From: Methanoculleus horonobensis
GTDB taxonomy: Archaea > Halobacteriota > Methanomicrobia > Methanomicrobiales > Methanoculleaceae
Length of the DNA stretch: 64,000 nucleotides
Direction: 5' to 3'
NCBI RefSeq assembly: GCF_001602375.1
Contig: NZ_BCNY01000013.1
Span: 310,001 to 374,000 of the forward strand
In this document: piece after piece, positions 1-64,000 of the stretch
How positions within the stretch are numbered: position 1 is the first letter of the stretch
Layout: the number at the start of each line of letters is the position of its first letter
Made by a program: the position numbers and the translations under genes
The notes under the pieces: generated by a model
Told to the model about the DNA's origin: nothing
Database searches by the model: none
Seen by the model: only the letters and a program-made list of their open reading frames with translations

Positions 1-149
1 ATCTGCCGTTCATTCAGCCCGAGGGAATCAAGTCGCTCTCCATACGCGGAGGACGGTTCTCACACCCGTGATTATGGAAATAGTTATCTTTCTTTCCGGC
101 GACCGTAGAATCATTGAAATGAACTAGTACTCCGGTGGAGGCTACCTGA

Positions 150-634
150 ATGAATTTGCGGCTCACTGATGATGAGATCGATGCGTTACTCAGAGAGGCC
201 AAGCCGCTGCCGGGAGATTTCTCCAGGAGATTTCGCCCTAAAGAGAAGGGCGGCCATAAGGAGTACGAGATCGGTATAGAGGGTGCGAATCAATCCCGGT
301 TCAGGTTGATATTCCGGCAAAGTCTATTCAATTCGCTGGACTTCTCCGTGATCCTCGGCTATATCATTCCAAACACAAACCAGGTGTTCCGGCTACGCCG
401 ATATACGGGAAAAGTCACGAACACACGAACAGGCTTGAGCAGGAGAAGTTTTATGATTTCCACATCCATACTGCAACAGAGCGCTACCAGACCGCGGGCT
501 GGAACGAGGATGGGTATGCGGTTCCGACAGACCGGTACCCGGATCACCACGGCGCGCTGAAGAGCATGTTCAACGACTGCGGGTTTGAGGGTTCAGCGGT
601 AACCACGAAGGATCTTACCGACTGGGGGATATAA
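150..634 (+). pseudogene. DUF6978-like protein, frameshifted
   Basis: The first about 85 residues (150 to about 405) are followed by a continuation in another frame that runs to the stop at 632-634. The two frames read as one protein: a basic N-terminal half ending near FRLRRY, then GKSHEHTNRLEQEKFYDFHIH and an ERYQ segment. In the original frame the reading after about 408 is low-complexity Arg/Thr/Ser and stops at 560. The stop lies 3 nt before the next start, so the two genes form an operon. The resemblance to DUF6978 proteins is from memory of the FYDFHIH/ERYQ motif. It may be a real inactivating frameshift or a sequencing error. Confidence 0.55.
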
Positions 635-637
635 CCG

Positions 638-1423
638 ATGGCAATCGAGGCAATCGAAGAGGAGTTTCGGAGGAAGGTCTGCAGCCAGATCCATCTCCGC
701 CCGGAGGGTATCAACCGGTATCGGGTCTTCACACCGTTTGTCTTTGATGATGGGGATAACCTCGCGATCGTCCTGAAGGATGAGGACGGCGCCTGGACGC
801 TGACGGATGAGGGGCATACCTTCATGCACCTGACCTACTCGATCGACGCAAGGGAGTTAGAGCGGGGAACCCGCCAGAAGGTGATCGCGAGTGTGCTGTC
901 CCGGTTCGGGCTGGAGAACAACCGGGGCGAGCTCGCTATTCGCATCACGGGCGACCGGTTTGGGGACGCCCTCTGGAGTTTCATCCAGGCGCTGATCCGG
1001 ATATCGGATCTTACGTATCTGTCGAGATCGCGCGTTTACTCCACGTTCCAGGAGGATCTCCGTGCGCTCATCGAGGAGGCCGTCCCTGAGGGGCGCAGGG
1101 AGTTTGACTGGCACGATCCCGAGCATGATCCGGAAGGGAAATACACCGTTGACTGCAGGATCAACGGCATGCAGAGGCCGATCTACATCTTTGCGCTCGC
1201 GAACGACGACCGGGTCCGTGACGCGACGATAAACATCCTGCAGTTCGAGAAGTGGGGGCGGCCCTTCGTCTCGGTCGGCATATTCGAGGATCAGGAGGAG
1301 GTCAACCGCAAGGCCCTCGCGAAGTTCAGCGATGTCTGCGATAAGCAGTTCTCAAACCTGCCGGGGAACAAAGACCGGATTATGCAGCACCTCCGGGATA
1401 TGGCCGGGACGGCTTCCGGCTGA
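638..1423 (+). CDS. DUF1828/DUF1829 domain protein
   Basis: This 261 aa soluble protein has an N-terminal DUF1828-type part ([19 protein letters not shown] followed by [10 protein letters not shown], about residues 31-62) and a C-terminal DUF1829-type part after about residue 135. Proteins of this family occur in prophages and defence islands next to small partner genes; no enzymatic activity is established. It starts 3 nt after the stop of the frameshifted upstream gene, which fits a toxin-antitoxin-like or defence pair, but that role is inference. Base composition is close to the GC-rich host rather than to the AT-rich island that follows. Confidence 0.7.
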
Positions 1424-1500
1424 GGTTGCAGCGGCGTCCCGCTCTGCCCGGGGGAGGAATCCCCCTTTCGTCACGTGATAATACCCCCTGACCCGGAACG

Positions 1501-1570
1501 TCAGGCCGTCCCCTCCACGATTGCGATCTCCTCCTCGGTGAGCCCGTAGAGTGGGTACGCCAGTCGGCCG
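1501..1570 (-). pseudogene. C-terminal remnant of an Eco57I-type methylase/endonuclease
   Basis: Read on the minus strand this short stretch encodes GRLAYPLYGLTEEEIAIVEG and then stops at 1501-1503. YxLYGLTEEEIxIVE is the typical C-terminal end of Eco57I/type IIG-like DNA methylase-restriction proteins. Upstream on the minus strand the reading turns into His/Pro/Arg-rich low complexity, so only the last 20 or so codons survive. It indicates that another restriction gene once stood at this island edge. Confidence 0.5.
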
Positions 1571-1838
1571 TGAGCGGCGGGGTGGTGGCGGTGATTGTGG
1601 GGGGATGGGCGGGGGGTGAGAGAGTGGAGAACCAAGCATTGCACCTCTGGAGCTACCCCAGTTACCGAACTACTGACGAATGTCCCATACTGCAGTAGGC
1701 ATCCTCGTCATTAGTATGCAGTTGCAGGATAATAGGATGAAGGTTCCTGCCTTTGCCATTGCTAAGAGATATGATATGAGAGGGGTTTTCGGATTGATCA
1801 GGAAAAATTAAAGAGTCCTTTTATCAATAGAGGCAGTC
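1571..1838. other. Intergenic, no gene seen
   Basis: I see no credible coding sequence here. The composition changes from GC-rich to AT-rich within this stretch, which marks the left edge of the island. An A/T-rich run just before 1839 could hold the promoter of the following gene. Confidence 0.4.
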
Positions 1839-2195
1839 ATGCACAAGACGTTCTTTAGGCCAACCCGCAATGTTACCAAGAAGCAACCGAAACCGCATTT
1901 CGGAAAAGTCGATGCTCCACATTTTACGGCGAGCGAGCTTGAACCCATTCTGATCGATGTTTTACAGGGTTTCAGTGGTTCTGCCTCAAAAAGAACCATT
2001 GAAGCTGAGATTGAACGGAGGTTACTGAATGAGTTTAACCCAGCTGATCTCGAAAAGGTGGGTGAGGGGATCTCCAGATGGAAGAAGAATGTTCAATGGA
2101 TCCGCTTTGATCTGGTTGAGAGAGGTATCATGAAGAAGGACTCTCAACGTGGTGTCTGGGAATTGAGTGAATTATCTTCATTAAAAACTGCTTGA
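1839..2195 (+). CDS. Mrr N-terminal-like winged-helix protein
   Basis: The 118 aa product has a basic N-terminal tail and then a winged-helix region (about 30-115). Its segment RWKKNVQWIRFDLVERG followed by a short wing and GVWELSE resembles the N-terminal DNA-reading domain of Mrr-type restriction endonucleases. The PD-(D/E)XK nuclease half of Mrr is absent, and no nuclease motif follows downstream. It may be a stand-alone DNA-binding component of the island, or the surviving half of a broken Mrr gene. Composition is AT-rich like the island. Confidence 0.6.
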   Translation: MHKTFFRPTRNVTKKQPKPHFGKVDAPHFTASELEPILIDVLQGFSGSASKRTIEAEIERRLLNEFNPADLEKVGEGISRWKKNVQWIRFDLVERGIMKKDSQRGVWELSELSSLKTA

Positions 2196-2269
2196 AGAAC
2201 AATCATCAGGTGGAACTGCCGAGAAGAGTTAATACCACTAAGGAGATCAGATAAAGGATTGGCCTTGAG

Positions 2270-2539
2270 TTATCGCGGGCCATCTTTGAGTTCTTGCCCA
2301 AGGCGCTGCAATATTCTGTTTGGATCAACAACTCGGTATATCTTTCGTCGGCTATCCTCTGGATCAACCTTCTTCTCCAACCACCCAGCTCTTACAAGAT
2401 TCGGAAGAATCTGACCAACATACTTCTCTGTTTCACCAAGAATCTCTTCTGCTTCCTGAAATCGAAACTCTGAGGTGCCTCTCTCAGCATAGAGACGCGC
2501 AAATTTTTCGAGAAGATTTCTGGGAAGACTGCTGACCAT
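2270..2539 (-). CDS. Small winged-helix transcription regulator
   Basis: The 89 aa product is nearly all one winged-helix domain: a helical start (LPRNLLEKFARLYAERG), a helix-turn-helix (about 25-52, EAEEILGETEKYVGQILPNLVRAGW) and a charged wing (EKKVDPEDSRRKIYRVV). It is transcribed divergently from the first transglycosylase gene, with 86 bp between the start codons. That gap contains a TATA box and a 7-bp-arm palindrome. The arrangement suggests a local repressor or activator of the island; this is inference from context. Confidence 0.7.
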   Translation of the reverse strand: MVSSLPRNLLEKFARLYAERGTSEFRFQEAEEILGETEKYVGQILPNLVRAGWLEKKVDPEDSRRKIYRVVDPNRILQRLGQELKDGPR

Positions 2540-2560
2540 TTCTTACCTTCATTGATTCGA

Positions 2561-2603
2561 AAAATACTTATATCTATGAGTAGTCTATTGCATAGTTAGA
2601 CTA
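2561..2603 (+). promoter_or_regulatory. TATA box and palindromic operator upstream of the TGT operon
   Basis: An AT-rich TATA-like element (ATACTTATATCT, about 2564-2575) lies ahead of the 2626 start. Perfect 7-bp arms TAGTCTA (2581-2587) and TAGACTA (2597-2603) with a 9 nt spacer follow where the transcription start is expected, 22-28 nt below the TATA box. A protein bound there would block initiation. The divergent winged-helix gene is the obvious candidate binder. Confidence 0.5.
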
Positions 2604-2625
2604 TCAATACAGTGGAGTATTTGTT

Positions 2626-3654
2626 ATGGCTCGGATATTTGTCATCGATACACCAACACGGCCGATTGAAACTCCAGTTCTCTTTCCGGTTAATAACACC
2701 GGACACCGGGGAGAGGGGAACGGTCCTGAGTACTGGACGGAAATACCAGACATGAAGACAATGTTACTGAATGCACATCTCCTGTACAAGAGTTCCATTC
2801 TCCAGACCCTTATGGCTGAGGGCCTCCACCGCCATTATACGCAGGACGGCGTCTTCTTCATTGATAGCGGAGGTTTTCAGAACCGAACATCTGATCTCAC
2901 TATCGATCCGATTGAGATTCTCCGGATCCAGGAGAGCATCGGCGCAGACATTGCAGCAACATTGGACATTCCTGTTCTACCCCAGGAAAATACACTAACA
3001 CAGAAACATGCCGAGACCCTCAGAACGTGCGTAAAAAACGCCCTAATTACCCTAAAACATCGAGAACGAGAGGATATGCTAATTTACGCATGCATTCAGG
3101 GAGGAGATATCCGGGCGATGCTCAATATGGTCGATTACCTGCAGAAGAGAGGTCAATTTGATGGATTTGCAATAGGTGGGCTCGTTCCAAAGCGTTCTAA
3201 TTTCCAGCAGATAGTAGATACCATCTGGGCTGTCCGCAAACGGATCAGGGATGCACCACTCCATGTATTTGGGTTGGGAGGTCCATCCTACATCCCGCTT
3301 TTGGTTTACCTCGGTGTTGATACCTTCGATTCTTCATCATACTTAAGGGCCGGTTCGAAGAGAGTATACTTTGTTCCAGGGCAGGGGTCGGTAGATTTTC
3401 AGGACATTGGTAAATGCACATGGCTCCCCTGTGTTTGCCCGGTTTGTAGTGCACACCCATATAATGAAGTTCGTGAAGACCGGCGGTTGATTGCGTTGCA
3501 TAATCTGTGGATGATCACTTATGAGATACGTAAGTTGAAGATCGCGATTAGTGAAAACTCGCTGGAACCGTATCTTGAACAGAGGTTGAAGCCAAATCCC
3601 CTTATTTACGGGGCATATCACTACGCGAAAGGAAAGATCCGAGGTTTTACATGA
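2626..3654 (+). CDS. TGT-fold 7-deazaguanine transglycosylase, compact DpdA-like
   Basis: The 342 aa product is a TIM-barrel transglycosylase of the TGT family. Visible motifs are DSGGFQ (80-85, general acid/base Asp), a base-recognition Asp in ATLD (114), IQGG (157-160), AIGGL (182-186) and the nucleophile region GVDTFDSS (D235). A zinc site CxCxxC (C269, C271, C274) with H292 completes the set. All canonical base-exchange residues are therefore present. It lacks the PUA domain and the length of archaeosine tRNA TGT, so it is unlikely to be the housekeeping enzyme. It leads an operon with a winged-helix protein and an AAA ATPase (4 bp overlap with the next gene). GGAG sits 9 nt before the ATG. 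DNA as substrate is inferred from the island context. Confidence 0.8.
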   Translation: MARIFVIDTPTRPIETPVLFPVNNTGHRGEGNGPEYWTEIPDMKTMLLNAHLLYKSSILQTLMAEGLHRHYTQDGVFFIDSGGFQNRTSDLTIDPIEILRIQESIGADIAATLDIPVLPQENTLTQKHAETLRTCVKNALITLKHREREDMLIYACIQGGDIRAMLNMVDYLQKRGQFDGFAIGGLVPKRSNFQQIVDTIWAVRKRIRDAPLHVFGLGGPSYIPLLVYLGVDTFDSSSYLRAGSKRVYFVPGQGSVDFQDIGKCTWLPCVCPVCSAHPYNEVREDRRLIALHNLWMITYEIRKLKIAISENSLEPYLEQRLKPNPLIYGAYHYAKGKIRGFT

Positions 3655-4493
3655 GAGCAAGCATGAGACCGATAACCTTAGGGAGGGTTGTCGAAACAGT
3701 GTATTTGAGTGAATCACAGGGCGACCTTGATGGTTCGCTGCTCCAGGAAAAATATGGAGTATCGCAACGCCGGGCAAAAGAGATCCTGAATGAAGTTGTC
3801 CGTATGGGGCTACTTCAAGGGGTGGCCGACCAATTTCAACCAACGTCGCTTGGGAAAGACCTGACCATAGCCGTACGCAAAGGAGCGTGGGAACAGGTGC
3901 ATCAGGTTTTGCTGGAATATACCTTCTACTCTGACTTCTACAAAACACTCGTTCAGTATGGGCCGATCGAACCTAAACAGTTGCTGCCTCACCTCAAGGA
4001 GACCCCCTCCTCATTTAATCAGACGTCACTATCCGTTTTATGCGACTGGGTTGAGCGGGTCGGTTCGGCCCAGAGGAACGTGTTCACCAACGTCTACTAT
4101 CCTGTATACGCGATGACCGCACCCATGCTTCCCGAGTTCCTCTGTGTTTACGGGGAGTTGAACACGAGGGCAGGGGCCTCTCTGCACCAGCGATACGTCG
4201 AAATTCCGAAGATCCGTGAGTTAGTGTGCGAAAGGCTGAAGATTCGGAGACGTGACTTCAATGAAGAATTTCTCCGACTTTACAGGAATAATATCGGAAC
4301 TATTGAGCTGAGCGGAGCACCAATTACGACGCATGCCAAGGCTACATCAAAGCACATAAAATCTCTCATTTTCACAGAAATGCCCGACGAGATAACTATG
4401 AAGTTGACTTCCGAGCGTTTTTTAAAGGGAGTAGTGTGCGACTCAAAACAGTATTACTTTGTTGCGATACACGGGGGCGACATCATTGAATAA
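3651..4493 (+). CDS. Winged-helix protein of the TGT operon
   Basis: This 280 aa soluble protein has an N-terminal winged-helix region (about 10-75: VETVYLSESQGDLDGSLLQ, then VSQRRAKEILNEVVRMGLL) and an alpha-helical remainder that I do not recognise. The start ATG overlaps the transglycosylase stop (ATGA) and the stop overlaps the probable start of the ATPase, so the three genes are translationally coupled. By position it could correspond to the unassigned DpdG-type component of bacterial Dpd islands, but I see no sequence proof of that. Confidence 0.7.
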   Translation: MRASMRPITLGRVVETVYLSESQGDLDGSLLQEKYGVSQRRAKEILNEVVRMGLLQGVADQFQPTSLGKDLTIAVRKGAWEQVHQVLLEYTFYSDFYKTLVQYGPIEPKQLLPHLKETPSSFNQTSLSVLCDWVERVGSAQRNVFTNVYYPVYAMTAPMLPEFLCVYGELNTRAGASLHQRYVEIPKIRELVCERLKIRRRDFNEEFLRLYRNNIGTIELSGAPITTHAKATSKHIKSLIFTEMPDEITMKLTSERFLKGVVCDSKQYYFVAIHGGDIIE

Positions 4494-5661
4494 CCCTCTG
4501 TTCCAGTCCCAAACGAAAAACTACAGCCGATTCGGACTTCGCGCAAATCCGTTTCCATATGCAGGAGTTCCTGACGATGAACCGAAGATCTACGTAGGGC
4601 AGGATGAAGTGCTCTTGACTATCAACTCTGTTCTCTCAACCACTATTCTGACAGGCCGTGCAAATCACCTCATCCTAACCGGTTCGTACGGGAATGGGAA
4701 GAGCCACACACTCAAATACATACATTCACAAATCTCTGCTCAATCTACCACATACGAGACACGGCCCTGTATCGGATACGTTGCGCAACCGGGCGAGACC
4801 TTCTTGGACATATACCGGGACTTTGTCTATGATCTGGGCTCGGACTTTATCCAAAGACGAGCGCAGGAGTATATCGGAAAAGTCGCGGTAGATCTTGTCG
4901 AGCAGGGCGTCATTGAAGGACCTATCGATCCCACCAACGGTTGGAAGAGTATCGAAAACGGCAGCATTCTTCTCTCCGAAGTGGTTCCGCATGCCTTTAC
5001 CCGCCTCTCAAAGCATGTTCGGTTTCCGGATTTCGCCCGTGCGTTCATCAATATGGCTTATGAAGAGAATTCGCTGACATCCTGGGAATGGTTAAGTGGA
5101 GAGCCGATTGAGTATACGCGAAGAAGGGAGATGAGCCTGACATCGAATATTGATAAGCGGCATGCACCGCGGGCATTTAGTGCGTTGAAAAAATCTCTTG
5201 AACTCCTCGGGTATGCTCCTGTAATAATGCTTGTCGATGAGTTTGAGCATATCGAGAACCTTCAGGCGCGAACAAAGCAAGACGTCCTAAACTCGTTTAG
5301 GCACTTGATTGACATGAATCCAACAAACTTCTCTCTGATTATTGCATGTGCACCTGAGGTCTGGGAGAAGATGGTTTCGGAATATCATGCCTTTTCAGAA
5401 CGAATTGGGAAAGAAGTCAATCTCAAGCCGCTTACTGCAGAAACTGTCAAGATACTCATCGTAGCATATCTCAATCGTGAGCGGACTACTCCCGCGAGGA
5501 CAATCGAGCCATTTACTGATGAGTCGATCGAGCAGATCTTCAGATCTGGAAACGGAAATACACGCCGTATAATCACATTATGCGGCCAGGCGATGGATCT
5601 CTTCGCCAGTTTGGAGTGCGAAACAATTGATTCTACAGTGCTCCAGAGAGTTGTACGCTGA
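4486..5661 (+). CDS. AAA ATPase of the TGT operon
   Basis: Numbered from the earlier in-frame TTG at 4459, which would give 400 aa, the protein shows an N-terminal FGLRANPF motif (25-32), Walker A GSYGNGKS (75-82) and Walker B VIMLVDEFEHIE (about 255-266). A C-terminal helical lid region contains GNGNTRRII. The layout resembles ORC/TniB/ExeA-type ATPases and the ATPases of BREX and Dpd systems. I prefer the TTG at 4486, 10 nt after a GGGGG run and overlapping the upstream stop. It probably loads or moves the transglycosylase or effector on DNA. Its NPF-GKS layout recurs in the 1129 aa ATPase of the same island. Confidence 0.75.
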   Translation: MNNPLFQSQTKNYSRFGLRANPFPYAGVPDDEPKIYVGQDEVLLTINSVLSTTILTGRANHLILTGSYGNGKSHTLKYIHSQISAQSTTYETRPCIGYVAQPGETFLDIYRDFVYDLGSDFIQRRAQEYIGKVAVDLVEQGVIEGPIDPTNGWKSIENGSILLSEVVPHAFTRLSKHVRFPDFARAFINMAYEENSLTSWEWLSGEPIEYTRRREMSLTSNIDKRHAPRAFSALKKSLELLGYAPVIMLVDEFEHIENLQARTKQDVLNSFRHLIDMNPTNFSLIIACAPEVWEKMVSEYHAFSERIGKEVNLKPLTAETVKILIVAYLNRERTTPARTIEPFTDESIEQIFRSGNGNTRRIITLCGQAMDLFASLECETIDSTVLQRVVR

Positions 5662-5682
5662 CTTGTTCATTAGAACCGATCG

Positions 5683-5691
5683 TTTCTTTTT
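5683..5691 (+). terminator. T-rich terminator between convergent operons
   Basis: A T-rich stretch (TTTCTTTTT) lies about 20 nt after the ATPase stop, in the 59 bp gap between convergent genes. No strong hairpin precedes it, as is usual for archaeal terminators. Confidence 0.4.
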
Positions 5692-5720
5692 ACAAGTGCC
5701 AGCAGGAAATACGTCTTCTT

Positions 5721-7379
5721 TTAAGTCATAGATAACAGTTCAAGGCTTTTTATCACTTCGTCCCGAACCGCTTTAGAACGGTCATCGCACAACTGTTGCA
5801 GCACAGGGATTGCCTGAGTGTACCCTATTTTTACTAATGTCCGTATTACCTCGACTCGAACTACTGACGTAGAATTGTGTAAGAGAGCGATCAGCGCAGG
5901 CCCGGCTGCGGTGTCGCCTATATCTCCAAGTGCTATGGTCGCATATCTCTGGATCTCACCTCTCGGATCGAATAAATGTTGAATCAGCGAGGGTGTTGCC
6001 CGTGAGTCTCGTATCTGTCCCAGAGCCTTTATTGCTGCAATACGATTTTCAAGCCGCTTTTGGTTAAGGACTTCAAGTAAGAAGGGCACTGCCTCATGCG
6101 ATCCGATAGAACCAAGGGCACGGATAACATCCACCGACAGGATGACACCAACCTGCCCATACATGGTGATAAGCGACTCAACGGCTCGGTCATCCCTCAG
6201 GAGTGCAAGGGTTTTAATAGCTTCTTTCTGGACATTCGTGTTCTTTGAGGAAGTGAGGCAGTAGACGGCAAGATCGAAGACACCCGAACTATCAAGATAG
6301 TTCCTCAAACTCCTGAGTACATTCTGTATCTCCGTTGTTTTTGCAGTCTGTGACATAATGACGGTGTAGAATTCTGCAATTGCCTCATCCACCGGGCACT
6401 GCGAGACTTCCCGACTCGTGGTGGCTGTCCCTTCTGTATCTTGGATGCCCGATTGACCCGCTTCTGTAGGCACAATCGGTACTTCGTCGATCGATACGGA
6501 TGTATCTGGAACAGGCATTGGCTCCGTCTCACGCACCAGAATAAACAGTGAATAAAAGAAATCCTCAGAAATTTTGAGCAATTCTGCATATTCCGACATG
6601 CGGTCACTATATTTGCAGAACCGAGTAAGATCCGAGAGAGCAATCACAGTATTATGCACATCAGTGAAGTCGAAAAACCCCTCACTGAATTTCCGCCGAA
6701 TCACTTCGATGTCTTCATCGATCTTCTTCCGGGTAAAGCGATGAATAAGCAGGGTTTCTCCTTCGAATAATTTATTTCGAATCTTTTCATATACTCTTCT
6801 GTCCTTCGGAATAAATAGGGGGCCAAGCGCAGAAAGTATACAATCAGCATCTTGTTTGCTAATGAATTGATCAACCTTTTCTTTGCTAATGTCCCAGCAG
6901 TCAGCAACGGTCTCTCGAAAGGCATCCAACCCCTCAGTATATGGAAGAAATTGCAGTTGATCTGCATGCTGCGTGAGAAGAGAATCAAAATGCAAGAGGC
7001 TTAATCCAAGTGTGAGATCAAAGATTCGTGCCTCGATGGGGATGGGTAACAGTGCATATTGGACATTCCGGCCCTTACCATTTCGCTTGACACGTCCCAC
7101 CCTGCGGGGTACAAATCCTTCGGCAATAAAAACAGGGTCTCGCATAGCGATCATGAGCGGTTCACGGATATCTTCTTTCGCGATGCCATATCTCCTTGAG
7201 AGTTCGTCAATAGTCCATGATGATGTCTTTAAATCGTCGATAAGCAGCTCGTATATCGGCTTCTCTAATACACGATAACTCTCGATCTCACTTACCTGCT
7301 CGGGTAAGACGATCCGATTGTTGGACACTAATTGTCGATTATATGCCAGTTTTCGCAGATCTCGCGTGCCTTCGATCAT
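5721..7379 (-). CDS. HEAT-repeat protein with N-terminal winged-helix region
   Basis: The 552 aa product has a possible helix-turn-helix near 50-75 (DDLKTSSWTIDELSRRYGI) and a helical middle. After an acidic linker (about 290-330) the C-terminal 190 residues are at least five HEAT/PBS-lyase repeats, for example AAIKALGQIRDSRATPSLI and YATIALGDIGDTAAGPALI. HEAT arrays are protein or DNA scaffolds. It is the last gene of a six-gene minus-strand operon and its ATG overlaps the stop of the nuclease gene (ATGA), so it is probably a scaffold for that nuclease. No catalytic motif is seen. Confidence 0.75.
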   Translation of the reverse strand: MIEGTRDLRKLAYNRQLVSNNRIVLPEQVSEIESYRVLEKPIYELLIDDLKTSSWTIDELSRRYGIAKEDIREPLMIAMRDPVFIAEGFVPRRVGRVKRNGKGRNVQYALLPIPIEARIFDLTLGLSLLHFDSLLTQHADQLQFLPYTEGLDAFRETVADCWDISKEKVDQFISKQDADCILSALGPLFIPKDRRVYEKIRNKLFEGETLLIHRFTRKKIDEDIEVIRRKFSEGFFDFTDVHNTVIALSDLTRFCKYSDRMSEYAELLKISEDFFYSLFILVRETEPMPVPDTSVSIDEVPIVPTEAGQSGIQDTEGTATTSREVSQCPVDEAIAEFYTVIMSQTAKTTEIQNVLRSLRNYLDSSGVFDLAVYCLTSSKNTNVQKEAIKTLALLRDDRAVESLITMYGQVGVILSVDVIRALGSIGSHEAVPFLLEVLNQKRLENRIAAIKALGQIRDSRATPSLIQHLFDPRGEIQRYATIALGDIGDTAAGPALIALLHNSTSVVRVEVIRTLVKIGYTQAIPVLQQLCDDRSKAVRDEVIKSLELLSMT

Positions 7380-10300
7380 CTGTTTGAAATACTCCCAGAT
7401 TGTACAGTCTCCTGTGGCGATATGATATCCCGAAGTATTCTGCTCTGAGAAAGAGTGTTCAGTTCACCGATCAGGATAAGGTGCTCCCGTGCTGCTGTGA
7501 GTAGCGTATAGAGAACTTTTGGATCCGTCAGCGGCCACCGAAGAACCCTTTCGGGATTTGCATTGACGAAACTGACAATGGCAGTCGTATATGACTGCCC
7601 GTTTAGCTGATGAGGCAGCCACACAGGAACATCTGTTATCCCATGCTCAACAAGTAATGACCGAATTAATGAAGCCTGACTGATGTAGGGTGTGAGTACT
7701 ACACAGGATTCCCGATCTTGGAGGGCAGAGACCACATCTGCAACTCGTTCTGCCTCTGCCTGATTCACAAACATAAGATCCTGAAGTGCCTCAAGGAAGT
7801 TTGCCGGGATTGTGATCGCTACCGTTACGTTCTCATTCTTCCCGGCTGCAGGGCCAATCGGTTCCGACCGTTTGACGGTCAGTGTTCCTGATTTGACCGG
7901 AACTACAGACCCAACTGGATAATCACGGATCTGTTTTCCAGAAAGCCGGTTGATGGCAGTTTCAAGATGTTTGAGATCGATCTCTGTTTTGGGCTCCATT
8001 GAAAGTCGATATTCTGTCGTTACAGGTTCCATGGCAATCGTATACTGCGCATAGATCTTTGAACCGCTATCTTCCTGCCCGTGGACAGTCGTGAAACAGA
8101 CATCCCCACCGTCTGCATCAGCATCGACGCGAGTTCTGGTCTGCCTCAACGCTTCTGTAATTTGACCTGGAAGATAGGGGAAGTGCTCTGAAAAAACGGC
8201 ATACTCTCTCGACTCGAAGAAAGCATCGAATCGGATCAGTTTTTCAAACGTGCTGACACCGAGTCCTGCATTGCGTGCTTCCTGGCTCTTTAACGGAGAT
8301 GCGACACGGTTCGCATCACCGATGAGGATACTCTGCTCTGCAAATGACTGAATATAGTGGCTAAGCGGTTCAAAGAGTTGTTCGGCACCGTCTGCAAGGA
8401 CAAAGTCAAAGTAACGCTTCCTATCCGGGTCTCTCAGTAACTCGAAAACCCGTGATTGGAGCAGGAGATTGCGATCTGTAAGAATAATCGGCGAGAGGCG
8501 AATCCGCTCTTCAATCTCTTCAATGCTTTGCTGGTTGCCGATCTCCCATGAGCCGGGTTCTTCGGTAAACCCTGCTTCTTTGTTAATGACCAGGATCAGG
8601 TGCCGTTTCTTGAAATTCTGAACAAATTCCTCAATCTCCTGTAAGTTCCTCAGAATGACAAGAGTACGCTTCCCTGCATCCAGAGATGCGACCAGATCGA
8701 CGGCGCATGCAACCTCTGAGTGGTGAGCAGGCATCTGAATAGCAATGACCTGTGCTCTTTCTAGAGCGGCAATTACGGCCTCTTTATTGTAGCGGGGGAT
8801 GCGGTGTTCGGGAAGAAGCCTTCCTTTCTGGTAGGAGAGGGTTACCACTCTTTGAGAGCGTTGGATGAAATCAATGACACCAAGAAGTTTCCGGAAGATG
8901 GCGATCTCTACGTAATCTTTGACCAGTGTATAACGGTGCTCTGAGTTCAGGAATTCATCGGGGAGAGAGGCCAGAGTGGCAAGCTCGATCGTTGTTAGAC
9001 CTATGGCATGCACCACTACGCGATACGAATACGCCCCACCTGCAGTCCGCAGCAAGGCATAATCACCAGGAGCAACATCAAGATGTGGAAGTGCTGAAAC
9101 TGAATTCAGGTGCAGTATACCCTTTTCGTATCGACCTAACCTGAGATCCCCCGCTTGTTGACCTGCCAAGACACGCTGTTCTTCAGGAAGGGACCTCAGG
9201 AGCGAACCAAGAGAAGAAAGGAGTGAATGCTCAGCCTTTATTGCACCTCGGATCTTGTTGAAGTAGTCGATCTCATTGATATCAAAGTATGTCAACTTGG
9301 TCGGACACGTATTAATGAGCAGACACCTAGTAGATACAGTACCGCTCTCGTCTGACTCATAACACTCCCAGAACCGCTCGGTTTGGCAGTAATACTGACA
9401 CGGTGGAAGGTTTTTTGAGAGTGCGTGGCCGGGATGGCGCTGGTGGGGGCATTCGCTACACCACTTGCTATGTGTGGTCGGTAATTGCATCCCTTCGCGC
9501 TGCAGGAGGACTTTGTTCCGTGCATTTATGATCTGGTCAATATCCAAGTCGCTCAGCGTAATCTCATGTAAATGACAGGGGTCCCCATCCTGCTCATCAA
9601 ACCGAGCGGGTTGCGTGTACAGGAGGTATCCAGTGCGATTTCCCGAATTGAGATACGATGCAAAGAGGTATACCTGGAGCTGCATCGTATGCTCAGGCCG
9701 AACGTTCCACGACGTCTTCACCTCAACTGGGCGATTGTCGACAACAAGATCGATAATCCCGCCAAGACCGTATACATTGTTAATCTGTACTTCACTCCGG
9801 ACCTCTTTCCCGGAGATGAGGGAGGATAACTCTTCTCGATATAAGGGCGTAGCGAGGTGATGGAAGACATCTTTTTTAATAGATTCAAGGGAGACCCCCG
9901 CAATAAGATGCAGTGCTGCATCCAACCGGAACTCTGTCCGGATCGCCTCATCAATTCTTTCCCGTAATATATGTTCCCGCTCTGCTGGGGGTTGATTACC
10001 GAGTAAACAATATGTCCCGTCACAAAGCATGGCAGCGAGGATGTGATGGACGAGATTGCCACGAGTTATATACTTGTCTGGGTATTTCAGGATGCTGTGC
10101 TTGACACTCTTAACGTAATCGAGATAGTATTTCCTCGGACACGTCCGGACGCTGATGATCTCCCTTGGCCCGACAGGAACAGACGGTGCAGGAAGGAGTA
10201 TTCGCTCAACATTGATCCAGGTTGTCTGTCCCTGCTGGATGACGTAGCCTTCGAAGAAAACCTCTCCACCCGGGGCAAATAGGCGTTTAAAAGCTCCCTC

Positions 10301-10564
10301 ATCTGGATTCTGACTATCAAAGAGATCCCAGAGCATCGGTGAAGTTGAGGGGTAGGGGATCCATTCGGGAACCATCCGCCAGACGGTAATTTTTACGTCA
10401 GTTCCTGGTGGAGATTCGAGATCAAGGACATACTTCGGGCCACCCCGGGTAGGCGAATAATAAGGGCCAGATGCAAGTGTAGCAGTGCTCTGAATGAAGT
10501 TTCTGTTGTATCTTGCCGGATCTGCATACAGATCAGCAGAGTCAACGTACGTGCTCATAATCAC
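7376..10564 (-). CDS. Cas4/Dna2-like Fe-S nuclease fused to a degenerate SF1 helicase
   Basis: The 1062 aa product carries a Cas4/RecB-type PD-(D/E)XK nuclease: TCPRKYYL (C142), LVHHIL (H173/174), GIIDLV (D272), VEVKTS (E281, K283) and MQLQVYLFA (Q295). The cysteines C369, C372 and C389/C393 probably ligate a 4Fe-4S cluster with C142. The C-terminal half has the order of a Dna2/UvrD_C_2 helicase, ending in YTTAIVSFVNA and LLTAAREHLILIGELN. However, the Walker A position reads QMPAHHSEV with no GKT, and the DExx position reads LADGAEQL. ATP-driven unwinding is therefore unlikely. Start and stop overlap the neighbouring genes, showing tight coupling to the DUF1998 and HEAT proteins. Confidence 0.8.
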   Translation of the reverse strand: MIMSTYVDSADLYADPARYNRNFIQSTATLASGPYYSPTRGGPKYVLDLESPPGTDVKITVWRMVPEWIPYPSTSPMLWDLFDSQNPDEGAFKRLFAPGGEVFFEGYVIQQGQTTWINVERILLPAPSVPVGPREIISVRTCPRKYYLDYVKSVKHSILKYPDKYITRGNLVHHILAAMLCDGTYCLLGNQPPAEREHILRERIDEAIRTEFRLDAALHLIAGVSLESIKKDVFHHLATPLYREELSSLISGKEVRSEVQINNVYGLGGIIDLVVDNRPVEVKTSWNVRPEHTMQLQVYLFASYLNSGNRTGYLLYTQPARFDEQDGDPCHLHEITLSDLDIDQIINARNKVLLQREGMQLPTTHSKWCSECPHQRHPGHALSKNLPPCQYYCQTERFWECYESDESGTVSTRCLLINTCPTKLTYFDINEIDYFNKIRGAIKAEHSLLSSLGSLLRSLPEEQRVLAGQQAGDLRLGRYEKGILHLNSVSALPHLDVAPGDYALLRTAGGAYSYRVVVHAIGLTTIELATLASLPDEFLNSEHRYTLVKDYVEIAIFRKLLGVIDFIQRSQRVVTLSYQKGRLLPEHRIPRYNKEAVIAALERAQVIAIQMPAHHSEVACAVDLVASLDAGKRTLVILRNLQEIEEFVQNFKKRHLILVINKEAGFTEEPGSWEIGNQQSIEEIEERIRLSPIILTDRNLLLQSRVFELLRDPDRKRYFDFVLADGAEQLFEPLSHYIQSFAEQSILIGDANRVASPLKSQEARNAGLGVSTFEKLIRFDAFFESREYAVFSEHFPYLPGQITEALRQTRTRVDADADGGDVCFTTVHGQEDSGSKIYAQYTIAMEPVTTEYRLSMEPKTEIDLKHLETAINRLSGKQIRDYPVGSVVPVKSGTLTVKRSEPIGPAAGKNENVTVAITIPANFLEALQDLMFVNQAEAERVADVVSALQDRESCVVLTPYISQASLIRSLLVEHGITDVPVWLPHQLNGQSYTTAIVSFVNANPERVLRWPLTDPKVLYTLLTAAREHLILIGELNTLSQSRILRDIISPQETVQSGSISNR

Positions 10565-12606
10565 TGAACCTCCAGAAGCCGCGCTAAGAGGCGTTTATTG
10601 AGTAAGGTGGATTCAAACAGGTCTTGTCCATAGGAGGATGAGATCTCAATACACTCTGGACAACCGTTGATGCATGAAGGCATCATCTCCTCAATCCGGA
10701 CGACTAGTTCACTGAGATCTCCTTTCTTTCGAGTACGATATTTCTCAAAGGCTGCAGTCGCTCGAGGATCGTAGAACATATCACCGGAGCAGTAGAGTAG
10801 AAGATCGATAGTTGTCGGTGTTCGATGGAGTTTTTTAAGAATATCGGTGTACCCTCGAATCAGCTCAGAGTAGAATGCCGCAATGTCCTCTGATGATACC
10901 AACCTATTTATATCGATTTTACAGAATGCAAGAAGATCCTCTCTCTTCTTTGCATGCAAGTTAAACCCATATTGCCTCTCGAATTTTTCTAGCGCCAGAC
11001 GGAGGATAGTATCCTGATCAGAATCCAACCCGTTAAACCCCGCAGCAAGGAACTCGGGATCATATACCCGGAAGAGATCGTGTATGATTGATTCCGTGAT
11101 ATTGACATCACACAGCAGACTCTGTTCCAATGCTTTTCGGACGTCAAAAAGTTCTGGAGAAATACCCTGAAACTTCCGGAAGAGTTCTTTTGCAATGCCT
11201 GACCCTCCCTGGTAGCGATCATATGCATAGAAGGTCATGGTTTCCCCGTCAGACTCTTGCCAGTACGTCAACCCGTCTCCTGCAGATCCAAAGAACTGTT
11301 GGAGCCAGACTTGGATAGTTTTCTCCAGCGTTGCACAGAGGGTTCGTCTGCAGAACGCCTCCAGTTCATTGATGTCAAATGCACGGTTAAAAATATCCTC
11401 AAATAAAGCGTGGTTCTCGGTTAAGAGAGAGATCAGATCCTCCCTTCGAGCCGGATCGTATCCTGCTAGCCGTAATCGGGTCTCGTTACTGTTGGGGATC
11501 AGTTCCTGAAGGAGCAGTTCGATGTCAGGTGTCTCTTGGTCGAAAAGTTCTTTGAGGTTCTCTGCACGCCCTGTTTGGCGTACCCAGTAATCAAGGGCGA
11601 CCAAGAGTTGATAAAGTCCATCAATGTCGTAAGTGCTGTCAAGAGGGGTCTGCTGGTATAGGACTGATTCATACAGTTGTAAGAGGACATACTGCATTCT
11701 AAGATCGTTCTGCAGGATTTCGTCTTCCTGCAGGATATCTGGTATCCTCTCAAAGAGATGTTTGAGAGAGAACTCGAAGACAGTGGCCTGTGAGAGGTGC
11801 TCGGTTCCAAGAAGCGCGTAGGTATTATCATTGTCGTGATAAAACCGTACCAACCGAGTAAGGGTATTTGTGGCTTTCCCAAAAAGATGGATGCAGTTTG
11901 CATAGTAACAACGTGCAAGGACAAACTTCTCCATATAGCCGATGGTCTTTATCAGGCTCTCTCCGGGGAACTCGATCACGCGTTCCGCAGGCCCTCCATA
12001 AGTCATGATATTTGTATAGAGGGGTGTTGAGAGGGGGTCTCGCGCAACCTCGATAGCGTTCCCGGTATCAGCGTGAGTGAGCAGGTGCTGCTCTTCATCC
12101 CAATAATACTTGGCATTTGCCAGGACTTTTTCAACTTTGACCTGATCGGGGAAGTAAATCTTTGCTTGTTGGACTGGGATATTGAGTGGGGAGAATGTCT
12201 CTGATTCTGCATAGATCTGACTGAGTGGCACTGACTTTTCGAATCGAAATGTCGGGTGAATATTTGCACATTCCAAGTGCTTTTCGCTCGGCGCCCAGAT
12301 TGCTCTGTAGTGATGAAATCCCCAGCGTTTCTTATAGCCACCTGGCAGGAAGTTTGCAAGAATGAACTCCTTTGTTTCAGAACCTTCACTCTTCACCCGG
12401 CCACCGGACACATCGTGGATCTCAATGTTCCCTCCGACGTAGATTGGGATGAATGTTCCTGGGACATAATATGGTTTAACAACACACGGATCAACTGCGA
12501 AGAGATTTGGAGGGTGGAAGTAAGGATATGCATAGGATCTTGCCTGTAATGCTTTCCAGTATGTCAGAGCACCCAGTGCCCGTTCGTGATTATGCCTGCG
12601 CTCCAT
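10561..12606 (-). CDS. DUF1998 (DrmB/MrfA C-terminal-like) protein
   Basis: This 681 aa protein has the DUF1998 signature: a YAYDRYQGGSGIAKELF segment and, near the C-terminus, a cysteine cluster C645-I-N-G-C649-P-E-C652 followed by YGQDL. In DISARM the separate DUF1998 protein DrmB partners the DrmA helicase; in MrfA the domain is fused to the helicase and binds zinc. Here it begins 1 nt after the DEAH helicase gene ends, a split helicase/DUF1998 pair. The N-terminal 200 residues, rich in Tyr and Phe, are not recognisable. Homology is to the domain only; whether it is closer to DrmB or to a Dpd component cannot be told by eye. Confidence 0.75.
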   Translation of the reverse strand: MERRHNHERALGALTYWKALQARSYAYPYFHPPNLFAVDPCVVKPYYVPGTFIPIYVGGNIEIHDVSGGRVKSEGSETKEFILANFLPGGYKKRWGFHHYRAIWAPSEKHLECANIHPTFRFEKSVPLSQIYAESETFSPLNIPVQQAKIYFPDQVKVEKVLANAKYYWDEEQHLLTHADTGNAIEVARDPLSTPLYTNIMTYGGPAERVIEFPGESLIKTIGYMEKFVLARCYYANCIHLFGKATNTLTRLVRFYHDNDNTYALLGTEHLSQATVFEFSLKHLFERIPDILQEDEILQNDLRMQYVLLQLYESVLYQQTPLDSTYDIDGLYQLLVALDYWVRQTGRAENLKELFDQETPDIELLLQELIPNSNETRLRLAGYDPARREDLISLLTENHALFEDIFNRAFDINELEAFCRRTLCATLEKTIQVWLQQFFGSAGDGLTYWQESDGETMTFYAYDRYQGGSGIAKELFRKFQGISPELFDVRKALEQSLLCDVNITESIIHDLFRVYDPEFLAAGFNGLDSDQDTILRLALEKFERQYGFNLHAKKREDLLAFCKIDINRLVSSEDIAAFYSELIRGYTDILKKLHRTPTTIDLLLYCSGDMFYDPRATAAFEKYRTRKKGDLSELVVRIEEMMPSCINGCPECIEISSSYGQDLFESTLLNKRLLARLLEVQ

Positions 12607-12607
12607 A

Positions 12608-15115
12608 TCAGTTCTCCTCGAGGTAGTATGCGATCCGGTTCAATCGGTCGATAATGTCATCGACCGTCGTTTTGTTCTTGAGGTACCTGACTGTACAGTA
12701 GTACTTGCTTGTGGGATCTTCCACTCTCAACGGTTCAGAGCAGGAGGCAAAGTACTGCTTGATCATGTGGAGTTCCTGTTTCGCCACATCATACCGAAGG
12801 TTGAAGGTCTGACAGATGTCTATCAGTAAGTTCTCCTCCGTCTGCTCAATGAGACTGAGGGTCTCTTCCGTATCTACCTGATAGTAGACCTGGTCGAGGA
12901 CTTCGATCGCATAACGGGTGCTGATATAGTCGTAGATGAACGACGTGATATGCATCGCTTTGATGTACCTATTTTCCGGGTCAATGGGGATCTCAAGTTT
13001 ACTGTCGTGGGGATTGGTAAGGAACGAGGTGTGGTGAAAATAAAAATTATCTATCGGACGTGATCCAAGTACCACAACCGCAATGGGCATGTCGGCCGGT
13101 GATCGCCCACCCCGACCGATGCGTTGGATGAAACCCGGAATGTTCATCGGGGCCATATACTGGAATGTTCCGATAATACCCGGATGATCAAAACCAACCT
13201 CAAGGGCGGATGTCGTGATCATCATGTCCCATTCTTCTGAGTTTGGTTGCCCGCCTGCACAGTCCTGTGTTGTGCCGGATTTGTGAATCTGGATGCTCAT
13301 CGGCCTATCATCGGTTTCCTGCATGACCCACCAGCACTCTCCATCGAGGTATGTCTGGCATCGGTTGATGTAGGGGTTCGGAGGCAGAGATCTGCATCCG
13401 ACATGCGGGCACTGGCGGTTTCGAGATGTTTCCAGTCGTGCATCTGGGGTCCTTAACTGATAGAGGCGCCGATTCCGCTCGGCATCACATAACTTTTCCC
13501 CGAGTCGTTTTATAATATCGATGGAGTCAACGAATCCAATGATCCGGTTTTTCTCACTTGTTTTCAGCATGGTGTGGAAGAAACAGAAGGCAGTCTGAAT
13601 CATTGCCGAGAGGTTTGTGGCAATGGTATAGTTTGTCTGTTCTTCCTGGCTTGCCTCCGGACTGAGCAATATCTTCCGCGGATGTGTTGCTTTTAAAAAT
13701 ACGATATACTCTCGACCCATTTCTTCTAATTCAACTTCATTCGGACAGATTACTTTTGCATCCTCAGTCGAGAAGAGGTTACAACAGAACTCCTTGGGTT
13801 TACCGACCGTGGCACTCGAGGCAATGAATATCGGTTCAGAACCACCCGAATGGCGGATCTTGTGGCGAAGCCGGCGAACAATGTTTGCGACATGCATTCC
13901 AGATTGATTCGTATAGATATGGGCTTCATCAAAGACGATGTATTTTGGAAGTATCTGCTTATTCCAGATATTCAACTTCCCCTCACGGTCCATTAAACGG
14001 CGATGGAGCGAATCAGGAGTGGTTATGATGATATCGGCTGTAGCAGTTTTTTTCACCACAAAATTAACTGTATGTGTTGCATCATCACAGCACACGAAAC
14101 CATTTGGACCGGCCTGCAACGATCCGCTACACCCTTGATGCGGGCATTTTAGGGGAAGGTCTTCGGTCTTACCATGATGAATCCCTATACGGATTGGGTT
14201 CTGAAGGGTGGCGTTGACAGCATACACGTATTCGATAAGTCTTTGCAGTTGATCATTGCAGAGATCGATGCGTGGATAGACAAGGATTGCTTTGGTACCA
14301 CGCTTCTCCTGTGTCAGCAATGCATACAGCAGGATTGGGAAAAGAAAAGCTTCTGTTTTTCCTGAGCCGGTACTTGATTGAATGATATATGAAAGAATTT
14401 CCGATGAAAAATCCTTAGATATTGCCGCTTGGAATAATTCTTGAAACCCTCTGAGCTGGAATGATGAAAGATTTATCTCATTATGCTTTTTATTGAACCG
14501 ATTCTCAACCATCGATCGAAACGAAATGAGTGAATCTCTCGAATTTTTCTGTAAGAACGGACGAATATTTTCGTCTATCTGAACGGCATTCTTTACCATC
14601 GAAAGAGTTCGGATCGCCCGTACCAGAGGGATGTCCCTTCGTGGCCGAAGGCGACTTTTTACCTCTAATTTAACCATGTGCGCCAAACCGGGACTTGCTG
14701 TATAGTCCTCGTCAAACCTCTGCTTTAGATACGACAAGTAGCGAACCAGTTCTGCAATTCTGCTCCTCACCCGCTGCCTGTCATAAATGTATAAGAGATA
14801 CTGCTCATCGACAAGTTCCTGGACGCAAGTGGCAATGATCCAGGTCACCGTCTCGGGTGAGGGAGCTGTCGGCGAACCCTTCATGTCAATGAATAGCGAG
14901 GTAATTAACGATCCGTGATTTTTGGTGAGATGATTTATGATATTCTTGAGACTGACAAAGCAGTCATAGTCTCCCCGATTGATATCATCCGCATTTCTGT
15001 CCTCGACATATTTGATGATCTGATACTTGACTGCCTCCCTGTTGCTCTTTGCCACCTCTGGTGTGCAGGGATGGGTCCATAACTTCTGAAGATCTTCGAT
15101 ACTTGTGAAGTCCAC
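12608..15115 (-). CDS. DEAH-box superfamily 2 helicase
   Basis: The 835 aa product shows SF2 motifs in order: Walker A SSTGSGKT (247-254), DEAH (396-399), SAT (434-436), TSALEVGFD (about 635-643) and QRIGRGGR (664-671). Extra cysteine pairs lie at CPHQGC (about 324-329) with CC (342-343), and at CPHVGC (about 569-574) with later Cys residues, which may bind zinc. The start is GTG with TGAGG just upstream, 11 nt past the stop of the preceding ATPase gene. The motif set (STGSGKTE, GRGGR) matches the DrmA/MrfA/YprA-like branch. Together with the next gene it should translocate on and unwind DNA, or sense modified ends. Confidence 0.85.
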   Translation of the reverse strand: MDFTSIEDLQKLWTHPCTPEVAKSNREAVKYQIIKYVEDRNADDINRGDYDCFVSLKNIINHLTKNHGSLITSLFIDMKGSPTAPSPETVTWIIATCVQELVDEQYLLYIYDRQRVRSRIAELVRYLSYLKQRFDEDYTASPGLAHMVKLEVKSRLRPRRDIPLVRAIRTLSMVKNAVQIDENIRPFLQKNSRDSLISFRSMVENRFNKKHNEINLSSFQLRGFQELFQAAISKDFSSEILSYIIQSSTGSGKTEAFLFPILLYALLTQEKRGTKAILVYPRIDLCNDQLQRLIEYVYAVNATLQNPIRIGIHHGKTEDLPLKCPHQGCSGSLQAGPNGFVCCDDATHTVNFVVKKTATADIIITTPDSLHRRLMDREGKLNIWNKQILPKYIVFDEAHIYTNQSGMHVANIVRRLRHKIRHSGGSEPIFIASSATVGKPKEFCCNLFSTEDAKVICPNEVELEEMGREYIVFLKATHPRKILLSPEASQEEQTNYTIATNLSAMIQTAFCFFHTMLKTSEKNRIIGFVDSIDIIKRLGEKLCDAERNRRLYQLRTPDARLETSRNRQCPHVGCRSLPPNPYINRCQTYLDGECWWVMQETDDRPMSIQIHKSGTTQDCAGGQPNSEEWDMMITTSALEVGFDHPGIIGTFQYMAPMNIPGFIQRIGRGGRSPADMPIAVVVLGSRPIDNFYFHHTSFLTNPHDSKLEIPIDPENRYIKAMHITSFIYDYISTRYAIEVLDQVYYQVDTEETLSLIEQTEENLLIDICQTFNLRYDVAKQELHMIKQYFASCSEPLRVEDPTSKYYCTVRYLKNKTTVDDIIDRLNRIAYYLEEN

Positions 15116-15126
15116 GACCGCTCGCC

Positions 15127-18100
15127 TCAGTGGCTCTTCTTTATTCGAATCTCAATGGCTTCGATATCTCCACGGACATAGAGACTCTGGAGGAATTTGA
15201 ACGCCTTATCGACCGTGTAACTTTCAAGAATTGTATCAAGTGTCACACTACTCTGGGCAGAAAACTTCTCCATAAACTCATCTTCAGGCGTTTTTACCGG
15301 TTGCTCTCGTTTCTTAAGAGCATCCTGGAACTGTGAAACTTTCATTTCTGCTGTGGCAAAGTCCCACTCTCGAAGTGCCTCTTCCGCTTCATCCAGATAC
15401 AGAAGGGTTTGTGGTTCTTCGGGCACTGACGCTCTATGGGCTGCAATCATTTGTTCATAGTTCTGGTAACTGTTCTTCTGCTTTACCAAGTTTCCTTTCA
15501 GTGTGATCAGCCCGGCATGAATCGACTCAATTATTCGGAGAGCATCTGCATATTTTCCATCGTTAAAGAGCGGTAAGTATTCGTGCGATTGTTTATTATT
15601 AAGATCAGCAAAATTCTCCAGATATCTGGGATTGCTGTATCCAAGTTCCTCAAGATCCGCTAAGAGTTCTCCTATTGCATTTTTAAGATCGTCCACTTGT
15701 TTTGCATATGAGATACAGGGTTCTTTGCTCGTCTCCCTGTCGCGAATCTCGCGTGTATTGATCTTGATAACGTTCTCGAGTTGATTCAAATAAACAGTGA
15801 GAGCACTAAAGTTTCCTTCCTTCAGTTTCTCTGAGGCCTGAGTGTAGAGATCGTCGATATGAGCCTGCCACTCTACATGCTCGTTATCGGTGATGATCCC
15901 ACGCTCAAATGCCCCACGGATTCTCTCTTTAGTGAGATCCATTTGCTCTTTGTAGTTCGATAGAGTGGATGCATGCAACGTCCGTGTGCTTTTGATCTCA
16001 TTGTTCACTGCGCTTTTGACATTCCCGATATCATCGAGAATGTTCTTCGCTTTGATGATATGATCGCTGCCGGGTTCAGGTTCAACAGTGAGTGGGTCGA
16101 GTCGTCCTTCCAGAGTCTCGACCTTTCGCTCGTAATCGCTTATTGCAATATTTAACCTCTCAGCATCGGTTAGAAGCGACCCCAAATCGCGTAGGGCTTC
16201 TTCACACTGTGTGACAAGCACATCGAGTTTTTGAGAGTGATCAAGAAGTCGGTACACGACGGAGGCATCTTCTTTGGCACCGGCGATCATCTCGAGTCTG
16301 ACCAGCAGATCGATGTACCAATTGAGAAGTCTGAGTTCTTCTCCCGGAGAGCATTGCAATGTATACTGGCTCTCAAGATACTCCTTGATCTCGTCGAGAG
16401 TGGCATATTTTTTCTGAACAATGAATCCATAAATCAGTTTCCAGATGGGGTCCAAGTCCAGTGATGCAATCTGCCACCGTGTCCCATCCTTCTTGACAAA
16501 ATGTTGCTTTAACAGACCATTAAGGGTTTCCGAGTCCAGATACGGCGCACTGCATTCTGTCCTCAGATCTTTCAGGGAGTAGGTCCGGGTCTGATCTTCA
16601 GCGAGCTTTTCGATAACTCGCCTGACACCCGGATCGTCGGGGAAAGGAATTACCTTTGTCAACACGAGCTGCTCCATCTCGTTTGCTATCCCAATGGAAG
16701 AGAGGAGACTTGACGTATCGATATCATCCGTTGTCTCCACCTCCGGATTGCCAAGGAGTTTGATCTTCCCCATCAACTGCTCATCAGGTATGGGAAGTTT
16801 TGTAGCCTCAATGGTTCGGATACTCTCTAAAAAGACGCTTTTCCCTGCATCTCTGAGATCGCGGCGGAACTTCTGATAGATAGGATCGTTTTCAAGTCTG
16901 TTCCCAAACTTCTTCTCAAGTGTGGTGGAATCGTACAGGACAGCACTGAACGTTGCCTGTTTTGACTCTATGAGGTTGATGAGACCATTATACAGACTCT
17001 CTGGGAATTCAACTCCTTTAAACGCCGTCAATGCAATGCTGTAGGGAATTGGTGAGTTCCCTATTCTACATTTTCCGATAATCACCAATTTATCATCAAA
17101 AATATGCCTTGACTTGAACTCGGCGTTCATTTCCTTCTGCAATATCTTCCAGAACCCTTTAGTCAACTGGTCTTGATATCGGCCTGGATTTGTCATTAAA
17201 TCAATTAATTCGTAGTCTAGAGCCAGTTCTGTTTCAGAATCATATCGCTTGCCCTTAAAGATCTCGCTAATGACTTCCGGACTGATCGTGTAAAAAGTTT
17301 CTCCATCCTTATTCGTTTTCCGCTCGAGAATACGGGTTCCATGAATGGGTCGTGTGAGTGCTTCAGCAAATGCCGGCTCAGTAAAATCATCTTCCGTAAC
17401 ACTTTTCCCTTCTCCGATGAGAACGCCCATCAGAGTTGCAAAATCCTTTTCGAGCGCTTCATTCTCTGCTGCGATGTTCTGTCTGATCGACTCCAGGCGA
17501 TTCCAATCAAGCACAATTGTCTTGTTAAAGAAGGACTCATGCTTCGCAAGGACCTGAATAATTCTGTTGCCATTAACCTCTTTTGTCCCACTTCGCAGCG
17601 TTTCACGAAGAGCTCTGTTAAATATTGCCAAGATCTCACGGGGATTTCCACCAACATTTCTTGTGACAACAGATATGACCTCTTGCTTGATTGGATAGAG
17701 CGAATCGCTCGGAACAACCCGGGCACTGTTCAGGCGATCAAGTATCATCGAGGTGGTGTCTTTTTCTCGCAGATTACCGAGCCGAATAGGTTCTTCTGGA
17801 GAGAATCGTTGCCAGAAGGCGTCGCCAAGTTTTCGATCGCCACCCTGCGAAGAGTCAACAATTGAGATCTTGCTCACGGCTTCCCGCGAGAATCCCATGA
17901 TTATATGAAGCGGGGTGCCCAGCAGTTTATTGATCAGGTGAAGCAAGCTCTGAATGAAGTACTGTACCTGGTCATTATCGTCTGATTGGACAATATCCTC
18001 CGCCTCATCGATGAGGAGAAAGATTCCATGAATATTGTTGATCCTGGCATCCGCCATGATTCGGTTGAGGTTAGCGATGATATTCTCGCGGAGTTTCTCA

Positions 18101-18516
18101 AGTGCATAGGTAGGTTCCACGCTCTGGGCGGGTTCCACATCAGGAAGATTCTCAAGAGTTCCTCGTAGAGCTGGGACATTTTGTTTCAGCGTTTCAATGA
18201 TATTTTCGTAGAGTTTGCGAAAACTGATGCCTAGATTCCCAAGATATATTGCAGTGACACCACTGCCGTACTTGCCGCTGATGATTTCCTCACGAAGTTT
18301 GATAAGGTGATGCGTTTTCCCGGTGCCATATTCCCCCATAATGAAGATCCGTTTCTGGAAATCCGCTTTTACGGCAGAGCGCACAAATTCATCCAATCGT
18401 TCAATCTGATCCTCCCGACCATACAACCCATACTGGATTGCCAATCGTTCATCGGCAATGATCGTCTCAAAAGGGTTCCGCATCAACCCAAGGTCTTCAT
18501 ATGATGTTTCAGGCAT
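15127..18516 (-). CDS. Large AAA ATPase with coiled-coil C-terminus (DpdH/BrxC-like)
   Basis: The 1129 aa product begins with a GLMRNPF motif (10-16), Walker A GEYGTGKT (61-68) and Walker B FLLIDEAED (about 166-174), with a FSREAVSKI sensor-like region later. The middle is a long alpha-helical part with winged-helix-like segments. From about residue 770 onward Glu/Lys-rich heptads suggest coiled coils. Size and layout recall the large ATPases of BREX (BrxC) and Dpd (DpdH). It overlaps the preceding 262 aa gene by 8 bp. The N-terminal arrangement mirrors the 4486-5661 ATPase, so the island carries two NPF-type ATPases. Confidence 0.8.
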   Translation of the reverse strand: MPETSYEDLGLMRNPFETIIADERLAIQYGLYGREDQIERLDEFVRSAVKADFQKRIFIMGEYGTGKTHHLIKLREEIISGKYGSGVTAIYLGNLGISFRKLYENIIETLKQNVPALRGTLENLPDVEPAQSVEPTYALEKLRENIIANLNRIMADARINNIHGIFLLIDEAEDIVQSDDNDQVQYFIQSLLHLINKLLGTPLHIIMGFSREAVSKISIVDSSQGGDRKLGDAFWQRFSPEEPIRLGNLREKDTTSMILDRLNSARVVPSDSLYPIKQEVISVVTRNVGGNPREILAIFNRALRETLRSGTKEVNGNRIIQVLAKHESFFNKTIVLDWNRLESIRQNIAAENEALEKDFATLMGVLIGEGKSVTEDDFTEPAFAEALTRPIHGTRILERKTNKDGETFYTISPEVISEIFKGKRYDSETELALDYELIDLMTNPGRYQDQLTKGFWKILQKEMNAEFKSRHIFDDKLVIIGKCRIGNSPIPYSIALTAFKGVEFPESLYNGLINLIESKQATFSAVLYDSTTLEKKFGNRLENDPIYQKFRRDLRDAGKSVFLESIRTIEATKLPIPDEQLMGKIKLLGNPEVETTDDIDTSSLLSSIGIANEMEQLVLTKVIPFPDDPGVRRVIEKLAEDQTRTYSLKDLRTECSAPYLDSETLNGLLKQHFVKKDGTRWQIASLDLDPIWKLIYGFIVQKKYATLDEIKEYLESQYTLQCSPGEELRLLNWYIDLLVRLEMIAGAKEDASVVYRLLDHSQKLDVLVTQCEEALRDLGSLLTDAERLNIAISDYERKVETLEGRLDPLTVEPEPGSDHIIKAKNILDDIGNVKSAVNNEIKSTRTLHASTLSNYKEQMDLTKERIRGAFERGIITDNEHVEWQAHIDDLYTQASEKLKEGNFSALTVYLNQLENVIKINTREIRDRETSKEPCISYAKQVDDLKNAIGELLADLEELGYSNPRYLENFADLNNKQSHEYLPLFNDGKYADALRIIESIHAGLITLKGNLVKQKNSYQNYEQMIAAHRASVPEEPQTLLYLDEAEEALREWDFATAEMKVSQFQDALKKREQPVKTPEDEFMEKFSAQSSVTLDTILESYTVDKAFKFLQSLYVRGDIEAIEIRIKKSH

Positions 18517-19297
18517 AGAAATTCAACCTCTGTGCAATATCCATGTTCATGGAGTACTTCCCATAACTCCCCGTCACAATTAACTCAGGAAGGAGCAACC
18601 GTACTGTTGAAAAATTGTTGTCAAATACCTCATAACTTACCGCATACTTTAAATCAAAGAGATCTCTCATGTCACTAGAACTCACAGTTCCGTCAACTGG
18701 GTTTACGTTTGCCTGATATTCTTCCACAAGGAGTTGTGCAAACAGAAGTGGGTGGATATATGTGAGTGAGTAACAATTTTCCTGCAGTTCAATCAGTTCT
18801 AAACGGAGCAAAGTTTGCAGGGCGAAATCAATTGTCGCCTGATTAAAGGTATGTCCATATACCTGTTTCTTGAGATACTCGGTTCCAACTTCCGCCCTGC
18901 GCGCCTTCCTTTTCTTGAATATAAATGCTAACATATCTCGGATTTCAGGAGAGAAATAGAGACTATTGGTCTGCAACATAGTGTAGACCATCTGGAGGTC
19001 ATCCCTAACTTTTGCGGCATATAAGTCCTTCCCGGAGTATAGGTTGATTCCGGGATTCTGTATCGAAGAGGTGAGGATGAGTGCTGTGTCCTCCCCCTCT
19101 ACAAACCCAAGTATCTCACGGATGTAGTACAGAACGTCATTTGTTGCCCCATCCCGGGACTTGACCTGCGCGTCCATGTCAGGATTAGTAAAATTCACAA
19201 GATGGTCAAACAGTATCTGCTTTGCGACGGGACCGTTCTTTCCGATGAACTCAATCGCAATAAGCATCTGCCGAGGATTTGCAGTCAATCTTCTCAA
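18509..19297 (-). CDS. Winged-helix protein, first gene of the restriction-like operon
   Basis: This 262 aa helical protein contains a winged-helix-like stretch around 135-185 (AEVGTEYLKKQVYGHTF, then ATIDFALQTLLRLELIELQ). The start is TTG, chosen because GAGGAG sits 5 nt upstream; no better ATG is near. It leads the six-gene minus-strand operon and overlaps the large ATPase gene. Pairing with an ATPase repeats the winged-helix/ATPase pattern of the left-hand operon. I cannot assign a family. A regulatory or substrate-sensing role for the ATPase is a guess. Confidence 0.65.
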   Translation of the reverse strand: MRRLTANPRQMLIAIEFIGKNGPVAKQILFDHLVNFTNPDMDAQVKSRDGATNDVLYYIREILGFVEGEDTALILTSSIQNPGINLYSGKDLYAAKVRDDLQMVYTMLQTNSLYFSPEIRDMLAFIFKKRKARRAEVGTEYLKKQVYGHTFNQATIDFALQTLLRLELIELQENCYSLTYIHPLLFAQLLVEEYQANVNPVDGTVSSSDMRDLFDLKYAVSYEVFDNNFSTVRLLLPELIVTGSYGKYSMNMDIAQRLNFYA

Positions 19298-19460
19298 TAT
19301 TACTCCTCTATTCCGCTAATAGATGCGTATAAGTCAAGAACTTGTAAATACCTTTTGGATTACCGATCGGCAATGTAAAGCGGTCAATTTTGAGAGGAAA
19401 ATACAGTTTCACCCCGCGTTGCTCTATTTTATCTGGAAGCACTACTAATAATAAAAGAAG
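19298..19460. promoter_or_regulatory. Divergent promoter region between DpdA-like gene and the restriction-like operon
   Basis: This 163 bp AT-rich gap separates divergent starts. For the minus operon a TATA-like ACTTATACGC (plus-strand 19325-19334) is a candidate. For the plus gene TATTTTATC near 19422-19430 is a candidate, which would give an almost leaderless mRNA because no ribosome-binding site precedes the ATG at 19461. Shared control of modification and restriction genes from this gap is plausible. Confidence 0.4.
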
Positions 19461-21185
19461 ATGAGATACTTCATCCCTGAATGGGACGATCGAGTTGACC
19501 CGGGGTTTGACTTTATCCGGGATCAGCACTCCCAGGCTCACAAAGAGGATGCGCTCAATAACGATACGTATATGTGGGATATCTTCGGCATTGAGAACGT
19601 TCCGTTTGATGGTGTCCTCGTCTCGATTGCGACCATACAGGAAAAAAAATCAAAATATGCTAAAATATTAGAGAATGGGATTCATCGCTTCTTCGGGCTT
19701 CCTCAGAACTTTGAGATTATGGCCGATTGTGGTGCTTTTTCGTATATCGATGAGCCAGTACCCCTCTACTCAACTTCTGAGGCTCTCCAGTTATATAGTG
19801 ATCTCGGGTTCAACTATGGGGTGAGCGTTGACCACCTTGTTGTTCCAATGTATCGAGATCAGAACGGAGAGCGGATGCGGATAACATACAATAATGGGTT
19901 GGCAGCGTTTGAAGAATGGTCGAGAAAGTATCGGAATGACTTTCAGCTGATTGTTGCGGTTCAAGGAGAGACAGTCTCCGACTATCTGACGATGTATAAC
20001 GACTTCATCAGACATGGTATCTCCCACCTTGCCTTTGGAGGGCTTGTTCGCTCACCCACAATTTTCCTTATCGAACTGCTGGACGCGTTGATCGACGAGA
20101 TTCGAGATGCAAAAATCCGCCCGGAATACCTTCATTTCTTTGGACTTGCTCGATGTGACCTCTTCTCCAGGTTCCAGCAACTCGAAGAGTTTGGTATTCG
20201 GGTCGCGTTTGATTCAGCTTCATATCTCCGGAAGGCCTGGCTCTCATCTGCGAGCACCCAACTCAATTATATCACTCCGGATTGGAAAGGATACTCTGCA
20301 ATCCGGATCCCAGAGAAATTGAAAGGGAAGAAGAAAGACCTTGTCCAGCAACCCGTGCTCGATATGGTAGGGCAGGAATGCTTACGAGCACTGCGAAGAT
20401 ACGATCAGGGATCGATTGATATTGAGGATGTGCTCAAGCCACTGACCCGCTTTAACTCTGCTATTCAGGAGAAGCCACGGGTGCTTGAATACTACCGACG
20501 GGTGCTAGAAGAGAAGCCCTGGAAGGCATGTCCATGTCCAATATGCAGGGAACACGGGATTGAAGTGATTATCTTCCGGGGAAACAACCGCAACCGTCGC
20601 CGAGGCTTCCACAATACCTGGGCATTTCACCAGATACTTCGGGATCCATCTTTGTGGACGAATTGTATCAAAAAAAAGCGGCCGGATGACGCATTCCAGT
20701 ATGTCGAGTCGCTTGACTTCCTGCAGAAGGGGGATAACGTTCTGGTGATAACCGGGTGCACGAAGAAGAAGCTTGACTCACTCGGGAATGTGACTGCTCC
20801 TGCAAAGGAGATGTATCAGGGGATGGTATTTCGGAAAGTGCGAGAGTATGCCGAGAGCATGGGATTTGATTACGCCATCATCTCTGCAAAGTACGGACTA
20901 CTCTTTCCGGATGACATGATTGAGGGGTATGAACAGGTCCTGCGGTCAAAGGCAGATATCAAGAGTCTCCAGCCTGCGGTTGAGGACCGTCTCGGCGAGA
21001 TCATCGATCAGTACGATCAGATTATGGTCATTGCCGGAATGACTTATCGGATGGTGCTTGAAAATATCTGGGATGACAGATTTGTATTCCTCAAGGCGCG
21101 TGGCATCGGAGATCTCTGCAGCATTGTTGCACACTCCATTCCACTGCGGGATCGTTCGCTGGACGAGTTTGTCTCATCCTCATGA
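19461..21185 (+). CDS. dpdA: DpdA-like DNA 7-deazaguanine transglycosylase with YaaA/DUF6884-like tail
   Basis: The 574 aa product has an N-terminal TGT-like barrel: MADCGAFSY (D89), SVDHLV (D124), AVQGE (166-170), AFGGL (191-195) and VAFDSASYL with candidate nucleophile D251. A zinc site CPCPIC (C357, C359, C362) is followed by H384/H390. After about residue 426 comes a second domain: VLVITGCTKKKLDS, APAKEMYQG and YAIISAKYGLLFPDD, a YaaA/DUF6884-type fold. This fused layout is typical of DpdA (formerly TgtA5) of DNA-modifying islands and phages, not of tRNA TGT. The reaction expected is exchange of a guanine in DNA for preQ0 or a derivative. It stands alone in a plus-strand unit, divergent from the restriction-like operon. 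Confidence 0.82.
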   Translation: MRYFIPEWDDRVDPGFDFIRDQHSQAHKEDALNNDTYMWDIFGIENVPFDGVLVSIATIQEKKSKYAKILENGIHRFFGLPQNFEIMADCGAFSYIDEPVPLYSTSEALQLYSDLGFNYGVSVDHLVVPMYRDQNGERMRITYNNGLAAFEEWSRKYRNDFQLIVAVQGETVSDYLTMYNDFIRHGISHLAFGGLVRSPTIFLIELLDALIDEIRDAKIRPEYLHFFGLARCDLFSRFQQLEEFGIRVAFDSASYLRKAWLSSASTQLNYITPDWKGYSAIRIPEKLKGKKKDLVQQPVLDMVGQECLRALRRYDQGSIDIEDVLKPLTRFNSAIQEKPRVLEYYRRVLEEKPWKACPCPICREHGIEVIIFRGNNRNRRRGFHNTWAFHQILRDPSLWTNCIKKKRPDDAFQYVESLDFLQKGDNVLVITGCTKKKLDSLGNVTAPAKEMYQGMVFRKVREYAESMGFDYAIISAKYGLLFPDDMIEGYEQVLRSKADIKSLQPAVEDRLGEIIDQYDQIMVIAGMTYRMVLENIWDDRFVFLKARGIGDLCSIVAHSIPLRDRSLDEFVSSS

Positions 21186-21255
21186 ATACAATAACCTTTC
21201 TTCACGCTTAAAGTAGTAAGAGGGAATCCACGAATCCACTCTAATCTTACACGAG

Positions 21256-21299
21256 TTAACTACCACAGGAAGTTCTATTTGAATTGTAGCAGTAGTTAA
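21256..21299. repeat. Inverted repeat upstream of the UvrD-like gene
   Basis: Perfect 8-bp arms TTAACTAC (21256-21263) and GTAGTTAA (21292-21299) lie 28 nt apart in the 183 bp gap between the dpdA-like and UvrD-like genes. The spacing is long for a simple operator; it may be two half-sites. The rest of the gap shows only AT-rich sequence and no gene. Confidence 0.35.
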
Positions 21300-21368
21300 T
21301 GATACCAATGTTAAAACAAAAAGGGTAATAAGTTCCTCATCAATGTGTTGTCATAAGATACACTATAA

Positions 21369-23645
21369 GTGGGTGACATGCACTTCGACGAATTTCGGAC
21401 GATCCTCCAACCGCATCTTGACTACGAGCTAGATCCGGGAAGCGAGCAGGGTCGCGTGATTATGCATGGTGAAAATCCAATGCAGGTGATTGCTGGACCG
21501 GGTTCAGGGAAGACTGAAACTGCTGTTCTCCGAGTGCTCGTCCTCATGTTCGTAATGGAAATCAATCCTAAATCGATCATCATGACTACCTTCACCGAGA
21601 AGGCAGCTAAGAACATGCGGGATCGGATCCTGACCTATGCAGGCTTCCTCTTCGATCAGTATCCGGACCTCCGCCACCAGATCAACATCTATGATCTCAG
21701 GATTGGAACACTTCACAGTCTATGTGCCGATATAATGCAAGAATACCGGTATACCGGCTACCAAAACTTCAGGCTCATGGATGAGATGGAGCAATATCTT
21801 TTCATTATGCAGCACTCGGACTTCGTTCAAGATCCTGACCGTTATTCCCCAATTTTCGAACAGTTCGATTATCTTTTCCTAGGGTATGACCCTTTAAGTG
21901 GAGTAAGAGGGTGGCGGGATCACCGTTACCCTCCAAATCAATGGCAGCGCACTCGAGCAGCTATGCTCCTTTTCAATCGGATCACCGAGGGTGTTATTGA
22001 TAAGGATCGAATGAAGCGGGCAGGTCCTGCATGGGATCTTCTCACCGAAGCATACGATCAGTACCACCAGCAGATGACTCTGCACCAACGATGTGACTTC
22101 CCGACAATCCAGCAGATCTTCCTCGAATTTCTTAACTCACAAGTCGGCAGAAGGTTTATCGAAGGTGATTCTTCAGAACCAGAGATCCACCCGGGAGTCG
22201 CTCATGTCATTGTCGACGAGTATCAAGACACAAACCCAATCCAGGAGGTCATCTACTTCACACTCGCTCACAATACACGCAATCTCTGCGTCGTCGGCGA
22301 CGATGACCAGGCGCTCTATCGTTTCCGTGGTGGAACAGTGGAATGCATGGTAACTTTCGATCATGCATGCCAACATTATTTGGGAGTGAGGAGCACCCCA
22401 CGCTACTTGGGCGTGAACTACCGATCACATCCAACCATCGTCAACTATTGCGACGAATATATCCGTTCGTTCCCAGTGATGAGGATAGAAGGTGCACGAG
22501 TAGAAGGGAAACCACAACTAAGTGCAGGGAGTTCAATAACCGGAACTTATCCGGCGGTTGCGTTCATACGTGGGAGAACGATTGAAGACACTGCCCAGAA
22601 TTTTGCTCGTTGTATTCGCTACCTGCTCGATAACCATATCATCGAGAATGCAAACCAATGCGTGCTCTTGATGCGCTCAGTGAAGGAGTCCCCAAGGAAC
22701 GCCGGACATTTTGCTGATGCTCTTAGAGATCAGGGGATCCTCCCCTACAACCCGCGATCCCGGCAATTTCTTGAGCAGGAAGAGATTACCGTTGCGCTCG
22801 GAGCGTTCGTGAGTATTATCGACCGAAATCTCCAAGGCATTGGGGGCGTTCGGGGGCAGCATGTCAGAGATAACATCGGCCGCAAAGTTGAGGAATGGAT
22901 CCGAGCCTACGATCGAGTCGCCGCGACCTCGCCTGCACTCCGAGATTATGTGGATGAGGCTCGGCAAGCTATCCAAACGAAAACCCAAGAGATATTCCAG
23001 AGAAGAGATCGGAAGACCAAGATCGGAGTGTCAATAGGTGATGTATACTATCACATCCTCGCTCACGAACCGTTTGGAGGTTGGCAGGAAGATCCTGAAC
23101 GGACTTATCGTTTGGGACAACTTTCGGTTATCTTTGAGCAATACGCCTCGATCCCGTATCTGGATAGTCCGGGGTCATATCGCGGAGATCTGCGAGCCAG
23201 TCGAGACCGTCCAGCGATAAGCTTTGGTTGGTTAAAGGACTTCTACAACCACCTTGTGGGACGCCTTATCGCCTCAGGGATGAACGATCCTGAAGAGGAG
23301 GATATCATTGCCCCTCCGAACCGGTTGCCCATTATGACGGTTCATCAGGCGAAAGGTCTCGAGTTCGACTTTGTCTTTGTGTATGGTCTCAATCGGGATG
23401 TGGAGGTTGAGGAGGCAATCCGTTTGGAGGATGACTTCGAACCATTTCGGCAAACACAGTCGTACATCCACATGACCCAAGAGCAGCGGGCTGCTCAAGA
23501 TATTGTACGGTTCTATTATGTTGCATACTCCCGGGCAAAATGGGCGTTGATCCACTTAGTACCAGAGGCTCACCTTCGAGGGACCCCGGGCTTTGGTATC
23601 ATTGGTAGAGACCGGCAAAGATTCAGGATTGTACATCAACTTTAG
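21369..23645 (+). CDS. UvrD/Rep-family superfamily 1 helicase
   Basis: The 758 aa product has SF1A motifs: AGPGSGKT (42-49), TFTEKAAKNMRDR (74-86), DEYQDTNP (283-290), GDDDQALYRFRGG (about 313-325), NYRSHP, MTVHQAKGLEFDFVF and VAYSRAKWALI. It unwinds DNA 3 prime to 5 prime in characterised relatives. No nuclease domain is fused, but the next gene, 9 nt downstream, is a Cas4-like nuclease, so the pair mimics a split AddA or RecB. The start could be GTG at 21369 or ATG at 21378; neither has an ideal ribosome-binding site. AT-rich like the island. Confidence 0.85.
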   Translation: MGDMHFDEFRTILQPHLDYELDPGSEQGRVIMHGENPMQVIAGPGSGKTETAVLRVLVLMFVMEINPKSIIMTTFTEKAAKNMRDRILTYAGFLFDQYPDLRHQINIYDLRIGTLHSLCADIMQEYRYTGYQNFRLMDEMEQYLFIMQHSDFVQDPDRYSPIFEQFDYLFLGYDPLSGVRGWRDHRYPPNQWQRTRAAMLLFNRITEGVIDKDRMKRAGPAWDLLTEAYDQYHQQMTLHQRCDFPTIQQIFLEFLNSQVGRRFIEGDSSEPEIHPGVAHVIVDEYQDTNPIQEVIYFTLAHNTRNLCVVGDDDQALYRFRGGTVECMVTFDHACQHYLGVRSTPRYLGVNYRSHPTIVNYCDEYIRSFPVMRIEGARVEGKPQLSAGSSITGTYPAVAFIRGRTIEDTAQNFARCIRYLLDNHIIENANQCVLLMRSVKESPRNAGHFADALRDQGILPYNPRSRQFLEQEEITVALGAFVSIIDRNLQGIGGVRGQHVRDNIGRKVEEWIRAYDRVAATSPALRDYVDEARQAIQTKTQEIFQRRDRKTKIGVSIGDVYYHILAHEPFGGWQEDPERTYRLGQLSVIFEQYASIPYLDSPGSYRGDLRASRDRPAISFGWLKDFYNHLVGRLIASGMNDPEEEDIIAPPNRLPIMTVHQAKGLEFDFVFVYGLNRDVEVEEAIRLEDDFEPFRQTQSYIHMTQEQRAAQDIVRFYYVAYSRAKWALIHLVPEAHLRGTPGFGIIGRDRQRFRIVHQL

Positions 23646-23654
23646 GAAGAGATC

Positions 23655-24614
23655 ATGCCGTGGGATGAATATAGGGATCTTTCAATCCAAGTACAACCAA
23701 GTAGAACAGCCTTACCGAAGTATAGTGTGACCGGAGATATCCTCTCATACCGGCGGTGCCCCCGCCAGTACGGCTTTTTTACGGTTCGCGGATACAAGTC
23801 GGCTCACCAAGTTCAACTCTGGTTTGGAACTATCATCCATCAGACGTTAGATAAACTCCACCTGCAATACAAGGGACTTGTCGATCCGACGATGCAAGGT
23901 AAGGTACCCACTGAAGACGATGTCGAAAGATACTTCAGACAGGTCAACATGAGCCTTCGAGCCCGAGGAATCCGTGGATATAACGATGATAATGAAATCC
24001 ATGCTCTTGCAATTCTGCGTCGATTCAACGAATTGGAAGGTGCTCGGCTCTATCCGCATATCATCGACACGGAATGCGCGTTCCAGACTCAGCAAGAAAC
24101 CTACGTCCTTGAGGGTGTCGTCGATGTCCTTCGTGATCTCACGCATGAGACTGTGCCACAAGGATATGAACCTGTTGAGATCTGGGACTATAAGGCCGGA
24201 TATAACCCCTCTTCCAACAGGACCGAAACCAGGTCAAGATTATATGAGGATTATGAATTCCAAATGCTTGTGTACGCTGAACTTTATCGACTTCGAACCG
24301 GAATGTACCCCACGCGGGGGATCTTGTACTTCATGAACGAACTTGTGCAGAAGCGGGGGAAAAAGTCTGCTTGGGTTTCAGTTCCCGACAAACAGGCTCA
24401 GCAGCGTGCAATGTTGGTGTTTGATTTCACGGATCCAAAGATACTAATACGGATACAGGAAGCTATGGCTCAATATGGTCACATTGTTGCCGAAATCGAG
24501 CAACGCAAATTGACTAACCTGTGGCCTCCTTCAGACCATCCAGACAGGGATACCTGCGCCACCTGCGATAAGCGGTGGGATTGTGAGCATGGGACAACGC
24601 TGACTCCACCATGA
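23655..24614 (+). CDS. Cas4/AddB-like Fe-S PD-(D/E)XK nuclease
   Basis: The 319 aa product shows the complete RecB/Cas4 nuclease set: RRCPRQYGFF (C35), GTIIHQTLD (H62), LEGVVDVL (D157), EIWDYKAG (D178, K180) and FQMLVYAEL (Q203). The C-terminal cysteines C301, C304 and C310 should ligate a 4Fe-4S cluster with C35. The protein is longer than Cas4 (about 200 aa) and resembles the nuclease end of AddB. It follows the UvrD-like helicase by 9 nt, a helicase-nuclease operon that ends the island. No cas genes or CRISPR array are nearby, so a CRISPR adaptation role is unlikely. Confidence 0.82.
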   Translation: MPWDEYRDLSIQVQPSRTALPKYSVTGDILSYRRCPRQYGFFTVRGYKSAHQVQLWFGTIIHQTLDKLHLQYKGLVDPTMQGKVPTEDDVERYFRQVNMSLRARGIRGYNDDNEIHALAILRRFNELEGARLYPHIIDTECAFQTQQETYVLEGVVDVLRDLTHETVPQGYEPVEIWDYKAGYNPSSNRTETRSRLYEDYEFQMLVYAELYRLRTGMYPTRGILYFMNELVQKRGKKSAWVSVPDKQAQQRAMLVFDFTDPKILIRIQEAMAQYGHIVAEIEQRKLTNLWPPSDHPDRDTCATCDKRWDCEHGTTLTPP

Positions 24615-24624
24615 AAGGAACCCC

Positions 24625-24639
24625 TCTATTTTATTTTTG
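24625..24639 (+). terminator. T-rich terminator after the nuclease gene
   Basis: CTATTTTATTTTTGC begins about 10 nt after the nuclease stop at 24612-24614. This also coincides with the change back to GC-rich sequence, the right edge of the island. Confidence 0.4.
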
Positions 24640-24715
24640 CTCAACATGAATTTCGCTAGAACACTGAGGCGAACCCATCCGACAAAAAAGCGGCCACTGG
24701 CATCACGCTGAAGCC

Positions 24716-24736
24716 GAGAAACTATAACGGTTTCTC
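24716..24736. promoter_or_regulatory. Palindrome around a TATA-like core upstream of the HNH gene
   Basis: Perfect 7-bp arms GAGAAAC (24716-24722) and GTTTCTC (24730-24736) flank TATAACG. If the core is the TATA box, the HNH gene at 24832 has a leader of about 70 nt. That leader is strikingly C-rich, without a ribosome-binding site. Confidence 0.35.
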
Positions 24737-24831
24737 CCGGAACAACGGTGCTTGCCAGTAGAACCCCCTCCCCCTCCCCATCCAAAACCAACACCCATAT
24801 CTCCCCGCCCCCTCAACCTCTCCCTCAACCA

Positions 24832-25983
24832 ATGGATCTCGCCCAGTACCGCCGGATCAACACCATCATCGAGCGGGACAGCGCCGACGCGACCTACAAG
24901 TACGCCCTCCTCCGGGGCGTCATCGAGATCTGCCAGCAGTCCTCGCACCTGCGGGAGGACGACGGCGATCAGGTCTCGTTCCCCCTCGGTCTGCTCATCG
25001 AGAAGTGGCTGCTCTACTACTATCCCATCTTTGCAGCCCCGGCGTTCATCCCGCAGAAGAACGGGGAGACGCCGGACCCGGAGACCGGCAAGGCCGTCTC
25101 GTTCCGGAAGCACTTCGTGCCGGTCATCGACTACTACCGGGACCGGGGCGGGATCTCGGTCTTCTACAACGACTATGCCCGCGGCACCATGCCGGCCGGG
25201 ATCCAGCCCGCGTTCCGGACGCTCGTGAAAGCGATCCGGAAGACCATCACCGAGATGCCGATGAAGCACCTCGGGTACTCGCAGTCAAAGGAGCACTACT
25301 CGGTCTTCGACTACGACCGGCCGCTCTACCGGATCTCCGGCGACGGCCCCATCGACCGGGCCTCCCTGATCGAGAACTCCGGCCGGTTCTCCCTCTCCCG
25401 CGACCTCTGCACGGTCTTCGAGCACTTCGGGGGGTTCATCTCCGGAGAGGAGAGCCTCTTGAAGAAATGGGCCGAGTTCACCGCGGCCGCGGACAAGACC
25501 GGGACCGTCACCGAGGAGTGCATGCTCTCCCTGCTCACGAAGACCCCGACAACCGAACGGGCGATCGCGGATGCACGAAACTTCTACCGGTCGGTCTTTG
25601 CGGAGGAAGGGACGCTCACCTGCGTCTGGTCGGGGAAGGCCATCTCCTCGCCGGAAGCGATGCACATCGACCACGTCCTCCCGTTCTCGGTCTGGAAGAA
25701 CAACGACCTCTGGAACCTCCTCCCCGCTCTTGACTTCATCAACACTAGAAAACGCGACCGCATCCCCGACCCTTCGCTCCTCGAATCCCGGCGAGACTGC
25801 ATCATCGGCTACTGGGACATCCTCCACGACCACGCTCCCCGCCCGTTCGAGCGGGAGATCGCGGTCTCCCTCCTCGGCCTCGAAACACCGGGGAGCGACT
25901 GGCAGGACCAGGCCTTCGACCACCTCGCCGAAAAATGCGCCTACCTCATCCACGTCCGGGGGTACGAAGCATGGGTGATATAG
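24832..25983 (+). CDS. HNH endonuclease family protein
   Basis: The 383 aa product carries an HNH motif near its C-terminus: CVWSGKAI (first Cys position), then HIDHVLPFSVW, NDLWNLLPALDFIN and RKRDRIP, which is the His-Asn-His core. The N-terminal two thirds are helical and unassigned. I start at ATG 24832 (MDLAQYRR) because the in-frame codons before it are Pro/Ser low complexity. The last 13 bp overlap the start of a HIT protein gene. HNH proteins of this type are found in defence islands. GC-rich codon use differs from the adjacent DpdA-type island, so it is probably a separate acquisition or host gene. Confidence 0.8.
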   Translation: MDLAQYRRINTIIERDSADATYKYALLRGVIEICQQSSHLREDDGDQVSFPLGLLIEKWLLYYYPIFAAPAFIPQKNGETPDPETGKAVSFRKHFVPVIDYYRDRGGISVFYNDYARGTMPAGIQPAFRTLVKAIRKTITEMPMKHLGYSQSKEHYSVFDYDRPLYRISGDGPIDRASLIENSGRFSLSRDLCTVFEHFGGFISGEESLLKKWAEFTAAADKTGTVTEECMLSLLTKTPTTERAIADARNFYRSVFAEEGTLTCVWSGKAISSPEAMHIDHVLPFSVWKNNDLWNLLPALDFINTRKRDRIPDPSLLESRRDCIIGYWDILHDHAPRPFEREIAVSLLGLETPGSDWQDQAFDHLAEKCAYLIHVRGYEAWVI

Positions 25984-26348
25984 GCTGTCCCTTCTGCAAC
26001 CCGCCTCCCGAAGACATAGTCCTCTCAAACAACCTCTGCTACGCCCGCTATGATAAGTATCCAGTCAGCCCCGGCCACCTCCTCGTCATCCCCTTCCGCC
26101 ACGTCGCGGACTTCTTCGACGCGACCGACGCGGAAGAGATCGCCCTCCTCGCCCTCGTCCGCGACGCGAAAACCCTCCTCGACGACCGGTTTCATCCCGA
26201 CGGCTACAACGTCGGCGTGAACGTGCGAGCGGCCGCCGGCCAGACGGTGATGCACCTCCATATCCACGTCATCCCCCGGTATGCCGGGGACGTGGAAGAC
26301 CCCCGGGGCGGGGTGCGGGGGGCGATCCCGGAGAAGAGAGCGTACTGA
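25971..26348 (+). CDS. HIT-family hydrolase
   Basis: The 125 aa product is a complete HIT-domain protein: CPFCNPP near the N-terminus, YPVSPGHLLVIPFRHV in the middle and the catalytic triad MHLHIHVIPRY (H-x-H-x-H). Family members hydrolyse nucleoside phosphoramidates, dinucleoside polyphosphates or adenylylated ends. The start at ATG 25971 lies inside the HNH gene in another frame (13 bp overlap), so the two proteins are co-translated. That suggests a joint function, perhaps end or nucleotide processing after cleavage. A chance host-gene fusion of transcription units is the alternative. Confidence 0.85.
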   Translation: MGDIGCPFCNPPPEDIVLSNNLCYARYDKYPVSPGHLLVIPFRHVADFFDATDAEEIALLALVRDAKTLLDDRFHPDGYNVGVNVRAAAGQTVMHLHIHVIPRYAGDVEDPRGGVRGAIPEKRAY

Positions 26349-26535
26349 GGAGCTGAGCGGAGATACCGGGAGGAATTTCACCACATCAAAAGGCAGATAG
26401 AGTGTTCAGCAGGGTCCGATCGAGAGGCTGCCCTACCCGGATTCAAGGGGGAGCGAGAGCAGCAAAGATGTTGAGGAGAAGCGCCTCCAGTCATCGTGGT
26501 CGTCCGGCCCTCCAGTATCATGGATAGCATCACTA

Positions 26536-26575
26536 TCTCCAATCATTCTCCAATCATTCTCCAATCATTCTCCAA
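26536..26575. repeat. 11-bp tandem repeat, 3.7 copies
   Basis: The unit TCTCCAATCAT is repeated from 26536 to 26568, with a partial copy to 26575. Related CCAAT-containing words recur to about 26735. This lies in a 560 bp gap between the HIT and Hsp20 genes in which I see no credible gene. Confidence 0.7.
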
Positions 26576-26698
26576 TAGTGACTCTAAAATATTAACTCAC
26601 AGGCGCCCGATGTGCCATTCCAGGCAGTATATTTGGAATCAATTCTCCAATAGACACCAATCATTTCTCCAATCAACAGTAGCCGGGTATAACATCCA

Positions 26699-26735
26699 AC
26701 GCAATGTCCATCCAATAACGCAATGTCCATCCAAT
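26699..26735. repeat. 18-bp direct repeat, two copies
   Basis: ACGCAATGTCCATCCAAT occurs at 26699-26716 and again at 26718-26735, a period of 19 bp. It may be binding sites or slippage debris next to the 11-bp repeat array. Confidence 0.7.
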
Positions 26736-26908
26736 CGTCTCCACAAGGTCCTCGACCACGTCACGGGTGGCATCTCCCTCGCTGGACGAATCCGAACACT
26801 CTCCGGTCAATCCGATGCAACCGTTCCCGTCGGGCAATCAATCGCGCAGACAGTGCCTGCGTAATCCGCCCGGTTTGCTCTCCACCCCTCCCCCCGGTCT
26901 CCGCCGCC

Positions 26909-27361
26909 CTATCCTTCCCTGACCGGGATCTCGACCCCCTGACCGGGAGCCTTCCTCAACCGCACCGCCAGCACGCCGTTTCGGAGGGTGGCCGCCGCAG
27001 CCTCGTCCGTGACCTCCGCGGGAAGGTTCACGACCCGGGTCATCTCGCCGGAGAGCCGCTCCCTGACGGCGTAGCCTTCCCGTTCTTCCTCCTCCCTCTT
27101 TCGGACGGTGATCCGCAGCGTCATTGGGCCGGTGAGCCGTATCGCGACATCGCTGCTCTCCACTCCCGGGAGGTCGGCGACGACCTCGACCTCGACCTCG
27201 TCCTCGAGGTTCCGGATATCGACCGGGATCCCCGCACCCCGGATCACGGGCATCACCCGCTGCCCGGGCGCCGCCATCATCTCGTGGAGCCGCCGGTGCA
27301 TCCCGCAGATCCCCGGGCCGAACGCCTTCTGAAACGGGCACGACAGTTCTCTCTCTTCCAT
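26909..27361 (-). CDS. Hsp20/alpha-crystallin small heat shock protein
   Basis: The 150 aa product (from ATG 27361) has an alpha-crystallin domain: PVDIRNLEDEVEVEVVADLP, the sheet region LRITVRKREEEE and the conserved A-x-x-x-n-G-V-L motif as ATLRNGVLAVRLRKAP. Small heat shock proteins form oligomers that hold unfolding proteins. I prefer 27361 over upstream ATGs because GGAGG lies 10 nt ahead and a TATA box at 27405-27416 puts the transcript start near 27385. Confidence 0.88.
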   Translation of the reverse strand: MEERELSCPFQKAFGPGICGMHRRLHEMMAAPGQRVMPVIRGAGIPVDIRNLEDEVEVEVVADLPGVESSDVAIRLTGPMTLRITVRKREEEEREGYAVRERLSGEMTRVVNLPAEVTDEAAAATLRNGVLAVRLRKAPGQGVEIPVREG

Positions 27362-27404
27362 ACTCTCAACTCCTCCAGGTGCCATGCAGTCTGGATGCTC
27401 CCGC

Positions 27405-27416
27405 TCATATAAGTTC
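27405..27416 (-). promoter_or_regulatory. TATA box of the Hsp20 gene
   Basis: On the minus strand AACTTATATGAG lies 44-55 nt before the chosen start. This gives an expected transcription start near 27385 and a leader of about 24 nt that includes GGAGG. Confidence 0.5.
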
Positions 27417-27448
27417 TTCCCGAACGTCCTCATGAGAACGCCGGACAT

Positions 27449-28008
27449 GCCTCATTCCTCACTGCCCCCGGACTGGGAGGTCGTTGAAACGGCTCTCGGC
27501 CGGAACCGCGGCGAGCGAAGGCGCTTCTACGATCTTCCGCCGGGCGTCAACGGGCGCATCCGGGCCCGGGTTCCTCGCAGACGTCCAGCGGGAAGGCAGA
27601 AGCGCTCGCGGGTATAGTTATCGTCCCGGACATGCTCCACCTTCCGAGAGAGGCGCGTGAGCACGTCGCGGGCCTCCCTCTCCGCAAGGCTCCCCCACGT
27701 ACACTCTGCAGAGACTGGGTTCTCGCCCGCCGTCTCGCCGCCCTGTAGGGCACGCCCGGCATCGCGGTGGAAGAAACCCTAATCGTGATCAGTACTGAGA
27801 ACCCCGTATAATCCGTATCCATACCGGCCCGAACCGCCGCAGGAATTGCTGCTCCTCCAAAAGGTTGAATGCGTTCGGCCCATAGAGATCAAGACTCGGC
27901 GACCTGATAATCACCCGGCCGTATCGCCCGGCTCTCGCGAAGGCATCAGCCGCCAGGTGTGGTTGACGACGGCATCCTCTACCTCATCCAGGACTATTGA
28001 TACCATCA
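27449..28008. other. Gap between Hsp20 and AAA-DUF4143 genes, possible gene debris
   Basis: Short open stretches exist (for example plus strand 27450-27617, reading WEVVETALGRNRGERRRFYD, and another frame AGIVIVPDMLHLPREAREHV near 27610-27670). None forms a recognisable protein. The change of frame between coherent-looking pieces hints at a decayed gene. The part from 27830 to 28008 appears non-coding. Confidence 0.3.
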
Positions 28009-28032
28009 GTCCACAGGTATATTTATGTGGAC
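28009..28032 (+). promoter_or_regulatory. TATA box enclosed by a perfect palindrome
   Basis: Arms GTCCACA (28009-28015) and TGTGGAC (28026-28032) enclose the TATA-like core GTATATTTA. Initiation is expected near 28045-28050, just before the AAA-DUF4143 start. A dimeric repressor bound here would exclude TBP. Confidence 0.5.
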
Positions 28033-28055
28033 AAATTATAAATCCAATTTCTAAT

Positions 28056-29255
28056 ATGTCCATCATGATGCAGGGAATGATCCGGCGGGATGCGGAGGCG
28101 CAGATCCGATCGCTCGCTCTCGGCTTTCCGGCGGTAGCCGTCATCGGCCCCCGCCAGTCAGGCAAGACGACGCTCGTCCGGTCGGTATTCCCGCAGCTGC
28201 CCTACGTCTTGCTCGAGGATCCCGACACCCGCGCCTTCGCAGAGGAGGATCCCCGCAGCTTTCTTGCACAGTACGAGAAGACCGGGGCGGTTCTCGACGA
28301 GGTGCAGAGGGTTCCGGAGCTCTTCTCGTACCTCCAGGGAGTCCTTGATACGAACCGGAGGCCGGGACAGTTCATCCTCACCGGATCCCAGAACTTCCTG
28401 ATGATGGAACGGATATCCCAGTCGCTTGCCGGCCGGGTCGGGATCGTCAAACTCCTCCCCCTCTCGATGGGGGAACTTGTCCGTGCCGGGATAGGGATTG
28501 AACGCTACGAGGATCTCCTCTACGCCGGCCTCTTCCCCCGCCCCTACAGCAGCAGCATTCACCCGCGAGACTTCTACTCGTCGTATATCCAGACCTACAT
28601 CGAGCGCGACCTCCGCCTTCTCAAGCAGGTGCAGAACCTCTCGGCGTTCCAGACGTTCCTGAAGATGTGCGCCTACCGGTCCGGCCAGGTGGTGAACTAC
28701 TCGTCCCTCGCCCATGACTGCGGCATCACCTACAACACGGCAAAAGAGTGGCTCTCCCTCCTGGAGACATCGATGCTGGTCGTCCAGGTCAGGCCCCATC
28801 ACAAGAACTTCAACAAGCGGCTTATCAAGGTGCCCAAACTTTACTTCACGGACCCCGGCCTTGCTGCGCATCTGGCCGGGATACAGGGTGCCGACGACCT
28901 CGTTTACCACCCCCTGAAAGGAGGGCTCTTTGAATCGCTCATCATAACGGAGTTCCTGAAGTCCCGGTTTAACCGGGGCAAAGAGTCCAACCTCTACTTC
29001 TGGCGGGACAAACTCGGGCATGAGATCGACTGCATCATCGAGTATCAGGGGTGGGATCCCGTCCCGGTCGAGATCAAGTCGGGCAGAACGGCAAGTGCCG
29101 ACTTCTTTGACGAGATCACGTACTGGAACGGGCTCTCCGGCAACGCCCCGGATCGCTCGTTCGTTGTCTACGGGGGCGACCGGTCCCAGCGCCGGGCGAT
29201 GGGGCAACTGATCGGGTACCGGGATCTCGAGCCGATCCTGCAGTACCTGGCGTGA
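28056..29255 (+). CDS. AAA ATPase with DUF4143 C-terminal domain
   Basis: The 399 aa product has Walker A GPRQSGKT (31-38), Walker B GAVLDEVQR (77-85), the arginine-rich ILTGSQNFLM region and a C-terminal DUF4143 part. The latter has PD-(D/E)XK-like residues (EIDCII, then PVEIKSGR). This family is very common and multiplied in methanogens; its role is not settled and it is often found in mobile or defence contexts. The start could be ATG 28056, 28065, 28068 or 28077. It has its own palindrome-flanked promoter and stands apart from its neighbours. Confidence 0.85.
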   Translation: MSIMMQGMIRRDAEAQIRSLALGFPAVAVIGPRQSGKTTLVRSVFPQLPYVLLEDPDTRAFAEEDPRSFLAQYEKTGAVLDEVQRVPELFSYLQGVLDTNRRPGQFILTGSQNFLMMERISQSLAGRVGIVKLLPLSMGELVRAGIGIERYEDLLYAGLFPRPYSSSIHPRDFYSSYIQTYIERDLRLLKQVQNLSAFQTFLKMCAYRSGQVVNYSSLAHDCGITYNTAKEWLSLLETSMLVVQVRPHHKNFNKRLIKVPKLYFTDPGLAAHLAGIQGADDLVYHPLKGGLFESLIITEFLKSRFNRGKESNLYFWRDKLGHEIDCIIEYQGWDPVPVEIKSGRTASADFFDEITYWNGLSGNAPDRSFVVYGGDRSQRRAMGQLIGYRDLEPILQYLA

Positions 29256-29305
29256 TCGCCACCCTACCGGATCACTCTTTACCCCCCGGTCCCATACCCA
29301 CTCCA

Positions 29306-29971
29306 ATGCCCGACGACCGGGAGATCATCAGGAAGGCTCTCCATAAAGCCCGCGAACTCGGGGCGGACGTAGCAGGCGCCGTGACGGCCAAAAGGCTCGT
29401 CGACTGCCCCTCGGCGGTCGCGGACGGCCAGAGAGGCTCGCAGACCGACCGGGGCACCTACATCGTCTTCGGCCTCCACCACGGCCCGGAGCACCCCGAA
29501 CTCGACCTCTGGGAAGCGGGCCGGGGGACGCCCGGCGACAGGATCCTCGCGAGAATCGGCAAAGACCTCGCCCGGTGGCTGCAGGAGACCTACGGCATCC
29601 GGGCCCGTCTCATCCCCTACCGGATCAGCGACGGCGGGATCTACCTCAAAGACGCGGCATGCATGGCGGGGATCGGGCGGATGGGACGGAACAATCTCGT
29701 CATCGTCCCCGGCTACGGGTCAAAAATCCGGTTCCGGGCGGTCTGGGCCGACCTGGACTGCCCCGAAGAACCATCACCGGAGGGAGAAGATCCCTGCACC
29801 GGCTGCGAGGGCTCCTGCATCCGTGCCTGCCCGATGGGCGCCTTCTCTACCGGCAAATTCAGCCGGGCGCGGTGCCTGGCGCGGATGGACGCCGACAAGA
29901 GCTCCGGGAGGGAACGGATCGACCACTGCCGGGCCTGCGAACTCGCCTGCCCCGCCGGGGACGAAGGATAG
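29306..29971 (+). CDS. QueG-like 4Fe-4S protein
   Basis: The 221 aa product (from ATG 29306) has the MAGIGRMGRNNLVI element seen in epoxyqueuosine reductase QueG and its archaeal relatives. Two cysteine clusters follow: CTGCEGSCIRACP and CRACELACP, enough for two 4Fe-4S clusters. It lacks the HEAT extension and full length of true QueG. Methanogens carry several such short relatives, proposed to act as reductive activators or electron carriers. Archaea do not make queuosine, so the name indicates fold only. It is a single gene, probably unrelated to the DpdA-type island. Confidence 0.75.
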   Translation: MPDDREIIRKALHKARELGADVAGAVTAKRLVDCPSAVADGQRGSQTDRGTYIVFGLHHGPEHPELDLWEAGRGTPGDRILARIGKDLARWLQETYGIRARLIPYRISDGGIYLKDAACMAGIGRMGRNNLVIVPGYGSKIRFRAVWADLDCPEEPSPEGEDPCTGCEGSCIRACPMGAFSTGKFSRARCLARMDADKSSGRERIDHCRACELACPAGDEG

Positions 29972-30017
29972 ATCACCCGAAACACTCCGGGTGGAACCGG
30001 ACGCTACAGAGGATACC

Positions 30018-30179
30018 ATGAAGGTGCTCGTGAGAACCCCGGACGGGGTTGAAGAGGTCAGGGAAGTCGACTCCGACTGGGTCATCCCCGGCGACGTCCT
30101 GGACGACGGCTCGCTCGTCCTCGAACTCTGGGACGAACTCTCGGACGACGACTACCTGGCTATCGGCCTCTACGACTGA
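30018..30179 (+). CDS. Small acidic protein, unknown function
   Basis: The 53 aa product is very acidic (MKVLVRTPDGVEEVREV, then repeated Asp/Glu) and ends in YLAIGLYD. It starts at ATG 30018 after AGAGGATACC. Its reading frame stays open in a GC-rich context with sensible codon use, so I think it is real. Function is not recognisable. Confidence 0.55.
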   Translation: MKVLVRTPDGVEEVREVDSDWVIPGDVLDDGSLVLELWDELSDDDYLAIGLYD

Positions 30180-30219
30180 GCGGTGGGGCCGGGCTCGTTT
30201 CGGCAGGCGCCGGCCTCCA

Positions 30220-33200
30220 TCACTCCGCCGGCCCCTCTTCAATCCCCCGGACCGCCCGCCCGATCTCGGCAAAGACCCGCTCCTCGTCCACCTCGATCTC
30301 CGCCCAGCGGTCGGCATCGACGAAGTAGAGGTAAGGAATGACCGGACCCCCGACGATCCGGGCGGCGGCGCAGCGGTAGATCGTCATCTGGATCGCATAC
30401 TCCCCGGCGTCCCCCGGTGTCCCGGTCTTGTAGTCGATGAGCATCCAGGTGCCGTTCACCCGCTGCACCAGCCGGTCGATGACCCCCCTGAACGCAATCC
30501 CGTTCACCCGCACCGAGAACGGCACCTCGCGGTGGTCGCGGACGATCCCCCGCATCAGGGGCGATGCAAGGAACCGGGCGTAGAGATCCCGGTACTCCGG
30601 AGCCCGGGCGGGATCCAGCCCGTACCGCCGCAGCACCGCGGCGGGATCGCGGCCGCGGAAGACCTCGTGGACGGCGAGCCCGCGGGTCAGCGCCTCCCCC
30701 CCGGCGGCGAACCCCGGCAGCCGGGACTCCGCCGGGCCGCGGAGGTACGCCTCAAGCTCGCTCGCCGAGTAAGCCCGCCCCTTCTTCCCGTTGGGAGGAA
30801 TGCCCGCCGAGACCTCCGCCGCGGGGACGTCGTCCGGCACCGGCAGCCGGACCGGGGCGGTCTGTGGCACCTCTACCGGGATCGCCGCGGGGTCGAGGGT
30901 GAGCGGGATGCGGAGCGCCCCGAGGACGGCTTCGCCCCGGGCGTAGATCTCATCGCAGAGCCCGAGAGAGTGCGCGAGCCAGGCCATCCGGGTCTTGCCG
31001 CCCGCGAGGCTCTCCGGGGCCGCGTCCGGCGTCTCCCCGCAGAGGATCAGGTGATCTTTTGCCCGGGTGACCGCGACGTAGAAGAGGCGTTTGCGCTCCG
31101 CCTCCTCCTTCTGCCGGTGCTCGTCCTTGAGGAGCCGGAGGATCGGCGTCTCCTGGCGCTCGTGATCGTCTGCCGGGTTCAGTATCGAGACCCCGAGCAG
31201 CAGCCCCTCCCCCACCATGATCGTGCCCCCGCCCGACCGCGGCGTCTCCGCGAGGTCGGGGACGACGACGACCGGGAACTCAAGCCCCTTCGCGGCGTGC
31301 ACCGTCATGATCGAGACCGCGTCCGCGGCTGCAAGGTCGAGGGGGGCATCTCCCTCCCGGTCTCCGGCATCGATGGAGCGGCCGAGTTCCACGACAAAAC
31401 CGGCGAGCGTGGAGGAGTCGGCATCCCGTGCAAGGGCGATCAGTTTCTCGACGTTCGCCGCGGCCTGCTCGCCCCCGGCCATCCCGCCGAAGACGAGGTA
31501 GATCCCCGATGTCTCGACGATCCGGCGAATGAGGCGGGCGGGCGGAAGCCTGCGGGAGAGCGAGAGCCAGTCGCGGAGAGTCCCCGCCGCCGGCTCCTCC
31601 GCCGCCTGCACCCGCTCCCAGAGAGAACTCCCCGACGATCGGGCGATATGAAAGAGCCGGGCGTCGGAGAACCCGAAGTAGGGCGACCGCAGCACGCCGT
31701 AGAGCGCCGCGTCGTCCAGGTGGTTTACGAGGAACCGGAGGATGTTGTAGAGGTCGTAGACCTCCTGACGCTCGTAGAACCCGAGGCCCGCGTGGACGTG
31801 GTAGGGGACGCCGTAGCGGGCGAGCGCCCACTCGTAGTAGGCGAGGTTCGTCCGCCGCTCGAGGAGGACGGCGACATCGCCGTAGCCCGCCGGCCGGACT
31901 TCCCCGTCGCGGCAGACCTGTTTCTCCCCCCGCTCGACGAGAGAGCGGATCTTTCGTGCCGCCATCTCCGCCTCGGCCCGGCGGCCGGCCGCCCGGTCTT
32001 TGATCTTTGGGGAGAGAAGGAGTTCGACCGAGCCGGTGTCGCTTCGGCGGAACGCACGCAGCGGTTCGTAGAGGAACTCCCAGGGGCGGCCGGCCTCCGC
32101 CATCAGGGCGGAAAAGACGGCGTTCGTGAACCCGACGATCTCGGGCGTGCTCCGGAAGTTGACGTCGAGCGCGACCGTCTCCCCGCCGAGACCGCGCTCG
32201 ATCAGGTCGCGGGTGTGCGAGAACTGCGTGACGTCGGCCTCCCGGAAGAGGTAGATGGACTGTTTCGGGTCGCCGACGACGAAGAGGTTCGCGGAATCGC
32301 CGAGGACGGCGCGGATGATGGCGATCTGGACGGGATCGGTGTCCTGGAACTCGTCGACCAGGATAAACCGGAACCGGTTCGAAAAGTGCGCCGCGACGAT
32401 ATCCTCGCGGTCGCAAAAGAGCCGGTGGGTGCGGTTCACCAGGTCGTCGAAGTCGAGGCCGTTCCGCCGCCGTTTCTCGGCCTCGATCGCGTCGAGGAAG
32501 GCCGAGAAGACCGCGCCGAGGTCGCGGAGGAAGTCGAGCGTCGCCCGGGTGAAGGGGTCGGACGGACTGAGGGTGAGCAGGCAGGCGTCCGCGTGGTCGT
32601 TGAGGCACCGGTCGAGAACGCCGTAGGCCGCCCGGAGGTCCTGGAGATCGTCCCCCGCCCAGTTCTTCTTCTGTCCCATGTTCCTGCGGAAGCGCGACTC
32701 GTTGTGAACCCGGAACAGTTCGGCGACCGCGATCCCGCCGGCGAGGCAGGGCTCGATCGCCCGGAGGTAGGCTCCGGCAGTGTCCCGTTCGTCCGGGTAG
32801 CGGGCGGCAAGGTCCCGGAGGGTTGCGATTGCCCCCCCTGCGCGGGGGAAGAACTCCCCGGACGCCGCCTCCCGGTGCCGTTCCACGGCCGCCTGCCAGG
32901 CGTCGAGTACCTTCTCCTCGCTCTCCGCGAGCGCGGCAAAGAACGCTTCCGCAGCCCCCCGGCGGGAGTACAGCGCCTCGATGTAGTTCTTCAGTTCGTA
33001 GACCCCGACGGCACGGAGAGCGCCGATCACCGCGTTCCGGCACGATGCAGGCGGATCGCCGTGGATGAGATCGTCGATCGTCTCCTCACGGAGCCGGAAC
33101 GCCTCCCGCTCGTCGAGGACGGTGAAGGACGGCCCCACGCCGGCCTCGAGGGGGAACTCCCGGAGAACCGAGGCGCAGAAGGAGTGGAAGGTCGATATCT

Positions 33201-33465
33201 TCGCCCATAAAAACTCGTCGCGAACCGCGTCCCACCGCTCGCCCTCCTTCTCCGCAAGCGCCTGGCGAACCCGGACCTTCATCTCGCCGGCCGCCTTCTC
33301 GGTGAAGGTCAGCGCGAGGATCTCCCCGACGTCGAGACCGGATTCGAGCAGGCTGAGGTACTTCTGCACCAGGACGTGCGTCTTCCCCGTCCCCGCACCG
33401 GCGGTGACACACTTGCTCGTCGCATGATCGAGCGCGGCCCGCGCCTGTCGTTCAGTCAGTCCCAT
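30220..33465 (-). CDS. AddA-like UvrD helicase-nuclease
   Basis: The 1081 aa product has SF1A motifs GAGTGKT (23-29), LTFTEKAAGEMKVRV (52-66), DEFQDTDP (371-378), GDPKQSIYLFR, MTVHAAKGLEFPVV and VAVTRAKDHLIL. A C-terminal RecB nuclease follows (FRGVIDRL, WMLIDYKTG and QMTIYR). This is the AddA architecture. Its ATG at 33465 lies 14 bp inside the 3 prime end of the preceding AddB-like gene, so they are one operon. AddAB enzymes resect double-strand breaks and degrade foreign DNA. They are mainly bacterial, so acquisition by a methanogen is possible, but the high GC fits the host. Confidence 0.85.
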   Translation of the reverse strand: MGLTERQARAALDHATSKCVTAGAGTGKTHVLVQKYLSLLESGLDVGEILALTFTEKAAGEMKVRVRQALAEKEGERWDAVRDEFLWAKISTFHSFCASVLREFPLEAGVGPSFTVLDEREAFRLREETIDDLIHGDPPASCRNAVIGALRAVGVYELKNYIEALYSRRGAAEAFFAALAESEEKVLDAWQAAVERHREAASGEFFPRAGGAIATLRDLAARYPDERDTAGAYLRAIEPCLAGGIAVAELFRVHNESRFRRNMGQKKNWAGDDLQDLRAAYGVLDRCLNDHADACLLTLSPSDPFTRATLDFLRDLGAVFSAFLDAIEAEKRRRNGLDFDDLVNRTHRLFCDREDIVAAHFSNRFRFILVDEFQDTDPVQIAIIRAVLGDSANLFVVGDPKQSIYLFREADVTQFSHTRDLIERGLGGETVALDVNFRSTPEIVGFTNAVFSALMAEAGRPWEFLYEPLRAFRRSDTGSVELLLSPKIKDRAAGRRAEAEMAARKIRSLVERGEKQVCRDGEVRPAGYGDVAVLLERRTNLAYYEWALARYGVPYHVHAGLGFYERQEVYDLYNILRFLVNHLDDAALYGVLRSPYFGFSDARLFHIARSSGSSLWERVQAAEEPAAGTLRDWLSLSRRLPPARLIRRIVETSGIYLVFGGMAGGEQAAANVEKLIALARDADSSTLAGFVVELGRSIDAGDREGDAPLDLAAADAVSIMTVHAAKGLEFPVVVVPDLAETPRSGGGTIMVGEGLLLGVSILNPADDHERQETPILRLLKDEHRQKEEAERKRLFYVAVTRAKDHLILCGETPDAAPESLAGGKTRMAWLAHSLGLCDEIYARGEAVLGALRIPLTLDPAAIPVEVPQTAPVRLPVPDDVPAAEVSAGIPPNGKKGRAYSASELEAYLRGPAESRLPGFAAGGEALTRGLAVHEVFRGRDPAAVLRRYGLDPARAPEYRDLYARFLASPLMRGIVRDHREVPFSVRVNGIAFRGVIDRLVQRVNGTWMLIDYKTGTPGDAGEYAIQMTIYRCAAARIVGGPVIPYLYFVDADRWAEIEVDEERVFAEIGRAVRGIEEGPAE

Positions 33466-36400
33466 CGATCTGCACCTCCGCGTTGAGCAGCCGCAGGGCG
33501 TCGAACCGGCAGACGGTCTTGAACCCGCAGTAAGCCGGGCAGGGGCCGGCGTCCGACCGGGGCGGGAAGCACCCGGCGCGTATCCCGGAGAGATACCGCT
33601 GTGTCCACGCGAGAGCGGTCCTGACCACCTCCCGGACGTCTTCGACCCCGTTTCGCTGCGAGCCGGGGAAGCAGGCAAAACAGTCCTGGAGCCCCGCGTC
33701 CCAGAAGACCGGCTGGTTTTTGACCTCTCCGCGCCGGAGGGTGTAGTAGGTGCCCGCGACCCCTTCCATCCCGGTCAGCCTCTCGACCGCGAGGAGGTAG
33801 AGGGGGAGCTGGAGCGCTCTCCCGGCCTCGATATCCCTGAGCCGCGGGTGCGAAGACCCGGTCTTGTAGTCGGTGATCATGAACCGCCCATCGGTCAGCA
33901 CGTCGACCCGGTCGACCCTGCCCCGCAGGCGGATGGTCTCCTCGCCGAGCGGGATCGCGATCGCATCAGGCGTCGATAGCGCATCGACCTCCCCCGGCAC
34001 CAGCGGGAGGCCGAACGAGACCTCGAAGGCGTGCGGGACAAAGCGGGAGGCCGCGATATCGGTCTCGTGCAGGAGGAACCGCTCGAGCACCCCTTTCCCC
34101 GCCGCGGGCGACCCGAGGAGGTGCTCCTTATCCGCGACCCATGCAGGGGTCTCGAACCCGAAGCGGCCGGTCTCCTCCCGGCCGGCATCGAGGAGCTGCT
34201 GGAGGGCGCCCGCGTAGCACGCCCCGGTGACCGGGCCGTTGCCGTCACACTTCCAGCCGGAATAGAACCGGTAGGCGATCCTGTGGACGAGGCTGCCCCG
34301 CTCCTGTGCCGTCAGGTCGGGATCTGCCTCGGGCAGCGGCGCAAGACCGAGAACCCGCTCCAGGTAGAACCGGAACGGGCAGTCGGCATAGGTCTCGAGC
34401 GCCGTCGGGGAGAAGACCGCTCCGTCGCCGAACCGTCCGGCGAGCGCCGTGACGATCGCCGGATCGTCCTCGAGCATCCCGTCGTAGGGGGAGTCGTAAC
34501 CGGCTCTCCGGTGGTAGTTCTCGATGTTGAGCCGGTTGACGGCCTCGCGGACGGGGAGGGAGCACGGCATCCCGACGGGGAACTCTCCCCGGGCAAGGAG
34601 GGCGCCTGCCCGCCGGGCTGCCGCGAGCCCGGAGTCGGGGAACTCATCGCTCCCCCACGCCTCCGGGGAGAATGCCTCACGAACGGCGTCCACGAACCCG
34701 GAACACACCAGCGGTGTTGCTCCGTCGGCCGCGGGGTAACTCAGGTAGACCCTGGAACGGGCGGAGAGCAGGGCAGCGGTGAAGTAGTAGCGTTCTTCCC
34801 GGAGGATATCCTCTCTCGACCGCGTCCCGAGGCGCCGGGTCTCGGCGTCGGTGGTGAACGGGAGCCGGGTGGTCAGCCGCGGCATCGCACCCTCGACGAG
34901 ACCGCCGACGAAGAGATAAGGGACGGTGAGGTGCGCAACCTCCCGGACACCGATCACCTGGACGCCGCCGCTGTTCCGGCGGCTGGCTGTCCGGGTGCCG
35001 GCGGCAACCTGCTCGAGCAGGGAGGAGAACTCCATAAGGGGCATCTTCTCATCCGGCAGCAGCCGGGCGAGGCGTTCGAGCGCCGTGAGGGTGCCGGCGA
35101 ATCCCCCGAGATCCCGTGCTTCCTCCTCGAGGAGAGCGGGATCGCCCTCTTCCGGCATGACCGGTGCCTGCCACCGCTCGATGAGCGAGCGGTAGGCGGC
35201 GATATGGTCGGCAATCGACTTCGTCCCTTCGAGAGCCGAGAGGTCGGCGAAGAGCGTCCCGACGATCTTTTGTGCCGACTCTATCGAGGCCGCCTTTTCG
35301 GCGAGCCGGGACTTCGCGGACTCCGGGGTGTCCGGCCGTTCTCGCTCCTCACCGGCGGCGCGGGCGAGCGCGGCGAGCCGCTTCTCCCAGGTGGCTGCTC
35401 CGGCGGTGATCCGGGCCTCCCGGGAGAGTACGTCGAGCTCGCAGCCGCAGGTGATCGGCAGATAGGGGGAGGTCGCGAGAGCGACGACGCCCTCTCGCCG
35501 GTAACCGCGGGCAGGAACCGCGGCGACGTCGAGCAGCGCCCGGACGAGCGGCGATGTGGAGAGCGGCCGGCCATCGGACGCGGCGTACGGAACCCCGAAG
35601 TCGGGGAAGACCTCCTCCACGTAAGGCAGCGCCGATGCGAAGTCGGGGAACGCGACCGCGATCTCGTCCGGCCGCACGCCGGCGGCGACCAGATCGCGGA
35701 TCTCCTGCGCGATCGCCCGGACCTCATCGAGCCGGTCACGCCGTTCTGCGAGGCGGATCCAGCCGCCGCAGTCAGCAGGCTCGAACCGGGAGAAGAGGGC
35801 GGCGAGGCGTGAGCGGTGAGTGCCCGGCGCATCGCCGGAGATGACCGCATCCGGACGCAGCCACTCGCCGTCGTCGGCAAAGACCGCCGGGTTCCCGGCG
35901 TAGGGGATTGAGTAATGAAATTCTTCTGCAGACTCCCGCAGAGCAAAAAGCAGGTCGCGTTCGAGCGGCATCGGCTCGAAGAGGCCGTAGACGAAGACCG
36001 TCCGTTGAGGTCGGACGTGATGGCTGCCGCCTGCCCGCGGCATCGGCTCGAAGAGACCGTAGATATAGACCGTCCGGAACCAGCCCGTGTCGGAGAGCAT
36101 CCGGACCACGCGGGCAAGGAGCGTGCCCTCGTCGGCGAGGTCGTGCTCGTCGAGGAACAGGCGGTAGGCGTCGAAGAGGCGGGCGATCTCGACGCATTTG
36201 GCGGTCGCGAGGTCGCCGAGAGCGGTCGGGTAATCGACCTTCCGCATGAGGATGACTTCAAAAAGGGTCGCGAGGTCGTCGACCGCTCCCGTGCCGGAAA
36301 GAAGCGGATACCTGCCGGAGGCAAGGAGGCGGGCGAGAATGAGCCGGGACTCGGTTCCGGAGATCAGCGTCTCCGACGTCGCATAGTCGAGAAAGACCTT

Positions 36401-36610
36401 CCGGGCGAATCCCGGGAGGGTCGTGACCGTGTCGGCGACGACCGGGACGCCCTCCTCTCCGAGGCGGCGGACGATCTCCCGGGCAAGGTGAGAGGTCGGG
36501 ACGATGAAGACGGTGCCGAACGGGTCGCGGGTTGCGGCTTTCCGGAACTCCGCGATGAACGCGTCGAGACCTTCTCCGGGCAACTGGCGGTACAGAACGG
36601 CGGGGGACAT
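33452..36610 (-). CDS. AddB-like nuclease subunit
   Basis: The 1052 aa product starts like AddB (FGTVFIVPTSHLAREIVRRL, a non-canonical ATP-site region without GKT). It ends with a RecB-type nuclease: CPFRFYLERVLGL, HRIAYRFY, LRGRVDRVD, FMITDYKTGS and LQLPLYLLAVERL. The final cysteines CPAYCGFKTVC probably complete an Fe-S cluster with the first Cys. It precedes and overlaps the AddA-like gene. Around residues 175-215 the segment YGLFEPMP occurs twice 24 residues apart, caused by a 72-bp-period duplication in the DNA. Confidence 0.82.
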   Translation of the reverse strand: MSPAVLYRQLPGEGLDAFIAEFRKAATRDPFGTVFIVPTSHLAREIVRRLGEEGVPVVADTVTTLPGFARKVFLDYATSETLISGTESRLILARLLASGRYPLLSGTGAVDDLATLFEVILMRKVDYPTALGDLATAKCVEIARLFDAYRLFLDEHDLADEGTLLARVVRMLSDTGWFRTVYIYGLFEPMPRAGGSHHVRPQRTVFVYGLFEPMPLERDLLFALRESAEEFHYSIPYAGNPAVFADDGEWLRPDAVISGDAPGTHRSRLAALFSRFEPADCGGWIRLAERRDRLDEVRAIAQEIRDLVAAGVRPDEIAVAFPDFASALPYVEEVFPDFGVPYAASDGRPLSTSPLVRALLDVAAVPARGYRREGVVALATSPYLPITCGCELDVLSREARITAGAATWEKRLAALARAAGEERERPDTPESAKSRLAEKAASIESAQKIVGTLFADLSALEGTKSIADHIAAYRSLIERWQAPVMPEEGDPALLEEEARDLGGFAGTLTALERLARLLPDEKMPLMEFSSLLEQVAAGTRTASRRNSGGVQVIGVREVAHLTVPYLFVGGLVEGAMPRLTTRLPFTTDAETRRLGTRSREDILREERYYFTAALLSARSRVYLSYPAADGATPLVCSGFVDAVREAFSPEAWGSDEFPDSGLAAARRAGALLARGEFPVGMPCSLPVREAVNRLNIENYHRRAGYDSPYDGMLEDDPAIVTALAGRFGDGAVFSPTALETYADCPFRFYLERVLGLAPLPEADPDLTAQERGSLVHRIAYRFYSGWKCDGNGPVTGACYAGALQQLLDAGREETGRFGFETPAWVADKEHLLGSPAAGKGVLERFLLHETDIAASRFVPHAFEVSFGLPLVPGEVDALSTPDAIAIPLGEETIRLRGRVDRVDVLTDGRFMITDYKTGSSHPRLRDIEAGRALQLPLYLLAVERLTGMEGVAGTYYTLRRGEVKNQPVFWDAGLQDCFACFPGSQRNGVEDVREVVRTALAWTQRYLSGIRAGCFPPRSDAGPCPAYCGFKTVCRFDALRLLNAEVQIDGTD
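35966..36076. repeat. In-frame 72-bp-period duplication within the AddB-like gene
   Basis: The about 39 bp at 35966-36004 recur at 36038-36076 with only a few mismatches (shared start CGGCATCGGCTCGAAGAG), a period of 72 bp or 24 codons. In the protein this gives the doubled (I/V)YGLFEPMP. Reading frame is kept. Confidence 0.75.
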
Positions 36611-36725
36611 CCGGTGATCTTCCTAGGGAGAGTTTTGGGGTGGAGGAGGGATGAGTGTTGTTATTTGGGTCTGCGAGGCGACCGGGATCGTCCGGTTTAA
36701 GTGCGGCCAGAGATAATGAACGCTC

Positions 36726-37145
36726 ATGGATCCGAACTTCTGCCGCCGCTACGCCGGCGACGGCACGCCGCCGTCGAACCGCTACTGCCGGGTCTGCACG
36801 GAGGTCGCCTGCGACCGGCTGTGGCGGCGGGTCCAGAGTCTCGCCGCATCAAACGGGGGGAGCCCGATCCCGCTCCCGGGGACACGGGCAGTGCTCTTCC
36901 CGAACAAGAACCCGGATTTCGTCCGGCTGCAGGTCAACTGCCGGTGGGGCCTCTCGAAGGAGGACTTCCTGCACTACGTCGCCACCGGCCACGCGGGGAT
37001 GGGGCGGCGGGGGCAGCGGAGCGATCCCCGCGCATCCCCGAGCTGCACCCGGCAGGAGCCCTACGTGCAGGCGATCGTCGAACTGCTTGGCGGGATGGAT
37101 ACTCCGGAGATACAGGCGGTGCGAGAGGTGCAGAAGGGCGGATGA
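36726..37145 (+). CDS. Cysteine-containing protein, unknown function
   Basis: The 139 aa product begins MDPNFCRRYAGDG, has a CRVCTEVAC cluster and ends with a helical segment. The 36726 frame was chosen over two overlapping open frames because its composition is protein-like (PNKNPDFVRLQVNCRWGL, SKEDFLHYVATGH) while the others are Arg/Ser/Pro-rich. Cysteines could bind a metal. I do not recognise the family. It stands alone, divergent from the AddAB-like operon. Confidence 0.6.
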   Translation: MDPNFCRRYAGDGTPPSNRYCRVCTEVACDRLWRRVQSLAASNGGSPIPLPGTRAVLFPNKNPDFVRLQVNCRWGLSKEDFLHYVATGHAGMGRRGQRSDPRASPSCTRQEPYVQAIVELLGGMDTPEIQAVREVQKGG

Positions 37146-37348
37146 GCCGGGGGTGGTTCGTTGAGAAGCAGCCGCGTTCATGAGCGATGCAATCTGCAGG
37201 GCCACCTGTATGCAATGAAACCGGATAAGGCGAGGCAACAAGGCTTTCCGTGCAGCCCAAAAAAAGCCGCCGCCAGAGCGTATTTATGATCCTGATGAAG
37301 GAGGGAAACTGATATCGGCCCCTCAAAAGCAACGAGGCACAAACCGCC

Positions 37349-37362
37349 ACATTATATATCAC
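37349..37362 (+). promoter_or_regulatory. TATA box ahead of the frameshifted regulator
   Basis: CATTATATATCACA lies about 35 nt before the ATG at 37391, so the transcript would start near 37377. The 200 bp before it (37146-37348) show no gene. Confidence 0.5.
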
Positions 37363-37390
37363 AACGAAAAGAACTGTAAATCAGTGTCTT

Positions 37391-37689
37391 ATGTCATGCG
37401 ATCTCCCTGATGAAGCGCTCTTTATTCTCAATGTTTTATACAAGGGAGGCACTTTCGGACGGATGCAGGCTACCATTCCGAAAAACTGTACAAAATTTAT
37501 ATAAAGAAATTCACGGGACGATCCAGTCTGTCCATTGAAGATACACTTCAGATCCTGATGAAGGACGGATATGTGGCACAGATCAGGAAAAAGAAAGTGA
37601 AATACTACATAGCCGACATGAAGAGCGCCATCTTTGCCCTGAAAAGCCATGGGTATAACGTCGTTGATGGGCGATATCGTAAACTCTGA
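37391..37689 (+). pseudogene. Winged-helix regulator, frameshifted
   Basis: Reading from ATG 37391 gives DLPDEALFILNVLYKGGTFGRMQA and then a stop just past 37500. The neighbouring frame continues sensibly from about 37465: KLYKIYIKKFTGRSSLSIED and LQILMKDGYVAQIRKKKVKYY, to the stop at 37687-37689. Joined, they make a winged-helix protein of about 98 aa. A single-base indel near 37460-37480 explains the break. It could be a true pseudogene or a sequence error. Confidence 0.55.
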
Positions 37690-37781
37690 CATGATGCAAA
37701 ATATTTTTATCACTTGCGACAATATCAGTTATCAGTACGCGTATAGCATTCTTGATCACTGCATGAGATTATGTGAGATCT

Positions 37782-38276
37782 ATGGCACGCCCGTTTGAAG
37801 GATTGTTTGGAAACACCTGCGAGTTGAGAATTCTCGAGTTCCTCCTGCCGCTATCCGACCTGGAATTTAACGTTACCGAACTCGCAGAAGAGGCAGGCGT
37901 TTCGCGTGTCACCGCAGGCAGGGTCGTGAAAAAATTTGTTGCATGGGGCCTCCTGAACGTGGGTGCTGGAAAGGTCCCTCTCTACTCGATTAATACGGAT
38001 TCTTCGATTGTGCGGCGCATTGATGACCTGAACAATGCCCTCATCGAGAAAATGCTCGGTGAAGAACGGCTTAAAGAAATCCACGAGTATATTCAGGACA
38101 GGGATGTCAGCGCACCCCCGAACATCTCCGCAGAGGAGGGCTGGATCTCCGGGTATGCGCCTTTTGAGGGTGAAGCCTGGGGGGGCAGTGTCATTGGAGC
38201 GACATCTGTGCTCGTCCCACCGTGTGCGGCTGCAGATAGCATCTATGGCGATGAGCATCCGAGATATTTCCAGTGA
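37782..38276 (+). CDS. Winged-helix DNA-binding protein
   Basis: The 164 aa product (MARPFEGLFGNT start, ATG 37782; an in-frame GTG lies at 37773) has a clear helix-turn-helix: FNVTELAEEAGVSRVTAGR, then VVKKFVAWGLLNVG, about residues 25-65. The C-terminal half is acidic and unassigned. It is followed after 8 nt by a gene for a 138 aa helical protein, so the two form a pair. Composition is AT-richer than the neighbours, suggesting a mobile or toxin-antitoxin-like origin, but no toxin fold is recognised. Confidence 0.7.
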   Translation: MARPFEGLFGNTCELRILEFLLPLSDLEFNVTELAEEAGVSRVTAGRVVKKFVAWGLLNVGAGKVPLYSINTDSSIVRRIDDLNNALIEKMLGEERLKEIHEYIQDRDVSAPPNISAEEGWISGYAPFEGEAWGGSVIGATSVLVPPCAAADSIYGDEHPRYFQ

Positions 38277-38284
38277 GGGAAATT

Positions 38285-38701
38285 ATGTCAAGGCAAGATT
38301 TCTTTAGAAAGGAACTCGTCACCGAATTGCGGCGGGTAGAAGCGATGATGCGAAAGGAAGAAAACATTGAGAAAAAAATTTACTATTTCTCTGCAGCATA
38401 TGGCATTACTAATCGCACGCTCCGCTATGCATTCACTGATGACTACCTCATGGCTGATTTCGTCCTCAATACTTGTTATACGGGATTGATGGATCGGTTT
38501 AAACGCATTCGTTCCGGCGATAGCACAGTCCCACTTGAAGCGAGGCATTTTGAAAAAATTCAAGAAGGAATGAGGTTGCTTGCCGATGCTTTCGACGAAG
38601 GTACATCGATCCTCAAACCTCTCGAAGCCATACTGACCGCTACCTTCGCAACATCAGGCCCGGGGAATTATCTGCGGGAGAAAGGAGATCTACAGATCTA
38701 A
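38285..38701 (+). CDS. Helical protein paired with the winged-helix gene
   Basis: This 138 aa, strongly alpha-helical and charged protein (start ATG 38285; an in-frame GTG lies at 38273) contains ELRRVEAMMRKEENIEKKIYY and FVLNTCYTGLMDRF. Such helical bundles with a conserved-looking Arg resemble HEPN-like proteins in general shape, but I see no Rx4-6H catalytic motif. It is co-transcribed with the preceding regulator. Confidence 0.65.
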   Translation: MSRQDFFRKELVTELRRVEAMMRKEENIEKKIYYFSAAYGITNRTLRYAFTDDYLMADFVLNTCYTGLMDRFKRIRSGDSTVPLEARHFEKIQEGMRLLADAFDEGTSILKPLEAILTATFATSGPGNYLREKGDLQI

Positions 38702-38744
38702 TCCAATAATCCCATTTTCAAAGATTTCCACTCCGTCAAAGATC

Positions 38745-38751
38745 TTTTTTT
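38745..38751 (+). terminator. T-run terminator
   Basis: Seven consecutive T residues about 45 nt after the stop of the 38285 gene. Confidence 0.4.
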
Positions 38752-38829
38752 ACAGCACCAGAAGAACGAAGCAGCCTGCTAACACATCCCGACGCTTGGC
38801 CCAAGAACGCCACCCGCCACGCCGCACCC

Positions 38830-39036
38830 TCACCCCCAGCCCAGGCAGTACGCCAGCACGACGACCAGCAACACCACGGTTCCGTTCCGGAGCACCGTCG
38901 AGACGAGCATGATCTCCGTTCCCGTCCGCACCCCGAAGATCGCGACGTAGGAAGAGCCGAGCCAGCGGATGCTCCGTGTCACGCTGGTGAGGACGTTGCC
39001 GACGAGCAGGGTGAGGAAGATCTGCTGCCAGGTCAT
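38830..39036 (-). CDS. Small membrane protein
   Basis: The 68 aa product has two hydrophobic segments, one near the start (IFLTLLVGNVLTS) and one near the end (TVVLLVVVLAYCLGWG), with a basic middle. GGGGGA precedes the ATG at 39036 on the minus strand. A real membrane protein is the best reading of the hydrophobic pattern; function unknown. Confidence 0.5.
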   Translation of the reverse strand: MTWQQIFLTLLVGNVLTSVTRSIRWLGSSYVAIFGVRTGTEIMLVSTVLRNGTVVLLVVVLAYCLGWG

Positions 39037-39123
39037 ATCCCCCGCGGCGAGCAGGGCAGTTTGCGCTGTACTCCGAGATGTTCATCCGGAGGACGTAAAC
39101 GTCCTCCCGCGGGCCCGGCAAAA

Positions 39124-39131
39124 CCTATATC
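39124..39131 (+). promoter_or_regulatory. TATA box giving a near-leaderless transcript
   Basis: CCTATATC sits about 25 nt before the ATG at 39154, so transcription should start at or just before the start codon. Confidence 0.45.
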
Positions 39132-39153
39132 TCCGGGCGGGAAAGGGGTCTTT

Positions 39154-39288
39154 ATGCCGACCTGCAGCGACTGCGCCCTCTATGCGAAGAAGACCGGAAC
39201 CGACGGAGAGTGCAGCATCAACGGCCCCGTTCCCGCCAACCGGGATGCCGGGCGGTGCCCTTCCCGGACGTTTCGGCCACGCGGATGA
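39154..39288 (+). CDS. Small cysteine-rich protein
   Basis: The 44 aa product begins MPTCSDCALYAKKTG and has GEC and GRCPSRTF, four cysteines in a C-x2-C...C...C layout able to hold a metal. The start at 39154 is chosen from the TATA spacing and from the lack of sense before it. Function is not known. Confidence 0.6.
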   Translation: MPTCSDCALYAKKTGTDGECSINGPVPANRDAGRCPSRTFRPRG

Positions 39289-39523
39289 TGTCGTGAGGCT
39301 TTGACTGATCGAACGGCATGCCTGTATCCACCGGGAGCGGATGCCTTTGCGTAGCCCGGCCGGAGTGACCGTTAGAATAGCGCCGGCATACGGCGAACGC
39401 TGCAATCGCAAACAATCAACGTTAATACTCCTCCGCACCACCGGATAATTATATGAAGGATCTCCGGCAGATCGCCAGGTCTCCTGTTCATGGGGGGTTC
39501 AAAGCCATCCGTGAGGAGGCGGC
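39289..39523. other. Intergenic, no gene seen
   Basis: 235 bp without a credible reading frame. GTGAGGAGG near its right end is the ribosome-binding site of the Fic gene. Confidence 0.4.
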
Positions 39524-40633
39524 ATGACGGCTGCACCCTACGTGCCGGAACCGCTGCCCCCGGCCGGCATCGACTGGGAGATCCATATCCCGCAGATTGC
39601 GTCGGCGAACCGCGCTCTCGCCCGGTACGACGGCATCCTCCAGGCGATCCCGAACCCCGAACTCCTCCTCTCGCCACTCCTGACACAGGAGGCGGTGCTC
39701 TCCTCGAAGATCGAGGGGACGCAGGCCTCGCTCGAGGACGTCCTGAGGTTCGAGGCGAATCCGCGGGAGCGGATCAACGACAGAACCCTTGCCGAGATCC
39801 AGGAGATCATCAACTACCGGGAGGGGCTGAACGTTGCGGTCGACGCCCTCAAGGCCCGGCGACTGGACACCGCTCTCGTCTGCAACCTGCACCGCATCCT
39901 GCTCGCCGACAGCCGGGGCATGGACAGGGAGCCGGGGTGCATCCGCACGATCCAGAACTTCATCGGCCGGGACGCTCACATCGAGCGCGCGATCTTCGTT
40001 CCGCCCGCACCGGAAAGGGTTCCCGGGGCGCTCGCGGACTGGGAGGCCTACCTGCACCGCGAGGAGAAAGACATCCTCGTCCAGCTCTCCATCCTGAAAG
40101 CGCAGTTCGAACTCATCCACCCGTTCTGCGACGGCAACGGGCGTATCGGGAGGATGCTCGTTCCGCTGATCATGTACGAGAAGGGGCTGATTGGAAGCCC
40201 GATGTTCTATATCAGCGCCTACCTCGAGCGAAACCGGCCGGTCTACTACGAACGGCTGCTCGCGGTCTCCCGCGAGGGGGACTGGAACGGCTGGATAACG
40301 TTCTTCCTCCACGCCATCGAGGAGCAGGCGGGGGCAAACGGCCGGAAAGCAAAGGCGATCCTCGACCTTTACGACGAGATGAAGCGGACGGTGCCGGAGG
40401 TGACCCGGTCGCAGTATGCCGTCGCCGCGATCGACGCGCTCTTTGCGACGCCGATCTTCATCCCATCCGAGTTTTACGAGCAGACCGGGATACCGAAGAA
40501 GACGGCAAACCGGCTCCTCCAGCAACTCCGGGAACAGGAGATCATCACCGTCGTCGCCGAGGGCGGGGGACGGCGTGCCACGACCTATATGGTTTCGCGC
40601 CTGCTTGCCATCACCGAAGAAGACCGGTTGTGA
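39524..40633 (+). CDS. Fic-family AMP-transferase with winged-helix C-terminus
   Basis: The 369 aa product holds the Fic active site HPFCDGNGRIGR (199-210). It also has an N-terminal inhibitory helix SSKIEGT (60-66, pattern S-x3-E-G), which marks a class II, self-inhibited enzyme. The C-terminal about 60 residues form a winged helix (TGIPKKTANRLLQQLREQ). Fic enzymes usually transfer AMP to Ser, Thr or Tyr of a target protein; DNA-binding versions may regulate themselves. GGAGG lies 6 nt before the ATG. It is a single gene without an obvious antitoxin partner, consistent with internal inhibition. Confidence 0.88.
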   Translation: MTAAPYVPEPLPPAGIDWEIHIPQIASANRALARYDGILQAIPNPELLLSPLLTQEAVLSSKIEGTQASLEDVLRFEANPRERINDRTLAEIQEIINYREGLNVAVDALKARRLDTALVCNLHRILLADSRGMDREPGCIRTIQNFIGRDAHIERAIFVPPAPERVPGALADWEAYLHREEKDILVQLSILKAQFELIHPFCDGNGRIGRMLVPLIMYEKGLIGSPMFYISAYLERNRPVYYERLLAVSREGDWNGWITFFLHAIEEQAGANGRKAKAILDLYDEMKRTVPEVTRSQYAVAAIDALFATPIFIPSEFYEQTGIPKKTANRLLQQLREQEIITVVAEGGGRRATTYMVSRLLAITEEDRL

Positions 40634-40768
40634 GTATTCTGATACCTGCAAACCCGGTTGCGCATATCAAAACCCCGATCCGGTATACACAAACCATAGT
40701 TCCGGGAACGTTTGTGGGTCATCTACGATCCGCAACGGCGTTTTTGGGACATGAACTCCGCAATATGG

Positions 40769-40788
40769 CCCACAAATGTCGTTGTGGG
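40769..40788. repeat. Inverted repeat in the Fic-HD gap
   Basis: CCCACAA (40769-40775) and TTGTGGG (40782-40788) form a perfect 7-bp stem with a 6 nt loop. The 279 bp gap between the Fic and HD genes shows no gene. Confidence 0.5.
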
Positions 40789-40912
40789 ACACCGGCGACA
40801 GACAACGCCCGGCCGCCGGAACCGGGATCTGCAGCGCGGGGATGGCTGCATGAGGGTGGGAACAGGACAGCCGAAAGCGAATCTTTTCGATCCCGGAAGA
40901 TAAAGATCTGCC

Positions 40913-41593
40913 ATGGATGAAGAGACGGCCGCGATGCTCGACCACGTCAGAACAGCGCTCCCCGAATCCGGTGCGCATGGGTTCGACCACACCCTCCGGG
41001 TCGTGCGCCTCGCTGAAGAGATCGGTGCCCGCGAAGGTGCCGATATGGCGATCCTCATCCCGGCCGCCCTCTTCCACGACATCGCCCGGCCCCTCGAGGA
41101 GGAGACGGGCGCCCCCCACGAAGAAGAGGGAGCGCGGATGGCGGAGTCCTACCTCCGCTCTGTCCGCTATCCCGAAGACCATATCCCGGGCATCGTCCAC
41201 GCCATCCGTGCGCACCGGTACTCCTCGGGCATCGCCCCACAGACACTGGAGGCCCGGGTGCTCTCGGATGCGGACAACCTGGACGCGATGGGTGCGGTCG
41301 GGATCGCGAGGACGTTTATGCAGGCCGCGACGCTCCGGCAGGAGGGGAACGGGAGCACCCGGAAAGGTGCGACTGGCGACCTCCCCGAAGGGGAGGGAGT
41401 TCAAGAAACCCGAAGGGTTTCGACTGGCGGCATCGCGGACGCAACCGCTCACTTCCACGACAAACTGCTGAACCTCAAAGACCGCATGTACACAACGACC
41501 GCCCGGAACATCGCCGGGGAGAGGCACGCACTCCTCGTCGCGTTTCTCGCGGCCCTGGAGGACGAATCTTCCCCCTGGAGGATAAAGGGATAA
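40913..41593 (+). CDS. HD-domain phosphohydrolase
   Basis: The 226 aa product has the HD signature: GFDHTLRVVRLAEEIG, AALFHDIARP, H-x-HR (AIRAHRYSSG) and SDADNLDAMGAVG. It is therefore a metal-dependent phosphohydrolase of the stand-alone archaeal type with a FHDKLLNLKDRMYT tail. Between about residues 147 and 175 it carries a Gly/Arg/Glu stretch encoded by three DNA hairpins, apparently an in-frame palindromic insertion that the enzyme tolerates in a loop. Substrate unknown. Confidence 0.85.
   Translation: MDEETAAMLDHVRTALPESGAHGFDHTLRVVRLAEEIGAREGADMAILIPAALFHDIARPLEEETGAPHEEEGARMAESYLRSVRYPEDHIPGIVHAIRAHRYSSGIAPQTLEARVLSDADNLDAMGAVGIARTFMQAATLRQEGNGSTRKGATGDLPEGEGVQETRRVSTGGIADATAHFHDKLLNLKDRMYTTTARNIAGERHALLVAFLAALEDESSPWRIKG
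41354..41421. repeat. Three tandem hairpins (REP-like) inside the HD gene
   Basis: Stems are GCACC/GGTGC (41354-41370), CCTCCCC/GGGGAGG with loop GAA (41380-41396) and GAAACCC/GGGTTTC with loop GAA (41405-41421). The word GACTGGCG follows the first and the third stem. A nearly identical GAAACCC/GGGTTTC hairpin occurs at 61792-61810. Confidence 0.7.
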
Positions 41594-41777
41594 TTAACTC
41601 ATATCCGGGCAGAATTCTCCCACAGATACCGAATCAGCGCCACATTCCTCATCGGAGCCGTAATCGCCGCCGGTGTGATCCTCCTCGCGACCGGCATCCC
41701 GGCAACGGCCCGCCGAATGGCCGGCATTCGTCGCCTGGGACTGGCCCCTGGCCTGGGTGCCGCCGGAACCGGCTCCC
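41594..41777. other. Intergenic between convergent genes, no gene seen
   Basis: The 184 bp between the HD gene and the convergent SMR gene show only open frames of unlikely composition. Confidence 0.4.
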
Positions 41778-42107
41778 TCACGCATCCGAGCAGAACTTCA
41801 GTCCCACGATCCCTGCCACGATCAGGAAGAGGCAGAGGAGGCGGGCGACACTCCTCGACTCGCCGAAGATCATGATCCCGGCGATGGCCGTTCCGACCGC
41901 CCCGATGCCCGTCCAGACGGCATAGGCTGTCCCGATCGGAAGGCCGGAGAGCGACCGCGAGAGGAGGTAGAAACTTCCGACCATCAGGATGATGGTCGCC
42001 ACCGACGGCCCAACCTTCGTGAACCCTTCGGTATACTTGAGGCCGAGCGCCCAGCCGGCCTCCAGGAGCCCGGCAAAGAAAAGGGTTATCCAGGCGGTAC
42101 TCTGCAT
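41778..42107 (-). CDS. SMR-family transporter, Gdx/SugE type
   Basis: The 109 aa product has four membrane helices and the SMR N-terminal signature [21 protein letters not shown], with the membrane Glu in GLLEAGW. The [13 protein letters not shown] motif points to the guanidinium exporter (Gdx, formerly SugE) subgroup rather than EmrE. Longer upstream in-frame codons are ignored because AGAGGA lies just before the ATG at 42107 and the family starts here. No guanidine riboswitch is visible in the short upstream stretch. Confidence 0.85.
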
Positions 42108-42231
42108 GATTCCTCTTTCATTTGGTTCGGAAAACGTTATACTTTCTCTGCGAAGATCATACGGGCCGTCCGCTTCCGTCACGTTTAACATGGAGGAATA
42201 CCCTCCCGGAGATCCAAAGGAGGTATGGAGT

Positions 42232-42459
42232 GTGGTGAAAATAACCATCGACAGACCGGGATGCATCAGCTGCGAGTCGTGCTGGACGCTCTGTCCGGAC
42301 GTCTTCGAACAGGATCCAAACGACGACCTGAGCTCGGTCACGGAACAGTACCGGGTCAACGGCAACCCCGCGGAGGGGGAGGTGCCCGACGACCTCACCG
42401 ACTGCACCGTGGAAGCCGCCGATTCGTGCCCGGTCACGGTCATCGTCGTCGAAGAATGA
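42232..42459 (+). CDS. Ferredoxin, single 4Fe-4S
   Basis: The 75 aa product ([11 protein letters not shown] start) has [12 protein letters not shown] and a distant SCPV, the four cysteines of a single 4Fe-4S cluster, with an acidic linker. The GTG start at 42232 is chosen because a full GGAGGT (42219-42224) lies 7 nt upstream; the in-frame ATG at 42190 lacks one. It is a cytoplasmic electron carrier; partner unknown. Confidence 0.85.
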
Positions 42460-42665
42460 GACGAACCGGGCGCCGGCGGGTGTATCGGCGCCGAACAATT
42501 GTTATGCTCATGGCCGGACAAGAACTATAACCTTCGAGAGCTATGACGGGTTTTGCCTGAGAGTGGGGTCAACCAGAAGGCACATCATCATATGGTGCAG
42601 CGGGTTCACAGGTCAGAACGGTTACGGCCTGCGAACACAAAAAAACACTGCACCATGAACCGAAA
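42460..42665. other. Intergenic, no gene seen
   Basis: The stretch between the ferredoxin and DUF421 genes holds a GC hairpin (GGCGCC repeated near 42470-42495) and no credible gene. Confidence 0.4.
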
Positions 42666-42700
42666 TGTGCCCGGGCGTAAGGCCTTATCTCTCGGGCACA
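42666..42700 (-). terminator. Hairpin terminator of the DUF421 gene
   Basis: TGTGCCCG (42666-42673) pairs with CGGGCACA (42693-42700). Farther along the minus strand an A7 run on the plus strand gives a T-run. Located 18 nt past the DUF421 stop. Confidence 0.5.
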
Positions 42701-42717
42701 CTGTTTTCACCGACCCG

Positions 42718-43251
42718 TTACCTGCGTGGCCGCGCCACATCGACGAGTGATCCCATGCCGTCGCTCTTCTGAAGCACCGAGAGGTTCCCGTTCGTCTCGA
42801 GGACGATCGCGTGGACGCTCTCGAGGGATGCAACCCCCTCCGACCGCAACGTCTGCCGGATCTCGCCTTCGGTGATCCGCTCCTGCAGCATTGCGTCATG
42901 CAGGAACTCTCCGTCATAACAGAGGAGGCGGGGCTCCGACTTCACCGCCTTCTGCACCCTCTCCGACCGGACGGACGACCAGGAGACGGCGTACTGCAGC
43001 ACGACCAGGATGCCGAGGGCGAGCACCCCCTCTGCAAGCGAGACGTCCCTTGAGACGATCGTCGAGGCAAGGATCGAGCCGACGGCCACGTTCACGATGA
43101 AGTCGAAGGCGTTCATCGACGAGAGCGTCCGCTTCCCCGAGAGGCGGACGATGATCACGAGAGCCACATACGCGCATACCCCGACGATCAGGACCCGCAC
43201 CAGGAAGGCAGGGTCGCCGAAGAAGATCTCCTGCAGGAATCCGTCGCTCAT
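42718..43251 (-). CDS. DUF421/YetF-like membrane protein
   Basis: The 177 aa product has three N-terminal hydrophobic segments (VRVLIVGVCAYVALVIIVRL, FIVNVAVGSILASTIV, VLALGILVVLQYAVSWSSV). A soluble DUF421 domain follows (LLCYDGEFLHDAML, EGEIRQTLRSEGVASL, VHAIVLETNGNLSVL). The SGKRTLSSMNAFDFI motif is typical. Function is unknown in detail; relatives are found in spore-forming bacteria and archaea. Start taken at ATG 43251. Confidence 0.88.
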   Translation of the reverse strand: MSDGFLQEIFFGDPAFLVRVLIVGVCAYVALVIIVRLSGKRTLSSMNAFDFIVNVAVGSILASTIVSRDVSLAEGVLALGILVVLQYAVSWSSVRSERVQKAVKSEPRLLCYDGEFLHDAMLQERITEGEIRQTLRSEGVASLESVHAIVLETNGNLSVLQKSDGMGSLVDVARPRR

Positions 43252-43298
43252 ACCCCGCACTGCACGGGGGACGGCATAGCACTTTCTGCAGGCGGGCA

Positions 43299-43306
43299 GT
43301 CAAAAA
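43299..43306 (-). terminator. T-run terminator of the M42-peptidase operon
   Basis: On the minus strand a run of T residues lies a few bases after the peptidase stop at 43310. Confidence 0.45.
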
Positions 43307-43309
43307 AAG

Positions 43310-44347
43310 TTAGAGCGCGGGTCTGCTCTTCAGCGCCTCGACGAGGAGCCGGATCCCCGCCTCGACATCGGCGGTATCGACCACCTCGACCGGGGAGTGG
43401 ATGTAGCGGGCGGGGATCGAGAACGGGATGCTCGGGATACCGCCCCGCTCCAGGTGGATGATCGTCGCGTCGGTGTTCCCGCCGGTCCCGACCTCGAGCT
43501 GGCAGGGGATGTCGTTCTTCTCCGCGGTCTCGCGAAGCCACGCGGTCATCCTCGGATCGGCCATCAGCCCGCGCCCGCTCGCGCTGACGAGAACCAGAAC
43601 CGGGCCCTTGCCCATCTCGACGCTCGCGTCCTTCTTCTCGATCCCGGGATGGTCGCCGGGGATGGTGACGTCGGTCGCGATGGCGCAGTCGGGGTTTAAG
43701 GAGTAGGCGCTCACCTTTGCTCCCTTGAGCCCCAGTTCCTCCTGGACGGTGAAGACGCCGTAGATTGTGTGAGGCGACTCGGTCTGCTGCAGTGCCCGGA
43801 TCAGCATCGCGACACCGACCCGGTTATCGAGCGCTTTGCCCGTGACGCGGGTGCCGGCGAGTTCCGTGAACTCGCGGTCGATGGTGATCGGGGTGCCGAT
43901 CTCGATCCCGAGGTTCTTCACCTCCTCCTCGCTCACCGCGCCCACGTCGACGAACATGTTCTCGATCTTGACCTCCTTCTTGCGCTCCTCCTCCTTCATG
44001 ACGTGGGGAGGCTTTGCGCCGAGAACGCCCATGACCGGGCCGTTCTTCCCGTGCAGGATCACCCGCTGGCAGTAGAGCACCGGCCCGTACCAGCCCCCGA
44101 TGGAGACGACCCGGATGAACCCCTTCTCGTCGATGTACTGCACCATCAGGCCGATCTCGTCCATGTGGGCGGCGAGCATGATCGAGAAGTCGCCGCCGCG
44201 CTTCACGGCAACCAGGTTCCCCATCGTATCCTCGCGGAACTCGTCGACGACACCTGCAAGCTCCGCCCTGACGATATCCCTGATCTTTCCTTCGCTGCTC
44301 GAGACGCCGTGGGCGTCGGATAGCTTCCTGAGTAACTCTTTCACCAT
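43310..44347 (-). CDS. M42-family metallo-aminopeptidase (TET-like)
   Basis: The 345 aa product shows the dinuclear metal set of M42 peptidases: AAHMDEIGL, GKALDNRVG, the catalytic pair TVQEELGLKG, ATDVTIPGDHPG and RYIHSPVEV. It is expected to form a dodecameric tetrahedral particle that trims peptides released by the proteasome. It is the last gene of a minus-strand operon with an aminotransferase (7 nt gap) and hxlB. Confidence 0.92.
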   Translation of the reverse strand: MVKELLRKLSDAHGVSSSEGKIRDIVRAELAGVVDEFREDTMGNLVAVKRGGDFSIMLAAHMDEIGLMVQYIDEKGFIRVVSIGGWYGPVLYCQRVILHGKNGPVMGVLGAKPPHVMKEEERKKEVKIENMFVDVGAVSEEEVKNLGIEIGTPITIDREFTELAGTRVTGKALDNRVGVAMLIRALQQTESPHTIYGVFTVQEELGLKGAKVSAYSLNPDCAIATDVTIPGDHPGIEKKDASVEMGKGPVLVLVSASGRGLMADPRMTAWLRETAEKNDIPCQLEVGTGGNTDATIIHLERGGIPSIPFSIPARYIHSPVEVVDTADVEAGIRLLVEALKSRPAL

Positions 44348-44354
44348 GCTTCTC

Positions 44355-45461
44355 TCACCCCATCAGTTCCCCGAGACGCCCGACCGCACGGGAGAGATTC
44401 TCCCGGGAGGTCGCGTAGCTGAATCGCGCATATTCGGGTGCCCTCGAGCCGAACGCCGAACCCGGCACGATGATGACGCCCGCATTGACGGCCTTCTCGA
44501 TAAGGTTTCGCCCCATCGGGACGAACATGTAGAACGCGCCTTCCGGCCGGGGGAAATCGAACCCGAGACCGGTCAGCCCGTCGTAGAGGAGATCGCGCCG
44601 GGCGCGGTACTCGTTACGCATCCGCACGACCGGCTCCTGGTCGCCGGTGTATGCGGCGAGCGCAGCATACTGCGAGATCGAGGTCGCGCACGCCTGGGCG
44701 TACTGGTGCACCTTGAGGAACTCCGGGATGTAGTCCTCGGGTGCCGCAAGGTAGCCGACCCGCCACCCGGTCATGGCGTAGGTCTTGCTCGCGGCGTTGA
44801 CGGTGATGACGTCCTCGCCGAACCGGGCCGCACTGACGTGCTCTTTCTCGTAGATGAAGTGCTCGTAGACCTCGTCGGAGACGACAGTGACCTTACGATC
44901 GTTTGCATACTCCACGAGGGCGCGGATCGACTCCTCGCTCTCGACCGCGCCGGTCGGGTTCGCGGGAGAGTTCAGGACGAAGACACGAGCACCGTCCATC
45001 TGCTCCTTCGCCCGCTCGACGTCGATGTGCAGGGTCGCGTCGAGCCCGACGCCCTCGGGCTTTCCGCCGGCGATGGCCGCAAGCGCGGCGTAGGAGACGA
45101 AACCCGGGTCGGTGAAGAGGACGCGGTCGCCCGGGTCGACGAGCGCCTCCATCACGAGGTGGAGCGCCTCGCTTCCCCCCGCCGTGACCAGGATCTGGTC
45201 GGGCCGGCAGGCGAGGCTGTTCTCACGCGCGAGTTTCTCGCAGATAGCCTCACGGAGTTCCACGATTCCAGCGTTCGGGGTGTACCCGGTCCTCCCCTCC
45301 CTGATGGCGGCGATCGCGGCCATCTTGATGTGGTCGGGGGTATCGAAGTCCGGCTGCCCGATGCCGAGGTTGATCGCGTCCGGCCCTCCGGCTTCGAAGA
45401 GCTTGCGGATCCCCGACATCTCCACCCCTTTGACCCGGTCGGCATATCTGTGTTCGGTCAT
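44355..45461 (-). CDS. Class I/II aminotransferase (aspartate aminotransferase-like)
   Basis: The 368 aa product is a PLP fold-type I aminotransferase: NSPANPTGAV, VSDEVYEHF, the Schiff-base lysine in SKTYAMTGWRVGY and a C-terminal RFSYATS with the carboxylate-binding Arg. Family members use aspartate or aromatic amino acids; the substrate cannot be told by eye. Gaps of 7 nt on each side place it in an operon with hxlB and the M42 peptidase. Confidence 0.88.
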   Translation of the reverse strand: MTEHRYADRVKGVEMSGIRKLFEAGGPDAINLGIGQPDFDTPDHIKMAAIAAIREGRTGYTPNAGIVELREAICEKLARENSLACRPDQILVTAGGSEALHLVMEALVDPGDRVLFTDPGFVSYAALAAIAGGKPEGVGLDATLHIDVERAKEQMDGARVFVLNSPANPTGAVESEESIRALVEYANDRKVTVVSDEVYEHFIYEKEHVSAARFGEDVITVNAASKTYAMTGWRVGYLAAPEDYIPEFLKVHQYAQACATSISQYAALAAYTGDQEPVVRMRNEYRARRDLLYDGLTGLGFDFPRPEGAFYMFVPMGRNLIEKAVNAGVIIVPGSAFGSRAPEYARFSYATSRENLSRAVGRLGELMG

Positions 45462-45468
45462 AGTAATC

Positions 45469-46068
45469 TCACTCGATGTTCGCGTGGCGGCACTGAAGGT
45501 CTTCGGGCCGGCACTGGGTGATCTCCATCAGCCGGGATATGATCGCGTCCGCAAAGACCATCGCGGTCGTCTCGAAGATGGTGCCGAGCGGTGCGAACGA
45601 CTTGTGCTCGCCCATCATCTGCCGGATCTCGAACTCCGCAGACTCGTCGGCCACCTTATCCCGCTGGCTCTCGATGATGACGATGCAGTCGGCAATCCGG
45701 CCGATCCTCGAGTCTTTCTTCGAGGTGATGAGGCAGATCCTCCCGCCGATCTCCTTTGCGGTCTCGGAGATATCCGCAACCGTCTTGGTCGCGCCGGATC
45801 CGGAGAAGACGATAATGACGTCTCCCGACTTCATGGCAGGAGTCACGGTCTCCCCGACGACGAATGCAGAGAGCCCGAGGTGCATCAGGCGCATGGCAAA
45901 TGATTTCGCTACAAGCCCGGAGCGCCCGGCGCCCATGGTGTAGATGCGGTTTGCGTTCAGGATCTCGGCGAGGAACGCATCGATCTCGTCGTCGGACATT
46001 ACGTCCGCAATCGTCCTGATCTTGGTCGCCATCAGCCGCATCATATTCTTAACCGGGTGATTTGTCAT
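45469..46068 (-). CDS. hxlB: 6-phospho-3-hexuloisomerase
   Basis: The 199 aa product is a single SIS-domain isomerase: YTMGAGRSGLVAKSFAMRL, GDVIIVFSGSGATK and GTIFETTAMVFADAII with the catalytic Glu. The enzyme converts 3-hexulose 6-phosphate to fructose 6-phosphate. In archaea it works with hexulose-phosphate synthase in the reverse ribulose monophosphate route that supplies ribulose 5-phosphate. The synthase partner is not in this window. First gene of the operon; a TATA-like TTCTAATGTATG lies upstream. Confidence 0.9.
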   Translation of the reverse strand: MTNHPVKNMMRLMATKIRTIADVMSDDEIDAFLAEILNANRIYTMGAGRSGLVAKSFAMRLMHLGLSAFVVGETVTPAMKSGDVIIVFSGSGATKTVADISETAKEIGGRICLITSKKDSRIGRIADCIVIIESQRDKVADESAEFEIRQMMGEHKSFAPLGTIFETTAMVFADAIISRLMEITQCRPEDLQCRHANIE

Positions 46069-46610
46069 CGTAGTTCAACTGTTAGGTTTCACCAGATCAT
46101 ACATTAGAATATCCCAGACGCCCCGGAACAGGGGTGACCGCCCTCTCCCCCCCGGGGTTTGCCGGAACCCGGCACAGGAAGGGAGAACGATTGCCGAAAA
46201 TGACGACAACACGCATCATCCAGCCGGGAGGGGGACGCGGGTTGCGCCCGGCCGTTCCGGGGGATCCAATATCACTTAAATCGGGCAATAAATCCAATAT
46301 TAGCGCAATAAACCCGCAGGATATCATCCACCCACCACGACCTACCGCTCCAAAAGATGCAAAAGGCTATTTCTGATGATTGCAAAATAGATACAAAATT
46401 CGGCACAACGCTCCGGCCGCAACAGGAGCAATATAGCTGCCAGAACTCATTTCTGCAGCATCATACACCCACTTCGACGCCATATCGCGCTGATGTTGGT
46501 AAATTCTTCCGGACAGAGAGCGGATCAGGGATTACGCAGGTCTGCCGGTCCCCGCATCGATATGCGGGAGGGCGCACGGCGGGACTCAAGGGACGACAAG
46601 AGGTAACAGG
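46069..46610. other. Long intergenic region between divergent operons
   Basis: 542 bp between hxlB and the Lhr gene. It contains an AT-rich patch near 46270-46320 (ATCACTTAAATC and CAATAAATCCAATATTAGCG), which may hold promoters. I see no credible gene. Short open frames here are Pro/Gly/Arg-rich and unlikely. Confidence 0.4.
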
Positions 46611-49229
46611 ATGGAGACGCGGCCGGAAAGGCATTCGAACGAGGAGATCCTCGAACTCCTCGACGAGAACGTACAGGAATGGTGCATACGAAGACTGGAC
46701 GGGCGGTTCACCCCGCCGCAGCAGATGGCGGTCCCGTTCATCCACGAGCGAAAGAACGTCCTCATCTGCTCGCCGACCGGATCGGGAAAGACGCTCTCGG
46801 CGTTTCTTGCAATCATCGACGACCTCTTCGTCCGGGCACGGGCGGGGGCGCTCGAAGACAGCGTCTACTGCCTGTATGTCTCGCCGCTCAAGTCGCTTGC
46901 AAACGATATCCACAAGAACCTCAGCCAGCCGCTCGAGGGAGTCGCCGAGATCGCCCGCGAGCGCGGGATCGATCACGCCCCGCTCCGCCATGCCATCCGG
47001 CACGGGGACGTCTCGCGGGCGGATAAGGCGAAGATGGCGCGAAAACCCCCGCACATCCTCAACATCACCCCCGAGACCCTCGGGATCCTCTTAAACTCCC
47101 CGAAGTTCCGCGAGAGCCTCCGGACGGTCCGCTGGGTCGTCGTCGATGAGATCCACTCCCTCGCGGGCTCGAAGCGCGGCGTACACCTCTCGGTGAGCCT
47201 TGAACGGCTCGAGGAACTGGTGAAGGAGGCGGGCGGCGGCTTCACCCGGATCGGGTGCTCGGCGACGATCGAGCCCCTCGCCGAGGTCGGCCGGTTCCTG
47301 GTCGGCGCCGGGCGCGAGGTGGAGATCGTCGATACACGGTTCGCGCGGGAGTTTGACTTGAAACTCCTCTGCCCGGTCCCCGACCTGATCGACACCACCC
47401 CCGAAGACCTCGCGCGGCACCTTTACTCGACGATCCACCGTCTCGTCCAGGGGCACAGCAACACGCTCGTCTTCACGAACACCCGGAACGGCGCCGAACG
47501 GATCCTCTACAACCTCCGCGCCCGTTACCCCGAGTGCTACACGGAGGAGAACACGGGCTGCCACCACGGCTCGATGGGAACGGACGGGCGGCTCTCCGTC
47601 GAGGAGCGGCTCAAGTCCGGGAGGGTGAAGGTGGTGACGACCTCGACGTCGCTCGAACTCGGGGTCGACATGCCGCACGTCGACCTCGTCCTCCAGGTGG
47701 GCTCCCCGAAATCCGTCGCGGCGCTCCTCCAGCGGGTCGGGCGGGCCGGCCACCGCCTCGGCGAGGTGGTGAAGGGGCGGATCGTCGTCCTCGACCGCGA
47801 CGAACTCGTGGAGTGCGCGGTGATGCTCCGGGAGGGGCAGAACGGGTTCGTGGACCGGATCCACATCCCGGAGAATTGCCTGGACGTTCTCGCGCAGCAC
47901 GTCTTCGGGATGGCGCTCGATGGGGAGACGCGGATCCAGGGGATGCTCGAGGTGGTCCGCCGGTCGCACTGCTACCGCGACCTCGAGGAGGAGGACCTGA
48001 TGAGCGTCGTCCGCTACCTCGCCGGGGAGTACGCGGGGCTCGAGGAGCGCCGGATCTACGCGAAGATCTGGCACGACGCGGAGGAAGGGACGGTGCGGAA
48101 GCGGGGGCGGAACGCCCGGATGATCTACTTCCTGAACTCCGGGACGATCCCCGACGAGTTCTCCTGCGACGTCCTCACCCGGGACGGGGTCTTTGCCGGA
48201 AACCTGGACGAGAAGTACCTGGAACGGATGAACAAGGGCGACGTCTTCGTCCTCGGCGGGCGGCGCTACCGGTTCGCCTACCGGCGGGGGGGAAAACTCT
48301 ACGTCGACCCGACGACCGACCGGCCGACGATCCCGAGCTGGTTCTCGGAGAAACTCCCGCTCTCGTTCGATCTCGGCCTGCACGTCCTCCGGTTCAAGGA
48401 GATGATGCTTCGCGCGATGGAGACGGCCGGAACAGAGGAGATCGTCGAGACCCTCCTCGCCGACTACCCCATCGACGAGAACAGCGCCCGGAGCATCTGC
48501 GCGATCTTCGAGCAGCAGGTGCTCTATATGGGCGACGAAGCCGTCCCGACGTTGAAGCGGATCGTCGTCGAGGAGCAGATCGACCGGGAGAACCATCGCC
48601 GGCTCTACTACTTCATGACCAACTACGGGCTGCGGTTCAACGACGGGTTCTCCCGGATCGTCGCCTTCACGATCGCCCGGGACGTGACGACGAACGTCTC
48701 GGTCGGGATCAGCGATACCGGGTTTCTGGTCTCGATCCCGCTCGAGAAGCAGGTCGATCCCGCACGCATTCTCCAGGGCATCCGGGCCGACGAGTGCAAC
48801 GAGATCCTTAAGGAGGCCGTCGGGGATACCCAGCTCCTGAAGCGGGTCTTCCGGATCAACGCCGCACGGTCGTTCATGATCCTCCGTAACTACATGGGCC
48901 GGCGGAGAAGCGCCCGGCGCCAGCAGGTGAGCGCCGATATGCTGATCTCGTTTGCCAAACGGCTCGACGGCTTCGCCGTGATGCGGGAGACCTACCGGGA
49001 GGTGATCGATGACCGGTTCGAGGCGGAGAACATCCGGCGGATCGTCGACGGGATCGGTGCCGGCGAGATCGAGGTCGCCCTGACCCGCGCCGCGTCCCCG
49101 AGCCCGCTCGCGTTCGGGATAGCGACGCTCGGCGTCTCCGACGCGGTCTACGCGCAGGACAAACTCTCGATGCTCCGCGAGTTCCAGCGCCGGGTGATGA
49201 GCAGCATCGGAGGCGAGGCGGCGGCATGA
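46611..49229 (+). CDS. Lhr-type DEIH helicase
   Basis: The 872 aa product has SPTGSGKT (54-61), SPLKSLANDI (91-100), the DEIH box (179-182, VVVDEIHSLAGSKRG) and TSTSLELGVDMPHVD. Its QRVGRAGHRLG motif matches the HRxGRxGR-type motif VI of Lhr-core helicases. The C-terminal 400 residues match the Lhr winged-helix and core region. Lhr helicases unwind branched DNA or DNA-RNA hybrids in repair. GAGGTAA lies 6 nt before the ATG. Its stop overlaps the start of a phosphoesterase gene, a usual archaeal partner. Confidence 0.9.
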   Translation: METRPERHSNEEILELLDENVQEWCIRRLDGRFTPPQQMAVPFIHERKNVLICSPTGSGKTLSAFLAIIDDLFVRARAGALEDSVYCLYVSPLKSLANDIHKNLSQPLEGVAEIARERGIDHAPLRHAIRHGDVSRADKAKMARKPPHILNITPETLGILLNSPKFRESLRTVRWVVVDEIHSLAGSKRGVHLSVSLERLEELVKEAGGGFTRIGCSATIEPLAEVGRFLVGAGREVEIVDTRFAREFDLKLLCPVPDLIDTTPEDLARHLYSTIHRLVQGHSNTLVFTNTRNGAERILYNLRARYPECYTEENTGCHHGSMGTDGRLSVEERLKSGRVKVVTTSTSLELGVDMPHVDLVLQVGSPKSVAALLQRVGRAGHRLGEVVKGRIVVLDRDELVECAVMLREGQNGFVDRIHIPENCLDVLAQHVFGMALDGETRIQGMLEVVRRSHCYRDLEEEDLMSVVRYLAGEYAGLEERRIYAKIWHDAEEGTVRKRGRNARMIYFLNSGTIPDEFSCDVLTRDGVFAGNLDEKYLERMNKGDVFVLGGRRYRFAYRRGGKLYVDPTTDRPTIPSWFSEKLPLSFDLGLHVLRFKEMMLRAMETAGTEEIVETLLADYPIDENSARSICAIFEQQVLYMGDEAVPTLKRIVVEEQIDRENHRRLYYFMTNYGLRFNDGFSRIVAFTIARDVTTNVSVGISDTGFLVSIPLEKQVDPARILQGIRADECNEILKEAVGDTQLLKRVFRINAARSFMILRNYMGRRRSARRQQVSADMLISFAKRLDGFAVMRETYREVIDDRFEAENIRRIVDGIGAGEIEVALTRAASPSPLAFGIATLGVSDAVYAQDKLSMLREFQRRVMSSIGGEAAA

Positions 49230-49942
49230 ACGCGGTCACGGAGGCCGACCTCCTCTCCCGGTTCGGCTTCTACAAGGGCGCGCTCTACGTCAGGGAACAG
49301 TCTCTCTGCGTCGTCTCCGACGTCCATATCGGACTTTCCGAGGCGCTCTACCGGCAGGGCCTCCACTTCCCGCTCCACGAGGAGGAGACGCTCCTCGAAC
49401 GGTTCGAGGCGATCCTCGGCCGGTTCAAGCCGGAGGTCTTCGTCCTCGACGGGGATATCTTCCACGCCTTCGACCGGGTGAGCCGGGACGTGAAGGAGAC
49501 GTTCGAGACGATCGTCGCGACTCTGAAGGCCAGGTGCGAGGTCGTCCTCGTCCGGGGCTCGCACGACGTCATGCTCCCCGCGATAGCGGGAGGGTCGGTC
49601 GAGCGCTACGACCGCGGCGGCTACACGGTGGTTCACGGCGATCAGGCGGTCGACGACCACGGGACGCTCATCATCGGCCACGACCACCCGGCGATCGAGA
49701 TCGATATGGCCCGGTTCCCCTGCTTCCTCTATGGCCGAGCCGTGGCCCGCGGGAGGGATATCATCGTATTGCCCGCATTCAATCCGCTCTCCCCCGGCGT
49801 CATGATCAACTATGTAAAGAGCCGGGACTTCCTCTCGCCCATCCTCCGCCGCGTGGATGCAGGAAGCCTCCAGCCGGTGGTGGAGGTCGACGGCGAGGCG
49901 GTCGTCCTCCCGCCGCTCGCCGGCATCCGGCGGTTCGCGTGA
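49226..49942 (+). CDS. Calcineurin-like metallophosphoesterase, Lhr partner
   Basis: The 238 aa product has VVSDVHIGLSEAL, VLDGDIFHAFDR, LVRGSHD and IIGHDHPA, the order of an Mre11/YfcE-type dinuclear metal enzyme. The third motif reads GSHD where GNHD is usual, so a metal ligand Asn is replaced by Ser; activity may be weakened or altered. ATGA overlap with the Lhr gene shows translational coupling, implying a shared nucleic-acid repair role. Confidence 0.82.
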   Translation: MNAVTEADLLSRFGFYKGALYVREQSLCVVSDVHIGLSEALYRQGLHFPLHEEETLLERFEAILGRFKPEVFVLDGDIFHAFDRVSRDVKETFETIVATLKARCEVVLVRGSHDVMLPAIAGGSVERYDRGGYTVVHGDQAVDDHGTLIIGHDHPAIEIDMARFPCFLYGRAVARGRDIIVLPAFNPLSPGVMINYVKSRDFLSPILRRVDAGSLQPVVEVDGEAVVLPPLAGIRRFA

Positions 49943-49960
49943 AGAGAAGGGGGAAGAGGC

Positions 49961-50248
49961 TCAGACAACTTTCCGGTACAGACCGATATCGAGCGGCCCG
50001 GCAAACAGGGGCCCCGCTCTCTCCCCGAAGCCTTTGAAGTGCGCCGTCTCGTTGTGGGAGTCGATTGCGGCCCGATCCTTCCAGACCTCGATGAACGCGA
50101 ACTTCGCGGGGTCAGCGAGATCCACGTAGAGGTCGTACGAGATATTTCCGTCCTCGCGCCTGCTCGCATCGACCAGGTCCCGGGCTATTTCCATGAACTC
50201 ATCGCTCTTCCCGGATTGTATGCTGCACCGTGCAACGATCGTGATCAT
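49961..50248 (-). CDS. ABM-domain protein (putative quinol/antibiotic monooxygenase)
   Basis: The 95 aa product is one antibiotic-biosynthesis-monooxygenase fold: MITIVARCSIQSGKSDEF, ISYDLYVDLADP and FAFIEVWKDRAAIDSHNET with HFKGF. These small dimeric alpha-beta barrels include YgiN-like quinol monooxygenases and heme-degrading proteins. The substrate is not evident. Convergent with the phosphoesterase gene. Confidence 0.85.
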   Translation of the reverse strand: MITIVARCSIQSGKSDEFMEIARDLVDASRREDGNISYDLYVDLADPAKFAFIEVWKDRAAIDSHNETAHFKGFGERAGPLFAGPLDIGLYRKVV

Positions 50249-50353
50249 ACAGTGTCCCTCCGCGCCCGTGGTGCTGCCGCAGAGATGATAAATCTGCGCA
50301 TCTGCCGGCGAATACCGGAACGCTCTAGCATCCGCCCCTCAAACAGGATCATC

Positions 50354-50676
50354 GTGTGGATCGCAAACATTCTCGGGGGAGCGGTCGTGCTTTTTTTGGG
50401 ATCGTCGTCCGGGCCTTCAACGCGAGCGGCCTCATTGCAGGCTACAATACCGCCCCTGCAGAGGAACGGGCGAGATACGACGAGAAGGTGCTGGCGAGGT
50501 TCACAGGCAACCTCCTGATCGCCGCATCCGCCCTCCTTCTTGCCGGAGGGGTGCTGCCAATCGTTCCCGGTATGTCGGCCATTATGGCCGGCATATCGTG
50601 GCTGGTATTTCTCGCGATCGTCATCGGGGGCGTCGTCTCCATGAAGACCGGAGACCGGTTCAAACGTCAGGCATAG
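50354..50676 (+). pseudogene. DUF3784 membrane protein, frameshifted at a T7 run
   Basis: The first part, from GTG 50354 (VWIANILGGAVVLFLG, a membrane helix), and the second part (FFGIVVRAFNASGLIAGYNT, then two further helices to 50676) are in different frames. They meet at seven T residues, 50391-50397. With eight T residues a complete DUF3784 protein of about 107 aa would be read, with the typical GLIAGYNT motif. Either a sequencing error, a true break, or slippage at the run. Confidence 0.65.
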
Positions 50677-50696
50677 CGGCCGGGCTGCGTGAGTAA

Positions 50697-50707
50697 CCCC
50701 TATATAT
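50697..50707 (+). promoter_or_regulatory. TATA box of the sorbosone-dehydrogenase-like gene
   Basis: CCCTATATATCC lies about 35-40 nt before the ATG at 50740, giving a short leader that contains GGAG. Confidence 0.5.
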
Positions 50708-50739
50708 CCTCCCCGCCATCCGGAGTCCGGAGATGATGT

Positions 50740-51897
50740 ATGTCACGCCGGACCATTCTCATCCTTGCCGCGGTTGCGACGATTGCCCTCCTCGGGATCG
50801 CCGTGGCCGTCGTGATGCCGCCGGGCGGCGGCACCGCCGGAACCCTGCCGCTCGATACGATCGCCCTCCCCGCAGGGTTTGCGATCGACGTCTATGCCGG
50901 AAACGTCACCGGGGCGCGGTCGATGACCATGACCCCGAACGGGACGCTCTTTGTCGGGAGCCGCGGCGCAGGGAACGTCTACGCCATACCCGACCGCGAC
51001 GGCGACGGGAGAGGCGATGAGGTGATCACGATCGCAAGCGGTCTCGACTCCCCGAACGGCGTCGCGTTCCAAAACGGCTCCCTCTACGTCGCCGAGATCA
51101 GCCGCATCCTCCGCTACGACGGGATCGAGGCGAACCTCGATAACCCGCCGGAGGCCGCGGTGGTGAGCGACGCCTTCCCGGACGAAGCCTCGCACGGGTG
51201 GAAGTTCATCGCGTTCGGCCCCGACGGGAACCTCTACATCCCCGTGGGCGCCCCCTGCAACGTCTGCGACCCCGAAGACGAGCGGTTCAGTACCATCTTC
51301 CGGATGAACCCGGACGGAACCGATCTCGAGATCTACGCCCGGGGCATCCGGAACACCGTGGGGTTCGACTGGCACCCGGAGACCGATGAGTTATGGTTCA
51401 CCGACAACGGCCGCGACTGGCTCGGCGACGATATCCCGCCGGACGAACTGAACCGGGCGCCGGAGAGCGGGATGCACTTTGGGTTCCCCTACTGCCACGG
51501 CACGGCGATCCCCGACCCGGAGTTCGGGGAGGAGCGGTCGTGCAGTGAATTCACGCCCCCCGAGCAGGAACTCGGCCCGCACGTCGCTGCACTCGGGATG
51601 CGGTTCTATGACGGCGGGCAGTTCCCGGAAGAGTACCAGAACAGGATCTTTATCGCCGAGCACGGCTCCTGGAACCGGGCGGAGCCGATCGGCTACCGGG
51701 TGACGATGGTCAAACTCGAGAACAACACTCCCGTCGCCTATGATGTCTTCGCGGAGGGCTGGCTCCAGGGAGGCGACGCCTGGGGTCGGCCGGTGGACGT
51801 CGAGATCGCGAACGACGGCTCAATCCTGGTATCGGACGACCGGGCGAATGCCATCTACCGGATAACCTACGGAGAGGTCACTTCCCCCTCCGGATGA
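50740..51897 (+). CDS. Exported PQQ/sorbosone dehydrogenase-like beta-propeller
   Basis: The 385 aa product begins with a signal or anchor helix ([20 protein letters not shown], about 5-24). A six-bladed propeller of the soluble aldose sugar/L-sorbosone dehydrogenase type follows: [59 protein letters not shown] and [10 protein letters not shown] (each a known blade signature). Relatives bind PQQ and Ca and oxidise sugars, but the archaeal ones have no proven substrate. Likely anchored outside the membrane. The 3 prime end overlaps a convergent gene by 20 bp. Confidence 0.85.
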
Positions 51898-52477
51898 CCC
51901 TTCCGAAGGAGAACGGGGTCGGGCCCGGCAGGGTTGCCGGGAACGTCCCCTCCGCCGCTCGCCGGACGTCCTCGATCGAGTAGAACGCCTTGGGGTTGAA
52001 CTCGTGGATGGCGTCCTCCACGTCGCGCATGTTCTTGCGCTTGACCACCGAGAAGATCACCTTGCCCGGCCCCTGCTTCCCGTGTGCGTCGAGGACGGTC
52101 ACCCCGTAACCCGCGGCGCGGAGGTAGTCGATGAGGTTCGTCGCGTCGCGCTGGGTGATGATCCGGATGAGGGCAAGCCCCATCGCCAGCCGCTCCTCGA
52201 CGAGCATTCCGATGTAGTTTCCCGTGGCGAACCCGGCCGCGTAGGCAAAGTAGTTGAGGGGGTTCGTGAGGTTCTGAAAGATCTGGCCGACGGCGATGAT
52301 CCAGATGAAGACCTCGGCGAATCCGAGGATAGGGGCGACCACCTTCATCCCACGGGAGACGAAGATGATCCGCATCGTCCCGATGGTGACGTCGCAGATG
52401 CGTGCGAGGAAGATGAAGACCGGGACGACGACCAGGGAGAAGATCTCCGGGTCGATATCCGGGACGACGCCGAGCAT
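51878..52477 (-). CDS. UPF0316/DUF2179 membrane protein
   Basis: The 199 aa product has three hydrophobic segments ([55 protein letters not shown]) with the motif [18 protein letters not shown] typical of UPF0316. A C-terminal DUF2179 domain ([18 protein letters not shown]) follows, a fold often tied to nucleotide sensing. A TATA-like AATAATATATC near 52497-52510 on the minus strand implies a very short leader. Confidence 0.85.
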
Positions 52478-52510
52478 GGATCATGGTTGACGAGCAGGTG
52501 ATATATTATT

Positions 52511-52861
52511 ATCCATATTCAAATATATGTCGGACACAAAAAATTTCATAGAACCAATATCTTGGGATATCAGATGAAATTGTCGGGATAAAAGGAGAGT
52601 ATACCCCGCAGATGTTACGGAGAGGCGCGGTATCGGGATCGTCGCCCGCTCCCAGATAGGGGTTCCTCTCCCGGGAGCCCCTGAAGCAGCCGGAACTCGG
52701 CCCGCCGTCCGTGCGAGCGCAGGATGTCATGAGACCGTCGTAAACCGCATTCCGGCCACGTTCCCGGGCAGATTCGCCCTTCAGCCCGGAATATGGCCGG
52801 AATCGCCATGAGATAGCCTTATGGTATCAGGGTCCAATCAGGCACAGTGTGGTGATATACC
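52511..52861. other. Intergenic, no gene seen
   Basis: The 350 bp before the zinc-ribbon gene show AT-rich promoter sequence at the left (ATATTCAAATATATG) and otherwise no coding pattern. Confidence 0.4.
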
Positions 52862-52990
52862 ATGCCGAAATGTTACAGCTGCGGAGCGGAGATCAACCCG
52901 AAGAAGACGCGTTGTCCGAGATGCGGAGCAAAAGTCGAAGCAGGAACCGGAAAACAACCGGAAGCGGGAGTTGCAAGGGGGCGGCGATAA
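52862..52990 (+). CDS. Small zinc-ribbon protein
   Basis: The 42 aa product, MPKCYSCGAEINPKKTRC then PRCGAKV, has two CxxC knuckles 15 residues apart, a classic zinc ribbon, and a basic tail. The ATG at 52862 is preceded by GGTGATATACC. Many archaea encode such single-ribbon proteins; function unknown. Confidence 0.7.
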   Translation: MPKCYSCGAEINPKKTRCPRCGAKVEAGTGKQPEAGVARGRR

Positions 52991-53026
52991 AGACCCTCTA
53001 AACCCCCTCATCTGACCCTTTTTAGA

Positions 53027-53668
53027 TCATTTCTCTTCTTCTTGGTAGCGCGGGGATGTGCGCCACCAGTAGTAGACCTCGTAGGCGAGCAGCGCAAGCA
53101 GCACCACGCAGGCGCCGAAGAAGAAGCCCATCACGATGTCGTGGACCGGCAGCGCCCCGGCACCGTCCAGGGCAGGGACGGGAGACTGGAGCGTCGAGGC
53201 ATCCTCGCCGGTCCCGCCGGCGTATTTATCCCCGTTCTCGGACATTACCCGTGAGACGGGCGTAGAGCCGCCGAACGGCAGCAGCGCCGGGAGGATCGAC
53301 CAGAGCCCGATGCTCGCGAGGACGACGATCCCAAAGAGCGTCGCGTATTTCTGCAGCACCGACCGGAGATCGCTTGCCGGCGATGCGATGATGAAGACCT
53401 GGTTCGCAAGGCCGTAGACCTTCACCTCGCGTCCCTTCTCGCTCCAGCGGGTCTCCATGACCTCGAGAAGCCCGGCGTCGAGAAGGTTCTCGATGTGGTA
53501 AGAAGCGGTGGTGATGGGGATCTTCATCCGCCGGGCGACCTCCGACGACGTCAGCGGTCCGCCGCCGAAGGCCTGGATGATCGCGTTTGCCGTCTGGCTC
53601 GCCATCGCCCGGGCGATCTTCTGTGTCTGTTCATCGCCCGGCTGGATAACTACAACATCATTCGCCAT
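53027..53668 (-). CDS. ArsR-like winged-helix regulator with two membrane helices
   Basis: The 213 aa product has an N-terminal winged helix (about 35-85: LTSSEVARRMKIPITTASYH, then IENLLDAGLLEV). A hydrophobic segment (YATLFGIVVLASIGLWSILPAL, about 120-140), a Gly/Ser/Asp loop and a second membrane helix (GFFFGACVVLLALLAYEVYYWW) follow. It could be a membrane-tethered regulator with an exposed loop. Start ATG 53668 overlaps the alaS stop by 11 bp, so it is co-transcribed with alanyl-tRNA synthetase. Confidence 0.78.
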   Translation of the reverse strand: MANDVVVIQPGDEQTQKIARAMASQTANAIIQAFGGGPLTSSEVARRMKIPITTASYHIENLLDAGLLEVMETRWSEKGREVKVYGLANQVFIIASPASDLRSVLQKYATLFGIVVLASIGLWSILPALLPFGGSTPVSRVMSENGDKYAGGTGEDASTLQSPVPALDGAGALPVHDIVMGFFFGACVVLLALLAYEVYYWWRTSPRYQEEEK

Positions 53669-56405
53669 GGAGTGCTTCGATGATTCTGTTGCGCCCGTGC
53701 TCGAGCGCCTCCTCGAGCCGGGAGGCTTCCGGGCCTGCGCCCTGCGCAAGGTTCGGCTTGCCGCCGCCCTTCCCGCCGAGGATGCCGCAGACCTCCCGCA
53801 CGATATCAACGGCGTTCACCGCCGGGGCGCCCGACGTCGCCACCACCTTCGCGGTACCGTCGCCCGACGCAAAGAGCGCCACGCCGCCCTCTTCGGCGAC
53901 GGTCGTGGCGAGTGCGACGAGTTCCTTGTGGGTCGCATCGAGCGTTCTGACGACGACCCGGACACCGTCCACCATCTCGCCGTCGAGATTCTGCATCTCG
54001 AGGTCCACCACTTTCTTCTGGAGACGCTCGATATCTTTCTTCTGTTCCTTCCATTCCGAGAAGAAGCGCGTTACCGTCGCCGGCAGGTTCTCGGGCTGGA
54101 CGCTCACCACGTCGGCGGCCTCCTGGAGGAGGTCGGCCAGGTGCTGCACGGCATGCACGGCGGCGATACCGGCCGCAAAGACCAGCCGCTCGACGCCGTC
54201 CTGGATATGCTCGACGCCGAGAACCCGGATCGACCCGATCTCGCCGGTCGTCCGGACGTGCGTTCCAGCACACGCCTGCACGTCGGCGCCGACCTGCACC
54301 GTCCGGATCTCCCGGCCCGGCGGGACGCCGCCCTGGTAGAGGCCGAACCCGTACTTCTGCTCGGCCTTCGTCCGCTCCTCGACGTGGATGTAGACCGGCG
54401 TATCGGCCATGACCAGCCGGTTCGCCTCAATCTCGATCCTCTTGAGTTCGTCGGGCGTGATATGCTTGTAGTGCCGGATATCCAGGCGGGAAACCTCGCT
54501 TCCCTTCTGGGCGCCCGCCTGATGCACGTGGACGCCGAGCACCTCCTTTGCGGCGCGCAGGAGGACATGGGTCGCCGTGTGGTGGCGCATCAGCGACCAG
54601 CGGCGTTCCTCGTCCACCATGCCCTTCACCCGTTCGCCGCGCTTCAGGCAACCGCCGGTGACCCGGTGGAGGATCACCTCGCCGAGTTTCGTGACCTCCT
54701 CCACCCGCACCATGTTCTCGGACGTCACCAGGGTGCCGGTATCGGACGGCTGACCGCCGCCCTCCGGGTAGAAGAGCGTCTGGTCGAGCACCGCTATCCC
54801 GTCGAAGTAATCCAGCACCATCGCCTCGAACTCGACCTCGTTCGGCAGTTCGTAGTAGAGTTTCTTCGTCGGGGGGAGGGAGACCGCACGCTCGCGGTAG
54901 GCGTCGAGCGGGTCTTCCCCTTTTGCCTCCTTCTGCGCCTCCGAGTGCGTCTCGGCGATCAGCGAGTAGAAGTTGTCGGGGATCTCCACGACGGCGCCCT
55001 CGGCGGCAGCGACCTCCTTGACCATCTCGGGCGGGATGCCGTGCGAGTCGTAGAGGGTGATGACCTCCTCGAGGGGAACCCGGGAACTCTTTGACTTGTA
55101 GTTCCGGGCAAGCTTCTGGACGATCCGGGCTCCGCGCTCGAGCGTGCTTGCATACCGCGCCTCCTCGCTCTCCACGATCTCCCGTACCGCGTCCGCTTCC
55201 TGCTCGAAGTTCTCGACCCCGACAACCTGCATCTGTGCTTCGATCAGGTCGGCGAGATCCTCGTCCATCGAGAGGTCGTTCATCATCCGGAGCGTCCGGC
55301 GGAGCACGAGTCGTGCAAGGTAGCCCTCGCGAACATTCGAGGGGACGATGCAGTCCCCGAGCATGTAGGCGAGGCAGCGGGTGTGGTCGGCGATCGAGTA
55401 GACCTTCTCGATCGGCACGACGATCCGCTCAAGCCGTTCGACCGGCACGCTGATCGCATCGGCGACCTTCCTCCGGAGGTTGTAGAGGTTCGTCCCGGAG
55501 ATGTCCATCACACCGGCGAACCGGGCGCTGAGCCCCATGATCTTCGTGAACTCCGGGTTGTCGAGGAGATCCTCGAGATGGGCCGACCGCATCAGGCGGC
55601 TCACCATCTCCGGGAAGACCGCATCGTAGATCGTCGGCGAACCCTTCGAGGCCCAGACGAACCGCTCAAGGCCGTAGCCGGTGTCCACGATATTCAGCCG
55701 CATCGGGTAGTACGGCACCCCGTTCACGTCGACGGGCGGCTGGTCGGTCTTCTGCCGCCCGAGGTTCATGAAGACCAGCGTCGCGACCTCAAGGCCGCCG
55801 ATGAGCACCTCAACGGATGCCCCGGCGTTGCCCCCGCCGTACCAGGGATGCTCCTTGTAGCTGACCCGGGCGGGATCGCCGCCGATGGACTTGATGAACT
55901 CGTCACAGAGAGCGACCGTCTCGTCTTTCCAGTAGATCTGCTCTTCCGGGGTGTTGAAGGCGTGGTGCGCCATCATCTCAAAGAGCGTCAGGTGGCGCCC
56001 GGATCTCCCTACCGAGTCGAGGTCGTTTAACCGGATGCAGGGCTGGGAGATGGTCAGCGGGTTCGCCGGCGGAGGAACGACCCCGCTCGTGACGAACGGC
56101 TGAAAATCGGCGATGGATGCGATGGTGAGGTAGATGTCGTCTCTCCACCGGGCGGCTACAGGATATCGTTCGAGGCGTGTATGACCGTGCCGCTCGAAGA
56201 ACGAGAGGAACGCCTCCCGCATCTCACTAACATTATGGGGTTTGAAGACCGGGTTGCCGATGAAGTTATACGTCACGCACGGGGCGTCGCCGCAGAACTC
56301 CTGTTCGGGGTCCCGGGTCCAGAAGGCTGACCCGCAACTCTTGCAGACCTTCCGCTCAAACCCCTCAGACTTGAAATAATCGAGCGTATATTCTTCCTCG
56401 AGCAT
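53658..56405 (-). CDS. alaS: Alanyl-tRNA synthetase, archaeal type
   Basis: The 915 aa product opens with the archaeal zinc-containing leader (VCKSCGSAFWTRDPEQEFCG). The class II catalytic part includes FFERHGHTRLERYPV and RWRDDIYLTIASI. An editing domain with HHTATHVLLRAA and a C-x3-H pair in CAGTHVRTTGEIG follows, then a coiled C-Ala domain. Length fits archaeal AlaRS. It is followed, with overlap, by a membrane-tethered winged-helix gene. Editing residues are intact. Confidence 0.95.
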   Translation of the reverse strand: MLEEEYTLDYFKSEGFERKVCKSCGSAFWTRDPEQEFCGDAPCVTYNFIGNPVFKPHNVSEMREAFLSFFERHGHTRLERYPVAARWRDDIYLTIASIADFQPFVTSGVVPPPANPLTISQPCIRLNDLDSVGRSGRHLTLFEMMAHHAFNTPEEQIYWKDETVALCDEFIKSIGGDPARVSYKEHPWYGGGNAGASVEVLIGGLEVATLVFMNLGRQKTDQPPVDVNGVPYYPMRLNIVDTGYGLERFVWASKGSPTIYDAVFPEMVSRLMRSAHLEDLLDNPEFTKIMGLSARFAGVMDISGTNLYNLRRKVADAISVPVERLERIVVPIEKVYSIADHTRCLAYMLGDCIVPSNVREGYLARLVLRRTLRMMNDLSMDEDLADLIEAQMQVVGVENFEQEADAVREIVESEEARYASTLERGARIVQKLARNYKSKSSRVPLEEVITLYDSHGIPPEMVKEVAAAEGAVVEIPDNFYSLIAETHSEAQKEAKGEDPLDAYRERAVSLPPTKKLYYELPNEVEFEAMVLDYFDGIAVLDQTLFYPEGGGQPSDTGTLVTSENMVRVEEVTKLGEVILHRVTGGCLKRGERVKGMVDEERRWSLMRHHTATHVLLRAAKEVLGVHVHQAGAQKGSEVSRLDIRHYKHITPDELKRIEIEANRLVMADTPVYIHVEERTKAEQKYGFGLYQGGVPPGREIRTVQVGADVQACAGTHVRTTGEIGSIRVLGVEHIQDGVERLVFAAGIAAVHAVQHLADLLQEAADVVSVQPENLPATVTRFFSEWKEQKKDIERLQKKVVDLEMQNLDGEMVDGVRVVVRTLDATHKELVALATTVAEEGGVALFASGDGTAKVVATSGAPAVNAVDIVREVCGILGGKGGGKPNLAQGAGPEASRLEEALEHGRNRIIEALHGE

Positions 56406-56466
56406 TGAAAATCACGCAGCATAAATTGGTATGATTGTGACCGATATAGTTGTTTGTGCGTATTGT

Positions 56467-56784
56467 TTAAGTTTTCCAGGTATCCTGATACCAGAGGTCA
56501 TAGGATTCATATAATCCCGTCCTCTCGGCGATGCGCACCGCAAGGATGTGCCAGCATTCGCGCCCCCGGAAGAGGAAATCGCTGCAGGTGCAGAAGTCGC
56601 CTTCGACGATGTACTCGCTGCTCCTGCCCACCACGACGAAGAAGTCGAGATAACGCTTCACCTGCCCGGCATCGACGGCTTCGAGTGCCTTTCTCCCTCG
56701 CTCGCCGTATACACGCTCGATGCAGGTGCGAAACTCCGGCGTCAGCGCCCGGTCGCGCTCGATCTTTCCCCAGATACCCCTCAT
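56467..56784 (-). CDS. SWIM zinc-finger protein
   Basis: The 105 aa product has the SWIM motif C-x-C...C-x-H as CTCSDFLFRGRECWH (about 64-78) with an N-terminal helical part. SWIM proteins bind DNA or protein, often in recombination. ATGA-type overlap (4 bp) with the preceding Nif3-like gene shows an operon. Confidence 0.8.
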   Translation of the reverse strand: MRGIWGKIERDRALTPEFRTCIERVYGERGRKALEAVDAGQVKRYLDFFVVVGRSSEYIVEGDFCTCSDFLFRGRECWHILAVRIAERTGLYESYDLWYQDTWKT

Positions 56785-57491
56785 GAAACTACCACTACGT
56801 GTGGCGGATCAGGGATATAATGCCACCCCATGCGGGACGCGAGAGCCTCCATGGCCGGAGCCTCGAGCGCGTAGTGAGTGGCCTCCAGGCAGGGGATGGG
56901 CGACGCACGGACAACGCTGTGCTTCAATTCCGCCGAGAGGAACGCCTCCGCCCCGAGACCGACGGCCTCCCGGATCAGGTCGGGGTCGAACCCGCTCCCA
57001 CCCACGACGGCGAGGCGCCGGATCGTTCCCACCTCGCCGTAGACCCGGATCCCTCCGCCCGGAAGTCGGCGGGCGATCTCTTCCGCGTCGAGGGAGCAGT
57101 TGCCGACGAGGCCGGCGGTCATCCGCTCCATTCCGGTGAAACCGAGCCGGGCCGCGAGGACGTCGTTGACGCCGCCCTCGGCATGGTCGAAGTTCGTGTG
57201 CATGACGTAGAGATTCATCTCGGCGGCAAGGAGCGTCCGGAGCAGGCGCGAGGTCGGTCCCCGGACCGCCGTGACCGGGCTCCAGAGGGGAGTATGATGG
57301 ACGATCAGCACGTCCGCGCCGGCACGGGCGGCGGCATCCACCACCTTCTGCGTGGCATCGAGCGCACAGCAGACGGTTCCGATCTCTTCTCTTCCCTCGA
57401 CGACGAGGCCGATCCTCCCTGTATCGTACTCCTCGGCCAGTTCGGGCGGGGCAACCTGCTCCAGTGCGGCGATGAACCTCTCGATATCCAT
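56781..57491 (-). CDS. Nif3-like dinuclear metal protein
   Basis: The 236 aa product (ATG 57491, GAGGT upstream) has the Nif3/DUF34 hallmarks: EYDTGRIGLVVEG, DVLIVHHTPLWSP with HH metal ligands, MHTNFDHAEGGVND and a C-terminal SAELKHSVVRA with another His. Some relatives act as GTP cyclohydrolase-like or metal-handling enzymes; the true role is unsettled. Upstream codons in the same frame are ignored because a TATA-like TTTTATTTTTG lies at about 57512-57525 on the minus strand. Confidence 0.88.
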   Translation of the reverse strand: MDIERFIAALEQVAPPELAEEYDTGRIGLVVEGREEIGTVCCALDATQKVVDAAARAGADVLIVHHTPLWSPVTAVRGPTSRLLRTLLAAEMNLYVMHTNFDHAEGGVNDVLAARLGFTGMERMTAGLVGNCSLDAEEIARRLPGGGIRVYGEVGTIRRLAVVGGSGFDPDLIREAVGLGAEAFLSAELKHSVVRASPIPCLEATHYALEAPAMEALASRMGWHYIPDPPHVVVVS

Positions 57492-57723
57492 ACAGTACCT
57501 CGTATGATTCTCACAAAAATAAAAGGGTGGACGAGAACACCGCCCTGCACTCCCGGCCCGGTTCCTCCCGTCGAATAAATTTTCGTTTCCCGGGAGGTTT
57601 TGGATATTATTCGAGAGCAAACGGGTTATAATCATATAAAGGAGGCGGGCAGGGAATAGATCAAATCGAAATAATTATCCCTGAAAAAAACGAGATTCAA
57701 TCATCGTCTTTCGGAGACAGAAC

Positions 57724-59022
57724 ATGCTGAGACCTCTTATTATCGGAACAATACTCCTCGTTCTCTGCGCCGGCATCCCCGCCGTTTCCGCACTGGGAGG
57801 AGATGAAGGATGGTACCGCGTTCACTGCAACGTGGACGGTGCCGACGTCTACTTTGACGGACAGTACAAAGGAACCACCTACGGAGGGGCGCTCGACGTC
57901 CCGGTCTACACCACCGGGTCGCCCTACAACACCTTCCGGGTAGAGAAGAGCGGCTATCAGTCCTACACCGGCAGCCTGGCCTCTGACCCCGCAGCCGGGG
58001 AAACCGTGGACGTCTACGCGACGCTGCAGCCGGTCGAGACCGCCGGTTCGATCCATGTCACCTCGAGCCCCTCGGGTTCGGCCGTTTACTTAAACGGGAA
58101 CTACCGGGGTACTGCACCGCTCACGATCCAGAACCTCGTCCCCGGCACCTACTCGCTTGAAGCCGATCACACGGGCTACCAGTCCGATTACGCCACCGTC
58201 ACGGTCAGGGCGGGGCAGCAGTCGAACGTGCAGTTCACCCTGACCCCGATCGAGCAGTACGGCTCGATCAAGGTCACCTCCAGCCCGTCGGGTGCATACG
58301 TCTACATGGACGGCACCTATAAGGGCAAGACGCCCCTGACGCTCACGAGCGTCTCGGCGAAGAAGCACAACATCGAACTCGATCTCTCCGGCTACTACGA
58401 CTGGATGTCGAGCGTGACCGTGAGCCCCGGCGTGACCAGTTACGTCAACGCCCACCTGACGTCCGTCCCCTCCGAGACCACCGGCGCCATCGACGTGGTC
58501 TCCTACCCGGCAGGCGCGGACGTCTTCCTCGACGACAAGTACCAGGGCAAGACTCCCACGGCAGGAGTGTATGCGATCTCGAACGTCGCGGTCGGATCCC
58601 ATACCGTGAGAGTCGCCCTCTCCGGCTACCTGGACTACACGACGTCGGTCGTCGTCAGCGGAGCGACCACGAGCCATGTCACCGCGACGCTCCAGCCCGG
58701 CCAGCAGCCGACCTCGACGGGCTCGATCTCAGTCACCTCCTCCCCCTCCGGAGCCGAGGTCTACATCGACAACGCCTATAAGGGCATCACCCCGCTGAAC
58801 CTCGACGGCGTTGCCGCCGGCACCCACGCGGTCAGGGTGGCGCTTGCAGGCTACGGCGACTGGTCGACCACCGTTCAGGTCGGTGCCGGAAGCACCGCCT
58901 CGGCCTCGGCCTCGCTCTCGCCCGTGCCGACCCAGGCACCCCACGCGGGCGTGGCTCCCTTCGCCGTGATAGGCGCGCTCGGCGTCCTCGGACTCCTCGT
59001 CGCGCTGCACAGGCGGGACTGA
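57724..59022 (+). CDS. Secreted PEGA-repeat surface protein
   Basis: The 432 aa product has a signal peptide (LIIGTILLVLCAGIPAVSA, cleaved near residue 23). About five PEGA-type repeats follow, for example SIHVTSSPSGSAVYLNGNYR and SISVTSSPSGAEVYIDNAYK, each ending in a GYQ/GYxD turn. After a Pro/Ala linker comes a C-terminal membrane helix (FAVIGALGVLGLLVALHRRD) with a basic end, so it is anchored to the cell surface. PEGA proteins are abundant in Methanomicrobiales cell envelopes. Confidence 0.88.
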   Translation: MLRPLIIGTILLVLCAGIPAVSALGGDEGWYRVHCNVDGADVYFDGQYKGTTYGGALDVPVYTTGSPYNTFRVEKSGYQSYTGSLASDPAAGETVDVYATLQPVETAGSIHVTSSPSGSAVYLNGNYRGTAPLTIQNLVPGTYSLEADHTGYQSDYATVTVRAGQQSNVQFTLTPIEQYGSIKVTSSPSGAYVYMDGTYKGKTPLTLTSVSAKKHNIELDLSGYYDWMSSVTVSPGVTSYVNAHLTSVPSETTGAIDVVSYPAGADVFLDDKYQGKTPTAGVYAISNVAVGSHTVRVALSGYLDYTTSVVVSGATTSHVTATLQPGQQPTSTGSISVTSSPSGAEVYIDNAYKGITPLNLDGVAAGTHAVRVALAGYGDWSTTVQVGAGSTASASASLSPVPTQAPHAGVAPFAVIGALGVLGLLVALHRRD

Positions 59023-59040
59023 ACCACAAAGAACCCACAC

Positions 59041-59065
59041 TTTTTTTGGGAGGTGCAAACCTCCC
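59041..59065 (+). terminator. T7 run and hairpin after the PEGA gene
   Basis: TTTTTTT (59041-59047) is directly followed by a perfect stem GGGAGGT (59048-59054)/ACCTCCC (59059-59065) with loop GCAA. Confidence 0.55.
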
Positions 59066-59104
59066 CGGGTTATCGCTGCCGGTAGCGCTCATACCCCGAC
59101 CCGA

Positions 59105-59138
59105 TATTACCTAAAGTAATAATCAACACCTATAAATA
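59105..59138 (+). promoter_or_regulatory. Promoter and palindrome of the homocysteine operon
   Basis: TATTAC (59105-59110) and GTAATA (59116-59121) form a perfect 6-bp-arm palindrome just upstream of a TATA box TATAAATA (59131-59138). The box lies 22-29 nt before the ATG at 59160, so transcription starts at or next to the start codon and the mRNA should be leaderless. The palindrome overlaps or abuts the BRE position, as expected for an operator. Confidence 0.55.
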
Positions 59139-59159
59139 TTCCAAAATGAATATACGTTC

Positions 59160-60668
59160 ATGGAAAAGTCCCTCGACCTCATCAATGCCCGGATACGCGA
59201 CGGTACTGCACGAGTGGTTACCGCCGAGGAGATGCCGGGCATCGTCGACGAACTGGGAGAGGAAGGGGCACTGGCGGAGGTCGACGTCGTCACGACCGGG
59301 ACGTTCGGGGCAATGTGCTCTACCGGTGCCTTCTTCAACTTCGGGCACGCCGACCCCCCCATCCGGATGGAACGCGTCTGGCTCAACGACGTGGAAGCAT
59401 ACGCAGGAATCGCGGCGGTCGACGCCTACCTGGGCGCAACCCAGGAGGCCGACACCAAAGACCGGTTCTACGGCGGCGCCCACGTCCTCGAGGAACTCGT
59501 CGCCGGAGGCACCGTCGAACTGCGGGCGACCTCCCGCGGAACCGACTGCTACCCGCGCCGGAGCATCACGACGGAACTGCTGCTCGAGGACATGAACCAG
59601 GCGATCATGGTCAACCCGAGGAACTCCTACCAGAGTTACAACGCAGCCTCGAACACCACCGACCGGACGCTCAACACCTACATGGGGACGCTCCTCCCGC
59701 GGTGCGGCAACGTCTCCTACTCCGGCGCAGGAACCCTCTCGCCGCTCGCGAACGACCCCGGCTTCCGGGTCATCGGGAGCGGTGTCCCGATCTTCCTTGC
59801 CGGGGGAGAGGGCATGATCGTCGGAGAAGGCACCCAGCACTCCGCCGGAGGCGGGTTCGGGACGCTGATGGTGTCCGGGGACATGAAGCAGATGCGCCAG
59901 GAGTTCCTGCGCGCCGCGGTGATGAACGGCTACGGCGTGACGATGTACGTCGGTGTCGGCGTCCCGATACCGGTGCTCGATACCGGGATTGTCCGGGGCA
60001 CCGCGGTCCGGGACGAGGATCTCATGACCAATATCATCGATTACGGCACGCCCCGGCGCGACCGGCCGTCGCTTGCGAAGGTCAGTTACGCCGACCTCAG
60101 GAGCGGCTCGGTCGAGCTTGGCGGTGAGACGGTCAGGACGTCGTCGCTCTCCAGTTACCGGCGAGCACGGGCGGTAGCGACGGAACTCAAGGACTGGATC
60201 GAGCGGGGGAAGATGGAACTTGCGCTCCCCACCCGCCGGATCGACACGACGAAGCGTGCGAGGCCGATGCGGGAGACGGCCGTCACCCCCCGCGTCCGCG
60301 ACATCATGAACCGGCAGGTGATCAGCATCACGGAGGACGAGGAGATCCGGGTGGCAGCAAAGCGACTCCTCAAAGACGAGACGAACCACCTCCCGGTTCT
60401 CGACGGGAACGGCACGCTGGTCGGGATCATCACCACCTACGACGTCTCGAAGGCGGTGGTGACGGACGGGAAACTGCGGCAGGTGAAGGACATCATGACC
60501 CGGAAGGTGATCAAGACGACGCCCGACGAGCCGGTGGACGTCGCCGCCCAGAAACTGGAGCAGAACAATATCAGCGCCCTTCCCGTAGTGGACGCGACGA
60601 ACCGGGTGGTCGGCATCCTCTCTGCGATCGATCTCGGGAAACTCTTCGGCGGGAGGCGGCGGCGATGA
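59160..60668 (+). CDS. COG1900-CBS sulfurtransferase for homocysteine synthesis
   Basis: The 502 aa product joins a COG1900/DUF39 domain (1-370) with two CBS repeats (VRDIMNRQVISITEDEEIR, then VKDIMTRKVIKTTPDEPVD). Cys53 (GAMCSTGAF) and Cys130 (GTDCYPR) are candidate persulfide carriers. Its homologue in Methanosarcina (MA1821) converts aspartate semialdehyde to homocysteine together with the NIL-ferredoxin encoded next. The downstream genes follow with 4 bp overlaps, so it forms a three-gene operon with a leaderless promoter. Confidence 0.88.
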   Translation: MEKSLDLINARIRDGTARVVTAEEMPGIVDELGEEGALAEVDVVTTGTFGAMCSTGAFFNFGHADPPIRMERVWLNDVEAYAGIAAVDAYLGATQEADTKDRFYGGAHVLEELVAGGTVELRATSRGTDCYPRRSITTELLLEDMNQAIMVNPRNSYQSYNAASNTTDRTLNTYMGTLLPRCGNVSYSGAGTLSPLANDPGFRVIGSGVPIFLAGGEGMIVGEGTQHSAGGGFGTLMVSGDMKQMRQEFLRAAVMNGYGVTMYVGVGVPIPVLDTGIVRGTAVRDEDLMTNIIDYGTPRRDRPSLAKVSYADLRSGSVELGGETVRTSSLSSYRRARAVATELKDWIERGKMELALPTRRIDTTKRARPMRETAVTPRVRDIMNRQVISITEDEEIRVAAKRLLKDETNHLPVLDGNGTLVGIITTYDVSKAVVTDGKLRQVKDIMTRKVIKTTPDEPVDVAAQKLEQNNISALPVVDATNRVVGILSAIDLGKLFGGRRRR

Positions 60669-61063
60669 AACTCCTGCTGATCTTCTCCCGGAAAGGGAAA
60701 ACGGATCCGGGAAGAGAACCGGTGATCGCGCAGGTGGTGAAGGAGACCGGCGTCCTCATCAACGTCGAGAAGGCCAACATCGACTCGATGGCCGGCGAAG
60801 TGCTGATCGACGTTCCGGACAGAGACGCCGACCTGATCCGGCGGCGCCTCGAGGAGATGGGGGTCACCGTCCGCGTGATGGAGAATGCCGTCGTCCTCGA
60901 CGAGGAGGAGTGCATCGACTGCGGGGCGTGCATCGGCGTCTGCCCCCAGGAGGTCTTCTCCTTCGACGCCGAGTGGCGCCTTTCCGTGAGCGCCGAACGT
61001 TGCGTTCTCTGCGGCAAGTGCATCCGGGCGTGCCCGCACGGCGCCCTCTCGCAACAGGGATGA
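60665..61063 (+). CDS. NIL-domain ferredoxin, homocysteine synthesis
   Basis: The 132 aa product has an N-terminal NIL domain (about 1-78) and two 4Fe-4S motifs: C83-x2-C86-x2-C89-x3-C93 and C113-x2-C116-x2-C119-x3-C123. It corresponds to MA1822 of Methanosarcina, the electron donor partner of the COG1900 protein. ATGA-type overlap with both neighbours. Confidence 0.9.
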   Translation: MKLLLIFSRKGKTDPGREPVIAQVVKETGVLINVEKANIDSMAGEVLIDVPDRDADLIRRRLEEMGVTVRVMENAVVLDEEECIDCGACIGVCPQEVFSFDAEWRLSVSAERCVLCGKCIRACPHGALSQQG

Positions 61064-61791
61064 TCCGGGAGCACTTCGAGTTCCGGCAGACGATCACGAC
61101 GATCCTCGCGGACGATCCCCTGCATATCGAGGCGGCGAAATCCGGGATGCTCACCGCCCGGCGGGAGGTCGAGCGGCAGATCGCCGGCGACCCCTATTTT
61201 TCGGCAACGCTCGAGCCGTATACTCCAAAAAACCCTGCTAACGTCCCGGCCAGCATGGCCCGGGCCGCTGCGGAGGCCGGGGTCGGGCCGATGGCGGCGG
61301 TGGCGGGCGCCATAGCCCGGGCGGGGGTGGAGGCGATGGTCGAGGCCGGCGCGGCGTTCGGCCTGGTCGACAACGGGGGCGACATCGCTCTCGTGAACGA
61401 CCGCGAGGTGACGATCGGCATCTATGCGGGCGGATCACCGTTGAGCGGACGATTTGCGTTCCGGGTTCCTCCGGGCGAGGAGATCCTCGGCATCTGCACC
61501 TCGTCGGCGACGGTGGGCCCGTCGATCAGTTTCGGCACCGCCGACGCCGTGACGGTCTTTGCCCCCGACGTCGCCGCCGCGGACGCATGGGCGACGGCGA
61601 TCTGCAACAGGATCACGGCCGACGACACCTCCGTCCTCGACGACCTTCCGGGAAGAGGTATCCGGGGCGTGCTCGCCGTCATCGGCGATGCAGTCGTCCG
61701 ATGGGGAGACCTCCCGCCGATCGTCCGGGCAAGGGTGGACGAACGACTGATCACCGCCGGCAGCGACTGGCAGTATTATGGCAGGAGCTGA
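61060..61791 (+). CDS. UPF0280 (COG2122, ApbE-like) protein
   Basis: The 243 aa product (ATG 61060, overlapping the ferredoxin stop) has the ApbE-like core: ASMARAAAEAGVGPMAAVAGAI and FGLVDNGGDIALVND, with CTSSATVGPSISFGTADAV. ApbE proteins handle flavin or flavin transfer, but this family lacks a proven reaction. COG2122 proteins have been linked genetically to homocysteine synthesis in methanogens; its place in this operon supports that. Confidence 0.88.
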   Translation: MIREHFEFRQTITTILADDPLHIEAAKSGMLTARREVERQIAGDPYFSATLEPYTPKNPANVPASMARAAAEAGVGPMAAVAGAIARAGVEAMVEAGAAFGLVDNGGDIALVNDREVTIGIYAGGSPLSGRFAFRVPPGEEILGICTSSATVGPSISFGTADAVTVFAPDVAAADAWATAICNRITADDTSVLDDLPGRGIRGVLAVIGDAVVRWGDLPPIVRARVDERLITAGSDWQYYGRS

Positions 61792-61810
61792 AGAAACCCG
61801 CAGGGTTTCT
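61792..61810. repeat. Hairpin related to the REP-like element in the HD gene
   Basis: AGAAACCC (61792-61799) and GGGTTTCT (61803-61810) with loop GCA directly follow the stop of the UPF0280 gene. The core matches the hairpin at 41405-41421. It may be a terminator as well. Confidence 0.6.
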
Positions 61811-61859
61811 GGCCGATCGCCGGTCTAGTGCGGGTTTCAGTTCGCACGAAGCCGACGCA

Positions 61860-62252
61860 TCAGAGGCACTCCTCTATGTAGCGGGCAATCTCCGCGTATG
61901 CTCCCGCGCCGCTGAACCGTGCGAGCGTCCTCTCCCCGTCGGTGAGGAGAACGACGGGCTTCCCGCCTTCCATCAGAAAGATCACCTCGTAGAGGTCGAC
62001 CTCGTCGATGACGAGCCCCCGTGCGAGGTCGGACGCCGCGTGAAGTTGCAGCCGCTCCATCGTCAGTTCGTCCGGCGTCTCCCGGAAGTAGTAGTAAAAG
62101 ACCTGATATGCATTGAGGAGGTCGGAGGAGAGCAGCGCCTCCCGCGTCTCGTCATCAAGCGTATCCAGTATCTTCGCGAGAAGCTCTTCGTCGTCGTCGC
62201 TTGCCTCAAAGAGGCTCTCGGCAAGTTCCGCCAGTTCCTTATAATCGACCAT
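61860..62252 (-). CDS. Conserved acidic protein, unknown function
   Basis: The 130 aa acidic, mostly helical protein (MVDYKELAELAESLFEASD start) has a C-terminal alpha-beta part (EVDLYEVIFLMEGGKPVVLLTDGERTLARF). No motif of a known enzyme is seen. It is divergent from the winged-helix gene that follows, with 116 bp between starts. Confidence 0.7.
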   Translation of the reverse strand: MVDYKELAELAESLFEASDDDEELLAKILDTLDDETREALLSSDLLNAYQVFYYYFRETPDELTMERLQLHAASDLARGLVIDEVDLYEVIFLMEGGKPVVLLTDGERTLARFSGAGAYAEIARYIEECL

Positions 62253-62368
62253 ACCCGATTTCCACCTGCAGATCCAATCTCTCGCACCGGCAAACCGCGC
62301 CGATAACGGCCGGCAGAGCCGGAACGGTGCAATAAACTATATCGGTCTCCCCGGAAAAAAGAATAGGT

Positions 62369-62650
62369 GTGCGTGAGGAAGATCTGGACTGGGCCGTATA
62401 CCACCGGATTCCCGAAACCGGCGATATCACGGTCGAAGACCTGGTAGAAACCACCGGATTCGAGTCCGGTGCGGTGACGGCATCGCTCGAGCGTCTCGAA
62501 CATCATCTTCTCATCAGAAAGTCGGGGGAGACGGTGCGCCTCCTCTCCATCCAGGAGTCGCTGATCGAGTGCCAGTGCCGCCATACCAGAGAAGACCTGC
62601 CGTTTGTCATCGAGAACGGCGTCATCCGGGCGAAGGGGAGAGAGGAGTGA
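62369..62650 (+). CDS. Small winged-helix regulator
   Basis: The 93 aa product has one winged helix ([20 protein letters not shown], then [14 protein letters not shown], about 20-57) and a tail with the ligand-like CQCRHTRED. The start is GTG 62369. It precedes aTrm56 by 5 nt, so it is the first gene of that operon. Confidence 0.75.
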
Positions 62651-62655
62651 GCGGC

Positions 62656-63180
62656 ATGCCCGAAGTAGCCGTGCTCCGGATAGGCCACCGGCCCGAACGC
62701 GACCAGAGGGTGACGACCCACGTCGGGCTCGCGGCGCGGGCGCTCGGTGCCCGGGGGATGTACCTCGCCGCAGACGATCCCGGTGTCGCTCTGAGCATAA
62801 CGGACGTGGCAGACCGGTGGGGAGGAGACTTCTTCATCGAGAACGACGTCAAGTGGCGGCGGTGTATCCAGGACTGGAAGGCCGCCGGCGGCAAGGTCGC
62901 CCACCTCACGATGTACGGGCTCCGGATGACCGACGTCATCGACGATATCCGCACAGAGGAGCGGGTGCTCGTCGTGGTGGGGGCGGAGAAGGTGCCGGGC
63001 GACATCTACGGGCTCGCCGACTACAACGTCTCGGTGACCACCCAGCCCCACTCGGAGATATCGAGTCTCGCCCTCTTCCTCGACCACCTCTTCGAGGGAA
63101 AGGAACTCAACCGGGAGTACCCGGACGCGAAGATCCGGATCGAGCCGACCAAGGTCGGAAAGAAGACGGTGGAGCGGTGA
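62656..63180 (+). CDS. tRNA (cytidine-56)-2 prime-O-methyltransferase aTrm56
   Basis: The 174 aa product is a SPOUT knot methyltransferase: [19 protein letters not shown], then [22 protein letters not shown] and [19 protein letters not shown]. These match the archaeal enzyme that methylates C56 in the T-loop of tRNA. The start at ATG 62656 is the family start. It overlaps the ATP-grasp gene. Confidence 0.9.
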
Positions 63181-64000
63181 GGGGCCGGGTTCTGGTTGCA
63201 GGGTTCGCCACGCGGCACGTGGCGCAGTCGGCCCGCCGGGCCGGCTACACGGTCTACGCCGTCGACCACTTCTGCGACCAGGATCTCGGCTGGTACACGG
63301 AGGACTGCATCTCGTTCGACGAACTCGACGAACTCCCGGAGAAGATCGCCGAATTCGCCATCCGCCACCCGGTCGACGCGCTGGTCGTCGCTTCTGGTGC
63401 CGAGACCGTCGGGACGGCGATCCCGCTCTGCGGCACGCCGCCCGCGAAGGTGGAGCGGTTCCTCGACAAACTTGAGATCCAGCGGTTCTTCGAGGGGCTG
63501 GACGTGCCGGTTCCGCCGCTTGCGGAAGGCGACCGCTACCCGGCGATGGTCAAGCCGCGCCGGGGAGCGGGAGGATGGAGGAACGCGGTCGTGAGAGCGG
63601 AGGAAGAACTCCGCCGGTGGGAGGAGGCCTGGCCGGACGTGCCCTATATCGCGCAGGCCCTCGTCGACGGGATTCCGTCGAGCGTCTCCTGCGTCGCGGA
63701 CGGCCGACGTGCGCGGGCGATCGCGGTCAACCGCCAGATCCTCCGGGGCGGGGGGGAATCCGCGCACGGGTTTGCCGGGTCGCTCACCCCGTTCTCCCAT
63801 CCCCTTGCCGGGGAGATGATCGCGGCGGCGGAGCGGATTGCCGCTGCAAGCGGGTGCGTGGGATCGGTCGGGATCGATTTTGTCGCGGGAGAGAAGCCCT
63901 GGGCGATCGAGATCAACCCCCGGTTCCAGGCCACCCTGGACACCGTCGAGATGGCGACCCAGAAGAGCGTCTTTGCCATGCATATGAACGCCTGCCGCGG
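63177..64000 (+). CDS. ATP-grasp protein, COG2232-like, runs off the window
   Basis: The gene starts at GTG 63177, overlapping the aTrm56 stop (GTGA), and stays open to the end of the window, so the 3 prime end is missing. Visible are a nucleotide-binding N-terminal part ([20 protein letters not shown]), the lysine loop [12 protein letters not shown] and the ATP/metal end [15 protein letters not shown]. Such predicted carboligases are frequent beside aTrm56 in methanogens; substrate unknown. Confidence 0.85.

Follow-up and report, generated by a model that had tools for sequence, protein, structure and literature searches.

The locus raises the question of what work could be done by a nuclease that is fused to a helicase without an ATP site, and of what might move such a protein along DNA. 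The gene lies in the 64,000-nucleotide stretch of Methanoculleus horonobensis DNA analysed here (the window), at positions 7376–10564 on the minus strand, with a GTG start at 10564 and a stop at 7376; the boundaries given in an earlier note on this DNA were correct. It encodes a 1062 aa protein in which an Fe-S PD-(D/E)xK nuclease precedes a motor-dead SF1B helicase of the Dna2/Upf1 type. The nuclease domain (residues 126–440, 9245–10189), delimited by Pfam, alignment and a fold match to the Dna2 nuclease, includes a PDDEXK_1 match at residues 138–375 (E = 2.8e-13) and a weak match to Cas_Cas4, just below the cut-off for that family. All the catalytic and cysteine residues that the earlier note had ascribed to this half were found, namely H173, E258, D272, E281-x-K283, Q295 and Y299, together with the aligned cysteine cluster C369, C372, C389, C393, C401, C414 and C420 (9305–9460) and C142 upstream. 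Judged by these residues, the N-terminal nuclease is intact.

The C-terminal half comprises two RecA-like domains, both on the same strand and both apparently dead as motors. Domain 1A (residues 591–780, 8225–8794) was identified from structure and sequence comparison, and domain 2A (residues 930–1048, 7421–7777) from Pfam and alignment, with an AAA_12 match at residues 930–1034 (E = 2e-7). In the alignment the Walker A position is occupied by QMPAHHSEV (residues 610–618, 8711–8737), and a pattern scan for the P-loop [AG]x4GK[ST] found none over the entire 1062 aa. At the motif II position, alignment with mouse Dna2 and the homologues places ADGAEQ (residues 724–729, 8378–8395), such that DEASQ of mouse Dna2 stands opposite DGAEQ. 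The losses of the Walker A GKT and of the DExx acid pair, both described earlier, were thus borne out. As for the C-terminal helicase motifs, said in the earlier note to be kept, this proved true of the fold and not of the chemistry: the RecA fold (AAA_12) and the GD of motif III are retained, but motif V has changed from QGxE to NGQS and motif VI from LTRA to LTAA, and the catalytic residues of both are degenerate.

Absence of the ATPase motifs is also what a decayed gene on its way to loss would display, and the homologues bear on this directly. Eighteen full-length archaeal homologues from methanogens and haloarchaea were aligned, with 22–41% identity to the protein of the window. Walker A and the DE pair are both missing from all 18, and the full-length frame is open in every one. 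The nuclease residues H173, E258, D272, K283, Q295 and Y299 are invariant throughout the set, as are the eight cysteines (C142, C369, C372, C389, C393, C401, C414 and C420), and the combined pattern lies far beyond chance. At the Walker A position P612 is the sole invariant residue, while at motif II the catalytic Glu is replaced by an invariant Gly (G726) within a new pattern in which E728, E732 and P733 are also invariant; motif III is mostly GDxxR. In three pairs of closely related copies dN/dS was 0.03–0.23 in every domain and 0.07–0.20 in the dead helicase regions, which are thus under purifying selection. The earlier note had allowed that only this copy might have decayed, as homologues with a normal Walker A would show, or that a Walker A had been missed elsewhere in the protein; neither was found, and the loss is conserved. 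The same loss in all homologues, the open frames and dN/dS well below 1 in the dead domains identify the protein, as far as sequences can tell, as a maintained pseudohelicase and not a decayed copy. Decay is already refuted, and we regard it as scarcely credible.

The conserved replacement of motif II (G726, E728, E732, P733), together with GDxxR, looks like a retained functional surface. It could belong to a sensor or regulator, in which case the dead helicase half would license the nuclease on binding a ligand such as a nucleotide, a modified strand or a protein from a phage, and inactive P-loop domains have indeed been proposed as sensors in BREX proteins (PMC12839542). The Walker A residues that contact nucleotide are gone, so that ordinary ATP binding is unlikely; on balance a sensor role seems rather unlikely.

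The cysteines set the family apart from canonical archaeal Dna2, in which the first Cys is followed by the signature C-x2-C-x5-C. In the motor-dead family C369-x2-C372 is followed by an insertion carrying C389, C393, C401 and C414 and only then by C420, a spacing that departs from C-x2-C-x5-C. As a guess, four of the eight might be ligands of a 4Fe-4S cluster and four might bind Zn; the cysteine region had pLDDT below 50 in both the full-length and the nuclease-only predicted models.

By sequence and fold the family nevertheless belongs with Dna2, from which it derives. In hhalign, a family profile aligned colinearly with haloarchaeal chromosomal Dna2-like proteins over approximately 800 columns, with E values of 3e-22 to 2e-24. 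These proteins retain GPPGTGKT and DEAxQ, and their LVDEAAQLTEP lies opposite LGAEQLTEP of the motor-dead family. The closest solved structure by sequence was mouse Dna2, matched in two stretches, and Dna2 ranked first both in the PDB profile search and in Foldseek (Foldseek E = 4.7e-31), the full-length predicted model being of middling confidence (mean pLDDT 62, pTM 0.43). When the nuclease domain was modelled alone its best match was again Dna2 (Z = 15.3, rmsd 3.0, 227 aligned), level with AdnAB (Z = 15.0), while AddAB chains gave Z of about 11–12; with the full-length model and 1000 realigned chains, AddB was absent among the best 50 of the 1000.

Resemblance to Dna2 extends over the whole architecture, in which a linker region connects an N-terminal Fe-S PD-(D/E)xK nuclease to SF1B domains 1A and 2A in the same order. 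The motor-dead protein differs in its lack of Walker A, the DE pair and motifs V and VI, in the extra cysteine-rich insertion in the Fe-S loop and in its linkage to DpdJ and DpdA, described below. It also has no match to the Pfam Dna2 family PF08696 at E = 0.1, whereas canonical archaeal Dna2 matches at 4.7e-17. The two proteins coexist in haloarchaea, where a canonical Dna2 is encoded elsewhere in each of the 16 genomes that carry the motor-dead gene. Sixteen archaeal Dna2 proteins were checked, including 11 that come from carriers, and every one has an intact Walker A and DE; these proteins form the separate clade to which the nearest relatives with an intact Walker A belong. In an unrooted tree the motor-dead family and Dna2 are parted by one branch with 100/100 support. 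Given this split and the motor intact in all the Dna2 proteins checked, one ancestral loss of the motor would be the simplest account, of which an unrooted tree is no proof.

Homologues were found in 16 of 391 genomes of the haloarchaeal class, covering 15 genera, on haloarchaeal plasmids, and in named genomes, among them those of Haloterrigena salina, Halopenitus persicus and Halorubrum ezzemoulense. Among methanogens, the gene is carried by four genomes from the order to which the window's host belongs, that of the host included, one copy being a fragment at a contig end. A search of genome contigs with the single protein gave zero relatives and a profile search of the same contigs gave 12; no homologue was found in the phage records and viral contigs searched.

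In the window the gene belongs to an operon on the minus strand. The operon starts with a 262 aa protein of no known family (18509–19297), followed by an Orc1/Cdc6-like AAA ATPase of 1129 aa (15127–18516), which has an intact P-loop, GEYGTGKT, and stands in the position of DpdH. Next come the two halves of a split DpdJ/YprA helicase: an 835 aa DpdJ/YprA-like DEAH helicase half (12608–15115) with SSTGSGKT, DEAH and QRIGRGGR intact, and a 681 aa protein with the MrfA Zn-binding MZB/DUF1998 domain (10561–12606), representing the C-terminal half. The ORFs of this second half and of the nuclease share 4 bases, and the nuclease gene in turn has a 4-base overlap with the last gene of the operon, encoding a HEAT-repeat protein of 552 aa (5721–7379). 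On the plus strand at 19461–21185 is DpdA, the 7-deazaguanine DNA transglycosylase, fused to DUF6884 (NCBIfam DpdA model, 313.8 bits, cut-off 200). Also on the plus strand is a triad (2626–5661) of a second TGT paralogue (2626–3654), a 280 aa protein (3651–4493) and a BrxD-like ATPase (4459–5661). The DUF6884 part at the C terminus of DpdA is weakly DpdC-like, and perhaps base insertion and base conversion are combined in one protein.

The island (window 2000–24000) has a GC content of 45–50%, compared with 58–70% in the flank at 24–64 kb, and none of the other listed members of the genus has it in its genome. Lower GC and this absence indicate that the island was probably acquired, and the GC difference suggests that the acquisition was recent. 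It is flanked by a short Mrr_N fragment (1839–2195) and an HNH endonuclease ORF (24748–25983).

The set of genes resembles the bacterial Dpd system (DpdA–K), which puts 7-deazaguanines into DNA as marks, in having DpdA and a DpdJ/YprA helicase directly before the nuclease gene. The DpdJ-like helicase scored 210.9 bits with the curated DpdJ model, for which the cut-off is 800, and is homologous but split, the MZB/DUF1998 part being kept. Neither DpdK (PLD) nor DpdD was matched among the ten island proteins scanned, homology to DpdD being undetectable, and DpdB (DGQHR) was found nowhere in the host genome. No counterpart in bacterial Dpd was matched for the 262 aa, 280 aa and HEAT proteins, and neither the 262 aa protein nor the 1129 aa AAA ATPase could be paired with DpdG, DpdH or DpdI, no homology to DpdH being detected in the latter. 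Bacterial Dpd loci have DpdK, the PLD nuclease, and DpdD immediately after DpdJ; here the same place is occupied by a protein derived from Dna2.

Linkage to DpdJ is strict. The order DpdJ/YprA helicase half, DUF1998/MZB half and nuclease was kept in every locus read on both sides and is common to haloarchaea, methanogens and Pirellulaceae. DpdA was present in all 19 carrier genomes tested, 16 haloarchaea and three methanogens, and in 15 of the 16 haloarchaeal carriers it is on the same contig as the nuclease gene. Among the 391 haloarchaeal genomes 56 have DpdA and all 16 carriers are among them (hypergeometric P of about 4e-15), a value that overstates the strength of the association because related genomes are not independent draws, although the carriers span 15 genera. 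The nuclease gene is missing from 40 of the 56 DpdA-positive haloarchaeal genomes; thus DpdA does not require it.

These counts also bear on a role in modification or repair, in which the protein would open and trim DNA for base exchange by DpdA, or mend damage. The constant presence of DpdA in carriers and the action of Dna2 relatives in repair would fit such a role, but so many DpdA genomes lack the gene, and a canonical Dna2 is already available in the 16 haloarchaeal carriers, that we consider it very unlikely.

The helicase half is dead in every relative found, and the gene is always beside an intact motor protein in clusters predicted to label self DNA by exchanging a base; the nuclease therefore probably does the cutting for an antiviral machine and uses the motor of its partner. 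A motor is at hand in the 835 aa DpdJ-like protein, whose three helicase motifs are complete. The more specific reading, which we hold to be somewhat better than an even chance, is that the protein, derived from Dna2, is the effector nuclease of a restriction system of the Dpd-like kind, with DpdJ as the motor and the dead helicase as a clamp or docking platform. DpdA/DUF6884 would mark self DNA with 7-deazaguanine, and the products of the minus-strand operon would attack DNA that is unmarked, so that the modified base would separate self from non-self. The split DpdJ/YprA helicase (835 aa and 681 aa) would provide translocation and unwinding, and the displaced single strand would enter the Fe-S-stapled tunnel of the nuclease and be cut there. 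The dead SF1B half, hydrolysing no ATP, may serve as a clamp on the single strand, as an exit channel and as a docking surface for DpdJ. By analogy, the nuclease of Dna2 acts behind Sgs1/BLM and can do without the ATPase of Dna2 itself; tasks may be divided in the same way here, with the spare motor removed. Against the effector reading stand the middling confidence of the full-length model (pLDDT 62, pTM 0.43), the 40 of 56 DpdA haloarchaea without the gene, the loss of catalytic residues in Pirellulaceae, the missing match of the 262 aa and 1129 aa proteins to DpdG, DpdH or DpdI, and a UvrD helicase nearby that might also drive movement.

The earlier note had proposed a scaffold relying on the neighbouring DEAH helicase or on AAA ATPases for movement. 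Reliance on the DEAH helicase fits the context, given the strict synteny with a DpdJ that has its motor motifs intact; the term scaffold undersells a nuclease that, from its residues, appears active, and the Dpd base-modification setting was missed. Movement could instead come from another neighbour. A UvrD helicase, itself intact, adjoins a 319 aa Cas4-like nuclease with cysteines of the Fe-S type at 21369–24614 on the plus strand, and this pair could be an alternative source. Intact P-loops are present in UvrD, in the Orc1/Cdc6-like AAA ATPase and in the BrxD-like ATPase, and three loci of methanogens and one of haloarchaea have a UvrD/Cas4-like pair next to the island. DpdJ/MZB alone, however, borders the nuclease gene wherever a locus was read, Pirellulaceae among them; the UvrD pair was found at a small number of loci, and for the AAA and BrxD ATPases no match was obtained close to the nuclease at several loci of haloarchaea. 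A motor other than DpdJ is thus quite unlikely. The UvrD/Cas4-like pairs related to that of the window are found beside the island in the genomes G087 and G088 and at one locus of G385.

A homologue from Pirellulaceae (planctomycetes; L094:9788–12865, hhalign E = 1e-30 to the motor-dead family) extends the comparison to bacteria. Here the helicase motifs are lost and so are the equivalents of the nuclease residues H173 and E258, which makes this protein unlikely to be a cutter, and still all eight cysteines are retained. Its gene directly follows that of a DpdJ whose halves are fused in a single polypeptide (hhalign E = 5e-95 and 2e-23), and DpdA and DpdB are nearby. Its placement in the tree is unsure, on a long branch, and no further copy of this type was found among 297 other genomes of its class. 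A different arrangement was found in the Dpd locus of a plasmid of Caulobacter sp. S6 (L096:32454–41047), in which DpdJ carries an intact SF1B helicase at its N terminus, as a fusion protein of 2102 aa, and is preceded by a gene for a 762 aa Cas4-like nuclease. The locus shows that modules of the SF1B, Cas4-like and DpdJ kinds have come together on more than one occasion, and those of Caulobacter are not specifically close to the motor-dead family. Kinship of the family to bacterial DpdD, to a 935 aa protein of Paenibacillus and to the 762 aa Caulobacter nuclease was tested and was undetected.

Pairing of a nuclease/helicase paralogue whose motor is lost with an active motor partner is known from AddB and RecC, which derive from SF1A and have the nuclease at the C terminus. 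The motor-dead family differs in its N-terminal nuclease, in its SF1B (Upf1/Dna2) helicase and in having an SF2 partner. RecC also has a dead nuclease (PMC1185551), and in this it is like the Pirellulaceae copy. Tentatively, and with somewhat less than even confidence, a Dna2-type enzyme may be pictured as having shed its motor and taken on the cutting in a DNA-degrading machine that DpdJ drives and base modification gates, tasks being shared as between Sgs1/BLM and Dna2 but in the service of restriction; the planctomycete copy would then have lost its nuclease residues too, in the manner of RecC, and the eight-cysteine module would be the most conserved function, above either catalysis.

In 2025, Dpd-like classes were described together with Dpd-like/ARMADA-like hybrids of haloarchaea, named BRIGADE, in which a PD-(D/E)xK nuclease occasionally replaces the PLD nuclease (PMC12458937). 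The window shares with BRIGADE a Dpd-like helicase and 7-deazaguanine genes, and the homologue loci L007, L041 and L081 carry a second YprA helicase. Two YprA-like helicases, one of them ARMADA-like, are usual in BRIGADE, whereas a search with the ARMADA-like query left the window with one, the DpdJ-like; and BRIGADE is known from halophilic archaea while the host of the window is a methanogen, with McrA encoded twice, although homologues of its nuclease do occur in halophiles. In the main text of that paper Dna2 and Cas4 are unmentioned and SF1 appears only in a reference. A Cas4-like nuclease beside a DUF1998 YprA (COG1205) helicase was reported in 2017 from defence loci of bacteria and mesophilic archaea (PMC5704561); the relevant passages of that report, which may or may not concern the same genes, contain no dead SF1B half, Dpd link or conservation analysis. 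Cas4-like/YprA links, Dpd-like systems and BRIGADE are thus already published, while the conserved pseudohelicase appears not to be: a motor-dead Dna2 was not found in the texts of PMC5704561 or PMC12458937, whose supplements may hold an earlier mention.

The family would offer a concrete architecture for Dpd restriction, a motor-less nuclease always beside one split motor that has no nuclease. Since evolution has kept the helicase domain and removed its ATPase, it also provides a natural test of the view that this domain of Dna2 is chiefly a DNA-binding element, for which the copy in Pirellulaceae and, in Caulobacter, the fusion of an active SF1B helicase to DpdJ are points of comparison.

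Last, the triad of the small TGT, the 280 aa protein and the BrxD-like ATPase is conserved close to the Dpd operon both in methanogens and in haloarchaea, and a Dpd locus of Paenibacillus includes a small TGT similar to the second TGT paralogue of the window (hhalign E = 7e-12).
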